Shown here: piece by piece, positions 1 to 64,000 of the stretch
Layout of the letters: the number at the start of each line of letters is the position of its first letter
Position numbering within the stretch: the first letter of the stretch is position 1
Assembly: GCA_034620365.1 (NCBI GenBank)
Contig: JAQGEQ010000023.1
Coordinates: forward strand, 1-64,000
Direction of reading: 5' to 3'
From: Pegea sp. RAD2-039
Taxonomy: Eukaryota; Chordata; Thaliacea; Salpida; Salpidae
Length of the DNA stretch: 64,000 nucleotides
The notes under the pieces: generated by a model
Database searches by the model: none
Told to the model about the DNA's origin: nothing
What the model saw: only the letters and a program-made list of their open reading frames with translations
Position numbers and translations under genes: made by a program

Positions 1-2013
1 CTTTCTTTCCTAGATTCAAACTTCTTTCTTTCCTAGATTCAAACTTCTTCTTCCTTAGATTCAAACTTCTTCTTTCCTAGATTCAAGCTTCTTTTTTTCC
101 TAGATTCAAACTTCTTCTTTCCTAGATTCAAGCTTCTTTTTTTCTTAGATTCAAACTTCTTTCTTTCCTAGATTCAATCTTCTTTCTTTCCTAGATTCAA
201 ACTTCTTCTTCCTTAGAATCAAACTTCTTCTTTCCTAGATTCAAACTTCTTCTTTCCTAGATTCAAACTTCTTTCTTTCCTAGATTCAAATTTCTTCTTT
301 CCTAGATTCAAACTTCTTCTTTCATAGATTCAAACTTCTTTCTTTCCTAGATTCAAACTTCTTTCTTTCCTAGATTCAAATTTTTTCTTTCCTAGATTCA
401 AACTTCTTCTTTCCTAGATTGAAACTTCTTCATTCCTAGATTCAAATTTCGTTCATTCCTAGATTCAAACTTCTTTCTTTCCTAGATTCAAACTTCGTTC
501 ATTCCTAGATTCAAACTTCTTTCTTTCCTAGATTCAAACTTCTTTCTTTCCTAGATTCAAACTTCTTCTTTCCAAGATTCAAACTTCTTTCTTTCCTAGA
601 TTCAAACTTCTTCTTTCCTAGATTCAAACTTCGTTCATTCCTAGATTCAAACTTCTTTCTTTCCTAGATTCAAACTTCTTTCTTTCCTAGATTTAAACTT
701 CTTCTTTCCAAGATTGAAACTTCTTTCTTTCCTAGATTCAAACTTCTTCTTTCCTAGATTCAAACTTCTTTCTTTCCTAGATTCAATCTTCTTTCTTTCC
801 TAGATTCAATCTTCTTTCTTTCCTGGATTCAAACTTTTTCTTTCCTAGATTCAAATTTCTTCTTTCCTATATTCAAACTCCTTTCTTTCCTAGATTCAAA
901 CTTCTTCTTCCTTAGATTCAAACTTCTTCTTTCCTAGATTCAAACTTCTTTTTTTCCTAGATTCAAACTTCTTCTTTCCTAGATTCAAACTTCTTTCTTT
1001 CCTAGATTCAAACTTCTTCTTTCCTAGATTCAATCTTCTTTCTTTCCTAGATTCAAACTTCTTCTTCTTTCTTAGATTCAAACTTTTTCTTTCCTAGATT
1101 CAAACTTCTTCTTTCCTAGATTCAAACTTCTTTCTTCCTAGATTCAAACTTCTTCTTTCCTAGATTCAAACTTCTTTCTTTCCTAGATTCAAACTTCTTT
1201 CTTTCCTTAGATTCAAACTTCTTCTTTCCTAGATTCAAACTTCTTTCTTCCTTAGATTCAAACTTCTTCTTTCCTAGATTCAAACTTCTTTCTTTCCTAG
1301 ATTCAAACTTCTTCTTTCCTAGATTCAAACTTCTTTCTTTCCTGGATTCAGATTCAAACTTCTTCTTTCCAAGATTCAAACTTCTTCTTTCCTAGATTCA
1401 AACTTCTTCTTCCTAGATTCAAACTTCTTCTTCCTAGATTCAAACTTCTTTCTTTCCTAGATTCAAACTTCTTCTTTCCTAGATTCAAACTTCTTTCTTT
1501 CCTAGATTCAAACTTCTTCTTTCCTAGATTCAAACTTCTTTCTTTCCTAGATTCAAACTTCTTCTTTCCTAGATTCAAACTTCTTCTTCCTAAAACTTCT
1601 TCTTTCCTAGATTCAAACTTCTTTCTTTCCTAGATTCAAACTTCTTCTTTCCTAGATTCAAACTTCTTCTTTCCTAGATTCAAACTTCTTTCTTTCCTAG
1701 ATTCAAACTTCTTTCTTTCCTAGATTCAAACTTCTTCTTTCCTAGATTCAAACTTCTTTCTTTCCTAGATTCAAACTTCTTCTTTCCTAGATTCAAACTT
1801 CTTTCTTTCCTAGATTCAAAGATTCAATCTTCTTTCTTTCCTGGATTCAAACTTTTTCTTTCCTAGATTCAAATTTCTTCTTTCCTAGATTGAAACTTCT
1901 TCCTTTCCAAGATTCAAACTTCTTTCTTTCTTAGATTCAAACTTCTTTCTTTCCTAGATTCAAACTTCTTCTTTCCTAGATTCAAACTTCTTTCTTTGTT
2001 AGATTCAAATTTC
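1..2013. repeat. 22/23-bp minisatellite array
   Basis: About 90 head-to-tail copies of a 22- or 23-nt unit with core CTAGATTCAAACTTCTTTC, the length alternating by one T or C in the pyrimidine tract. Single-base variants (TTAGATTC, AAGATTC, TTCGTTCATTCC) are scattered through it. The minus strand stays open across many units and reads as low-complexity NLGKKKFESRKERS-like peptide, but this follows from the periodicity and is not taken as a gene. The array runs off the left edge, so its full length is unknown. Its right end abuts an inverted-repeat arm at 2030-2181. Confidence 0.97.
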
Positions 2014-2029
2014 TGTTTTGCCATTTTTT

Positions 2030-2181
2030 AATCTTCTTGTCTAACTTTTCTGAATTTCATTTTTATCATAGATGAAGCAAATGTGAAATTAAATTGAAGA
2101 AAATTTTTAGCAGTTTTCTTTATTCACTTTTTCCTTCAATTTGTCAATTCTAACCAATTAATCCAAATTAAATGAAAATTC
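2030..2181 (+). repeat. Left arm of ~150-bp inverted repeat
   Basis: This stretch is the near-perfect reverse complement of 9661-9812, with roughly five or six mismatches in ~148 nt. Shared landmarks are TCATAGATGAAGCAAATGTG near 2065 and CACTTTTTCCTTCAATTTGT near 2125. Similarity stops on the inner side near 2180. It is either a terminal repeat of a 7.8-kb element or one of two copies of a dispersed repeat; no transposase is visible between the arms. Confidence 0.9.
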
Positions 2182-2493
2182 TAAATCAAAAATCTTTGAA
2201 CACAACTGATGTAGAAATATTTATAGAAATTTATTGATCTAAAATTTTATTTCAAAATCCTATATTTATAACTCATTAATTTCAAAAAATTCTCATTTAT
2301 TTCATCTCATATTTGATAAATGCTTCTCGAAGCACGTGACCTTTGGGTCGGTTGCCACAGAAACGTTCAAGAAACAAACAGTGAAAGCGGTTTGAGCGCA
2401 TGCAAATGAGATGAGAGAGCAACATCCGATGATTTTCAACTTCATCGTCTTCCAATAAATAAAAGAACAAAAAACAAAACGACGATGACGTCA

Positions 2494-5151
2494 TCAGTGC
2501 TGAGTCGCGAGGTTGGGGCTGAAAGGGAACTTCTTGCGTTTGCCTTTTGACCTTAACATTGATGGCTGTAAAATAACATAAAATTGAAGCAATTGTGCGC
2601 GGTGATGACGTCACAACTAACCCGATAGGGTGATAAGCTGATGACAAGTGTACCAGGTGGTTGGGTCCAGGGTTCACCATCAATTTGAACTGCCACTTCA
2701 GACTTAAGGACCAACTTGATGTATTGGCCCTGTGCAATTCGAGTTGCTGATCGAAGTCCGCTGTAAATCTGACTCTAAAGTAACAGATTGTGGGTCAGGA
2801 AGATTTTGGCCGACGAGGGTTTGTGGTACCATATGAGGGACTCCCCCGACACCGATCACTTCGAGAAGTCCATCACCGATGGAAGGCGGTTGGAATCGAC
2901 GACTGGTCGCTGATCCCCAAGGTTTGGTACCTGCTGCCCAACTATACGAAGAAAGTGGTTAAAAGAGTACCAGAAGTGGGCTAGAAGTGGACCAACCTGC
3001 TAATGTTGAGAAAGATAAGACCTTTAATGGACGGCAGTTCGATTGCTTCATGGTCGACCTCTAATTGGACGATTTGATTCAAATTAGTTGACTTTGACGT
3101 CATCTTTTTTACTCCGGCTTTGAAGTAAAGCGCTTTGTTACGTAATCGACTCGTGCATCGCTCAGGATTGTGTTCACGTGACAAATGAAACGCGAGAGAC
3201 AACTCTGCGTCAATTCCGATTCCCAAATAATTGTTCATCGTGTGCACTTTTACAGTTTCCTGCATTTGATGACGTCACACTTCCGATGACGTCATCGTGT
3301 TGTCTACTGACTTTGTGAAATGATGAAGTAGGTACTGATGACGTGGCCGGTTGATTGAGATTGATAACGTCATTGGTGGTGACATCATCATCAAAAGGAC
3401 GAACTTTTGACGTTTGGACGCTTTGAATAATGCTCGGTGGTGACGTCATCACTGAGGTCGCTTGTGAGTCACGTGAGTCGCGCAGGGTAGGGGGTGATGA
3501 TGATGACGTCATCTGATTCGAGTCGATGATGATGTTCCATCGATCCATTTCACATCGTTCGGCATCAGCAACCTACATCCATGATGACGTCATCAACTAG
3601 TAATGACGTCACGAAAGTGATACCTGAGCGAGAAGGGACGCAACGTTTTCACCACTCCAGCCAGGACCAAAGCCGAGGACGCGGGCCAAGTCGTTGCCAG
3701 TGCCAACGGGCAGCAGAGCAATGTTGGGTCGAGGACATTTGAGGTGGTCCTGAAGGAGTTCGAGATGGGATAAAACCCAACCAACTGTCCCATCTCCTCC
3801 ACATATCAGGACGCGAAATCGGGTCACTTTACGGAAGGCAAACAAACTATTGATAGATAATGACGTCATCATGTGATGAAGATCAGGTGATGACGTCACA
3901 AACCCTGGAAGCGCGCCCCCTTCTTCAAGAAGAAAGATCTGATGAGGATTAAGATGATGTTGGAGGAGTTGTTGGAGTTGGAGTCCTTGTCGCTCCCCAC
4001 TTCGCGCGTTGATGAACACCAGCAAAGGGTTTCGTTGATCGCTCGGCTGAACACGAGATGAGGTCACAAACGCGATATGATGATGTCAGTAGTGACGTAC
4101 TAGTGAGATAAAAGGAAGAAGAAGAAGATGGGGAGGCTGAAGATGAGGATAGAAAGGAGTGTTTGAGAAGATTCGAAGAGCAGATGACATCGCGGTTCCA
4201 CTTCGAAACGTCGCGAACATGCAACCTTCGAATCAAATCAACTTTCTGCTTGTTTACAATGGCCCAAAACATACCTGCGTCACTAAACACGGGACCCACG
4301 ATTGCCTTGTCAGCTGCAAACAAAACGTCATCAGCGAGTGACGTCATCAGCGAGTGACGTCACACTCACCTGCAGCGGGTATACATCGGTGAGCGTAATC
4401 CAAATACGCGTCTTCGGGAAGGTTAGTGGGCAAACCGGAAACGGATAAAACCAGTTCCTTCTGTTTAGGCAGATTTCGTCGAATAGCGGCCTGCCGCCCT
4501 GTAGTCGACTCGATGACGTCACAGCTACTCAAAACCATGGCAACTTACAATTTTTGGTGGCAGTTAAGTTACAAGATTCGTTGTTCATCGAAACGACGTC
4601 GTCTGAAAAAAATATATTTAATCGTTCTTCTCCATGGCAACAACGACGTCGCGAATTTAATTCGAGAATTTTCGTATTTTTTGAACAAATTTCTCATCAA
4701 TTTCATCATTTATTCATCACTAAGTTATCACTAAGCTATTTATAGCTCTCACTCGCGCCGCTTTTTGATTGCTAAGCTTGATTACGTCATCATCACCTGT
4801 GTAATTTTCCGACCCACAAAAACGTTTTAACTTTTAGGGAATTTCAAAGATTAGAAAAAAGTGACTTGGTGACGTCAACGCTTAATCTTATGTAAATAAA
4901 TTATTTTTATCTCTAATCTAGTGAACACGTGAATCATTGAAAACCGCGACGCAAACGCGACAACGTCATCGCCAACCTTCAAGTCCTTGTTGACGTAAAC
5001 TGACGAAGCTATCTTTTCGGATCGGCAGTGAAACACAAGAATACGGGAGATAGAGATCAGAAGACTCCGTCAAATTATGAACTGCTTCCGATGTATTGCC
5101 GCCATGTTGTTGTTTTTGTTGTTGAGATGGATGATCCTGCAGAATTTTCAC
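2494..5151 (-). CDS. DGKQ: Diacylglycerol kinase, theta type (multi-exon, 5' end unresolved)
   Basis: Phosphorylates diacylglycerol to phosphatidic acid at membranes. Reading the minus strand from 4538 down: an exon with LVLSVSGLPTNLPEDAYLDY resembles the segment before the catalytic domain of vertebrate DGK theta. The catalytic domain at 4060-3610 has PLLVFINARSG, then FRVLICGGDGTVGWVLS and PVGTGNDLARVLGFG. The accessory domain has NNYLGIGIDAELSLAFH (3245-3190), ELPSIKGLIFLNI (3035-2998), DGLLEVIGVGGVPHM (about 2870) and AVQIDGEPWTQPPGTLVIS (2700-2640). A 56-nt intron precedes the last exon, which ends in a TGA at 2496-2494. An open exon at 5151-4966 may be upstream, but it lacks an ATG. The C1 zinc fingers expected at the N-terminus of this class are not seen. 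Identity is strong; the 5' exon structure is weak. Confidence 0.85.
4314..4369 (-). repeat. 56-nt DGK intron made of TGACGTCA repeat units
   Basis: On the minus strand this is a complete GT-AG intron (donor GTGAGTGTGACG, acceptor TTTGTTTGCAG). Most of it is three near-identical 16-nt units TGACGTCACTCGCTGA, the last truncated. It shows the TGACGTCA palindrome expanding tandemly inside a short intron, a small version of the 29-bp array in the KIAA2013 intron. Confidence 0.75.
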
Positions 5152-5213
5152 GATTAATCGACAAATCGCTTTGAAGCGGAGAAAATATTTTATAGAAATT
5201 AATTATCGTTGCT

Positions 5214-5723
5214 ATGACAATAAATCAAAATGTCAACACAACTCCATGGTTCGATTTATCATGCAATGATGACGTCATATCGACAATCAACAGCGCCACC
5301 AATCGACACTTTGTAGCAAGATTTATGAATGAAAGTTTGCTGAGTAATTTTCGTCAAGCATGTCGATGTGGTATGACGTCAGATGACGTCAGATTTACAA
5401 TCAAGCTTTACGTCACAATGATCAATTACGTCAAGTTACAGCTTCGTAAGTTTCTAAAAGCTGCTTTGAGCAATTCTAAGAATTATAAAACCACATTAGA
5501 CAAACTTTGGAAACAGTTTGTATCTGGTTTTAGTGATGGGAAGTTACGTGTGTTTCGATATGTAAATGAGAACGCATTCAGTTGTCACACAAGATGTAAA
5601 ATACAAAGCATTTATCAGGAAATATCTCAGCTTATACAACAAATTGATGTTTTGATCATTGTGGAAATAAATTTAATTCGATTTTTTGCAATTAGTTTAA
5701 TAAAAACAATTCTAAATGTATAA
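5214..5723 (+). CDS. Hypothetical 169-residue protein or exon
   Basis: An ATG-started open frame of 169 codons, long for this AT content, that I do not recognise. It starts 63 nt from the upstream edge of the DGK gene and runs in the opposite direction. No signal peptide or zinc finger is visible. There are five cysteines, including CRC and SCHTRC spacings, several Asn-X-Ser/Thr sites and amphipathic helix-like stretches, with a hydrophobic C-terminal ~25 residues (IIVEINLIRFFAISLI). Two TGACGTCA palindromes fall inside the frame near 5375-5390. It could be a lineage-specific gene, one exon of a larger gene, or a chance frame. Confidence 0.4.
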   Translation: MTINQNVNTTPWFDLSCNDDVISTINSATNRHFVARFMNESLLSNFRQACRCGMTSDDVRFTIKLYVTMINYVKLQLRKFLKAALSNSKNYKTTLDKLWKQFVSGFSDGKLRVFRYVNENAFSCHTRCKIQSIYQEISQLIQQIDVLIIVEINLIRFFAISLIKTILNV

Positions 5724-6895
5724 ATTATAAAATAGAACTAATTGATACTTACACATACATAGAAACAACAACAACAACAACCTAAAGTTCTTCTTAATAA
5801 AGCTTTTGTTCTTTTCATCTCTTATACAAGATTTTAGCTCACATTAGATAAATTCTGGCAGAAAATCAAATTAAATTAACATCTGTTCATAAAACTCAAA
5901 TATTCCTTCCTCTATCTGTTGCTAAAACCAAAAAAAGACAGTTTTTGAACAAAAAATAAATTCTATTAACTGACAACTAAAAACTAATTTACAAATAAAA
6001 GGAATAAAATTAATTTCAATTGCTTTTATAATTTTTTGCTAGCTGCAGCTAGAAAAAGTTGATAATTGTTATTACATAAAATAATATTTATCTGCAAAAT
6101 TTATTTGTTTTCATATATTGGAAATAGTTAAGAATTATTTACAAAATCTACAAGTTTTACTTCTCCATAAAATAATTCCATAAAATTTTAATATTGAAAT
6201 TAAAACTTTCATAAAGTAATTCAAATCAAAAAAGTTTGAAATTTTCTATTTTATATAAAATGAAAGTAAAAGCTGAGAGCTATCTATTCGAAAATCTATA
6301 AAATGGTAAGTCCATTAAATAGAAAAATATTATGTGAATATCATAACAAAAAATAACATTTCAAACTTTAGACTGATAAAAATCTGATCGATTTCATAAA
6401 CAATCATTGAAAATAACCTTTTAAAAATTTATGGAAAAGTTAAAAACTGAAATAATCTTTAGACTTCTTGTTCTTTCACTGAAACAGTTCTACAAATGAG
6501 TTATTAATGAAGCAGACAAATATGAACTTAGTAAAAAGAAGTTTAAAGAAAGAAGAATAAAATTTTGAACAACTTCAGCATGCCCAGAAACAGGACAACT
6601 ATTAAATGATTTCAAAGTTTTGCAAATTGTAAAAAATCACAAATTCAAACAGTTTAAATATTATTTGAAGCTGGATTACCTGGTATGATGACGTCATCAC
6701 CTAACAACTAGTTGCTTTCGTGATAAAAGAATCTCAAATAATCTGATATTTTTATTGCAACCAAAAATACAAAGATTTAAGTGATGCGATGACGTCACAA
6801 ATGTTACATCATGTGACTCATCTGCTTAGAGATGAGGTTCTGCTTGTCACGCTTCAGTAACTTCGCCGTTTAACATTTAACAATGTTAAACTCAC
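5724..6895. other. AT-rich DNA without a supported gene
   Basis: No protein-like frame on either strand. It holds a CAA microsatellite at about 5763-5780 and two TGACGTCA palindromes near 6692 and 6790, close to the orphan exon that follows. The minus-strand copy of 6820-6860 could be a second small exon for that gene (see 6896-6985). Confidence 0.6.
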
Positions 6896-6985
6896 CTCAT
6901 AGAGAAATGCCGGAAGTTGAGAGGCCGGTGCAGCTTGCTGATTAAGGCGCCTTAACGTTAGGTGACCGTTGTCTGCTTCCAACAT
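6896..6985 (-). CDS. Orphan 30-codon exon with perfect donor
   Basis: A GC-richer island in a strongly AT-rich stretch. On the minus strand an ATG at 6985 opens exactly 30 codons (beginning MLEADNGHLTLRRLNQQ, ending LPAFLYE), followed directly by a consensus donor GTGAGT in phase 0. A 44-nt intron ending in TTACTGAAG would join it to RDKQNLISKQMSHMM and a stop near 6805, giving a 45-residue protein. Alternatively it could be a 5' exon of the DGK gene, which lies downstream on the same strand. I do not recognise the sequence. Confidence 0.4.
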
Positions 6986-9660
6986 ATCTCAAAACATAGA
7001 TGAAAAGAAAGAAAAGTAAAAGAAAAACTAAAAGTTTGAAAAAGAGGCTAAAAAAATAAAATTGTTTATAAATAGTTATTTAAATATATCTTATAGAAGT
7101 AATTATCACCTAGATTAGTATTTGAATTAAAACAATTTATTTATCAGAATTCTATTAATAGGTATAATAATCATAAAAAAAACATAAAAAAAATTATCTC
7201 AATAAATGACTCATCTTAAAAAACTTTTAATATCTGTTTACTCATAAGAATTACATCATGAATAAAGACAAATGAAAAGATTAATTTTCCTGTGATCATG
7301 CTTTATGACATATGATTAAAAGTTCAAAATAAAGATTATTACAAATAAAATTTAAATATTTAAATTAACTTATTCGATGATAAAAAGTTTTAATTAAAAT
7401 ACAAAAATTAGAACAATGTTTTAAATACTATTAAATTTGCAATTCTGGTATAAACAATATTCCATAAATTATTTTGAAACTTTTTACGAATGGGTGTTAA
7501 AAAAATTGGAGAATAATATATTTAGAAAATATTAAAAGCCGAGTAATTACACAAGAAAATATTTGTTTGAAATCTTTTTAATGTTATCAAAAGTGATGTA
7601 TACTTTTTATAATAAATGTTTAGTTTAATATAAACTATTATTCATAGTTTAATGTAAATAAATAATGAAAATGATGACCAGCATTTATAAAATAACAACA
7701 AACTGATAAAAAATAACAAAAAAATCTATATTTTTAGAATAAGTTTAAACATAATAATTAAAGATATGAAAAATTTGGTAAAAACTTAAAGAATGAAATA
7801 ATAAAAGCTTTCTGTAACCAACTTATTAGCAGATTTAAACATCAAATTTCAGGCATCATAAGTTATCTACAAATAGTCATAACAGTGAAACTTCACATAA
7901 TAATCTACTAAAGCAAATTTTTACAATTCTGTAACATAAACAAACTTTTTTTTAATATCTTGACCAAAAATAATAATAATAAGTATAATAAATTTATTAT
8001 TAACAGTTTCTGACTTTAATATCGTTTTTATAATAAAAATTTTTTTTTTTAAATTAACAAAATACTTAGAAATTTATATTTGATTATCTGAACTTCAAGC
8101 AAATAATAATAAAATGATTAAACTTTGAAATATCTCATCAACAAACCTTGTTGTTTGTCATAACTTAACAATATTCTAATTACGTTTCTATAACCAGAAC
8201 AATTTAAAGTTCTTACAATAGTTATTTTACAACCTTAATAAACTTTTTCCAAAAGCGTGTATTGAGAAAGAACTAATGGTTACTTAGTTGATGACTTTTC
8301 TATAAAACTACAGAATTTTTTTCAACAAAGTCATTTATGTCTAACATGCTTACAAATTAATTTTGTTTTTCATGATATTTTCTTTTAATGGGGAACCACC
8401 CTTACAAAAAGATTTTTCAACCAAGAACCATTGACATAAACTTTTTTTCAAAATTACCTAAATCATGAACTGTTTATAAATATTTTGGTGGAATCACTTT
8501 AAGGTATACACAAAATCCAAATACTCAAATTACAAATTAGCTTCGTATTAATTCTAATTGTTTCATATATAGTGCGTAGTTTGAAGTTAAATCATTATTT
8601 CAGTAACAGTAGTTTACTAGAGCAGGCTAAGCTTCCGCATAAATAATTGAAAACAAAAATATTTAATCTATTTATAGATTGCAAAGATAAGGATGATATA
8701 CTTCCTGCGCTATCATTGAAATTTTAATTGCCAAGAATTTTATCAATAATTCAGATGTTAAGTTTCTGAAATGAACAAATATAGTTAAATTAATCACCGC
8801 AAACAAACTTTAATTGGTATAATTAAACTAGTAAATAAAAAAACGAACAATTTGGCTTTAAAAGTTTGTAAAAAACTTATTCAAAATAAATTTAAAGATT
8901 GTTACTCCTTTGTTTAATAATAAAAAAAATAATAAAAAAAAACGTTAAAACTGAAAATTTGTCATAAAACAAGCCATTATAGTTTCTCTTGTCATTGTAA
9001 ACAGCAACTTGTGTAAATACTAATAAATATTTGTTTACTATCAATATTTATTTTTTCTTGAAAGTTTTTTATAATAAAAACTAAACCTGCCAAACTTTGT
9101 TTTGTGAAATTTAAGAAATAAATTTATACTTTCATTGTTTAATCTGATAAAAATATAAATTATCTGAAATTATGAATAATTCTTATTTACAAAATATTAC
9201 TAAAACTGTTTTTTAATAATAAACAAAGCTTATAAAAGTAATAAATTTAAATTGAACCAACAAGCAACCTCTTCATTAAACTTCAAACCACAAATAACAA
9301 TTTCGCTTACAGTCTAAGTATAAATTATTAAAGAGAAAATTGATTTTATTGATAAAGTTTTAAACTTCATTTAAATACTAAACAAAAATGTTGAATTATT
9401 AAAAGGTTTTATTTTTGTACAATACTGAATCTAACTTTATAGAAGTCAATTGATATTTTACTTATTGACTAAATTTTATAGATAAATGATGCTAAAAAAT
9501 AAAATCATTGAATAATGAAATTATCCAATTTTTTCTGCTTCTGTTAATAAATAAGATTGCTCTACATTAAACAGTTTTTTAAACTAACAACAAATTCAAT
9601 GTTCCAAACAATCCAATATATTTCTAAAATAGACTAATGTTTGTAGAAATTTTTGGAAAA
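6986..9660. other. AT-rich intergenic DNA
   Basis: About 2.7 kb with AT-dominated composition and only short chance frames. No RNA gene, tandem array or mobile-element coding sequence was recognised. Confidence 0.7.
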
Positions 9661-9829
9661 AATTTTCATTTAATTTGGATAAATTGGTTAGAATTGACAA
9701 ATTGAAGGAAAAAGTGAATAAAGAAAACTGCTAAAAATTCTCTTCGATTTAATTTCACATTTGCTTCATCTATGATAAAAATGAAATTCAGAAAAGTTGG
9801 ACAAGAAAAGTCACATAGAAGTTTGAATC
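9661..9829 (-). repeat. Right arm of inverted repeat with one minisatellite unit
   Basis: Reverse-complement copy of 2030-2181. Just outside the shared block, 9817-9829 reads AGAAGTTTGAATC, the reverse complement of one minisatellite unit core (GATTCAAACTTCT). The spacing from the arm is similar to that on the left side, where the array begins. The right arm therefore appears to preserve the unexpanded ancestral arrangement. Confidence 0.88.
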
Positions 9830-10232
9830 GATAAATAAAAAGAAACTATAAATAAATAATAAATGTCTGTACACATCTTCACCAGCAGATGCTGATTAGT
9901 TTGTAGAAAGTATTTAAATCTAAATGAGTTTGTGATTATCATGACGATTTGTTGTATATATCAGATAATATTCAAATATTTATTCGGTTTCAAGTAAATA
10001 AAACTTCTCAAATTGAATTTCATTCACTTCGACTTTATAAACAAATTGAAGAGTGATTAAATAAATAAGATTAACTAAATGATTCGCACTCTTTGAGAGT
10101 GATTCAATCACAACAGGTTAGCAAATAGATAAATAAACTAGAAGATAAATGCTTCATAAAATAAATAGCGAGAAAGCTACATGAAAGTGACAGAGTCACA
10201 GGCTTCGTCATCAATTACGTCACAAGAGGTCT
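9830..10232. other. Spacer downstream of KIAA2013
   Basis: AT-rich with a small GC-richer patch and ACGTCA-type motifs at 10190-10240. Its right part is probably the 3' untranslated region of the minus-strand KIAA2013 gene. No coding sequence is seen. Confidence 0.5.
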
Positions 10233-13200
10233 TTACGATGTCAAACGATTCCTATTGATAAGTAAAGAAGGTTTGTAGTACTCCTGGATTAGTAGCTTGA
10301 TGAGGAGCGCATGAAATAGTAGCACCAAAGACACAATAAAGATCCAAAAGATCACTGGGAAACCTGCAAGAAGCTAGCTAGTATGACATCAACAAGAGTT
10401 ACGTCATTAGTGACCTTTCGATGAGCGTTTATTCTCCCAGTGTTCTTCGTAGCGGATGAGACTTTGAAGATGAAGAGTTTCAGGAAGATTGACAAGATGC
10501 TGCCTATGGATCAGAAGGGATCAGTTGATAAAGATGAAGATCTTAAAAAATCACCTGTCGTATGATAAATAAAGGATTGGAGAGCGAGGTTCAGTTACAA
10601 GAACAGGGAGCAGTTGAGGACTGAGTTGTACAATCCGATCTTGTGATGTACATCCTGCTTCACATGCAAATAGCTGATCCTTTGATGCATCTGCAACGTC
10701 ATTGATGACATCACAACATCTATAATGACGTCACCACTTACTTCTAACAGAAGCGGAAATAAGAGGAGCAGAATTAGGTCCTTGATGCGCTTTAATCGCG
10801 ATGTCGACTTTATTATCGCGATATATGACGTCATGAAACGCGATGTCATTGTGAAGAATATCAGCATCAATATGAAGTTGAAGATCTCGATGAGTAAACT
10901 GTAAACCTCCAAAACTCAGAACAATTGCTTGTAAAAGTCCTTCAGCTCCTTCATCCAGTAAAGTATCACATCCTTTGTACCTGACGTGACGCTATGACGC
11001 TTCGCCAGAGTTTGTTGGTGACGTGAAAGGTGGCTGGTCCCGTATAACAGAACTTGGGCGTCTGTAAATGATGACTCACACATTTTCACTAGCACCAGAT
11101 GACTGACGTCACACATTTTCACTACCACCAGATGACGTCACACATTTTCACTACATCCAGATGACGTCACACATTTTCACTACATCTATAATGACGTCAC
11201 ACATTTTCACTACCACCAGATGACGTCGATGACGTCACACATTTTCACTACCACCAGATGACGTCACACATTTTCACTACCACCAGATGACGTCACACAT
11301 TTTCACTACCACCAGATGACGTCACACATTTTCACTCAGCATCAATGACGTCACACATTTTCACTAGACCAGATGACGTCACACATTTTCACTAACACCA
11401 GATGACGTCACACATTTTCACTACCACCAGATGACGTCACACATTTTCACTGTACCCAGATGACGTCACACATTTTCATACGTCCAGATGACGTCACACA
11501 TTTTCACTAATGTCCAGATGACGTCACACATTTTCACTATACCAGATGACGTCTATGAACGCACTACCACCAGATGACGTCACGTGAAAGGTGGCTGGTC
11601 AGATGACGTCACAACTTGGGCACTCTGTACCAGATGACGTCACACATTTTCACTAGCACCAGATGACGTCACACATTTTCACTAGCACCAGATGACGTCA
11701 CACATTTTCACTACCACCAGATGACGTCACACATTTTCACTAGCACCAGATGACGTCACACATTTTCACTAGCACCAGATGACGTCACACATTTTCACTA
11801 CCACCAGATGACGTCACACATTTTCACTACCACCAGATGACGTCACACATTTTCACTACCACCAGATGACGTCACACATTTTCACTACCACCAGATGACG
11901 TCACACATTTTCACTAGCACCAGATGACGTCACACATTTTCACTAGCACCAGATGACGTCACACATTTTCACTAGCACCAGATGACGTCACACATTTTCA
12001 CTATCACCAGATGACGTCACACATTTTCACTAGCACCAGATGACGTCACACATTTTCACTACCACCAGATGACGTCACACATTTTCACTACCACCAGATG
12101 ACGTCACACATTTTCACTAGCACCAGATGACGTCACACATTTTCACTAGTACCAGATGACGTCACACATTTTCACTAGCACCAGATGACGTCACACATTT
12201 TCACTACCACCAGATGACGTCACACATTTTCACTACCACCAGATGACGTCACACATTTTCACTAGCACCAGATGACGTCACACATTTTCACTGCCACCAG
12301 ATGACGTCACACATTTTCACTACCACCAGATGACGTCACACATTTTCACTACCACCAGATGACGTCACACATTTTCACTAGCACCAGATGACGTCACACA
12401 TTTTCACTAGCACCAGATGACGTCACACATTTTCACTACCACCAGATGACGTCACACATTTTCACTACCACCAGATGACGTCACACATTTTCACTAGCAC
12501 CAGATGACGTCACACAAACCTTTAATCGCTTAATCAAGTCTCTTCTTTCACTGATATCAATTCCTTTATCATGAAGTTTAGAATCAAATGATGATAAGAT
12601 GTAATAAAGAGTCGCGTTCACCGTCCTGACAACAAACACGCGTCAATAAAGCGCTGATGACGTCATCACGTGGTCAGTCACGTGGCTTCGGGAATTCCCG
12701 GCTCCACATTTGCATGAGTCGAAGTATCGATGGTGAGACCTGTGTGCAAGATATCTGTCCAAGCGTCCTGATGTTCCTCAAATAATTGGTCCACTGTCCT
12801 GTCAGTCAGCACCTCGTCCATGTACTTTAGGGTCGCTTCTACCACCGTTGATAGTTCACTCTCAGCTAGTTGCTTACTAGCGCGCGGCTGTGACGTCATT
12901 AGAACTGCAAGAAGTAAACTTGAAGAAGTTCAACTAGGGAATAAGGGTCTTGGGGTGCTGACCAGTGATGCAGTCAATATTTGATGGATTGGAACCAACT
13001 TTCACGGCTTTGGGGACATGTGTGGTTGCGATGACGATTGTCACGTAATTATCTTTAGAAGGTGATAAGATGTAGCTGTACATCCTGTACAACACTGATG
13101 ACGTATGACAGTCGAGATGGGTCTTATGGGTACTTGAAGCGCTTTTCCGGGTTGTCGACGAGTAGGAAGGCTGAATTACGTTGCAAGGTGTCGTGACGTA

Positions 13201-14028
13201 GGTGCAACGTCATCGTGTCACGTGTGGAAGATAGTGACGTCATTGTGAGGCGGGTAGTGACGCGCTGTAGCAGAAGATTGGGTCTCGATCTGTGAACAGC
13301 CGGTTACGTAGAAGTTTCGAGCGTTTATGACGTCATCAACCTGTGTGCGATTATCTTATGTTGAGTTGTGACGCGACGACGCGAAAAGCGGTCAGTGAAG
13401 AAACACGTGAACCTCTCTACCTCCCCCTGGCGAAAGTTAATTGAATATGAGTCTTGCCGCGCGACTGGGTTAAGTTGAAAAGTCGGATTGATGAGGACAT
13501 CAGCTCCTAAACTGTATAAAAAGATATGTTGGAAGTGATCAAGATCACAAAGACTCGAGAAGTACTTGAGAAGTTGAATCTTTTGATCGGAGTTTCTATG
13601 AAATAAAAAAAGTGAGTTTGAAGAATCATAGATTGCAGCTGTTCCCAAAAGACCATTTCCGACGAAAGGGAAGGGTCCCTGATCAGATGGCTTAGTCACC
13701 CCCACTGATGGCATCTCATACATAACTGCATCGTGTTCTTCAATCATCTTCGCGAAGCCATCACGTGACCTGTATATGATGACGTCACAGGCTGAAAAAC
13801 GCTACTGGGGAGAAATGACCTGGGACTACAGGGAGCCAACTCGGTGGACTTGAAGTTGAAAGAGTTCTTGTAGATGAGCGGAAGGAAGTAGTAGAGAAGG
13901 ATGAGGAGAAAGATAATGAAGAAGATCAGTCGGCGAGTTGTCAGGGTTGCTAGCTTCAGCTGGTTTCGTAACCATGACAACAGCACGCGACTGTGAGCGC
14001 TGAACGACGATTTTTGTATTTTATTCAT
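10233..14028 (-). CDS. KIAA2013: KIAA2013 orthologue (DUF2152 membrane protein)
   Basis: A conserved animal single-pass membrane protein of unknown function. The first exon (ATG at 14028) encodes a basic N-terminus and a hydrophobic anchor (LIFFIIFLLILLYYFLPLIY), then ELAPCSPR. A 50-nt intron with a TGACGTCA follows, then SRDGFAKMIEEHDAV and PFPFVGNGLLGTAAIY. Later exons carry MYSYILSPSKDNYVTIVIA, EEHQDAWTDILHTGLTI, TVNATLYYILSS, FCYTGPATFHVTNKLW, IVLSFGGLQFTHRDLQLHID and LFACEAGCTSQDR. The last exon has a second membrane-like helix, FPVIFWIFIVSLVLLFHALL, then QEYYKPSLLINRNRLTS and a stop at 10235-10233. The order and motifs match the human protein. The intron at 11062-12519 is wholly a tandem array. 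The gene starts 82 nt after CCZ1 ends, on the same strand. The family call is firm; exons around 13100-13320 are less certain. Confidence 0.9.
11073..12514. repeat. 29-bp intronic minisatellite, one CRE palindrome per unit
   Basis: About 48 units with consensus GATGACGTCACACATTTTCACTA followed by CCACCA or GCACCA. Nearly every unit contains the full CREB/ATF-type palindrome TGACGTCA. Units are almost identical from 11640 to 12510 and more variable from 11080 to 11640. The array fills the KIAA2013 intron bounded by donor GTTTG at 12519 and acceptor TTTACAG at 11062, and both splice sites merge into unit-like sequence. Confidence 0.97.
11580..11634 (-). pseudogene. Decayed duplicate of the adjacent KIAA2013 exon inside the array
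   Basis: GTGAAAGGTGGCTGGTC at 11584-11600 and ACTTGGGC plus CTCTGTA at 11613-11629 repeat the exon sequence at 11023-11065 in the same order. Where the exon has CCGTATAACAG, this copy has AGATGACGTCAC, a piece of the array unit. A TACAG acceptor-like end remains on the minus strand. It is a partial exon copy carried into the tandem array. Confidence 0.85.
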
Positions 14029-14110
14029 AGATTATATAAAAAAATTGCTTCAAATCTAAAATGCTTCTGAATAAAAGATGAAAAAAGTTGTAAAAGTTTC
14101 ATCAAAAAAA
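14029..14110 (-). promoter_or_regulatory. 82-nt CCZ1-KIAA2013 intercistronic spacer
   Basis: Read on the minus strand between the CCZ1 stop and the KIAA2013 ATG. It contains two 3' splice-acceptor-like sequences, TCTTTTATTCAG and GCATTTTAG, the second about 30 nt before the ATG. It has no AATAAA or ATTAAA polyadenylation signal. This is the layout expected of an internal operon junction with trans-splicing; that function is inferred. Confidence 0.55.
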
Positions 14111-15451
14111 TCAATCTGCGAATTGAAGTCCTTCAAATTTACTAATTACTTTATCAGCTTCATCACTAAAATAAATCAAGTTTGAATTCTTGTGATTGCC
14201 AATAACAAACATCTTCTGATCAGCTACTGATTTAGAGGCGATCCAGTAATCATTGTGAATCTTACAGATAAACTCTTCATCTTCTGAATTTGGCGAGACA
14301 TTTTCCAGTTGACATAAAGCTTGTAACACTACACTAGGTAAAGAGCATTTATAAGCACATGGTGACGTCACGTTGTCATGACATGATGATTCCACAGCAA
14401 GCTGATGTTTGTTGAAATGAATGTAATTGATATGTGGTTGTGTGTTAGAGGCTGGTTTAGAAGAAGAGTTAAGACGAGAACTGAAAAGAGACAGATGAGC
14501 TCCAAGATGTTCATCTAAAATCTTCATACTATCTATATAAGGAAGTTCTAATTTAGAGATCAGTAAACACACAAGTACATGAAAAGCTTGATATATAAAA
14601 AGTTGGAACTTTTCCAATTTCTCTCCTTCTTTTATATAAATATGATTACTATTTCTACTACCTTCAAATATTCCTGAAATTGACCTACCATGTTGTAACT
14701 GGTACATATTAAGTCGACCTTTTTCTGGTCTATTAAATAATGAGTAAGTAGCCTGGCTTGTATGAGTGGTGAGTATATGAACAAGATTTCTTGTGTCCTT
14801 GCAAGTTAGATTACTATAGATGAGATTTCCTTCATATAATGCAACACAATACTTCATTGATGGAAGTTTATCTTGTAGAGATGAGATATAGGATTGAAAA
14901 TCAAGAAATTGCATTTTTGTGATCAGCTTGTGACCCAAACCTCCATATATTGAAAGTATATCAAAACAAAATGAATTTTCAATTTGGTTTAAAAAACGTG
15001 TAAAAAACCAGTTGAGTTTTTCTTTAAATATCAATTGACCTCTAGTTTCTAACAAATAGTTGAAACCACCAAACACCATATCAAATCTTTCACACCAACA
15101 TCTTAGTAAAGATTGACAAACACATTTGATAGCTTCACCATAACTACCAACTTGCTTTAAAGATTCATCATCTTGCTGATGAACTATCATAGATAAAACC
15201 ATCCAATAATCAGGTTCAGGGTTATAAAAAACATATTTTTGTTTGTCAGCAGCAACCAACTCGCAAGGATTATTTGGTTGAAATGTCTGAGTAAATTGAA
15301 CAAGTGCTTCAAACAAACCAACATTATTAATCTTTGTCATCAACTTTTCACTATCAGGATAATAAAACATAATCTTTTTTTCTTCATCGCCTTCTCGTGG
15401 TCCTAATTTCGAGTTATAAATCACAAAAGAGTTGACTTTGAAATTCTTCAT
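14111..15451 (-). CDS. CCZ1: CCZ1, vacuolar fusion / Rab7 GEF subunit
   Basis: An uninterrupted 446-codon frame (the human protein is about 480 residues). CCZ1 pairs with MON1 as the guanine-nucleotide exchange factor that activates Rab7 on late endosomes, lysosomes and autophagosomes. The N-terminus, with FVIYNSKLGPREGDEEKKI then IMFYYPDSE, is the family's first longin-domain signature, and VGLFEALVQFTQTF and EPDYWMVLSMIV follow as expected. A second longin-like region is around residues 190-290, and the C-terminal region has KIHNDYWIASK. The gene has no introns, unlike its neighbours, and few TGACGTCA motifs (one at about 14363). Its ATG is directly preceded by TTATCACAG and AAATTAG acceptor-like sequence. 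It is the upstream partner of KIAA2013. Confidence 0.95.
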   Translation of the reverse strand: MKNFKVNSFVIYNSKLGPREGDEEKKIMFYYPDSEKLMTKINNVGLFEALVQFTQTFQPNNPCELVAADKQKYVFYNPEPDYWMVLSMIVHQQDDESLKQVGSYGEAIKCVCQSLLRCWCERFDMVFGGFNYLLETRGQLIFKEKLNWFFTRFLNQIENSFCFDILSIYGGLGHKLITKMQFLDFQSYISSLQDKLPSMKYCVALYEGNLIYSNLTCKDTRNLVHILTTHTSQATYSLFNRPEKGRLNMYQLQHGRSISGIFEGSRNSNHIYIKEGEKLEKFQLFIYQAFHVLVCLLISKLELPYIDSMKILDEHLGAHLSLFSSRLNSSSKPASNTQPHINYIHFNKHQLAVESSCHDNVTSPCAYKCSLPSVVLQALCQLENVSPNSEDEEFICKIHNDYWIASKSVADQKMFVIGNHKNSNLIYFSDEADKVISKFEGLQFAD

Positions 15452-16929
15452 CTAATTTCTGTGATAATTAAGTATTAATAAAACCTAGCTTATACCTCTA
15501 AAATTGTTTAAACAAATTGAATTAACAGGGAAGATTTAATCATATGTACAGTATTATATTAATAAGTAAAAAAAATAAATTAGTTTTTGTTGTTATTTTG
15601 AAATTTTGAACAGATTATTTGTTCTATAAGCTTTAGTATATAAAATAAAAATATAAAAAAATCTTTCATAAATAATAAATAATCTAAATCATATTTAAGT
15701 ATCTTTTGGTTAAATAATTCAAATTATTCATATTTTAAACAACTTCAAAACACTTTAAAACTTCACAATAAAATAATAAATCTTTAATCTGACATTATTA
15801 GATAATCTGTAGAAGAATAGTTTCAGCAAAATTCTAGAATATTCTATCTACAATTAGTTTATCAATATCTTGGCTGTTTATCAAAAACTAAATATAGTTT
15901 CAATATATCTGCTAAAAGCTTTATAGAAATTTGAACAAACTTGTATAACTCAACTTATTGAAAATTATTTTGCAACTTTAGTCGTTATTAAAATTTAAAA
16001 GATATTTGTATAACCATAAACAAAAGCTTGTTGCTTATTTAAGTGTGCCAATGTGGCGTATTATGATAAAAACATTGGTTTTAACTTTTATGGAGTTTTA
16101 TGATATATAACTGATTAACTTTTGCATTGAGTAAATTCCACTAAAAAGTATTAAATTTAAAAACAACAATATTATTTCTGCTGTAAATTTATTAAAAATG
16201 AGTTGAGTACTGTCTTAAAAGTTTATTCTCAAACAATTCAAAAAACTTTAATTATAAAAGACGTTATTTGATCGTTAATAATTTCTAAATATATTTTAAC
16301 TGAATTTTTTAATTTTTTTTAATGAATTAACTAAAGTTTCTGACATTTTTACAAAAAGTTGTTAAAGACAAGTTTTATGCAAGTATTAATACTTTTATGT
16401 ACAAATGTTAATGCTAAATTGCAAAATGTTGGAGTACAACCAAACTTTTTACATCAATAACTTTTTTTAGGACTTGAAACAATTCAAAGGCACACGGAAT
16501 GTATTACTAGAATGAATTAATTAGGATGTTTAATAATTTCATCCAATAATCTTTTATCTCATAGTTTTCTTCATCAGCAAAAATGTTTATAACTATTCTG
16601 TCATATTTTGAAACTTAAAAATTTAATTTAAATTTTTTCTAATGATCTTAAAGCTTATTACTGAGATAAAAATATTGTCGGCTTAACTCTGTAATAAAAT
16701 TATATAAAAAATGACAAAATAATTTGTTAATTCTAAATATTTATTCAGTCAAATAACGCGGAACTAATTTCCCATTTAACTAAAATGAAGTCCCCAATCG
16801 AAATTTCTAATTTGTCAAAATAAATTTATGATTACTTCAAATAATGACATAAAAGTTCCACCAGTAATATCTGATTTGTGTAATATCAGTAAAAATCAAT
16901 CAATGAAACTTGATGGGCGACAGACTTTG
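15452..16929. other. AT-rich intergenic DNA
   Basis: About 1.5 kb between CCZ1 and the aldo-keto reductase 3' end. No frame resembling a protein, no RNA gene and no long repeat was seen. It must contain the CCZ1 promoter, on the left side. Confidence 0.7.
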
Positions 16930-18818
16930 TCACTCACAGTAATTTTCTCGCCATGGGTAGTATTTGTGGGGTAGATCACTGAAAAGGAAAAAAGTTGATT
17001 CATATTTAGTTGTAGTTAAAAAATGATAAAAAGTGAGTAGACTTACTATTCTAAGCTTAACGCTCTGAAGTTTTTGTTTAAACTTGAAATCAGTTTCATT
17101 TGCTTTTCATTTAAATAAAAGTTAGTGATCTAAAATTAAGCGAATGTTTAAGTAGAAAATTGAAAGAATAATGAGATGGAAACCTGTAAGTTAGAAATGA
17201 TATGATCAGGATTTATGCTTTTTGGTATCACTACTAGATTCCGTTGAAGAAGATATCGTAAGACTATTTGAGCAGGACTTTTATCAAGTTCAGATGCAAG
17301 CTGCTTTATCACTTCTTCATCAATAAGACGTTCTTCGTTTGGTGGAGCCCTTAAAATCAATCAACATCTTCTAATTTTTACAAAATTTTTCACTTTTATT
17401 ATAAACTTTTCCAAAAGCCATTTTGTAGATTATTTCAAAAATGTTTTTTGTAAACCTCACCAGGGTCTATCTGGGGATGCAAAAGGACTGAAAGCGGTAA
17501 CTACCACTTGATTTTGCTGACAAAACTCAACAAGCTTCTCATTAGTTAAAAAGGGATGAACTTCAATCTGATTAACAACAGGTTTGATCTCAGCTACTTG
17601 CAACAATCGATTTAATTGGAATTGATTGAAGTTTGAAACTCCTATGCTTTTCACAAATCCATCTTTAACTAATTTCTCCATTTCCTATTTCAACAAATTC
17701 CATCAAACTGATATCAATGTTTACTACTTTACCTTCCAGGTTGTGATATAATCAACATCAGAATAGATATCTTCTCCATCAGCAGTTTTCTCTTTCTGGA
17801 ATAAAATATTTTTTAGTTATGGAAAAGTTATTATAAAATCTTACTTTATACCCGGTTGGAAAATGCATTAGGTAAAGATCAAGATACTGGAGTTTGAGTC
17901 GATTTAAAGACTCCATGAAAGCTGGTTTCACATGTTCTATTTCATGATGATCATTCCATAACTAAAAACATAAAAATAAATGAAACTAGAAATAGATTTA
18001 CTAAATCTAAAAACTGACCTTTGATGTAATGAATAAATCTTTTCTTGTGACTGTTTTATCTTTAATCTTATTTTTAATTGCTAAACCAACACCATCTTCA
18101 TTACCATATTCCCATGCACAATCAATATGTCTGTAACCAGCATCAATTGCAGTTTCCACAGCAGTTTTAACTTCCTCATTAGTTGCCTATATAATTCATA
18201 AGGTCATTTAAACATAAATAGAAAAATATTGCTCTGTATATATTTATATAAGCTATCTAAAGGCAAACGCAACATCAGCCGTATCCATCTATATTTCACA
18301 GATATATGAAAACACTTAATACCAATACTAGCAATTAGACAAATGACACAGCAGATCGTTCCAAATGGAACGTTTTACTTCACCAACTGAAGAAGCAAGA
18401 AGAAAAATCAGTTTTAAAGAAAAAAGAAACCTAAAATCATTTTTTATTCCATTCGACTGTACTTTCTTTGTTTTGTTAACATAATTACTCAGAGTACATC
18501 TCACATAGCCGTTCTCAACCTAAGTAGGCCCTTATTATTATATTAATTAATATGTATGCACATTACATATGTAGATTTATTTCAAAATATTAAAACCTTT
18601 ATAGTTTATCAAAATCCAAATAAACAAAATTGTACAATGTTTTTAGCATAGTTTATTTAAATATTCAAAAGTTGTAAAATATATAAAAGAAATAAAATTA
18701 AGATGAAAATTTGAAAATAATCTTTTGTAATTGATAGTTCACAAACCTTCCAGGTTCCTAGTCCAATCATTTTCAAGTCAAACCCATTATTCAACTTGAT
18801 AGAAAAAGCTTCAACCAT
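16930..18818 (-). CDS. Aldo-keto reductase (AKR1-like)
   Basis: NADPH-dependent (beta/alpha)8-barrel carbonyl reductase. The first exon [16 protein letters not shown], then MIGLGTWK, starts at 18818. Exon 2 (about 18186-18020) gives [19 protein letters not shown], with the catalytic Asp and Tyr, and LFITSK with the catalytic Lys. Exon 3 has LDLYLMHFP with the catalytic His. Exon 5 has [17 protein letters not shown] and [20 protein letters not shown]. Exon 6 has [18 protein letters not shown] and [17 protein letters not shown], the cofactor-binding segment. The last two exons give [18 protein letters not shown] and [15 protein letters not shown], with a TGA at 16932-16930. All four catalytic residues are intact, so an active enzyme is likely. 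The exact AKR1 subfamily and substrate cannot be decided by eye. Confidence 0.93.
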
Positions 18819-20959
18819 TTTACAAAAATTAATCATTAAACTATTTTCTCAAAATAGAAATAAATTGTGAAAAAAATGTTCAGACTGTTAGTCCAAAATA
18901 ATATCTTATTAAAAATGTTATGTCTAATCTAACTAAAATGAGAATATCAAAATGAAAATGTTAAAATGATTTTTTAAACACTAGTTAAATAGTGAAATAC
19001 TTGTTTGATAATATCTTCTTTTATTTTGCAATAATTAAGCAACATATCTGATAAAATATATAGGAAACATTTATAAATAAAAACCATAAATAGTAGAAGA
19101 AAATTTCATAAAATATCTTATTTATTAAAAAAACAAGAAATAATTACTTATCCGCTAATGAAAATAGCAATACAAGATTAAGATCGTATAACATAAGACA
19201 TATGTTGAATGTTGTTAGATAGATCTAAACAATGATACACAAAATATACACAAATATCAAAGCAAAAAGCATGCCCATAAAAACATAAAAAATGATAAAA
19301 ATGGATTTATTCGATTTTGGTTTTGCTAAAATAATAAGTTAAAAGGCGATAAATTAAAAACCCAACTGATATAACATGAGTAAACTATAAATTATAATCT
19401 TAAAGATATATTTATAGCTTCAATTATTTGAATTAATACATCCCTGACCTATTTTGATGACAAAGGCTGCTTATTTTCAGGTTTATAGATTTACAAGATG
19501 GTAAATTTTACAAAATAAATTAACAGTATAATATGTGAATAACTTAAACCCTTTTAAAGCTATTGTCATATATTTTACCTATTTTAGTTTTGCGCCTTAA
19601 AAAGTAATTAATTTTGGTTTTTAAACTTTTTGTAAAAGCTTTTCTTCTGGAATAAAGTTTTAAGATTAAGTAGACGATTCTTCTATAGATCTTTTGAGTT
19701 GTGAAACTTTAAAAAAAATTTCAACATTTTTGAATGTTTTAATTTACAACGATTTCAGTGAGTTATAAGTTTGGTGAAAAGGTTTTTAAGTTTTAATACT
19801 TCTATCATTTTTCAACCATTTTGTTCCCAATTATCTTTATTGAAGTATGAATATTTTATTCATATTTGAGAAATTTTAAACAATGAATTGTATTTTTACA
19901 AAATAACTGAAATTAGTAGATTTCCTGAATTAAGTTTTATGATTAAATTCAACTACAAGTAAATTCTATTTATCATTGAAGCCATTATAAAGTACTTTTC
20001 TGACAAATTTTTGAAAGGATTTATTTGGATTATAAGTTTGTTTAGAAATACTTCTACTGTTTTTTTTAATATTTATGATTTAAGCAAAAACTGAGAATCG
20101 AGAAATGGTGTTTTTTTGAAGGAAGTATCTACAACTGGATATTTTTGTTTCAAACGTACTCAAAAATATAAAAAAATAAGTAAACCTCTTTCTATCACTT
20201 GGTGAAGTTGAAAGTCTTGTTTTATGAGTTTGTTTTGATTTACAAAAAACTTTAAAAATAGACTGATTACAAATATTCGTTTTTTTACTGCTTATGACGT
20301 TGTTAACCACCTGAAGCTTACTCATTACGACAGAAAGAAACTAATTTATCACAATTTATTTATTTATTTTTCAAATCGATGCATAATAAATAATAGTTTT
20401 ATCATAATAATTATTTTTCACGATTTAAGAAAAGTATGTTTTGATGAGTTTATTTATAAAGCTGATTTATCAGAAATAGAAAAAATAAGTCTAAAATCCA
20501 GCTTTAAGTCAAAATTTATTTTTATAATGTAAAATTCATTACAAATTTCATTTAATAGTATAAAACAATTGTTTGTAAATCCTTTTAGATAGCATTTTTT
20601 AATAGTATAGTTTATTAAATATGTGTTAAAGGTTTAAATATAGACTGGTCGATTAATTAACTTGTGTAGAAGTTTTATTCAAATTGTCTTTAAAAATAAA
20701 TGAGTCAAAATATTTTAGAAACTTTTTCATTCATAAAATTGTGAAGAATTGTCAAGGTTTGTATTTCGATTCACTTTTTTAGTTATAGTTAATTTTGTTT
20801 GATTTATTACAATCTTTTATTTTAAGTATTTGTTTTTAATAAATTTAGTGTATATATAATAGTTTGAGAGTTAATTTTTCAAATAAATCCTTGAAAAGCT
20901 TTTAGAATTTCATTATGTATGATGTTATATATTTTCAGATTGTAACCAAATTGTTTCAA
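18819..20959. other. AT-rich intergenic DNA between divergent genes
   Basis: About 2.1 kb separating the divergent aldo-keto reductase and attractin genes, so it must carry both promoters. An 81-codon minus frame at 20325-20080 has no recognisable motif. A strong acceptor-like TATATTTTCAG ends at 20940, 19 nt before the attractin ATG. Confidence 0.65.
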
Positions 20960-23900
20960 ATGAAGGAAAATATTAATTTATTAGCTTTGATTATCTTTTT
21001 TAATGTTATTGCTTTGGGTGATTGTGATTGTGTAAAAACAAAACAGACTATTTCAAGTACCAACCAAACATGTGTTATGGGTGATTGTGTTGATGGTAAA
21101 TGTGTTTGTTTTGTTGGTTGGACAGATACATTTTGTGACCAGTGCCATGGAAGAGTTTTGTTGAACAACACTTCTGGTAATTTTCTTCTATATTTTGTCA
21201 TGATATGTTGTTAAAAGCCTTAATAAGCTTAAATAAAATATTATTTTAAACTAAAATGATTTTTTCAGCATAAGATTTTTCTTTTTGTTATTGTTTTGTT
21301 AACTTATAATTTGCAAGGCTGAAGATGACAGATTATATGGCTTTTATGGAGTAAAAAATCAATTTAATTTTCTTATTATCTAATAAACGTTTTTTTGCTT
21401 TTACTTTGAGATAATTTTGTAATTGTTGTTATTACAAATAACTCATTCACAATTGCTAAATATTTTATACATTTAAAAGTTGATTATTTTAAGTAAAAAA
21501 GTTAATTAATCTCTTATTTAATCTTTTATAGGATATATCTCAGATGGCTGGGGAGATTATAAAGCTAACAAAAATTGCACATGGCTAATTAGTCCCTCTA
21601 ACAAGTATATATAAAGTTTAATCTTAAACTTATTCAATATAGAATTTCTAGAAGGTTACTCAACAAAAAACTAAATTTATTTCAGAAGTTCAAAACTAAT
21701 ATTAAAAATAGAAGAGTTTATTACTGAATGCGGATGGGATTACTTGTATGTGTTTGATGGAGATTCTATCTACAGTCCTCTACTTGCTTCCCTGAACGGA
21801 TACATGTACAAACAAGGTAATCCACATCACATGAGTCCTTCATACTTTCTAGGATGCAATTTTTAGGTGAAAAAGTTGAAACATTGAAACAACCTCCAGA
21901 AATTGAATCAACATCTGGTAAAGTCTTCATCACGTTTTATAGTGATCGAGCCAAAACTTCTTCTGGTTTTAACATCTCTTATTCAACCTCTGGATGTATT
22001 AAAAACTGCTCCAATAGTGGGTCTTGTGATGAAGATGGAAACTGTAATTGTTGGGAAGGTTTTAGTGGTCAGTGGTGTGAGCATGAAATGTGTCCACACA
22101 ATTGTAGTGCGGCCCAGGGTTTTGGTCTATGCAACATCACAAATAATTCGCGATCTTGTCAATGTATCTCCTCCAAACAAGGTCCTGATTGCTCCGTGAG
22201 CTCTTCACAGGTTTGTTTATCTCTTGAGATTACGCATCTTTTGAGATGATGACACAAAGAGGTCGCTGTTTCAATTTCAATCTTCGTTTACAGGGTTGGT
22301 GGACATCAGAATCTCTTGCTGGCCTAAATGGGGCGTCTTCTGCTACTGTGGTTCTCAACAACAATATTTGGAAGTCAGGTGGTCTACAATTTGGGTCTAA
22401 GACCAACAACCTGACCCTTTCAAGCTACAATGTAACAAATAAAAGCTGGAAAAGTGAACAGGGTACTGGGCCGCTTCCTACCATGAGGTATGGACACTCT
22501 ATGGTGACCTGGAACAATAGTTTGATTGTCTTTGGTGGCAAGTCGACCACTACTGAACGCTCTTTGTGCGATTCGTGGATCTATGACGTCATACAGTCGC
22601 GATGGGAGAAGTTAGAAGGTGATAGTAACCAAATACAAAATCTCACTGATCTCAAATCTGCCAACATCTCGTCGAAGCTTTGTTTGACGGGACACACGTC
22701 ACTGGTGGTGACGTCATCAAATGGTAGTGACGTCATGTTAGTTCTGTTTGGTCTCCATCCTGAATTAGATCTGTCCAACCGTGTCCTGGAGTATCAGATC
22801 TTAAAAAAGAACTGGGAAGAACCTCACGTCAATGAGTCGCCCTATTCAGGGCTTTTTGGACACGCAACTGCTTATGACGTCACATCACAACTCGTCTACA
22901 TCTACGGAGGATACAAGCGACCACTAGGTGGTCGAGAACTTGTACTGACTAATAGCTTGATGTCCTATGACGTCATCAATAGACGCTTTACAGCGATTGA
23001 AGCGACAGGGAGCGTAGTGCCTCTACCCCGCTTCCTTCATTCGTTACAGCTTCTGGATGGTGTATTGTATGTGTTTGGAGGAGACGCGCGCACTGCAGAA
23101 AACCAACGCGGTTGTTACGTCACTAACTTCGAAGCGTTTTCCATTTCCTATCAAAGGTATTTGGTACTCAGTGAGGTGTGACGAAACAGTGATTCAGTTG
23201 TTGCTAGTTGGAAGTATGTGGACAGCATCGAGTACCCTGGACACGCTGCAAGGTATGGACATACTTCAGCTGTGGTCCACTCTCGTCTCTACATCATCGG
23301 TGGTTACGATGGACAGATGATTGATGACGTCATCATCTACCAACCAGCACGTTGTCACGTGTTGATGTCACGTGATGAGTGTGAAGGTGATGACGTCATT
23401 GCAGTGATGTTATTATTCAATAATCTTTTTTGTAGCATCTTGGACTAACTGGACGTTATCATGTCACTGGACAGACACAAATGGTTGTGAACCAGTAACC
23501 ACTAACTTATCCATTCGTCCAACAAACTTGTCATGTTCTTTATTGTCATGTGCCGATTGTCTGGTGGCTGGTTGCCACTTCTGTGAAGTCCAGTGTGTTC
23601 ACAATTCTTCGTCCCACACTTGCCGTTACCAACCTATCCCATCTGTAGACAAGTGTCCCAATGATGACGTCATCGAGTGTTCAAAAGCACACACGTGTCA
23701 TCAATGCCTAGCAAAATCCCGCAGATGTAAATGGTCCATGTCTGGATGTGTTACTAATAGTAACGCGACTAATTGGGTGTGTCCAACTGAATCATGTACG
23801 AGTCACGTGACATGTGATGAATGTAGTGATGACTTGAGGTGCATGTGGTGCGTCAATCATCAACGATGCTTCGATTCCACCTCATATCTCATCCAGTATC

Positions 23901-25356
23901 CATATGGACAGTGTCTGCAGTGGCACAGTCGTGAAACTAATAACCTGTCCACCTCTATGTGTCCCATTCATGAATGTAGCTTATTCTTGGACAGTGAACA
24001 TTGTCACTCAAATCCTGGCTGTGGTTGGTGTGATTTGAACCAGGGCAATGGTCTAGGGGTTTGTATAGAAGGGTCAGCTTCTGGTCCACTTGATTCAATT
24101 ACACATCAACTAAATATGTCCTTGTGTCCAGCTAACCAATGGTACTTTGTAGGTCTGCCACCGTGTCCGTGTAACGGGCACAGTGATTGTGGGTCGGGTG
24201 AAGGAGTATGTGAACCCTGTTCTAACAACACTGTGGGTCAATTTTGTCAGACATGTGCCCCACACTTTTTCGGGGAAGCTAGAAATGGGGGTAATTGTAA
24301 ACCATGTACTTGTGAAGATCGGGCAGACAATTGTGACCCAGTAACAGGGGCGTGCTACTGTCAGACAAAAGGGGTAGTTGGAGACCACTGTGATGCGTGT
24401 CTGAACACACAAACACGTTACCTTGGCAACGCATCGCATCCCAATGGGACTTGTTACTATCCAATTGTGTTGGGCTACCAATACACATTTACAATAGAAG
24501 GGTCTGTAGATGCTTACATCACGAAGATCAATTTCATCTACCTCCCAACCAAGTCCCAAGATGTAACTTTAAAAATTGATCAACCAGATGATGATCAGTT
24601 GATCCAAGCACGTCTCGCTGTGGGTGACGGAGTAATGCCAGAAGAGACGACGATCACAAGATTTGAAAATAAAACTTCTGTATCATTTGCTGTAAGCTCC
24701 TCTCAGATCAGCATCAACTCCTCGCTTCGAATCTACATCTCTCAATTACATCCTCCTCTAATCATCAGAGTCAGTAATCGCGTTTGTGACGTCACTTGCT
24801 GATGTGACGTCATCGCCAGGTATCACTGACTCCACGTCAGGAAGTGCTGCTCACGATCCTTCTTGTGCTCTTCTCATCTTTCCTCGTGCTCTTAATCATC
24901 GGAGCAGTCGGTTGGAGGTTGAGGATCTGGATGCAGTTGAGAAGAATCCGTCAGAATCGTCGTGTTGAGATGCAACAAATGGCCGCGCGTCCTTCATTCA
25001 CTCTCAATCTTCTCTTTGATCCTCCTCAGGTGCGCACGTCACCTAATGACGTCATCATTACTCTTATTATTGTGCAGAAAAAGTGGCCCCTGGAGGTCGC
25101 CCTTCCCTCGCCTCTTTGTGTCCAACAATGCTCGGACGCGCGACTCAGCCTGGTCACGGTCCTTCTGTGGCTTCCTGCCACGCCCTACCCCCCTAAGGGT
25201 CAGTCAGCCCTGGCTTGTGGTACTGCTTTGACGTCATCGCCACGCACTCGTCAACAAGTGACGTCATTGATTGACCAAAACTCGAGGCAAGATGAAATGG
25301 GCCAGATGACATCTCGCAGTTCCTATGACAACCATGCGATGCATACGCGAGCGTGA
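20960..25356 (+). CDS. ATRN: Attractin-like receptor lacking a visible C-type lectin domain
   Basis: Type I membrane protein of the attractin family (melanocortin-receptor modulation, E3-linked turnover in vertebrates). I choose the ATG at 20960 because it begins a signal peptide (MKENINLLALIIFFNVIALG) just after a splice-acceptor-like site. Domains in order: EGF (CVDGKCVCFVGWTDTFC); CUB (GYISDGWGDY, FITECGWDYLYVFDGDS, GKVFITFYSD); two EGF repeats to about 22210; kelch repeats (MRYGHSMVTWNNSLIVFGG, FGHATAYDVTSQLVYIYGG, RLYIIGGYDGQ); PSI repeats (CSLLSCADCLVAGCHFC, CMWCVNHQRCF, CGWCDLNQG); laminin-EGF (CPCNGHSDC, CTCEDRADNCDPVTGACYC); then a beta-sandwich region (YQYTFTIEGSVDAY). After a 50-nt intron come the membrane helix (VLLTILLVLFSSFLVLLIIG) and a tail with MQQMAARPSF and PPKGQSALACGTAL, both typical attractin. 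The ~120-residue lectin domain of vertebrate attractin is not found. Confidence 0.92.
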
Positions 25357-27249
25357 TGACGTCATCACGCTTAAAATGAATTTAAAGTTATCTCGGAGCG
25401 ATTTATGACGTCATAAGAACGTCGAGAAGTGATCTTGCTGCCAACATCTTAATCTTTACTTTTTCTGATCTTCCTTCTATTTTTTATTAATTTTTTTTTC
25501 AATCATTTTAGAATAAAAATCAAATTTTTTTTAACTTTTTTTGGAAATATTTTATTTTTAACAAAAAGAAGTTAGTTTTGTAGAAAAAGAAATTTCCTTA
25601 AATTAACAAATAGAGTTGTGATGTTAGATGAAATGTCATCTTCAACTTTATACATTTTCCTCTAAACATTTGATTTTCTTTTTATGGAAATCTTTTATAG
25701 TTTTGAAGATTCAAAAGTTGAATATCTTCCCTGATAAAAAGTCTTTCAATTAAACATTTTTCGATATATAATTAAGCTGATAAGAATTTCTGCAGAAAGT
25801 TGAATGAAGCGTGAAAATCAATCAGTTACATCAAAGTTAATAGATATTTGAAAAGCAAACATCAGTATCTTTTGATTTGCAGTAAATTTTAGTTGTTAAA
25901 AATTATCCTACAATCTTCTCAAAGAGAAAATGTTCGATTTATCAACTGATTTCAAACAAAAACAACTTCTCTTGTATCTAACTGCAAATTGTTTTGTTAT
26001 CTTCCCGCCATTTCTGCGCGCTCTTAATTGCTAAGATCAAATTTGATGGCATCAGGTGAAGTTTGGCTGTATAAAATTAGTTTATTGTAAATAGTTTCGA
26101 TATAAATTCGCATTTGATGATTTTATAAGCTCTGCTAGACTTTAAAATGTGTTTTTCTTAATATGAATAAAATTAATCATTTTTAGATTTAAAATCTTTT
26201 AAGTAAAAATCGAACCATTCTAATTCCCGTAAAAATTTGTTTATGACAGGAGACATAAAAAGTTATTTTATATCTTACACCTTGAAATATGCAAGTTTGA
26301 ACTTTCTATTTGAGAATCATCAAAAATATTTACATTTATCTAACTTAAACATTTGTCAAATATAACAAGTATCCTCTAATTCATTTGACACAATTATTTA
26401 CTTCGGTTGTTAATCGATAAATTTCATTCTAGTGATTACACTTTAGAAAAACTTTAACAACTCGTCAACAAATAATAAAATGTTCTTTGGATGTTTATAG
26501 TTTATTGTAATAACAATAAAATCTGACATTTAGCGAAAACCATACCATCAATCGAAACACAAATACTTGTGTAGCTGAATGAGAGGTTTCCAGGAAAACT
26601 TCCTTTTCTACAAACATCACTTAATCAATAATTCATTTAACAAACTTAATATTTGTTTAAAAAATTCTTCTTCAGATTTTCAGCTAACTTCAGTTTGACA
26701 AAACATCTTCATCTTCAATTATATTTGATAAAATTGAGTAGTTAAAAGTTTCTTTTTAACAATTTCCATTTATTAAAAGAAAGTTAAATTGGTAGAGAAC
26801 GATGCAGAGGTGTTAATGCAATGGTGTAAACAACAAATAGTTTTCTAATCCAAACAAAAACAGAAAAATGTGAAATCAGAAATGATAGGATTTCATCAGA
26901 TAAAAGCTGAAGTAGGTAAAGATCTGGTGAAAGATCTTAACAGACACATGTAAAGATTTGCCAAGCGAGGTCCCACATTAGTTTGAAAGAAAAGTAAAGA
27001 TAGAAGATGCATGCTAGCTGCTATATAAACCCCCGCCTGCTGCACACGCATGTAAGCAAATAGTTTGCTGCTAAGAAAATCAAAAAAGAATCAGATAAAA
27101 ACAAGAATAAAACCACGTTGATTAATCTACTAATTAATTCCTTTGTTTACTACATGGTAAGACTAAGGCCAGAAAAGACTGAAATAAATATTCATGTGGT
27201 TTGATAAAGAAGTTCCTAGTTATATACAAATGAAATTGAAGATGAAGAG
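25357..27249. other. AT-rich spacer with an isolated TATA-like patch
   Basis: Intergenic DNA between the convergent 3' ends of attractin and the SPAK/OSR1 gene. It is featureless except for a GC-richer patch at 26940-27060, where CTATATAAACCCCCGCC (plus strand, about 27020) resembles a TATA box with a downstream initiation region. No transcript or coding frame follows it, so function is unknown. Confidence 0.5.
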
Positions 27250-29305
27250 TTATGGAGGAAGAAGTGTCAAGGATCCAAACCCAATTAGATTCTTTTCATC
27301 TGCAAACTGATTCGGCATCAAACTTCCACTAAGCGGGAATTTGACATTTTTGTTGAAATCGGGCGAATCGACCAACTTCGAGACATTTGCTGCAACTGTA
27401 GAGAAGCATTGTAGCGACATCAAGTGGTGAAAGTGATGGACTGACTTACCAACCACCTTATCTTTGCCCTCGATTAAACCTACTGCCACCAGTTCTTGGG
27501 ACACGCCGTCTGGAGTGTCCTGACCAACCACAAACTCGAATTTGATGTCCTGTAAGCTCTGATTCTTTTCCGTTCTGCAACAAATTCAACTTTGACTCAA
27601 ACCACAAACATCGACGACATCGACAACGGCGGCGGGAAAACCGACCTCACACGCAGGTTAAAATTGTATCTCTTCTCGATCTTTTGTTGCACTTCACCAA
27701 CAGCTGGTGGCAATGACGTCACCACTTCCTCTTCCGTACCCGCTTCTTTCACAGGTGTGACGTCACTACTCGAGATGGTGTTCTCGTTAACAGGAAGTGA
27801 TGCAGAGATCGTTGAGGGAGCTAAGAGCTTATCCTGGGACTTGATAGTGGAGCTGTACTCATCATCGCTCCATTCCCAATCTCCATCTTCGTTCTTGTGG
27901 AGTCTTCCACTAGATCCTGGGACTCGTTTGGGCTGTAGGTTCAAAGATGAAGATCAAGTTAAGGAAGAGGATGTTGAAAGACCTTTTTTCCGCGATCTCG
28001 AAGCCTTGGAGCATCATTGAGAAGTGTCCGATGAATGTAATCGGGACGTTTGGCTTTTTTGAAGAAAGGATCTTTGAGAAGTTGAGATGCACTGGGTCTG
28101 AGACACAAATTATCTGATGTGGATGATATTGGCGGAGAAGTTTTTACCTTTTTGAAGGATCCCGTTGAAGACACAACTCAATCAGCTTCCGGAACTGCTT
28201 CGTGTATTTCTTTGTGACGTTTTTGTCATCAAGACCTGTGTCCAAGTTTGGTGGGTCGTTTTGTAAGGTGAGAATGAGCACCTTAAACAAAGGAGCAAAT
28301 GGATCGTGTCTTTTCTACTCAAACATCACGAACCTTCATCGGTGGATACTTGTGATAAGGGGCTTTCCCAGTAGCAAGTTCAATCGCTAAAATCCCTAAA
28401 CTCCAAATATCCGCTTTCTCATCGTATCCTTGTTCCGTCTACAACACACAAAAGTCACAAGTTTCCTCAGATCATCATCATCTCACTTGCTCCATCACTT
28501 CCGGTGCCATCCAACAGGGTGTTCCTACAAATGTATGCCGGGGACGAGTCCCTCGTTCACCTGTCATCGCTATACAAGAGCTAACACCAAGGTCAGCAAG
28601 TAGAACTGACCCATCGTCCGCGAGAAGTATGTTTCCAGCCTTCACATCTCTATCGAAACAAATTTGTGGATTTTTACAAATCAACAGATTCAAGAAGAAA
28701 CCTGTGAATCTGTCCATTCTTATGTAAATATTCGAGAGCTTTTAAAACATCTTTCAACATTGTAGCAATTGCTATTTCATCAAACACTCCATGTGCGTGC
28801 TGATTGGTCAATATTCGATGTTTAATCAAATCAAGCACAGAGCCTGATACAATCAAATATTCAACCAAATGAAAATGAGTAATATGAGACTTACCATAAC
28901 CAAGTAACTTCATTACTAACCAAACTTCAGTTTTTACCACAAACGCTTGATAAAAGGTGACAAGGTTTGGATGCTTACACTGCCTCATTGCTCTGATTTC
29001 TTTTAACTAAAAACCAGAATGAGTTAAAGATTACTTCTAAGAAGCACCATCCTACCAAATGTTCTTCCTGGTTGCTCACTTCAAGTGAGATCCTTTTAAT
29101 TGCACAAAGTTCATTTCTTGGTGTACATTTTGCAACTTGTACAATTGCAGTTGAACCATGCCCTAAAAATTCCATAATTTCATCACTCAATCTCATTAAG
29201 ATATATTTATCTCAAAAATTTAGTTATTAAATAATTACCAATAACATCTTTTAGCTCATAATCCTCTTTCTTGATTGGCCAAGACCGATCCTCAACATTT
29301 GTCAT
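27250..29305 (-). CDS. OXSR1: SPAK/OSR1 Ste20-type kinase
   Basis: Serine/threonine kinase that acts downstream of WNK kinases to phosphorylate cation-chloride cotransporters and control cell volume. The ATG at 29305 opens [20 protein letters not shown]. The glycine loop is split by an intron and reads [11 protein letters not shown]. The catalytic Lys lies in [11 protein letters not shown]. Next are [19 protein letters not shown] and [10 protein letters not shown], where the usual DFG is DLG. The T-loop is [17 protein letters not shown] with the WNK-target Thr. The lobe ends with [17 protein letters not shown] and [12 protein letters not shown]. The regulatory S-motif [20 protein letters not shown] (about 27930) precedes the C-terminal CCT/PF2 domain, which binds RFXV/I peptides ([20 protein letters not shown] to [13 protein letters not shown]). 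The family is certain. Invertebrates usually have one gene for this pair, so the symbol is nominal. Confidence 0.94.
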
Positions 29306-32300
29306 TTTAAAGTAGAAAAAATAAATAATAACAAAAATATATTTTATAAATTCTAAAAAAATCAACTTTTTGTTGAAAAAAATATAATTTGTTGAAAATT
29401 CTTTTTTATACAATGAAATTTTTAGATTCAAGTTATCAACAACAACTCAAATTTGTTTTCATTTTTAACACTAAAAATATTTTCAACTAATTTCTAAAAT
29501 ATAAAGCATAAAATTGACTCAAATCAAAATGTATTTCTTATTTAAAAAAACTTCATATAATAAAACTATAAACATTTGTTATATAAATACTACATATAAA
29601 CAAAAATAAAAAAGTTTTTGTTATTAATAAATTTTAATACTAAAAATATCATAAAATAAAAGAATAAATCCATATATTTAAGTATAAATAAAAATTTGAA
29701 TGAATATTTTAATGAAAAATTACTAAAAGAAGAATTTGAAGATTAAAAATTCAATAACTTGAATGTAATAAAAACTATCAAACACTATAATAATATTTAT
29801 TATTAGGTAAGTAATAAAAAATATTTAAAAGTTTATTAATCAAAATTCAATCTCATAAATTATTAGTTGATACATATATTAAACTCAAATTTCTAGTTAG
29901 ATAACTTTCAATGAACTCATGATTACTGAAAACATCTTAAATAAAAGCATCAAAACAAACAACAAATTTGAAAGTTTAAATAATAATTTAAGAAAATAAA
30001 TCATCTTCTAAAATACTTCATCAACATTTATGATAAGTTACTTTATTTTTCCCCAGAAATTAGAGACATCAACTAGAAAATTTATTATCTTATACTAATA
30101 GTTAATAAAATAAATACTTAACACTTTTTATTATTAATAAGATTTTCATTCTTTTATAATAATTTTTAAATGAATCACAAATGATTTCACAGAAATATTT
30201 GTCTTTTATAGCTTGCTAAACAAACAAGATTTTTAAATATTTATCTTAAATCTTTAAAATATACCAAAAAGAACAATAAACTATAATAAAAATAACATTT
30301 AACATTATTATCAAAAAATAAATTTATCTAGTAGATAAAACTAATTATTTATTGATATGGAATTTCTGTTAAATAGTTGCATAATAGCAACTTCAAACAA
30401 GTCATGTGGTATGCAGAAAAATTTGTTATGATTATTAAATATTTATTTTCTCAAGAAATATTTACTTTCGATTATATTGATGAAATGAAATTATTTTATT
30501 TATTACTTATTTCAATAATTTGTATTCACATCTAGATTAATAATTTAAATCAAGTATTCCTATAAATTAAATAATACAGAATAAGCAAAACTGCAGATAA
30601 AAACCATAAAATAAAAACTCTGATTTCAGATTTTGTTCAATCTTAGCAGATAAATAATCTACTACACAATAAGCTTTTTAACTTTAATTAACAAGCTTTA
30701 GTAATAATCTTCTTCTCAGTACCTTAAAGTAAAAGTTACCTGCTTTGAAAATACTTTTAGTAATTCATAGAATTTCTGAAAGTACAAATCTTATTTACAG
30801 CAAATATCAAATGAAATTTGCCTTCTGTATAACTCAGAAAACCTTAATTTTGAAGGAATAGTACATAAAAAAAACTTTTTTATAAGTTAAAACATCTTCA
30901 TAAAGTATTTCTTGATCTAATTATATCTACTTTAATTAGTTGTAAATTTATTATCAATTTCCGAAAACGTATAATTATTGAGTTGTGATTGAAAAATTTA
31001 CTTTTGAAGAATTATGTTTAATTTTTATGATGTACCAAGATGCTATCAGCAAAACAGCTAAATCATAATCAATAAAATTAATCTACAAATGTCAAAGCAC
31101 ATTGTAAAATAAACAGATGTAAAAGAAAAACATTACATTTATTCATTTAAACTTGGAAATATATCAAATATTCTAGTTGTACTAATTCCAAGTGTTTTAA
31201 AATCACAAAATGATATCATCAAATTGAATATTAAAATAACAAGATACTTTAAAGAAACTATTTGTCTACGTATATGAACAAATTAAAATATTATTGATAA
31301 CACTAGCATTTTTTATGCAAACAAATGATTTGGTTTACATGCTAAATTTAAAGTTTTACACTGCATCTGCTCGACCTAAGTTTATAACACAACCATTTTA
31401 TCTGAATAAAAATCAACCTACGCATCCTAAATAGGTAGAAAAAGCAAACACTTGTATAAAATCAAACTGAAACTAAATCATACAATATCTGAATTTTCAG
31501 ATGAAGTTTGACAAATTGTGCTTAGTTATAAAGAATTTAATTAAATTACAACAAAAATATTTCGATATGAAAAAGTAATGCTAATTGTTTCAATTACTAC
31601 AGAGTAATGTAAACTTTAAAGTAAAGAAATTTTAACTAGTTTCATTTTAAAGCACAATTTTAGTTACAACAGCTTGGGTAATTAAATGAAAATGGCTTAT
31701 TCAAATTTCCTAGATAATAAATTTATCTTTTACCTCTGGGCGCTTAGTGAAAGTAAAATTTTATGTTCAATGCTTGATTGAAACTATTTAAGGTTCGTAG
31801 TTCAGTTACTAAATACCAAACTTTCTAAGTTATTTAACAAATAAGAAATCTTTTTTTTCATAATAAAATATGTTAAAAAAGGAATTAAAAAAGTAAGCCA
31901 TTTGAATGTTTCAAAAAATAATTTGATATTTTATAACAATAGAATTTTTTTTTAGGTTCCACTTCATAAGATATAGTATACATTTGACAAATAAAAAATG
32001 ATATAGAACTAAAAATGAATTTAAGTTTCTCTACTGTGAGCTTTTGTAAATTTAAATTATTTTCATCTAGCCTTTTTTAAATTGTGCTGTATTTATTCTA
32101 CTACAATTCGTCAGTTTATTTTTTCAGAAGTTAAAGAGCCTGATTAACAGTCACCACCCAGATAACTTAGACTCACAGGCTTATGTAAATACAGCGATTA
32201 AAGGTGAATTAGTACCATCCTCTTATTATTGGTATGATACGATCGATGGTTTCTGGTTTAGTTGTTTTTGATATTCTTGCTAATTTTTTTTAGTAGGTTG

Positions 32301-34503
32301 TGATTGATCTTGTGCCGTAGTACATTAGTAGTGCTTCTGTTTCTGCTTTAAGCCCTGCACTGAGCCATCTGTATGTGTGATTCAAGTACACATTGCGCTG
32401 CATCGTTCTTTTTATAAATTGGCCATGAAGTGGTTTTGCCTCTATAAATTCGCTCAGAGTTTATTGAAAATGCTTTTTTCTAATACCTTTTCATGTTTTG
32501 AAAGTTCTACTTATGTTTTGTTGCCTTTTCTAATGTCTTTTTGAAATTTTAATTTTTTCAAATCTTTCTCTTTGTTTTGTGCTAGAGTATTTCTTTTTTA
32601 CTTTTTTCATGCTTATGGACCAGATTTATAATCCAATTAACTATTAATTATAACAATTTAAGTAAATTTTCAAACCAATTGCTACAGTTTTACACGTATT
32701 TTCTATGTTTACTACTCCTCTACTGTGTTCAGATCTTTTTATGTAGTGTCGGTTAATATCTGCTTTCGGATAATATTATTATTTCTTTTATTTTTACTGA
32801 TATTATAACTATGAAAAATTTTAAATCAGTAAAAAAAGTTTTTTAATGGTATTATTGGATAAAAATACAATACGTGATACGTCATCAGCATTATAAGTAT
32901 ACAACTTTTACATCTTTAGTAGTTTTATTTAGTATTTATTTTATGTAATATTTTTTTCTTTATTTCTAATTAAATTTGAGTTTTTATTACTAGAAACAAA
33001 ATTTGTTAATTTTTTTTTATGACTTTTGTATGTGGCCCCTAGACTTTACTAAGACAAAATAACTTAAATCTTATTAGATGAATTTACTGCTTTAATTTTT
33101 AAGAACTCACTGGATTTATTGATTATTCTACAGTTTTCAATAAAAATAATCTTTTTAGTTGTAAGTTCCATTCATTTTGAAAGAAGTAATAATTACAGTA
33201 CTTATAAAACGTAACTAAGATCTAACATGAAAATAAAGTGAATGTAAAGCTTTAACGTTCTAATATAATATTGATTATTTGAATTTCTCATTAGTCTCAT
33301 TTAATACTTTATCAAAGATGTCTCAAAAATATAGTAATTTTTCCTTATAAATGATCTTTCGATTACAAGACAAATTTTATAAGAAACATATCCTAATTTA
33401 TTCAGTATATTTTTAAGAAGTAATAATGATTAATATAAACGTTTTAGGCGAAGACTAGTAAATTTTAGTTCTGTTATTTAAATTTTAGTAAATGTAATAT
33501 TCTATAAAAGTTTTATTTCATGTTCAAACAATTTTTGCATTTGAAAAGTTTTTCCAATAAGGGACTTTTGAAACTTAGGTCTAACATGCTGAGGCCTATA
33601 TCCGATCGTTACTCTAAATAATTATACGGTGAATGATGTGAATAAATCCTATAAAAATTACAATTGTTATATTTAACTAATGTAAAACTAATATTAGATT
33701 ACAATTTCTGAGTTTACTTTAATTATTATACTGCAAATATGCAGTGTAAATTTCAATTTTAAAAGTCATCTTTTAGTTTTAATTTATTGAAATATTTATA
33801 ATCCTTAAATAAACTTTTTTTTTTAATATTTAGTTCATAATAATTTTTGTATTTGTCACTTTTTACATGTATTCATAACTAGCTTTAATCAATCTGTTTT
33901 ATAATTAGTTATATTTAATACAATAGTGAATTATGAATAGTCTCTAATAAATTTTAACTTGATGTTAATTTGTTTTCTATTATTTAAATATGTTTTGTAA
34001 TGTTTCATGTTTTTTTTTTCATTGTTCTGTTAGTGATCAATTATTAAAGTTAATGTATTATATAATACTATAATTTATTTTATAAATGTTATAATCAATA
34101 GTATACTTTATTTATTTTATATATTTTCTGTTTACATATTCTTAATAATTAATATTCTTAATATTATAGTATTATTAAAAAATCTTATAGTACTGACTAA
34201 CAAAAATAACTTTTTTATAGAAATATATCCACATTTGATAAAAGAAAATTTTTATTTAGTTTTTAATTTGATGTTTTAAAATACATTTGATAAATTTTAT
34301 AAATATTTTGACTGGAGATGTCTTCTTAACTCATTTTTAAAATTTGTTTTTAGTTTTATAATTTCAATTGTATAAACCATTTTATAAATTTATTAAAACT
34401 GATAAACAAGATAAAATCGTTAAACTAATTTTTATTTAGAATTATTTTTTATATAATTTTTTTCAGAATTTTTTAGTAAATATTTATATTACTTTTATTG
34501 AAA
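29306..34503. other. 5.2-kb AT-rich intergenic stretch
   Basis: Extremely AT-rich DNA between the divergent SPAK/OSR1 and MADS-box genes. The only clear structure is the GC-richer candidate exon at 32128-32271 and a less AT-rich continuation to about 32460. Near the right end TTTTTTTCAG (about 34465) is an acceptor-like site upstream of the MADS-box ATG. Confidence 0.65.
32128..32271 (+). CDS. Candidate orphan exon or gene remnant
   Basis: Directly after a strong acceptor (TTATTTTTTCAG ending at 32127) the plus strand reads 47 codons and a stop, with balanced composition unlike its surroundings. It includes KSLINSHHPDNLDSQAYVN and LVPSSYYWYDTIDGFWFSCF. I do not recognise the family. It could be the last exon of an undetected gene or the remains of a mobile element. 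No matching upstream exon was found. Confidence 0.35.
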   Translation, partial: KLKSLINSHHPDNLDSQAYVNTAIKGELVPSSYYWYDTIDGFWFSCF

Positions 34504-37500
34504 ATGCCTTTTCTTCAAAACTCAAATGATGATGGTCCTAGAAGAAGAAGGACAGTCAGGCTAGAGGATATTACATCAAAGGGACAGTGGGATAGGACTT
34601 TTTATCCTAAAAAGAATACTTTGATGTCAAAGGCCTCTGACCTAGAAATTTGTTCTGGTGCTTTGGTATGTTTTTGATGACTTTTTTAATAGAGATTTTC
34701 AGGTTTCTTTTTTGTTGCCTCGTTTTCTATCTTTAAACCCTGAAGCATTACCAATATAAATGTTTCTATTCTTCAGGTTGCAGTGATTATTTGGGCACCT
34801 ACCGGTGAACAGTTCTATTATGCTTCTCGACAAGTTGTGAAGAAAAATTTAATTAAAAGTAACTTGATTCTACCAGAAGCAATTCTTGAGTATCAAGAAA
34901 GTTTACATATGCAACCAAGTTCATTATCAGTCAGTCAGCAAATAAGAATTTAATATTTTCAAATTGAAATTGGTTTTTTATAGAAACCAGTTTCAAAGCT
35001 CGCAGAAAGTTGGAACAAAATAACACCAAAAAAAGCAAAAAAAAGCTTATTATATGATCCTGACCAGGTTGAAGGTGATGAAGAGGATGAAAAAGGCAAT
35101 CCAGATAATAAATCTTTAAAATCTGACAAAGAAATGGAAGCAACCAAAATGTTTAATGCTCATTATTCAAACCGTAAAGTAATTATCTTAATTTGCCTTT
35201 AACAAATTTACTGATTTCTTTCACTTTCAGTCAAAACCTTCAACTTCTGATGATGTGATCCTCGTGTCGGCTCCTACAGCACCTCGACCACCAATTGCTT
35301 GTCAAAGTTCATCCGAATCTTCTACAGAAGAATCCTCTTCCTCTGAGGAATCTTCATCTGAAGAATCATCAGAGGAAGAATCATCATCTGAAGAAGACAT
35401 AGAACAAGAAAAAGCAAGGTTGAAAGCAGAAATTAATATGTTGAGAGAGAGATTACCAAAAAATGTTCAAATGGCAAACAAACCTAATTCAAAAAGTGCA
35501 ACCTTACAACATCCAGCAAACTCGTCAACCAATCAACATCCAGCAAACTCGTCAACCAATCAACATCCAGCAAACTCGTCAAAAGGTGTTGTGACTCCAT
35601 CAAAAGGTGTTAAAGTTCAGAAAGCAAACAAAAAACAAAAGATTTTAAGACCAGTGCTCCAAGAGAAACTCAAGAAACTGCTCAAATCAAAAGATTCTCA
35701 AAAAAAGCCATCTAGAACACCAGATGCACCATCTAGAACACCAGCTACTTCATCTAGAACACCAGCTACTTCATCTAGAACACCAGCTGCACCGTCTAGA
35801 ACACCAGCTGCACCATCTAGAACACCAGCTGCACCATCTAGAACACCAGCTACACCATCTAGAACACCAGCTGCACCATCTAGAACACCAGCTACACCAT
35901 CTAGAACACCAGCTGCACCATCTAGAACACCAGCTGCACCATCTAGAACACCAGCTACACCATCTAGAACACCAGCTACACCATCTAGAACACCAGATGC
36001 ACCATCTAGAACACCAGCTACACCATCTAGAACACCAGCTACACCATCTAGAACACTGAGATCGACAGAAGAACCAAAAGAAATGTCCAAGAAACCACCT
36101 GTTGTTATGGAGGTGAAAATAAAAGAAGAACCAGTGGACTTAAGAGATGATGTAATCATCAAATCAGAACCACTCTCACCACCTCGTCGCTCACCACCTC
36201 GTCGCTCACCATCAGTTGTACATCTTCGTCTCAACTCTCCTACGCCGTCAGAGATGGGAGCTTCAAGCAAACGGGCATCTAAAAGAGGAAGTGTTGAAGT
36301 TAGCTCAACTGGAAAGCGGCCTCGTATTGAAATTTCCAAAAAATCAGCAAAGATGCTGAAAGATCGAATCTCGGGCGCGTTTCATCGCGATTATCAAATG
36401 TTATCAAGGGATATGAAACAACTAGTGGATAGTTTGTGGCAAAAAATCTCACCAACACGTCATCCACTCAAGATCTTCATCTACAGATTCAAGTTTCTTT
36501 TCATAGATGATCCATACTTGGCTGAGTTGATTAATACAAATTCTGATTCAAATCGACTTTATCAACTACTCAAAGAAGTTCTTACTCCATCTGATCTGAT
36601 TGATTTTGAAATGGTTTTACATTTTGTCTTTTTAATTTTATGGCCCGAAATTAAATTTTCTTTTTTTGTAGTTTCATCATCAAATCTCAGTGATTACAAG
36701 ACATGAAATTGTCAAAAGAACTAGATCGCGCTCATCTCAACTAAAAGCAAAAGTAAAAGATAAAGATGAAGACATCAAACAGTTTACTCGAGACTTCTTT
36801 CACTTTTGTTTCTCTAACCAAATGTATCTCTCAAACCGCCAACTTCTAGGTAACCATGACAACCGATCTATATTACCCTAGAATATATCTAATTAACCTA
36901 CATGTACAGATTATCTTCTCTGCAATATGTCGATTGAACACATTACGCGAGTTCACAAACGAATCGTGTGTGTTCCGCTTCAGTGCCTCATCTACGAATG
37001 TGGATGCTTCAAATCACTCCTCACTTCTCTTCAATCGCGTTTTCGCGACGATTATCAAATCGCTGATTATTTCAGACAAATTAATCTGAACTCCTCGTGT
37101 TACAGCGTAATGTTTGCTCCATTTAAGGTAATCTTCATCTTTAAAATATTCTTAAACTTCTAATCTTCATCATCTGATCTTTATCATCTGATCTTCATCA
37201 TCTGATCTTCATCATCTGATCTTTTCACTCTCAAACCGCTTTCACAGGGTTCCAAGATTCTCTGTTTTGTGATACGAGACTCAAAATGGGTGGCTAAACT
37301 TGTTAAAATATCTCAGACTGGAATCCATGTAAGTTCCTCCCTACGAAACCCAATCAATCTCATCCTGCAAACTTCTTTTTTAGGATCAACCGACAGATTT
37401 TCAAGGACCTGATTTCTCTTCATATGGTTCTTTCACTCCAGCCCCACCTGTAACTCGAAGACGCGAGACCTTCACAGTAAATCCCGATCCTTGGAATCGA

Positions 37501-37572
37501 AGTTCTAAGGTGAGTTGAGAAAGATGAAGATCGGAACATCAAAATTGTTGTTTGTAGAAGAAGAAAAGATGA
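34504..37572 (+). CDS. Divergent MADS-box protein with heptad repeats (novel architecture)
   Basis: Nine exons join in frame into an 836-residue protein. Residues about 13-72 form a MADS-like domain: RRRRTVRLEDITSKGQWDR then TFYPKKNTLMSKASDLEICS, then GALVAVIIWAPTGEQFYYAS. They align with the SRF/MEF2 pattern (basic start, TF-KKK, LM-KA-DL, hydrophobic strand, YAS). Then follow a linker, a Ser/Glu-rich acidic tract (35310-35400), a short coiled coil (EQEKARLKAEINMLRERL), a basic stretch (KKQKILRPVLQEKLKKLLK), about 17 PSRTPAA/T heptads, and SUMO-consensus motifs VKIKEEP and IIKSEP. A predicted alpha-helical region (FHRDYQMLSRDMKQLVDSLW onward, through CFVIRDSKWVAKLVKI) is unrecognised. The last exon, after a 48-nt intron, adds KKKR and a stop. 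A nuclear DNA-binding regulator is inferred. It is neither SRF nor MEF2, which lack these extensions. Confidence 0.8.
35708..36057 (+). repeat. 21-bp repeats encoding PSRTPAA/T heptads
   Basis: Seventeen in-frame copies of CCATCTAGAACACCAGCTGCA-like units within exon 4 of the MADS-box gene. The heptad keeps Ser-Arg-Thr-Pro in every copy; the last two positions alternate Ala, Thr, Asp or Ser. Third-base and Ala/Thr variants are shuffled among copies, as expected of recent unequal exchange. Confidence 0.95.
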
Positions 37573-38479
37573 AGATTTGCTGATTGACTTTTTTAGTGGC
37601 TCTATTTCACAACTCTTGTTTAGCTTGAAATACTTATCGACATATTTGATGAATTCAAGCTAAATTTTAAAATGACGATAATATGCAAATGAAGATGTTT
37701 ATCTATCGGTTTCTTTAGGAATAAAAGGTTGCAAATTGGCTGAAATATTTTCAAATTTTTTTGATTACACTTTTATTTGAGGAACTAAAATCTTAACTTG
37801 AAAATTTAAAAGTCAATTTTCTTATTTATTTTCACAAAAAAACTTTGTATTTAATGTAAAAAAATATCATCCAAAGTAATTCTAATAACTAAAAAAAATG
37901 TCTTTAAAACTTTAAAAGTGAAAAGTCGAAGTTAAAGATCGAGAGAAAGTTGTAAAAGATCATGAAAACTTTACAGCTTAACATTTACAGTTAACAGTAT
38001 AAATTTTATTTTACGACAAATGTAGAAAATAACTGAAGAAGTTATTACTATAAAGAAGGTTTGTTTATCATTATGTTTGAGCTTTTGTAGATTTAGATGA
38101 CAATTTCTACATCTAGATTTTATATATATTTTTAGTTATTTTAAAGCTTTCGAAATTACTAAACAATTTCTTGTCGCTCAACATTTACAATTTGTTGATG
38201 CAAATAATTCACAACGTAAACATAAAATACCAAAAGCGAATTTAACTTTTACAATCACCACGAGTATAACAACATGTTCAACAGCAAAAGTACATAAGGT
38301 GTCAGTTTTCCTACTAAAAGACTTTTCATCATCTGAAAGCAGATTTGTCCGGAGGCCGTCCGTCGCTAACGACTACTGAGTTTTTTAGTTAGGGTGAAGA
38401 TCAAATATTTTCGATCTTAAAGATTTTAGAATTAGCTATGAAGGAGATAAGCCAATTGTGAACAAATAATCTGAGCGCA
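37573..38479. other. Spacer between MADS-box gene and LINE remnant
   Basis: AT-rich and without a supported gene. A GC-rich patch at 38345-38380 (GTCCGGAGGCCGTCCGTCGC) stands out at the left edge of the LINE-derived region. It may belong to that insertion, but I cannot show it. Confidence 0.5.
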
Positions 38480-39260
38480 TATAAAAATTGTGAGAAATAA
38501 AGATTGCGAGTGTTTAATGACTGCACATTAAGAAATTGTATTATTGTTTAGATAAAAGACAGATAATATTAGGTTAGAGCTTGAAGGTTCATCTATTGAC
38601 GAGTGGAAACATTTGTCTGTAGGTAGCTTTTGTCTGGATAAAAGTTATAAGTTAGTAGACTCCAAAGAAGATTAAATTTTGGCATTATTAGCAAAGAGTA
38701 TTAAATTTTCAGAATCATTTAGTGATGAAGAACATTTTGTAATATAAATGATATGAATACTGAAAAGAAGAGAACCAATAATACAACCTTAGGTAGCATC
38801 ACTAAAGACCATAAGAAAACTTGAAACAGAGTTGTTAATGATGACTTGTTGTTGTCTATCTGAAAGAGATAGCTTAATCAAAGAAATAAGAATAGGGTGA
38901 ATGTTGAATTTTCTGAGGGTTTTTACTAATATGGAATAAGAGACTGTGTTAAAAGCTTTGCGTATGTATGTTTAGATGATATTAGTTGTTAGTTTATTTG
39001 CTGTGGAACAGCTACTAGTGGAGACAGGACAGCAGCTGATTACTGAAAGATCTTTGAAAAGAACCCAAATATTTGAATAAGTTTCAGGTTATAGGTTAGA
39101 TTCTATCTGAATAAGTGCTTATAAGTTAAGGTAAAGTTATTTCTAGGAAGTGATTTGTATATTATATACATATTATCTATTGTGGTTGGTGACCTTATAA
39201 GTAACATTAGAAATCTTTTATAAAACTATGGTGGATACACATAAAACTACCACCACTACT
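38480..39260 (-). mobile_element. LINE reverse-transcriptase fragment, inverted part
   Basis: On the minus strand, with several stops and shifts, translation gives the palm and fingers of a CR1/L2/Jockey-type reverse transcriptase: KAFNTVSYSILVKTLRKF, then NIHPILISLIKLSLSDRQQQ, then VIINNSVSS and GCIIGSLLFSVFIS near 38780. The catalytic F-A-D-D position is degenerate (FANN-like). It lies head-to-head with the sense fragment at 39290-40200, which carries the next part of the same protein. It is non-functional. Confidence 0.75.
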
Positions 39261-39289
39261 ACTAAAGTCTGAACTTATAACTTTTTCTT

Positions 39290-40200
39290 GTAAACCAGCT
39301 GTAAATTGCTTGAACCAATACTCTATCAGTAGATCTATTATTCAAAGAGTATCTTCGGTCCCAGACCTTGACATTACCCTATCATCTAACTTTAAATGGC
39401 ACAATTATGTTTCCAAAATCTTTGGAAAATCAATCAACCTTGTCTTCCTTATTACAAAGACCTTTAATTCTAAGGACCTATGCTTTTTTATCAATCTTTT
39501 CAAATTGTAATTACGTCCAATTCTTGAATACAATGTCAGTGCATGGATGCCATATCAAGTTAGTGATATCAATAAAATCGAGTCTGTTCAGGCCACATTT
39601 ACGAGATTATTATGCAGGAAACTTAATATTAAATATGATAGCTATAAACATCGTCTCAGTCTCTTCAATTTAGATACTTTGGAAATCCGACGGTTTAAAT
39701 ACTACTTAATTCTTATTTTTAAAATTATCTACAATTTAATTGACATTCAGTTTGATGATTTCTTTTCTATTAGTCCTTCCTTCAAGTTACATCAGCTCAG
39801 ACGACACCCATTACACCTTAATAAGTCCATATCACCTGGTAAATTGATCAGAGCAAATTTTTTCTCATATCGCACAATTGGTACATGGAACCAGCTGCCA
39901 TCTGACATTGTCATGTCAGAATCAATCGCGTTGTTCAAGAAGAAGTTGAATCGTTATAATATTGCCAACATTGTCATTTCTAAACTATGACTTTTTTCTC
40001 TTTTTTATATTATTAACATTCTATGTAATTGTTCACTGTTATATGCTTTGAATGCTATCGAAGTACCATGTGTTACATCTTTTACTTTCTATATTTTTGG
40101 TTAAATAGATGTTATTTGTGAGAATGTGTGTTAGGGAGAAGTACTCTCTTCAGGTACCCTCCTTCGCATTTATTATAATAAATAAATTGTTATCTCAAAA
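39290..40200 (+). mobile_element. LINE 3' part, sense orientation, with one stop codon
   Basis: One frame interrupted only by a TAA at 39508-39510 encodes the C-terminal part of a CR1/L2-like retrotransposon polymerase: IIQRVSSVPDLDITLSSNFK, LRPILEYNVSAWMPYQ, KIESVQATFTRLLCRKL, LDTLEIRRFKYYLI and ANFFSYRTIGTWNQLPSDIV. The frame ends at 39988-39990. A ~200-nt 3' UTR follows, ending in a CCTTCGCATTTATTATAATA element and a short AATAAAT tail at 40180. No direct target duplication was identified. Confidence 0.85.
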
Positions 40201-40249
40201 ATAACTTTTTTGCGGAGTAGATGATTTAGAATTTTTGGCAGAAGCAACT

Positions 40250-40345
40250 AATAAAAGAAATGTATTTTAGCGGGATGTGCTCTTTTCAGGCATCCTCCTT
40301 CGCATTTATTGTAATAAATAAATAAAATTAGTTGCATCTAATTTT
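40250..40345 (+). repeat. Second, tail-only LINE 3' end
   Basis: GGGATGTGCTCTTTTCAGGC, then ATCCTCCTTCGCATTTATTG and an AATAAATAAATAAAA tail, repeat the 3' end of the preceding LINE at 40140-40190 with several differences. Only about 60 nt are present, as in a severely 5'-truncated insertion. The 9-mer GCAACTAAT on its left and ATTAGTTGC on its right form an inverted pair. Confidence 0.75.
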
Positions 40346-40704
40346 CGTTAAATTACCATTAAACTTAAGTTTGCCTATTTCATCGTTTACTTTTATCTTT
40401 ATGTTAGGGAAAGTACCAGTGTAAACAAGAGCTTCAATACTCAAATATTTGTCAATTTTTAATTATAGTTAAATGTAAAATGCTTTTTTGCAAAATTTAT
40501 TAATGAAGGAATTTATACTGATACATTTCTTAGTTTTTTTTTCAATTCTTTTTTTTTAATTTAGTAATAAATCATTTTTCTTATGATCTTAATTTTGGTA
40601 AAATATATCATTGGTATGTTGAATTAATTTGTAATTACTAACAAACACAACTAATTTGACAGAAATAAAAATTCTTAGATTTTCTCTCTTTTTGAAAAGT
40701 GAAT
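40346..40704. other. Spacer upstream of SFXN5
   Basis: AT-rich DNA with no repeat or frame recognised. It should contain the SFXN5 promoter; no TATA-type element stands out from the AT-rich background. Confidence 0.55.
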
Positions 40705-42448
40705 ATGAGTGAAGATGTTCCATTTGTTCTTGGAAAATCCAAATACAACCAAGTAAAGTTTTATGCAAATTTCATTAATTAGTTTCTAGTTTCTTATCAT
40801 TTTGTAGAATACATTTTCTGGAAGACTTCGCCACTTTCTAGACGTCATTGATCCTCGTTTGTTATTCACAAATGATAACAAACTGAATGAATCGATCAAT
40901 TTATTAAAAAATTTTGAAGACGGCAAACTTAGTCCCAAAGTTTCCAATTCAGATTTATGGGAGGCACAAAAAATTAAACAAGTATGTCATAAATGACATA
41001 AATACTTTTTGAGACACAAAAACTTGTTAACTTCTTACAAATTTGTGATTATGATTCTTAAATGTTTTTTATAGGCAATAATTCACCCAGACACTGATGA
41101 TAAGATTCCAATGCCTTTTCGAATGTCTGGATTTGTTCCTTTTGGGTCACCTATTGTTGTTGGTATGCTAATGCCAACTAATTCTTTACTAGTGACAAGT
41201 TTTTGGCAATGGTTTAATCAAAGCCTTAATGCCGGAGTAAATTTCAGCAACAGAAATGCCACACAAGTAATTTTAACCTTCATTTTTTGTGGTTCAGGTA
41301 TTTGGTTGAATAATTGAGTTATTCCACCTTAATAATTTTCTGATTATGTTATTATTCCATTTATCAATTTTGCATGAAAACTTCTTCAATAGGCCAATGA
41401 GTCAAATCAGAACTTATGAATTATTTTTGTTGATAATTTTGTATTTGAATTACAGGAAACATCGACTACTGATTTTTTTATTGGTTATACTGGTGCTGTT
41501 ACAAGTGCTGTTTCAATTGCAGTAGGTATTCAACTACTGATTCGTAAATCTGTTAATCTGAAACCAACTACTCAGTTAATAATCAAAAGATTCATTCCTT
41601 TTCCAGCTACAGGTAATTTCTTGACTTAAACGTGTAGCAAGTTTGCAACAAATAACTCAATTAAAAAGTTTTGAATGTCATTTGTAAGTCACAAATAAAA
41701 AAACTTTAAAACAAATTCAATAAACTTAAAATTTTTTATTTGGAAATTTTCAATAAAAGAAATATAATATTTCAGTACGTAAAAAACATGCCAAATTTTG
41801 TATTAAGCAACTGCAAATGTTTGTAACGTGATGTTGATGAGAAGGAAAGAGCTGACAACTGGAATTGAGGTTACTGATTCACAAAATAAAGTTGTCGGCG
41901 TTTCTCGAGTTGCTGCTAAAAAGGCGTTGGGTGAAACGTCTTTGACGAGGCTATTTTTACCGATGCCAATTTTACTGATACCATCAACAGTAATGTCTCT
42001 TGTAGAAAGGTAAGTTACCTTTTAACATTTGCAAATAAAAACTATATCATCTAATATTAGCCTCAAGCATATTTTGGCAAATTTAATAAATTTTGTTGAA
42101 ATATTTTCTGATTCCAACCAAGTATTGTTTTCTTTCAGAACAAGTTGGTACAAGAATAAAATGAAAAGGTTTAGCATCGCTTTTCAAAGTGTGGTCGTTG
42201 TAACTTCTTTTTTTATTGCTTTGCCGATAGCAATTGCCCTATTTCCTCAGTTTTCATCAGTCAGTCATCAACAGTTTTTCTATTTTTATTAAATTAATCA
42301 GACTTAATTAAAACATTTTGTTCTATTTTATCTCAAACTAAATTATAAACCAATTTTTCTACCTCTACAGATTCATACTAATAAACTGGAAGCTGAAATC
42401 CAAAACAACACAAGCGAGTCTGTTTTATATTACAATAAGGGCTTGTAA
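40705..42448 (+). CDS. SFXN5: Sideroflexin 5, mitochondrial carrier
   Basis: Multi-pass inner mitochondrial membrane protein of the sideroflexin family. SFXN1 and its relatives move serine; SFXN5 has been linked to citrate. The start is [20 protein letters not shown], whose N-terminal region gives [16 protein letters not shown]. Then [56 protein letters not shown] (the family signature), [49 protein letters not shown] and [19 protein letters not shown]. The C-terminus is ALFPQFSS then [10 protein letters not shown] and YYNKGL, which favours SFXN5 over SFXN1-4. At least six introns interrupt it, mostly 50-200 nt. It is convergent with NPRL2. Confidence 0.93.
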
Positions 42449-43038
42449 CTGATGTAGAATAAGAATTGATCATTTAAATGTATATGCAATTGTGTGCTAG
42501 CTTCCTACCAAAGTTTTATTCCAATTACTTTCGTTTCTGAACTTTTTCTAATTCGCTAATTTACTTCTGACCTTTTTAATCTTGTGGTGCAACATAATCA
42601 TTGTATTTAAATATTAATCCGATTTAGTCTTTTAGTAAACTCAAATTGTGCTCAGGAGGCTACTTGTGTTTGTGAAAGCACTTAGAAAAGAGGTTATAAA
42701 TATTTGAAATTTTTCTTAGAATTTATCGAATAATTAATTAAAGATTGTCAGCAGATATTACTTTAAGATGTAGAAAAAGGTAGTTGGAAGCAGTTTGTAA
42801 ATACGATTTGTCGTTGGTTATTTATGATTTGTTAAGAAAGTTTAACAAATATGAAAAATATAATATTAGTATTTTAATATATACTCATCTCTAACAAAAA
42901 CGCTTTTCAAATTAAACATTATTTTGTTGACATCTCAAAACATCAAGACAAACTTAAGATTAAACCAATAAAAATGATGATATTGAAAGAGGAAGATACA
43001 CACATCTGCAGCTGGAACCAATCTTGAAATACAACTTT
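42449..43038. other. Convergent intergenic spacer SFXN5/NPRL2
   Basis: About 590 nt between two converging stops, expected to hold both 3' ends. AT-rich, no coding frame. Confidence 0.6.
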
Positions 43039-45505
43039 TTATTTACGACAAAAAACAATATTTGGATCTGATTCGAGTTTTGAAAGTAATTCTTCAGTGC
43101 TAATTGATAACCGACAACAAATGTCATCTGTATGCAAATTATCTGTCAGCAGCTTCCGAAGCTCAATCTGAAGATAACAAATCTAGTTGTTGTTGACATT
43201 TTAAAAGAAATTTCATACCGGAATATTCTGTGAAGTTGATATTAAAACTGGGTATTGATGAATCCTTCTAATCAAATGATTCAATAATCCAAATTGAATC
43301 AGTTTTCTATCATCATACAAAATAGATTTATAAGACTCAATTATCACACAAACTCAACTGTTCGTTGATTCTGGTGATTTGTTCTTGATAACGACTGCAC
43401 AAATCACGAACAGTTACATCTGGTGCTAATCCAGCAAATAGCGTTAGAACATCTCGAACAGTTGGTTTCGGGCGACCCGTTCTCGCCACATAACACAAAC
43501 AGTCTTGTTGTAACTTTTCATTTTTCATCAAACTATAAACAATTTGAGTTTATAAATATTTGTTGTTTTAAAAGTAGAGGAGTTTTTGTGAAAAACTCAG
43601 ATATTTGATTAGAAAATTTTCTTTTTCATTTCAACATAATTTATTAAACTGAAAACTTGTTAAATTAAATTAAACTTGTTACTAAAAAAATCATTTTTCA
43701 TATTTTAAAATAAATTAAAGAAAAATGTTGTTAAAAAAGTGTTACGAGTCATTTGTAATTTTAGAAGTCAAAATACTTTAAAGAAAACAAATAGTTAAAT
43801 ATCAGCTAATCTCAAATATTTAATTTAATAATCTTGATTACAAAAGTCTCTTCAAAAATTCATCAATAAAAATTACTTTGCAAGATTTTCTTCAGTAGTG
43901 TAAGTGTTGCAATATTGAAAAATAGAAATAAGTTTGATAATCCCAAACAAGCAAAGATCTCTCATACAAACTCGAGTAAGTTCCAAGTCAACATCCGCAA
44001 GGGTTGCAATCTTTTTAACATGATGAAACCCATCGATGTAAGGAAGAATCTAAGAAAAGATTTGATACAATTAGCTGAAGAAAGATGTGAAGCTATCATC
44101 AAAGTATTTGTCCAACTTTTAAATCTTCATAAAAAAAACTTTTATGATTAAAAGTACAAGGATCTACTAACACGTTGAGATGTTAAATCCCACTCTTTCA
44201 AATCAAAATCTTCTTTGGATATAATCAAAATTGGGACATTGTAATCAAGAACATCAGGAGGTAATTGAAAAGGAGGAAAAATTTTGAGATATAATGTTGT
44301 TGCTTCAGTCACTGAAGTAATACAACTACCATTTTCATTCAATTCAATTAACATTCTCTTCAACATATCTACATGAATATGAAGAATATTACATCAAAAA
44401 TAATTGGTTCAAGTATTTCTAAAAATCATCAATAAATGCAGATAAAGAAATATAATTTGCATCTATTTATTTAATGCATGGCTGCAGATAACAAATCACA
44501 TGTCTATTATAGCAAACATGAAACAATTTCAGAAAGATAATGAAAAGGTCTTAAGTACCACAGTTAAAGAAGAGTTGAAGCATAATGAGAATAAAAACAA
44601 GTTTACCTGGTATTAAGGCTTTAGTTTCTTCATTAGAAACATAATATGATTCCTTTTCAAGTTCAATCATATAACAAGATAATTTTCTAATCAAGGGTAC
44701 ACATGGTGAACTACGATGTTCTGCATCTATTATCAGTCCAAAATTAAAGATGTATTCATTCCTAGGGTAGTGTCTATCAACAATGCACACTGGACAGCCA
44801 ATAACCTTCTTTTTTATAATGTTTCTATAATTGTACAAATTATATTTAAGTTCTTTGTTTTGGTTTACTTGAGTCAATATTGTGTATTAGTTGGTGAAAA
44901 TTTATTGTTTATACTTTCTTTAGTTTATTATTTTCACAAATGCATAATAAAAATAATTCTAAATTTTGATGGTTTTAATTTGTTAAAATAATTTATAAGA
45001 GTAATAAGAAATAAATATCCAATTTATAGATATGATAAAAAACTAAAAGAAAAACTGTAGAAATAATCGTTTATTAAAATAAGTGATTATTAGCATTATG
45101 CTAAAAGAAATATTTCTACTAAGGATATAAAGAAAATGTCAGTATAAGACTTTTGAAAGTGTTTAAATGTTTATAACTAACATTGTGATTAGTTTTTGTT
45201 GCAATTCAGGTTTTGGTATAAGATAATTCATGACAGCTCTACAAAGTTTGCTTTGATTTGGTATACAGCCTTCAGGGTACTACAAAAAGTAACTTCATCA
45301 AAATATCATTCTAAGAAACTAAAAAGATTAAAGAGATTTATAACAGCTTTTATGAAAAATATATTTAAATAAAACATTAAATGACAATTGAAACCTGATA
45401 AGTTATTTTTGGACCAAGTTTGTGATGAAATTCACTGAAAAACATCCCTTCAATAGGGTGTGATTTTATGTAATCTTTGGCAGTTTTACCAATTATTCCA
45501 CTCAT
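43039..45505 (-). CDS. NPRL2: NPRL2, GATOR1 subunit
   Basis: Component of GATOR1, the GTPase-activating complex for RagA/B that silences TORC1 at the lysosome when amino acids are low. Exon 1 (ATG at 45505) gives MSGIIGKTAKDYIKSHPIE and MFFSEFHHKLGPKITYQ, the family longin start. Exon 2 has VMNYLIPKPELQ. Exon 3 (44880-44640) has KKVIGCPVCIVDRHYPRNEY and IFNFGLIIDAE. Exon 4 (44366-44165) has MLIELNENGSC and DYNVPILIISKEDF, then EWDLTSQR. Exon 5 has ILPYIDGFHHVKKIATLADV. Exons 6-8 give YVARTGRPKPTVRDVLTLFA, RKLIQFGLLNHLIRRIHQYP and the C-terminus LLSKLESDPNIVFCRK with its stop at 43041-43039. The human RPYLYTG-like stretch before the C-terminus appears shortened. An LINE-tail-like repeat sits in intron 3. 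Confidence 0.94.
44460..44530 (-). repeat. LINE-2 family 3'-tail copy in an NPRL2 intron
   Basis: The segment with ATAACAAATC and TTATAGCAAACATG is about 70% similar over ~65 nt to 46424-46490, the 3' UTR side of the second LINE fragment. It is in the same orientation, with an ATTTATTTAATGCA tail. It appears to be a short 5'-truncated relative. Confidence 0.5.
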
Positions 45506-46379
45506 AATTTTAAATGTAAATAAATTTTTATAAAACTAAAAATATTTTATGTAATTTAAAAAGTTTAGTTTGTGAACTTTTGAGCAGTTTAACTTCAATA
45601 AAACCTGAAAATAAAAATATTGTTTAGAACCATTGCATAGAAAAACTTTTATAAACTAACTAGTTTAAAAACTATTAGAGGTAAAATTGTTGATGATATT
45701 CAGGATAAAAAAGTATACAAAAACAATACCAAAATAGCAAACTCATCATTTTAAAAAAGCAAATTTCTTAACCTTCCAACCTATTTATCCTTTAATTGCA
45801 ATTTAAAAGCATATAAACAATATTACAAAATGGCTTTTGTTATTATATTCAAATTTGTATTCAAACTTGAACAGTATGCTATGAATTTGAAATTAAAATC
45901 TACAAAATGGTCGAACTTGAAATGTAATTTTTTCATTTTTCTTCACCAAATAAATGATTTATTTATAAGCGAACCCACACACTTTGTGCAAATAAAAGGC
46001 TTAAGTATATTTGCTTGACAAAAAGTCCTCAAAAGTTTGAGGCTTCTAGCGTTGCAATGCAAATGTAAAACTGATCAAGATTTCAAACTGGAACTTCTTT
46101 AAAACGAAAATAGTTTAAAAAGTCTACTCATTTTAAGTACAGTTTTTTGATATCAATAGCTTAAATTTGTTTTAAAATACCTTAAGAAACCAAATATAGC
46201 CAGACTGATAAAGAAAGACAAATGTTTATACTTTACTTTGTGAAAGATCAAACACAACCTTGAATGATATAGTAGAGACTTACAAAAGGTTTAGTGTGGT
46301 TACGTGACCGAGCCAATTAGAGACTTATCAAAGAGGCTTACAACCACTGGCGGAGATGTTGTTGAAGAACTTTAGGTTC
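45506..46379. other. AT-rich intergenic DNA upstream of NPRL2
   Basis: Contains the NPRL2 promoter region. A 62-codon plus frame at 45830-46018 shows no recognisable feature and is considered chance. Confidence 0.6.
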
Positions 46380-47150
46380 ATATACAGTTTATTTATCCAT
46401 CTGTTCTCTATTATTTATCTAATTATTTATTCAACACGTGACTGCGAATAACAAATTCAACAGCTCTTATAGCAAACAACAATTAATCCCAATGAGCAAA
46501 TAGATAATTTAAAGGTGTGGGGCATCACAACTCAAAATTAATATAGAAAGAATAAAAATAGTGTACAGGTATAAGTAAAGGTAAAATATAAATTATGAAT
46601 CAAAAATTTAATATAACAAAATAGAAGAAAAAAGTGAGGAAACTGGTATTATTACGCATCACTTGTAAAGGAAATTACTTAAACCTTATTTTTTACAACA
46701 ACAAAATAAGATGCGATATGTTTTGATGTAGTCATAGAATCTGGAAGATAATTCCAAACCTTGATTGCCCTATTAAAAAAACTGTTACTCCACTGAGTGT
46801 TATTAAAACTGTTGAGCCTTAACTTTAATATTTAGCTTATAGAGACAGTCTTCGTATGAGGAAAAGGGTATGCCACATCCAAGGAAAGCTTTCCTGGTGA
46901 ACGATCTTTGAACGGATTTAAGTTTTGCAATATATTTTGTAAGTTAAGACTCAATATGAAGGAGTTAAAATCTAATTCGGGACGGATGTATGTGGTAAAA
47001 AGTTTTTACAATGTCCAAATATTAGAAAATGTTAAACCAACTCGATAAACCCTTTGACATCATCTCTCGTCAGAGAAACTTTAGGAAAGTTTCAAAATCT
47101 AGCTTTTTACTGAAAGTTGGATTATCCGTAAGATACTTTGGGATATTGAG
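46380..47150 (-). mobile_element. Second LINE fragment (C-terminal part and 3' UTR)
   Basis: On the minus strand translation gives LFTTYIRPELDFNSFILSLN, PFSSYEDCLYKLNIKVKAQ and, after a shift, WSNSFFNRAIKVWNYLPDSM. This is the usual end of CR1/Jockey-type LINE proteins (YVRPILEY..., YEDRL..., FF.NR.I..WN.LP). An AT-rich 3' UTR continues to about 46385 with TAAATAATTAGATAAATAA-like repeats. Frames are broken. Its sequence differs clearly from the LINE at 39290, so it is another family. Confidence 0.7.
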
Positions 47151-49479
47151 AGATTTAGAGCTGTTTACAGAAGTCTCAGCTTGAGATTCCATAGTTGAGG
47201 TGATATTAGAGGATTAAGTTATTCTCTATTGAATAAATTTGATCAACTTATTCAATTTGAATTTTAAACGTTTTTTGGTCATATCAGCTATTTTCAATAT
47301 CTTTAATAGTAACACCTGAGTTAAATCATGTTTGAATATAATCAACTTCCTACTGTAGAATACTTTTTGGCAAAAATATTTTGAATTTATTATAAGAATA
47401 GTTGAGTTCAATCCAGTATACTTGCCAGTCATCGTAATTGCTTAATAAACTTTCTTAACAAAATTGAACAATGTAGATTATGACATTTTCATAACCTATG
47501 AATGGCACAAGAATTTTAGTGAAATTAAAGCAAAGCTTATTTATATTTTGATAAGAGAACAACATTTAAAATACCTTGATTTAATACTTTAACGAGCAAA
47601 ACTCAAAGGTCAATCAAACTAAATCTTGATCTATCAAAATATTGTAATTTGTGGGGGTGCTTAAGACTTACTTGCTTATTTGTTGTATATCAGTACTAAA
47701 TCAATGAAACTAAAAATAAATCCTTTTTTGATTACTATATTAGTTGTGAAGATTTTTTTTGTTGAAAATATGTCCTTGGATAAATTTTTGAATTTAAAGA
47801 AACTGTAAACAAATTTGTAATCCAAGACAAATTGTTGTGTCACTATTAACATATTTGTTTTAGAACTTGAACAAATTGTTTTTAGAAAAAAATGAATTAC
47901 CGGAAATTAGGGTCAAAAGGTATTATTAGGTTATCTTACTGAACATAAAAACGTTACTAAAATCGATCTTGTAAAGAAGTGTAGTTTAATTTACTAAGTT
48001 TACTTTTAAGAAATAAAATCAACTTGGAAAAATGAGTAGTTAGTTATTAAAGATTTGATCATTAAAAAGTTTAACTTTGAAAAAAAATTATGTTTCTTTT
48101 AAGTATTAAATTGTTCATGTAGTTCATATATACATTTGTTAATCAGTTTACGAGTTATATTTTAATGATAATCGAAAGAAGTTACTTATTGTATTAAAAT
48201 CTTTTCATAACTTTTATTTCAATGAAGCTAGTGCTCTGCTGTCATTACAGCACAATTAAACTTTCTGTCTTTTAGCTTTAAAGTGTTTTATCATCAATAA
48301 TACAGGTTTAATATATATATATATAACATACGTGATTTTATCAATAGAAAAAAAATTGCTTAACAAACAAGTTCTTTTTAAGAAAGCTTTTAGTTTACTC
48401 AATTCCTACATTATATAATATTTGTAACCACTTACGGCGGTGTGAGCAAAAACTTACAATTACAGAGTTTATACTGGTTTTAGGGTCAAAATATGCTCCG
48501 CCTTAAAAATTGACCAATCATATCACGATTTACTTAAATAAACCTAATAAACAATTATCCTATGGGGTGTCTATTCACAAGATGTAAGATCACATGCCGC
48601 TTTTATATACTTAAAATTCAGTTTTGGTATTTACGTATCAGCTACAGTAGTGATTGGTGTTTTTAACTTATTTCAACCTCATGTGAAATAGAATTTTATT
48701 GATTAGAAGTACAACTTTTTATTGAAAATAATTCTAACTTTGTTATTTATAAAGTTATCTTATTTATTTGTTAGTACTTTATTATTAATTTCAGTGATAT
48801 ACTTTTTACTTTGATTCATAATTTGAGAATTGATAAGGATCAGTTAGTTTTATCTGATTATTTTCAAGTTTACTTTTTAAGCAAAATGTTCTTTTATTTC
48901 TGATTAAAAGTTATTTTTCATCAAGTTATTCAAATATTATATATTTCTTTTCATATTCCTTTCAAAGTATTTTTTCAACCAAAATACTTTTCTTTGTGTC
49001 ATATGATACTATTTAACATTAATCTAATAATTTTCTTAAATTTATTCAAGTTAAAGCTGTTTTAATAAAAGCAAGTTATCAATTTTCTTTAGTTTGCTTT
49101 TAATTTACAAAATATTTATTGACTAATTAAGTATGCGCAATTAAAATAAATAATTATAGCATGATTGTTGTAGCTAATGATAAGTACATTTGTGATATAA
49201 GCTGCTCAAAATTACATTTCTTTGTTTAGTTTTATGAAATAGATAAATAAATATAGTATTGAAAGGTATTTTCTTCCTTTTTTGTATATCATTTGCATGT
49301 ATTTTTCTTTTAATTTATATTTTATCACAAGACTTTTTAATTATTATATTTGTATATATAATTAAATTATAATTCATTAAGTTAATAATTATTAGTAACT
49401 TTTATAATCAAAAATGTTATATATACACAGATTATAAGTTACTTATTACAACAAAATAACTTCAATAACAATTAATTAG
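47151..49479. other. AT-rich spacer upstream of GLDC
   Basis: No gene was recognised. A less AT-rich patch at 48430-48660 contains GGCGGTG and, ~60 nt on, CCGCC, plus a CCAAT-like GACCAATCAT; it might be regulatory. A short TA microsatellite sits at about 48313. An acceptor-like ATATATACACAG ends near 49430, about 50 nt before the GLDC ATG. Confidence 0.55.
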
Positions 49480-52400
49480 ATGAATATCTATAAAGTGTGC
49501 AATATCAGTAAGCTGATCAAAAATAAGCTATTCCAATTACCAGTAAGAAACTCATCCATTTTACGAAATATTTTCCCTAAGCATGAAGAATTTAGTACTA
49601 GACACAATGGGCCTAATAAGAAAGAACAAAAAGAAATGTTAGAGGCCATTGGGTTGAATGTAAGAGTTTGTTTTGAATTAGAAACTGTTATCTGGCTGAA
49701 ATATTTAATTGGTTTAATCTGATTAAATGTTTTATAGAGTTTGGAACAACTGACAAGTCTAACTGTGCCTACATCTATTTTATTAGATAAAAATCTTGAT
49801 TTAGAAGACTCTGTTTGTAAGTATAAAATGTATGTAATTATTCTTTTTATTAATTTATTAATTTAGGTGAAAATGAAGTTCTTCAGAAGTTAGACAGGTT
49901 TTCTAAGATGAATAAAAATGACTGGAGATCTTATATTGGTATGGGATATTATAATTGTACTGCTCCTCAAACTATTGTAAGAAATATGCTTGAAAACCCT
50001 GGCTGGTAAGATGTGATTACTTTTAAGATAATATTTCAATGAATTATCATAATTTTGTTACACCTTGTTATACAAATATTTATTTATGGTTTTATCATTG
50101 ATAAATTTTAGGTCAACACCATATACACCATATCAACCGGAACTTTCTCAAGGACGCTTGGAAAGTTTACTAAATTATCAAACAATGGTTGTTGATATGA
50201 CAGGTATGAATTATATCAAGTTTTCAAACTGATTCATTTGTTTATGTCAAACTTATTTTTAAGGATTACCAATTGCAAACGCATCTTTATTAGATGAAGC
50301 TACTGCTGCAGCAGAAGCTGTTTCTCTTTGTTTTAGACATAATAAAAGAAGAAAGTTTTATGTACATGATAAAATCAATCCTCAAGCTCTAGAAGTAGTG
50401 AAGACTCGTGCCAGGTGAATGTTCAATTAAAAATAGAAGATCACTGAAACTTTGTTAAAAATCAAAACTAATTTATGAATTTGATGATAATTTCCTGAAT
50501 AAGTAAAACATTAATTAATTTAATTTCAATAATTTAAATTTTTTCAGATTAATTGGAATTGAAATATTTGTTGAGCGTTTAGACCAAATGGATTTTAGTT
50601 GTCGAGATTTTGCTGGTGTGTTAGTTCAATATCCTGACACAGAAGGACGGATATTTGATTTCTCATCAGTCATTGAAAGTGCCCATAACCACGGTGTGAG
50701 TTGACCCACCAAATTCTTCACCCTGGCAACTTCAATTGAATTTTCACCATCTTATTTTATAGTCCCTGGTTGCTTGCTCAACTGATCTTCTTGCTCTTGC
50801 TCTTCTAAAGTCTCCTGGTGAGCTGGATTGTGATATAGCTCTTGGTAGCAGCCAGAGATTTGGAGTCCCATTAAATTATGGGGGCCCGCACGCCGCCTTC
50901 TTTTCAGTCAAAGATGAACTAAAGAGATTGATGCCTGGTCGTATGGTTGGAGTCACAAGGTAGGACAGATTTTCTAAAAATAATTTCATTAGTTTATAGC
51001 ATGAGTTGTTGGGATAAGTGCAAATAACAATTGCTAGATTGCAAAATATTCAAATAGTATGTTGAAAGATGAATTAGTTGTTGTGCACGTTTTCAATGTA
51101 TGGATTTTTCAATGATTACATCATCGTGTTTCAACTACTTAACACGTCATCACTAACTTTTAGATTAAATCGTAGTTCAACCTATAAGTTCTAAACCAGC
51201 TAGTCATCTGCTTCTCATCCAGTAGGACTTCTTCATCAGATCATTTTAATTCTTTTGTAAATCTCCTTTCATTATCACTTGCAGAAATTGGGGAGCAACA
51301 TGACAAGTTTAAACAACTCAACCAATTTCAATTATACAGAGACTCCGAAGGTAGAAAAGCGTATCGTCTCGCGCTGCAAACTCGAGAGCAACACATCAGG
51401 CGTGCGCGCGCCACTTCTAACATTTGTACCGCTCAAGCGCTGTTAGCAAATATGTCAGCCATGTTTGCTGTTTATCATGGGGCAGATGGAATCCATCATC
51501 TTGCTAATCGTGTTCACAACGCGGCTTTGATACTTGCACAAGGTAGATATGAAGTATGTAGAAGTTGCTCTTCGTAAATTGTGTGATTGCAGGTATCAGA
51601 GAAGCTGGCCACTATTTATCACATCCAACTTTTTTTGATACTTTAAAAGTGATCATGTCAACTGGAATCCATGATATATACCGAAGGTCTGGTGAGAAGA
51701 AGATCAACTTGCGAGTGTATAATGATGGCAAGGTGATTGAGTGATGTCCGTCAACACCAACTTGAAACCATTTGTTTACAGGTCGGAGTTGCCCTTGATG
51801 AGACTGTTACCGAGCAAGATTTGAATGATCTTTTGTATGTGTTTGGATGTGACAAGACTGCGGTGAGTTACTCGATAAATAAATCAGCAGCAAATGTCAT
51901 CTCTAAATTCTCTGGATAGAATGAAATTGCTGAAATTTTAGGAGGTCGGCTTGATGGTCATCTTAAAGAAACTAAATTTAAGAGAGAAAGTGACTTCTTG
52001 ACTCATCAAGTTTTTAATGAGTAAATTGCTGGTTTTTTTTTATTGGTTGGTTAATTTAGTGGTTCATCTGCAGCCATCGATCTGAAACTAACTTGGTGAG
52101 ATATATGAAAAAATTAGAAAACAAGGACGTATCTTTGGTCCATTCAATGATACCACTTGGTTCGTGTACAATGAAACTAAACGCTACAGTTGAGATGGCT
52201 CCAATCACATGGCCAGAATTCACCAACATTCATCCATTTGTTCCTTTAGATCAAGCTAGAGGGTAAGTTTATCTTATGTACTTTGGACTTGCAATATTTG
52301 TTTGTTTATCAATTTTCCATCATCAAAAAGCTCTGTGGTTTGTTGTGAGATATCCACACGATTAATTGAATGTTTTATCTTTTCATTTTCAATGTCAAGT

Positions 52401-54272
52401 TAACTAACAAATGTTTAGAAGTTGTTGAATAAGTCGTAATTGTAGTCATTACATACGAGTAAAGTTAGTCATTCAGTGAAATTATCTGTTTCCTTTTACA
52501 AAACGTTTCAAATGAAAATAATTGATGACAACATTTTATTTGTAGCTATCAAGAACTGATTAAAGAATTAGAACGAGATTTATGTGAGATTACCGGATAC
52601 GACAGCATCTGTTTTCAACCAAACAGGTGACATGATCTCTTGTTGCATCCAACAAGCATTGACACTAAATACTTTGTAGCGGGGCACAGGGTGAGTTTGC
52701 CGGCCTTGCTGCTATCAGAGCTTATCAACGTTCAATTGGTGAAAAACAAAGAAATGTTTGTTTGATTCCCACTTCTGCTCATGGTACTAATCCAGCATCT
52801 GCACAAATGTGTGGAATGAAAGTGGTTCCAATCAAAGTAAATCGCGAAGGTTCAGTTGATCTTAAAGATCTACATCAACAAGTAAACAGCGACACCATGT
52901 GTTCAAACTTGATTATTTGATAAACTTCTAAACAGGCTAACAAAGTCAAAGACAACTTGTCAGCTATTATGTTGACTTATCCTTCAACAAATGGAGTCTT
53001 TGAAGAGGATGTTGAAGAGACTTGTCACCTTATTCATCAATTTGGGGGCCAAGTTTATATTGATGGCGCCAACATGAACGCACAAGTTTGTTTCCATGAC
53101 AACAACTCACGCTCAGATCTTCCAAGGTTAATTTCCAGGTGGGATTATGTCGTCCTGGTGATTACGGATCCGATGTGTCTCATCTCAACCTCCATAAGAC
53201 TTTTTGCATTCCTCATGGAGGTGGAGGTCCTGGTATGGGACCTATTGGGGTGAAAAAGCATCTGGAACCTTTCCTCCCGACTCATCCTGTTGTACCTCCC
53301 ACTTCCACCTTAATAGATGGAGCAGAACCTCTTGGAGTAGTAAGTGCAGCAACTTGGGGGTCTGCTTGCATCCTCCCTATCTCGTGGACTTACATCAAGG
53401 TTTATCATCGCGTTTCAAACGCTTTTAATTCATCATATTTCTATCCTTGCAGCTGATGGGTCCAAAAGGATTGAAAGAAGCTTCTCAACTCGCCATCCTC
53501 AACGCCAATTATATGGCGAAGCGTTTGGAAGACTTTTATCCAGTAAATCATCTTCCTTCTTCCTCATCTTTTTTTTGATCTTCTTCTTTACAGATCATGT
53601 TCCGGGGGTCGAACGGATTCAACGCTCACGAATTCATTCTCGACACGCGAGCCTTCAAGTCGACTTGTGGTATCGAAGCTGTCGATATCGCCAAAAGACT
53701 TCAAGTAAGTAAATCACTCGCGCTTGTGACGTCATCAACTTGTGACGTCATCTTCAAAGGATTACGGATTCCACGCGCCCACCATGTCATGGCCAGTCAC
53801 AAATACATTGATGATAGAACCAACTGAAAGCGAGAATAAATCGGAACTTGATCGATACTGCGACGCGCTGATTGGTTTGTGACGTCATCATCGCGTCGAC
53901 AGCGATTTTTATTAAATTTTTTGATCAGAAATTCGTCACGAGATTCGTGATGTTGAAGAAGGGCGAAGCGACAAGTTGAATAATCCTTTGAAGAACGCTC
54001 CTCATCCGTTGGAGGCACTAATGAGCGAGGAATGGACCAGACCATATAGTAAAAAGACAGCAGCTTTTCCATTGGTCAGTATTTGTCCAGTTTCTTGTGA
54101 TGTTTGTCACAATTTCTGTTTGTAACAGCCTTTCGTGCAAGCCACAAAGATGTGGCCCGGTACATCTCGTATTGATGACGTTTATGGTGATCAGAATTTA
54201 GTTTGTACATGTCCACCAATGGAATCATATGTTGATGAAACTGATGAAGATCAGATTCGTCAAATTGCTTGA
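49480..54272 (+). CDS. GLDC: Glycine dehydrogenase (decarboxylating), P-protein
   Basis: PLP enzyme of the mitochondrial glycine cleavage system: it decarboxylates glycine and passes the aminomethyl group to the lipoyl H-protein. The N-terminus is basic and hydroxylated, as in a mitochondrial presequence, followed by [17 protein letters not shown]. About 20 small exons follow, with [103 protein letters not shown] and [14 protein letters not shown]. The PLP lysine lies in [20 protein letters not shown] (about 53170-53225). The C-terminus has [32 protein letters not shown] and [20 protein letters not shown]. The stop is at 54270-54272. All motifs are intact. Early exons are AT-rich, while exons after 53.3 kb are GC-richer and have TGACGTCA in their introns. 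Confidence 0.96.
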
Positions 54273-56548
54273 ATCTTCTAATTCATCTCATATGGATCTC
54301 ATATGGGCCAAATATTTTGTGAAATTCACAAATTTTTTTTCTATTTTTATTACCTGAGAGCTGATTCAGTACTTGATTAACTTCAAGCAATTTTGTCCGA
54401 TTTTTTTGTTCCTTTTTTTATCTTGTAAGCTTTTCAGTCGATAAACAATTTAAAGTTTCAGATTGCATGTGGTAAGTTTGCTAACAAGTTCTGTTTTCAA
54501 ATTCTTTTTTGCTTATTGTGTTGTATTTTTTAATCTGTAGAACCTGAAGCAGTTTCTTTCAAAACATATGAATCTTATAAGCTGAAAACTAAACAATTAT
54601 AATTACTTGTTAAAGATGAATTTCAATTTTATCCAAAGATTTATTTGAATAGAAAAAGAATTAAATGTTTAATCTTCAAATAATGATGATTTTCTTATCT
54701 TTATTTTATCACGTTGATAAAAATTAATTAATTTGATTAATCTTTTTAGCAAACTTACAATAAAAGTAATTTCAATCACAACAAAATAATTTTTCAGATT
54801 TTTATTATCAAAAAGATTAAATTTCATATTTTTTATCTGAAATAATACAATAAAAATCCTAGATATTTACTTTTGGACGGCTCTGCGGATCTTTAGATGG
54901 TTTCAGACATTAATTTAGCTTTCATCTCAATCCTTTATTATTGTTTTAACTTTTACACCTTTTAAAATTTTGGATGTTTTGTAAAAGCTGGTAAGAATTA
55001 ATCAGATATTTAGAATAAGATTGTTTCAGAGTTAGTTGTAACAAGTTTTTCAAATTTGTTATATACAATTTTATCGTTTATTTTCTGGGTACATATGTTC
55101 TAAACTTTAAAAATGTTTCCGTAAAAATCATTGAATTAAATCTTTTATTTCAATTATTCTTCGTTTTCTGCGCACAACTCAAAATTGTTTCGAGTAATGA
55201 TATAAAAATATGAGAGGAATTAAAAGATTAACCTTTACTTACAAATAACCTACAAATATATCATCTACTTCAAATCAGTGAACAAATTAATCTAAACTTT
55301 AAAAAAAAGTCATAATTAGTTTTTTTTTTCAAAATCATTTACATAAAAATGTAATTAAATAATTTTTTTTTCTGAATAAAATGTCAAAATTAATTAGTAA
55401 TTTTCTGATAGAATTTTTTACCCTTTAATGCTTGAACAATATATTTCAATAATTAATTGTTTTCCATATTACTTGAAGAATTGACAAAAAACTTTTTGAT
55501 TTACTTAAATAAACTAATTAGTTTCTATAAAAAAAACTAGGAAGAAAAAACTCCTAATAAATAAATTTATCATTTAAGTATATATGTTTAAAATGTTATG
55601 GAAAAATTCTTTAATATAAAGTAAAAATACTAATTCAGTTGAAATTACTAGTTAAAAAACACTAAAAAGCCAACAAATGTCGTGGATAAATCCACAAAAT
55701 TTGTTGTTATTAGTTAAATTTTTACTAGGGTGAAGTGGAAAATAATAAAATAAAAATTACTTAGAAGTAATATCATCTTATTCTTATAACAAAGCAACTT
55801 GTTCAATTTTAAAACTCTTAACTTTATTCAAAGTCTACCCCCAAAATTACATTAAAATTAGATGAGACTACATGAAATTTGAACTTTGTATAATCCTCTT
55901 TAATTTCTTATTTAATGATTCATGACTATATGCTTCTAAGAAATCTTCATTCGGTATTCAATAAGAAACATAATTAAAAAGCCAGTCCAATTTTACAAAG
56001 CTCTTCAACAGTAAAACATCAAAAACAATACAAATTTGCATCATTTGTAAATAAACTTTTCTGATTGTATCTATTCAATCAAAAATGTCAAAATATTTTC
56101 TAATAAATCAAAATTAGATTATAAAACCTGATACCTCCTAACCTAACCTTGATAACCTTTTAATTAAAACCTAAAAATTATGAAGAATCTTTTTCAGTGC
56201 TAGCCATAGTCTGAAACGCTTAAATAAAAAGTACATCAAAATATTATTCCCATCAAAAGTTAATTAATAAAGTAGTTTTGAAGCAACCTTATATGATAAA
56301 ACAAAAATCTATAAAATATTGAGTCTTCTTGTGTATGTATAAATTTCAAATGTTGTCTTTCAATAACTTTTATTGTTTTATTGTCAGTAAATAATTAAAG
56401 AATATTATAAACAAGCTGTAAATTAATAAAACTTGTGTATGTTTAGCTATAAACCTATGTAGTCCCCACAGCAAGATTAATAATCAATTTTTAAATGTAC
56501 GTATAAGTATGTAATATATCCAAAATTTTAAGAGAACAAATCACCAGA
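54273..56548. other. AT-rich intergenic DNA downstream of GLDC
   Basis: Includes the GLDC 3' UTR. No coding frame or RNA gene was recognised before the tRNA-like sequence at 56549. Confidence 0.65.
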
Positions 56549-56621
56549 GACAAGATTGAGGAGTCAACTGATTGCTAATTCATCTAGCTTTGGATGGATA
56601 GGTTCGAATCCCTTCTCGTCG
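56549..56621 (+). pseudogene. Decayed tRNA-Ser(GCT)-like sequence
   Basis: Ends GACAAGA and TCTCGTC pair as an acceptor stem with one A-C mismatch, and a G follows as discriminator. The middle has GATTGCTAATTC, matching the anticodon arm of eukaryotic tRNA-Ser(GCT), and GGTTCGAATCC is an intact B box / T arm. The D arm is shortened by about ten bases and the T stem is poorly paired, so it is a tRNA relic or the head of a tRNA-derived SINE rather than a working tRNA. A 69-codon frame over it is chance. Confidence 0.7.
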
Positions 56622-59490
56622 TTGATAAAATGGAAATTGATCTATTTTTCACCACGGGCTAACGAAGCATCGAAAGTATCTTGCTTTAAAAAGTCTAAAA
56701 AACAGTTAGAATTTGTGATAATCAATTATATTTCAAAGCATTTAAATTTAATTATTTTTCTTTAGTGACTTATTTTCATTAAAGTTTAAGTTATAATCAT
56801 TAAAATTCTGACCACTTTTTTTTGTTAAAAACGAGTAGAAAAGACTATTTTTGATTAATTTTATGAATAGCATGGTAAACGTTGTCATTTAGTTACAATT
56901 ATAAATAAAACTTATACAATTTTTGTGTGACGTAAAACGCACGTGAAAACTTTATATTTTTTTAGGCAAAAGACATTTTGGTACACGTACGCCCATTCTC
57001 TCATTTTGGTGTGAAATATGTTTTGAATACTTCACTTTATCAGATTTTATTATTTATTTTGATATCGCACTTAGCTATCAACTTATTGTATTTCTGTTAC
57101 TAATTTTTATTTTGTTTTTTCTTGCTTTCATTTGAGTTTAACATTTTAGAAATAGTTTTTAAAGCAAATTTTTACTCATTTTTTTTAAGATTAAATAAAA
57201 AAGTTAATATTTTATTAACACTTGTATTTAAAAGATATTTGAATATATCAGTTTCTTTATACGCTTTTTAGTAGTAAATAATATTTTAATAATTTTTATG
57301 CTTCAGTTTAATCTAATGATTTTATTATTTCGTTTGAAGTTGCTGATGCCTCTTTCAGTTTGATAGTATAAATTGTTTAACTTTTAACTTTACTCAAAAA
57401 CAACAAAATTAAAATAAACAAAATGTTCTTTTGAAGTAACTTTTAAACTAATTTATATTATGCTGATTTTATACCTAGATTTAAATCAATTTTAAACAGA
57501 AAATGAAGTTTTATTTTGTAGTAAATTTTATTCAGTATCTTAGCAACCTTATTTATGTAATCTATTTACATAATATAAATATTTTTCTGTAGGATAAATC
57601 ATTGTTATGTAAAATTATATCTTATATAAATAATTTACATCTTAAAAACTTTGTTATCTCATCTAAAACTAATATTTCCCTAAATAGTTTTATTGAAAAA
57701 TGGATTATTCCTAAAAATAAATATGTGGAAAAGTGTTGATAATTTAATTCATTAATCATTAAGATATCTTTTATTTATTTCAAAATAATTTGCTGTTTTA
57801 ATTGAGTAATAAATTTTAAGTATGAAAATTATATCAATGTTTAATTTGACAAAACAAAGTTTTGAAATAATAATGTTGTAATATTTTGCTCAAGAATTGT
57901 AAAAGTTTATATCATCTTAAGATAATTTTGTAAAAGAACTATCTTGCATAAAAATGTAAACTCTAAAAAAAATGAAATGTCAAAATTTGATAATTATCTT
58001 TTTTTATTATTTAAAGAAATATTTTTGTTAAATGATTTTATTTTTTAAGGTTTACTCAAAATATTTTTTGCATTTTAGCTGTTTTAAATAATATTATAGA
58101 AATAATTGGTTTAACAAATGTTAAATGTTTTTTAAACTATACAATTCTTATTTTAAAAAATATATTTTGAGATTATTTTTTAATATATTTTATAAAAGTA
58201 TAACCTTTCAGTAATAAGCAATAAAACTTTTATAAATATTCTTTAAAATTTGCTAAAATGCTGATTTAGTAAATTAATAACTTTCATATTTTTTAGCAAG
58301 CTTTTATTTATCAAAACAATTGATATTTTGAGATTAATTTTGCTATTAAAAGTTTTTTTTTTCATTGTTGTTTGTATTAAAACTTTGGTAATTATTGTTT
58401 AAGCTAAATTATTGTACAGAAGATGGTTTTTGTTAAAAAAAATCACTTGAAAAATATGTAGTTTCAGTATTCTATTATATCAAAAATAAAGACAATTTGT
58501 ATTGCTCTAATTATAGAGAATTTACATTTTCAATAACAATGGAGATATAAGAACTATAAAAAAAGTTATATAATTTCTTTTCATAATTTTTATAGAATAT
58601 TTTCTTAAACAATCAAGTTTTTCAAGTTTTATGTTTGTTGATACTTTTTAAAGATATGTAAATGTTATATATTCCTTGATAATAAGTATCACTTTACTTA
58701 TAGACATATATGGAAATTAAAAAGCTTTTTATATTTAACTGATATGATTTACATAAATGTATTATTCATCTGCTGGTTGAATTACGTTTGTTTTTATCTA
58801 GATTAAATAAGTATTATTCCAATAAAAATTAGTTTAATGACCTTTTTTTGAACTTAAGTGTATGTAAATGTTTTAAACGAATTTGCTTATTGTTTAGACA
58901 GAGTTAAGGTTGGAAAAGGAAGTCAAAACATTATTTATGTTTTGCAGAATAAATTTTGTATTAGCATTGTTTTTATAATAGAATATTTTTGATATAAATT
59001 AAAAAAGACTTTAAGCCTTTATATTAAAAATTAAATGTTGAAGTTTTCACTTAAGTTAGTAAACCTTTGAATAATTATTTATGTTTAAAAGAAAATAAAT
59101 ATTTTGGCTTAAATTAGATTGTCATTTAAAACTTTGATTATAATCTAAATGAACTATTAAATCTTAATAACTTTTCATTATGTTCATGATATTTATCAAG
59201 TTTAGATAATATTTTTAAATTTGTAATCTTTTATATTTTATTGTAGCTATGATTCTAATCAGAAAGTATTTGTGAATTTCTTTGCTATCAGCAGTCTTAT
59301 GTAAACATTTAGTTTATTTTTTATAAAAAATAAAAAGTTCTTTCATTTTTAAGTCAGATATTAAGCTTTGTTATTTTATTTTTTTCAGCCTTATTACATA
59401 AAATTGATTTCTTCTTTAATTTGCATCAGTTTTATGTATTCAAATGAGAAATAGTTTTTTAGTTGTAGAATATTGAAAAAAAAAGTAGAA
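56622..59490. other. AT-rich intergenic DNA upstream of the myosin gene
   Basis: About 2.9 kb with no recognised gene. A patch near 56930-57000 has TGACG and ACGTACGCCC and is the only composition change. A TTTTTAGTTGTAG acceptor-like sequence ends at 59467, 23 nt before the myosin ATG. Confidence 0.6.
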
Positions 59491-62400
59491 ATGAGTTCAA
59501 AGCTTCAAATATATGTGAATCCAAATGGCTATAGTGGATTTAATGATCTTATTTCTTGTGATATTTATGCAAATCAAACATGCTTAGACGTTCTACATAC
59601 TGTAAGTAATCTAATTGGAATACGTTCAAGTTCTTTTGTGTTTGTTGAAATGAACAGTTGTGAATCTACTGAAAGAGTTTTATCATATCAAGATCAACCC
59701 TATAAATGCATGTTAAATTGGACAAACGAGTGTAGTTTTCAGTTTGGAATTAGAAAAGTTGAAATAGATGACATTGTACTTTATGCCAACTCTGAAAACA
59801 GCCAAAATAGTATGGAGAAAAAAGCTATGCAATATATTGAACTAGGACTTCTTCCAAATATGCGTTTAGGAGAACCAGATATTGATGATTTGTGTATGAT
59901 GACAGCAGTCTCTCAACAAAGTGTTCTAAATGTTCTTAAAAAACGATTTCTTCAAGATAAAATTTATACGTATAGCGGTGATGTGCTAATATCAGTAAAT
60001 CCTTACAAAATACTTAAAATTTATAACCCAAAATTTGGAAATCTTTATCAAAATCGGAGTAGACAAGAATTAAACCCACATATATATGCAGTGGCTGATG
60101 AAGTTCTTTCTAATATGATGGAAAAACAAGAAGATCAATGTATAGTAATAACAGGAAAGTCTGGTTCAGGAAAAACACAAGCTACACATTTTCTAGTTCA
60201 TCATACACTTAGTTTATGCCACAAAAGTTACATGAAAGGAGTTGAAACTATGTTAAGTGGTTGTGGAGCTGTTTTAGAGGTAAGTGAGGTGTTGATGTCC
60301 TCTACTACTTCCATCTTCAAACGTTCTATTGTTTTAGGCTTTAGGTAATGCAAGTACAGAACATAATACCAATAGTAGCAGATTTGGAAAGTTTCTTCGC
60401 GTCTACTTTTATCAAACTGGTTTATTATCCGGGTAACTTTGTTCTTACAAGTATTTGAGATTAAAAAAATGATTTTTTGAAATTGTTTGATGTAGGGCTG
60501 AGATCAGGGCTTATTTGTTAGAGAAATCACGTCTTGTTCATCAGCAAGCCAATGAAAGGTGAATATCAATTGTTGCAACTTCAACTTCGAAAGCAATTCG
60601 ATATCGAGCTATTTTGATCATAAAACTTTTAATAAAAATTTTACAGAAATTTTCATATTTTTTACTACATCTTATATGGAATGGATAAATCAGAATTACA
60701 ATCGTTAAAATTAGAGCGAGAAAAATCTTATCATTATCTCTACCAGGTTTCGAAGACTTCTAAATCAACTTTTATCGGATTTAAGTTGAAACATTTTGTT
60801 TTTATAGAACTTACCGATGGATTACACAACAGCAAAAAACCATTTAGAGCGTTTAAGGTCTGCTATGGAAGGAGTTGGGTTTTTTCGAGGAATTCAAACA
60901 AAAATATTCAAATTAATCGCAGCTATTTTATTATTGGGAAATATCACTTTCAGACCAGTAAGATTCCACAGAAAATTATTTCAAATTCTTTCAAACTGAA
61001 ATTTCAGAAAGTCGGTCGTGAAGAAAGTTTGGAAATTGTTGATGAGGAATGCCTGGTGAACCTCAGTGATTTACTCAATCTAAATAGTGATGATGTCTGT
61101 AAATGTTTGCTGACAAGAAGAGCGCGCGCTGGTCAGGGTGAAAAATTCATTCTTTCACTTAAACATTGCGAAGTAAGTAGAAAAGTAAGAAAATCAAATT
61201 GAAAAGATGTGGGGTTTGTTTGAAATAGGCAAAAGCGACGAGAGATGCGATGGCAAAAGCTTTATATCGGCAACTTTTTGATTGGATCGTCAGTAACATG
61301 AATATGACATTAGCACAAAAAACAAATGATGGTAAACTACGTGAGACGGTAAGTTGAAATTAGTCATCTCATTTTGCTCCTAAAATCCACATCTGCAGAG
61401 TCGTTCTATTGGATTATTAGATATTTTTGGGTTTGAAGACTTTGAACAAAATAGTTTTGAGCAGTTTTGTATCAATTATGCTAGCGAACATCTACAAAAC
61501 TACTGCTTGAAGAGAACTTTTCAACTTGATCAGGTAAATAATCTACAATTTCTTCTCGAATTTCTTAAAACATAAAAAAAATTATTAAAAAAAAGTGCTG
61601 AAGTTTGGTTTACATGAAAACGTAAAAAGTAAATATTTAAAAATTAATAAGTAACAAGATTAAATACTACCTCGTTTACTTCAACAGGATTTAAATAGAA
61701 AATAAATCAGAAAATAGTGACATGTCCACATATTCCACTAAAACTATTTCAACTAATAACAAATTCGATATATCGATTTCATATTTTCTCCAGCTTTTTT
61801 TCAAATAATCAAATTATTTGAATATTTATTACTTTTATGTTCAAATATTAAAATATTTCAAATATAGAAAGCTTTTCAATTTTTCTACAAATTTTTCTAT
61901 TTGTTTCAATTTTTCTACGAAATTTTTTCAATTTATATTTACTCCACTTCATGTTACCAGGAACTTTATCACAGTGAAGGTTTAGAATGGAAAGAAATTG
62001 AATATGCTGACAACTCTGGGTGTATTGCTCTATATGAACAGAAATTAAGCGGTCTCTTTTACCTAATTGATGATAAACTAACGTTAGTATTTGATTAGTA
62101 TTAAAATCGGTAAATTATTATAATTTTTCAATGATATCAAATTATCGAGTATTTTGTTGTCAACTTTCAACAAGTTTTAAGTTGAAATCAATTCTTTGTT
62201 ATCTAAAACTTGTTTCTTGCTCATAACTTTAAACCACACAACAAATACTCAGTTAGTAAAGAGAAAAGAATTTGTTAAGTGATATGAAATAGATTTTAGA
62301 AGTAGTACATGTTTGGAAGACATAGTTGGAATTCTACAAACAAATTTCTCAAAATTATTTCTCAAAAGCATCAATTTCTACTTTATTTATTTTCTCAATA

Positions 62401-63851
62401 AAACCTACAGATTTGCTGGAGCAACAGACTCGACTTTATTAGATCAATACAACAGCTTGCATAGCAACAATCCTTATTATGAGCAACCAAGGACTCGAGA
62501 AGATGCCTTCATCATCAAACATTTTGCTGGAAAAGTCAAATATCGAATCACAGTTCGTCTTTTTACTGTAACCACCGGCCAGTTTTGACAAATGACATTT
62601 TGTTGGTAGGATTTTCATGAAAAAAATCATGACCAAGTACGTGAAGATGTAGTCCAATTATTGAGGACCAGCTGGTCCAGTTTTGTCCAAGATGTCACGT
62701 CCCAATCTCCTGCAGCTATGTACAGATGGGGAATTTTAAGGGCATTTGTACGAGCTGTGTCCGCTTTTCAATTTGCCGGCAGCCACCCTGGTAAGAAGTG
62801 GTCTGGTCGCTTATTTTATTCTAAAATTAAATTGGGGACAGGTATGCTGAGCAAACTGCCCCTGTTGTGGCACATTCCTGGCAAAAACTCACCAGTGATG
62901 AACAGTTATGAATTTGTTCGTCGAAAGTTGTAAGTTTCACGGTCGCCGCTGTCCACATTAATCGCCCCATTTCATCCCCAGACGCGCGAGACTGACCCAT
63001 CGACTTGTGGAACCCTGCAACCATCAACAATTCAATCCTCGGCGACGTCACGTGGTCAATGGAAAAGCGAAACGAAAAGTCAACAGCATCAGTCAGCAAT
63101 ACCAGGTCGAAATCATTCAAGCGTCACGCCACATTTCACTTCCATATTTGGAGTTGTGACGTGTTTTTGTTCACAGGCATCACTAGCGTCGTTGATGACG
63201 GCTTTGGAGAGTGCAAACCCTTTCTTCGTCAGATGTATGCAACCAAACACCGCAAAGGTGAGTTTCTGTCGCTTGTGTTGCTGTTGTCATGGCAAAAAGA
63301 CTCGATCCGACAATGTGATCTTTGATCTGATTTTTGTTGTAAGATTGCGGGATGTATTGATGATGATTTGATGTTACATCAACTACGATGTTCCGGGACC
63401 TTACAGACGATCACGATTCAACAAACTCGATTTGCTGCTCACTACACTTGTAAAGAATTTTACAAAAAATACAAAGTAAAAAAGATGACATTAAAAAGAT
63501 CTCAATCTCATCTACATCCGCTTGTAGTTGTTGATGAAAAGAGAGCCTGATGATCTCAATCAAATTGATGATTATTTAAAGAGTTTTCTTCCTTCGAATT
63601 TAGTGGAAAAAGATAAACAATTATATCAGATTGGGATTGGAAAGATTTTTCTTCATAAACCTCTTTGTCGTTATTTGAGGTTAAATCTTCGAATAAAAAA
63701 AGTTATTTGTGTGGTGAAAGTTCAATCTTATGTGAGAGGATTTCTTGAAAGAAGCAGATATGTTCATATGAAGAAGGCGGCTGTTCTGATTCAATCGATA
63801 TATCGAATGTACGCAGTCAGAAAAATTTACCAACCACTACTAGAAACTGAA
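59491..63851 (+). CDS. MYO9: Unconventional myosin-IX, N-terminal and motor part (runs off the window)
   Basis: Single-headed processive myosins that carry a Rho-GAP tail and lower Rho activity at actin. I take the ATG at 59491 because the frame upstream lacks one. Residues 1-100 are a Ras-associating-like domain ([20 protein letters not shown]), typical of class IX. The motor follows: [41 protein letters not shown], a P-loop [16 protein letters not shown] (the normal GESGAGKT glutamate is Lys), switch [17 protein letters not shown], switch [22 protein letters not shown], and [20 protein letters not shown] short loop-2 region occupies 62780-63150, then [37 protein letters not shown], and two IQ motifs ([33 protein letters not shown]). 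A donor GTAAAA follows at 63852. The zinc finger and RhoGAP are beyond the window. Confidence 0.9.
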
Positions 63852-63878
63852 GTAAAAATTTGTTTTTGAAATTATTGT

Positions 63879-63975
63879 TGACTCCCAACTAACTGTAGAC
63901 TCCCAGCTAACTGTTGACTCCCAGCTAACTGTAGACTCCCAACTAACTGTTGACTCCCAGCTAACTGTTGAATCA
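63879..63975. repeat. 18-bp minisatellite in a myosin-IX intron
   Basis: Five copies of GACTCCCAGCTAACTGTA with two variable positions (A/G in CAGCT and A/T at the end), starting about 28 nt after the donor at 63852. The variants alternate between copies. No known function. Confidence 0.9.
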
Positions 63976-64000
63976 TCAAATATCTGTTTAACTTTTATTC

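Follow-up and report, generated by a model that had tools for sequence, protein, structure and literature searches.

Genomic setting and gene model

The stretch of 64,000 nucleotides analyzed here (the window) forms the start of a 526-kb contig in the genome of the salp Pegea sp., which comprises 105.7 Mb in 387 contigs. Protein-coding genes recognizable by Pfam matches are distributed along its length: a diacylglycerol kinase (3609-4085, reverse strand), a CCZ1/INTU-type longin protein (14111-15451, reverse), an attractin-type propeller (22228-23181, forward), an OSR1 C-terminus and a kinase domain (27250-27585 and 28674-29006, reverse), NPR2 (44551-44886, reverse) and a myosin head with an RA domain (59455-60348, forward). 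Repetitive DNA is also conspicuous: the contig opens with a minisatellite (positions 1-2014) whose 23/45-bp units are of the CTTTCTTTCCTAGATTCAAACTT type and whose strand bias is extreme (GC skew -0.67), and positions 11070-12516 hold 49.5 copies of a 29-bp minisatellite with the consensus GATGACGTCACACATTTTCACTACCACCA, the consensus unit of which contains the palindrome TGACGTCA. ORFs at 39314-39990 resemble by eye a LINE reverse transcriptase in its C-terminal part, and a Pfam search of 39511-39990 returned no family at E-values up to 0.001. Elsewhere in the genome, on contig C235, two homeodomains of the posterior Hox type (97051-97218 and 119215-119385) lie 22 kb apart on opposite strands; we take these to be Hox12 and Hox13. 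Further Hox-type boxes are on other contigs, and Cdx and Hox1-like homeodomains are also present elsewhere.

The gene that concerns us spans positions 34504-37572 on the forward strand. When its exons were placed anew from the window sequence, the nine-exon, 836-residue model of the original prediction was obtained again, with the same exons, the same number of residues and GT-AG boundaries at every intron. The introns are short and AT-rich (48-120 nt, GC 22-40%). Exon 1 (34504..34665, residues 1-54) encodes the first part of a MADS box, i.e., the N-terminal arm and first helix, and exon 2 (34777..34929, residues 55-105) the beta strands of the box followed by residues that are not clearly similar to either MEF2 or SRF. 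A linker with basic and acidic character comes from exon 3 (34984..35178, residues 106-170), and the bulk of the protein from exon 4 (35231..36613, residues 171-631), which runs for 461 codons without a stop. Thereafter come exon 5 (36672..36849, residues 632-691), exon 6 (36910..37127, residues 691-763), exon 7 (37248..37328, residues 764-790) and exon 8 (37384..37509, residues 791-832). The terminal exon 9 (37558..37572), with five codons for KKKR and a stop, is uncertain and could be replaced, as reading through from exon 8 meets a nearby stop.

The open frame lends strong support to this model chiefly in exon 4, where the predicted frame has 0 stops over 461 codons as against 13-46 in each of the other five frames. 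Codon usage adds nothing beyond this and was dropped: it placed the predicted frame on top in 8/8 exons with stops counted but in 1/8 with stops excluded, indicating that the former result came from the stops. The donor of intron 4 (36614-36671) is a weak GTTTTA. A polyadenylation-like signal, AATAAA, is found downstream of exon 9 (37720..37725, forward), and a poly-pyrimidine/AG acceptor, TTTTTTTCAG, lies 37 nt upstream of the ATG (34457..34466, forward). The latter might serve as a spliced-leader or 5' UTR splice site, given that the Ciona spliced leader is present in this host. A query made up of that leader followed by GT matched 259 sites in the genome with at most one mismatch (141 + 118), versus 0 + 1 for the reversed control; PMC7986045 and PMC3407064 both give this leader sequence for Ciona intestinalis. 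On contig C4, positions 1135044-1142219 form a tandem array of ~199-bp units, each with the exact Ciona leader, and in the part at 1135000-1135500 a GTAAGT donor follows the leader. The SL RNA of Ciona carries AGCTTTGG close behind its leader, according to a section of PMC7986045, whereas the C4 array does not have it there.

The MADS box and its relatives

The MADS box occupies residues 14-76 and is encoded by 34543-34665 joined to 34777-34842 (34543..34842, forward). With residues 1-133 as the query, SRF-TF was the sole Pfam family to match (E=1.2e-5, 25.1 bits), and the match covers residues 32-67, spanning the exon junction at residues 54/55. The profile match to be expected of a MADS protein was thus obtained, if slightly under the curated cutoff of 26 bits: the query of residues 1-133 falls 0.9 bits short, and the whole 836-residue protein (E=1.4e-4, 21.6 bits) is likewise under it. 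A phmmer search of PDB sequences recovered 18 distinct matches at E-values up to 10, every one of them a MADS protein, including SRF (0.0012), MEF2D (0.0017), MCM1 (0.0045) and SEPALLATA3 (0.03); those to human SRF and MEF2D extend over ~62 residues without gaps. Because the join between exons 1 and 2 had been picked with a MADS box in mind, a control was run on two-exon joins from both strands of the window (GTR donors, YAG acceptors, introns of 42-200 nt, open frames), each scored against a six-box MADS profile built without the tested box. Among the 3139 candidates (1503 + 1636), the proposed join ranked first with 28.5 bits; joins sharing an exon with it came next, and the best unrelated join reached 7.4 bits. 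Moreover, 0/5000 shuffles of the 58-residue box attained the observed score against each of the six reference boxes. The original identification of a MADS box is borne out by the SRF-TF match and the first rank among the joins, and it appears well supported that the first two exons encode a real MADS box and that the protein belongs to the MADS superfamily.

The genome also carries an ordinary MEF2 box on contig C11 (E=5.1e-51 to MEF2D) and an ordinary SRF box on contig C25 (E=3.4e-47 to SRF), both strongly conserved, with 59/63 identities to MEF2D and 57/63 to human SRF, respectively. Since these are present alongside it, the window gene is a third MADS gene of the genome, and the earlier statement that it is neither SRF nor MEF2 is upheld by their separate existence. 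A search of the genome with the SRF-TF profile at E-values up to 0.001 listed, exon by exon, only the genome's own SRF and MEF2; the window, with its box divided between exons and diverged, was not among the matches. When the genome was searched with protein queries of 133 and 66 aa from the gene itself (E-values up to 10), the only match to either was the gene itself. As 2 and 1 candidates, respectively, were scored in these searches and SRF and MEF2 themselves were missed, a close copy of the box is thereby ruled out but not an equally diverged fourth MADS gene.

The affinity of the box within the superfamily is harder to pin down. Over 63 ungapped positions it has 18 identities with the genome's own MEF2, 19 with MEF2D, 17 each with the own and the human SRF and 15 with MCM1, and the own MEF2 and own SRF boxes share 21/63. 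By this measure it is about as distant from SRF and MEF2 (17-19/63) as they are from each other. In a tree of seven sequences it falls outside the MEF2 clade (three sequences, 95%) and also outside a clade of own SRF, human SRF and MCM1 (78%), on the branch between SRF and MEF2; with a branch length of 2.7 substitutions per site, such a position is also expected from long-branch attraction. Shuffle-based scores for the 58-residue box favor neither family (z 7.8-8.4 for MEF2 and 7.7-8.1 for SRF/MCM1). Over all 83 columns, SRF/MCM1 (z 7.3-7.9) comes out slightly above MEF2 (6.8-7.2), an advantage due to the residues after the box, which lie closer to SRF (1.4-2.3; MCM1 1.0) than to MEF2 (0.6-0.7). 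In the 25 residues that follow the box, an ungapped comparison detected no MEF2 domain, with 1284-1431 of 5000 shuffles scoring equally well or better at the z of 0.6-0.7, while for an SRF-type extension 474 of 5000 shuffles were as good for the own SRF (z 1.4) and 90 for the human one (z 2.3). The box is interrupted by a phase-0 intron after residue 54, a position that matches neither that of the own SRF intron (after MKK) nor that of the own MEF2 intron (after RNRQ).

Other features give a similarly mixed picture. With SRF and MCM1, the type I MADS proteins, the window protein shares a TG turn and 17/63 (SRF) or 15/63 (MCM1) positions of the box; it differs from them in that its box stands at the very N-terminus, that the SRF-type segment after the box is weak at most and that the tail is, as far as seen, unrelated. 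With MEF2, the animal type II MADS protein, it has in common an N-terminal box and, in its C-terminal half, a psi-K-x-E-x-x-S-P motif followed by KR-x-R, but it has no similarity to the MEF2 domain after the box in the ungapped comparison and carries Gly in place of Arg15, Trp in place of Arg17, Pro in place of Lys23 and Ser in place of Lys30. In MEF2 numbering and an ungapped alignment, Arg3 (residue 15) and Lys24 are seen alongside Gly15 (residue 27), Trp17, Pro23 (residue 35) and Ser30, Arg3 being kept while Gly and Pro stand where MEF2 has the DNA-contacting Arg15 and Lys23. As described in a section of PMC10178880, Arg3 of the N-terminal arm reads the A/T minor groove (tested in SEP3), the guanines at the CC/GG borders are recognized by a helix lysine from each monomer, and Arg15 and Lys23 of MEF2B touch DNA at the flank and the border. 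In the window protein, helix one probably starts only at Pro23. The hydrophobic strand residues, VAVII..FYYAS, are of the MADS type and should build the dimer sheet. These residues suggest a protein in which the dimer core is kept and DNA specificity is changed or reduced.

Tail motifs and the C-terminal region

Downstream of the exon 3 linker, all on the forward strand, the tail begins with an acidic Ser/Glu tract (35306..35395, residues 196-225). This is followed by a tandem array of 21-nt units coding for PSRTPxx heptads (35708..36056, residues ~330-446), with 16.6 copies at 94% matches and 16 PSRTP/SSRTP heptads in the protein; the near-identity of its copies suggests a recent expansion. 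Next come a SUMO consensus, IKEE (36119..36130, residues 467-470), a phosphorylation-dependent SUMO motif, IKSEPLSP, which fits the full psi-K-x-E-x-x-S-P pattern (36158..36181, residues 480-487), and a basic signal, KRPR (36314..36325, residues 532-535), 52 residues past the latter. The acidic tract, the PSRTPAA-type heptads and the SUMO motifs (psi-K-x-E sites) reported earlier for this protein are thus all in place. Heptads of this kind, and a C-terminal region such as that described below, are to our knowledge absent from MEF2.

The order of IKSEPLSP and then KRPR is the same as in the terminal exon assigned to the genome's own MEF2, where IKREPASP is followed by KRQR; we take this exon to be the end of that gene by its position, its strand and its MEF2-like end (KRQR, then NWAT and a stop). 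The psi-K-x-E-x-x-S-P motif occurs twice in 37341 residues, a figure that covers six-frame ORFs of at least 80 aa from the window and the examined genomic loci and counts overlapping loci more than once. One occurrence is in the window MADS gene and the other in the assigned MEF2 exon, and each has a KR-x-R signal downstream. The motif appeared in 223/20000 shuffles of the window protein, and none turned up when 9.9 kb surrounding the own SRF were read in the three forward frames, a scan in which an intron-split motif would escape detection. The motif is set out in a section of PMC3438180, which lists MEF2 and heat shock factors among the proteins regulated through it. It is mainly this succession, SUMO motif first and basic signal second as in the own MEF2, that leads us to prefer a MEF2 origin. 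SUMO motifs and basic signals are nevertheless short, are found in unrelated factors and can arise twice.

The remaining part, from the end of exon 4 to exon 7 (36353..37328, forward, residues ~545-790), is non-repetitive and unexceptional in complexity, with a hydrophobic content of 24-56% per 25-residue step. Its ~250 residues had no significant match in Pfam, NCBIfam, PDB sequences or viral contigs, and a search of the genome with the C-terminal 306 residues returned only the gene itself and one match at E=0.7, to an ORF that looks by eye like an arginyl-tRNA synthetase and was judged to be chance. The best repeated lead is the SKI/SNO/DAC homology domain, which Pfam aligned to ~50 residues of exons 5-6 (E=0.15 and 0.053). 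At 12.2 and 13.7 bits versus a cutoff of 24.5, this is below significance, and it is kept as a weak lead only, since a genome-wide search with the profile (E-values up to 10; five candidates scored) listed six matches, each of which exceeded the cutoff and lay outside the window. A globin at residues ~560-630 was rejected, resting as it did on two PDB sequences of one globin kind (E=0.98 and 1.7) with no Pfam globin match. Matches to INO80E (0.019, 0.081), DUF4763 (0.12), viral topoisomerase I (0.14), MC6 (0.18) and gamma-hemolysin/leukocidin sequences (0.97-1.3) were taken as chance. Within exon 6, five His/Cys residues are spaced one every fifth residue (36939..37001, forward, residues 701-721); a row of this kind arose in 4/20000 shuffles, and one with any period from 2 to 7 in 11/20000, for a pattern that was noticed post hoc. 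It is a possible metal site. The original prediction that the C-terminus is unrecognized therefore holds for Pfam, NCBIfam, PDB sequences and viral contigs, but one copy without a known relative defines no domain family.

Origin and possible role of a third MADS gene

Accounts of metazoan MADS genes, in the sections of PMC9287330 and PMC13293092 that deal with them, name SRF and MEF2 only. No third animal MADS gene was announced in the open-access titles and abstract beginnings among the matches listed, a scope that lies mostly outside the subscription literature. On the defining features tested, the window protein belongs to neither SRF nor MEF2, and of the two origins the MEF2-type one is the more likely. 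A lineage-specific third family, as the original prediction also proposed, is so far a candidate, the searches having covered this one genome. The reading we prefer, with about even confidence, is that this is a third MADS-box gene of a tunicate and most likely an old, fast-evolving MEF2-type duplicate, with dimerization and an altered reading of DNA.

Several other histories might be envisaged. It is unlikely that the model joins pieces of two genes, its MADS exons, low-complexity exon 4 and C-terminal exons not all belonging together, or that the gene is decaying, even though operons occur in tunicates (according to a section of PMC7986045): every intron is short, AT-rich and GT-AG, the model runs through 836 stop-free codons versus 275 stops in the other five frames of exons 1-8, the first Met past exon 4 is residue 681, 50 residues into exon 5, and a polyadenylation-like signal lies downstream of exon 9. 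What speaks for such a composite or decayed state is the weak donor of intron 4, the codon usage, which without stops backs the predicted frame in only 1/8 exons, and the near-identical tandem array of the heptads. Descent from SRF, the "heavily diverged SRF" of the original prediction, seems similarly improbable. Such a duplicate would have kept the dimer core, lost the SRF partner surface and its reading of the site and acquired the SUMO motif and tail independently. In keeping with it are the top PDB match by E-value (SRF, 0.0012 vs. 0.0017 for MEF2D), the TG turn shared with SRF and the slightly better fit to SRF than to MEF2 of the post-box stretch and of the 83 columns overall. These score differences, however, are within noise, the tree sets the box outside SRF and MCM1 (78%) as well as outside MEF2 (95%), and the SUMO/basic tail is like that of the own MEF2, with no psi-K-x-E-x-x-S-P in the forward frames of the 9.9 kb around the own SRF. 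SRF is thus the less favored origin of an equidistant box, since the tail carries a SUMO/phosphorylation motif and a basic signal like those of MEF2.

An ancient third MADS lineage, dating from about the time SRF and MEF2 parted and since lost from most animals, would fit a box whose distance to either of them matches that between the two and which is placed on the branch between them. Yet long-branch attraction would place a branch of 2.7 substitutions in the same way, and the tail motifs fit a MEF2 origin, leaving this history with a small share of our confidence. Horizontal acquisition from a plant, fungus or protist also accords with the equidistant box but is very improbable, for the top matches are animal SRF and MEF2, with yeast MCM1 and plant SEP3 lower (all E-values being modest), and the gene is intron-rich and stands amid animal genes on a 526-kb contig.

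If the gene is indeed a fast-evolving MEF2-type duplicate, its product would be a nuclear protein dimerizing via its MADS strands with itself, MEF2 or SRF. The CC/GG border of the CArG box would no longer be read, and the protein might either bind A/T-rich DNA loosely or pair with normal MADS proteins and so modify or sequester them. Once phosphorylated at its SUMO motif, it could be shifted towards repression, and the C-terminal region may recruit a partner. A more elaborate proposal, to be regarded as tentative and clearly less probable than the preferred reading, is that of a third tunicate MADS class that has lost the reading of the CArG border, kept dimerization and a MEF2-like SUMO switch, gained a new and possibly metal-binding C-terminal module, and regulates SRF or MEF2 via heterodimers.

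SRF and MEF2 run the muscle and heart programs in tunicates. A third chordate MADS gene in which two DNA-reading helix residues are replaced would show how a MADS factor can be converted to another use, and would do so in a group amenable to experiment through ascidian embryos; the same gene also supplies an unrecognized protein region to define.
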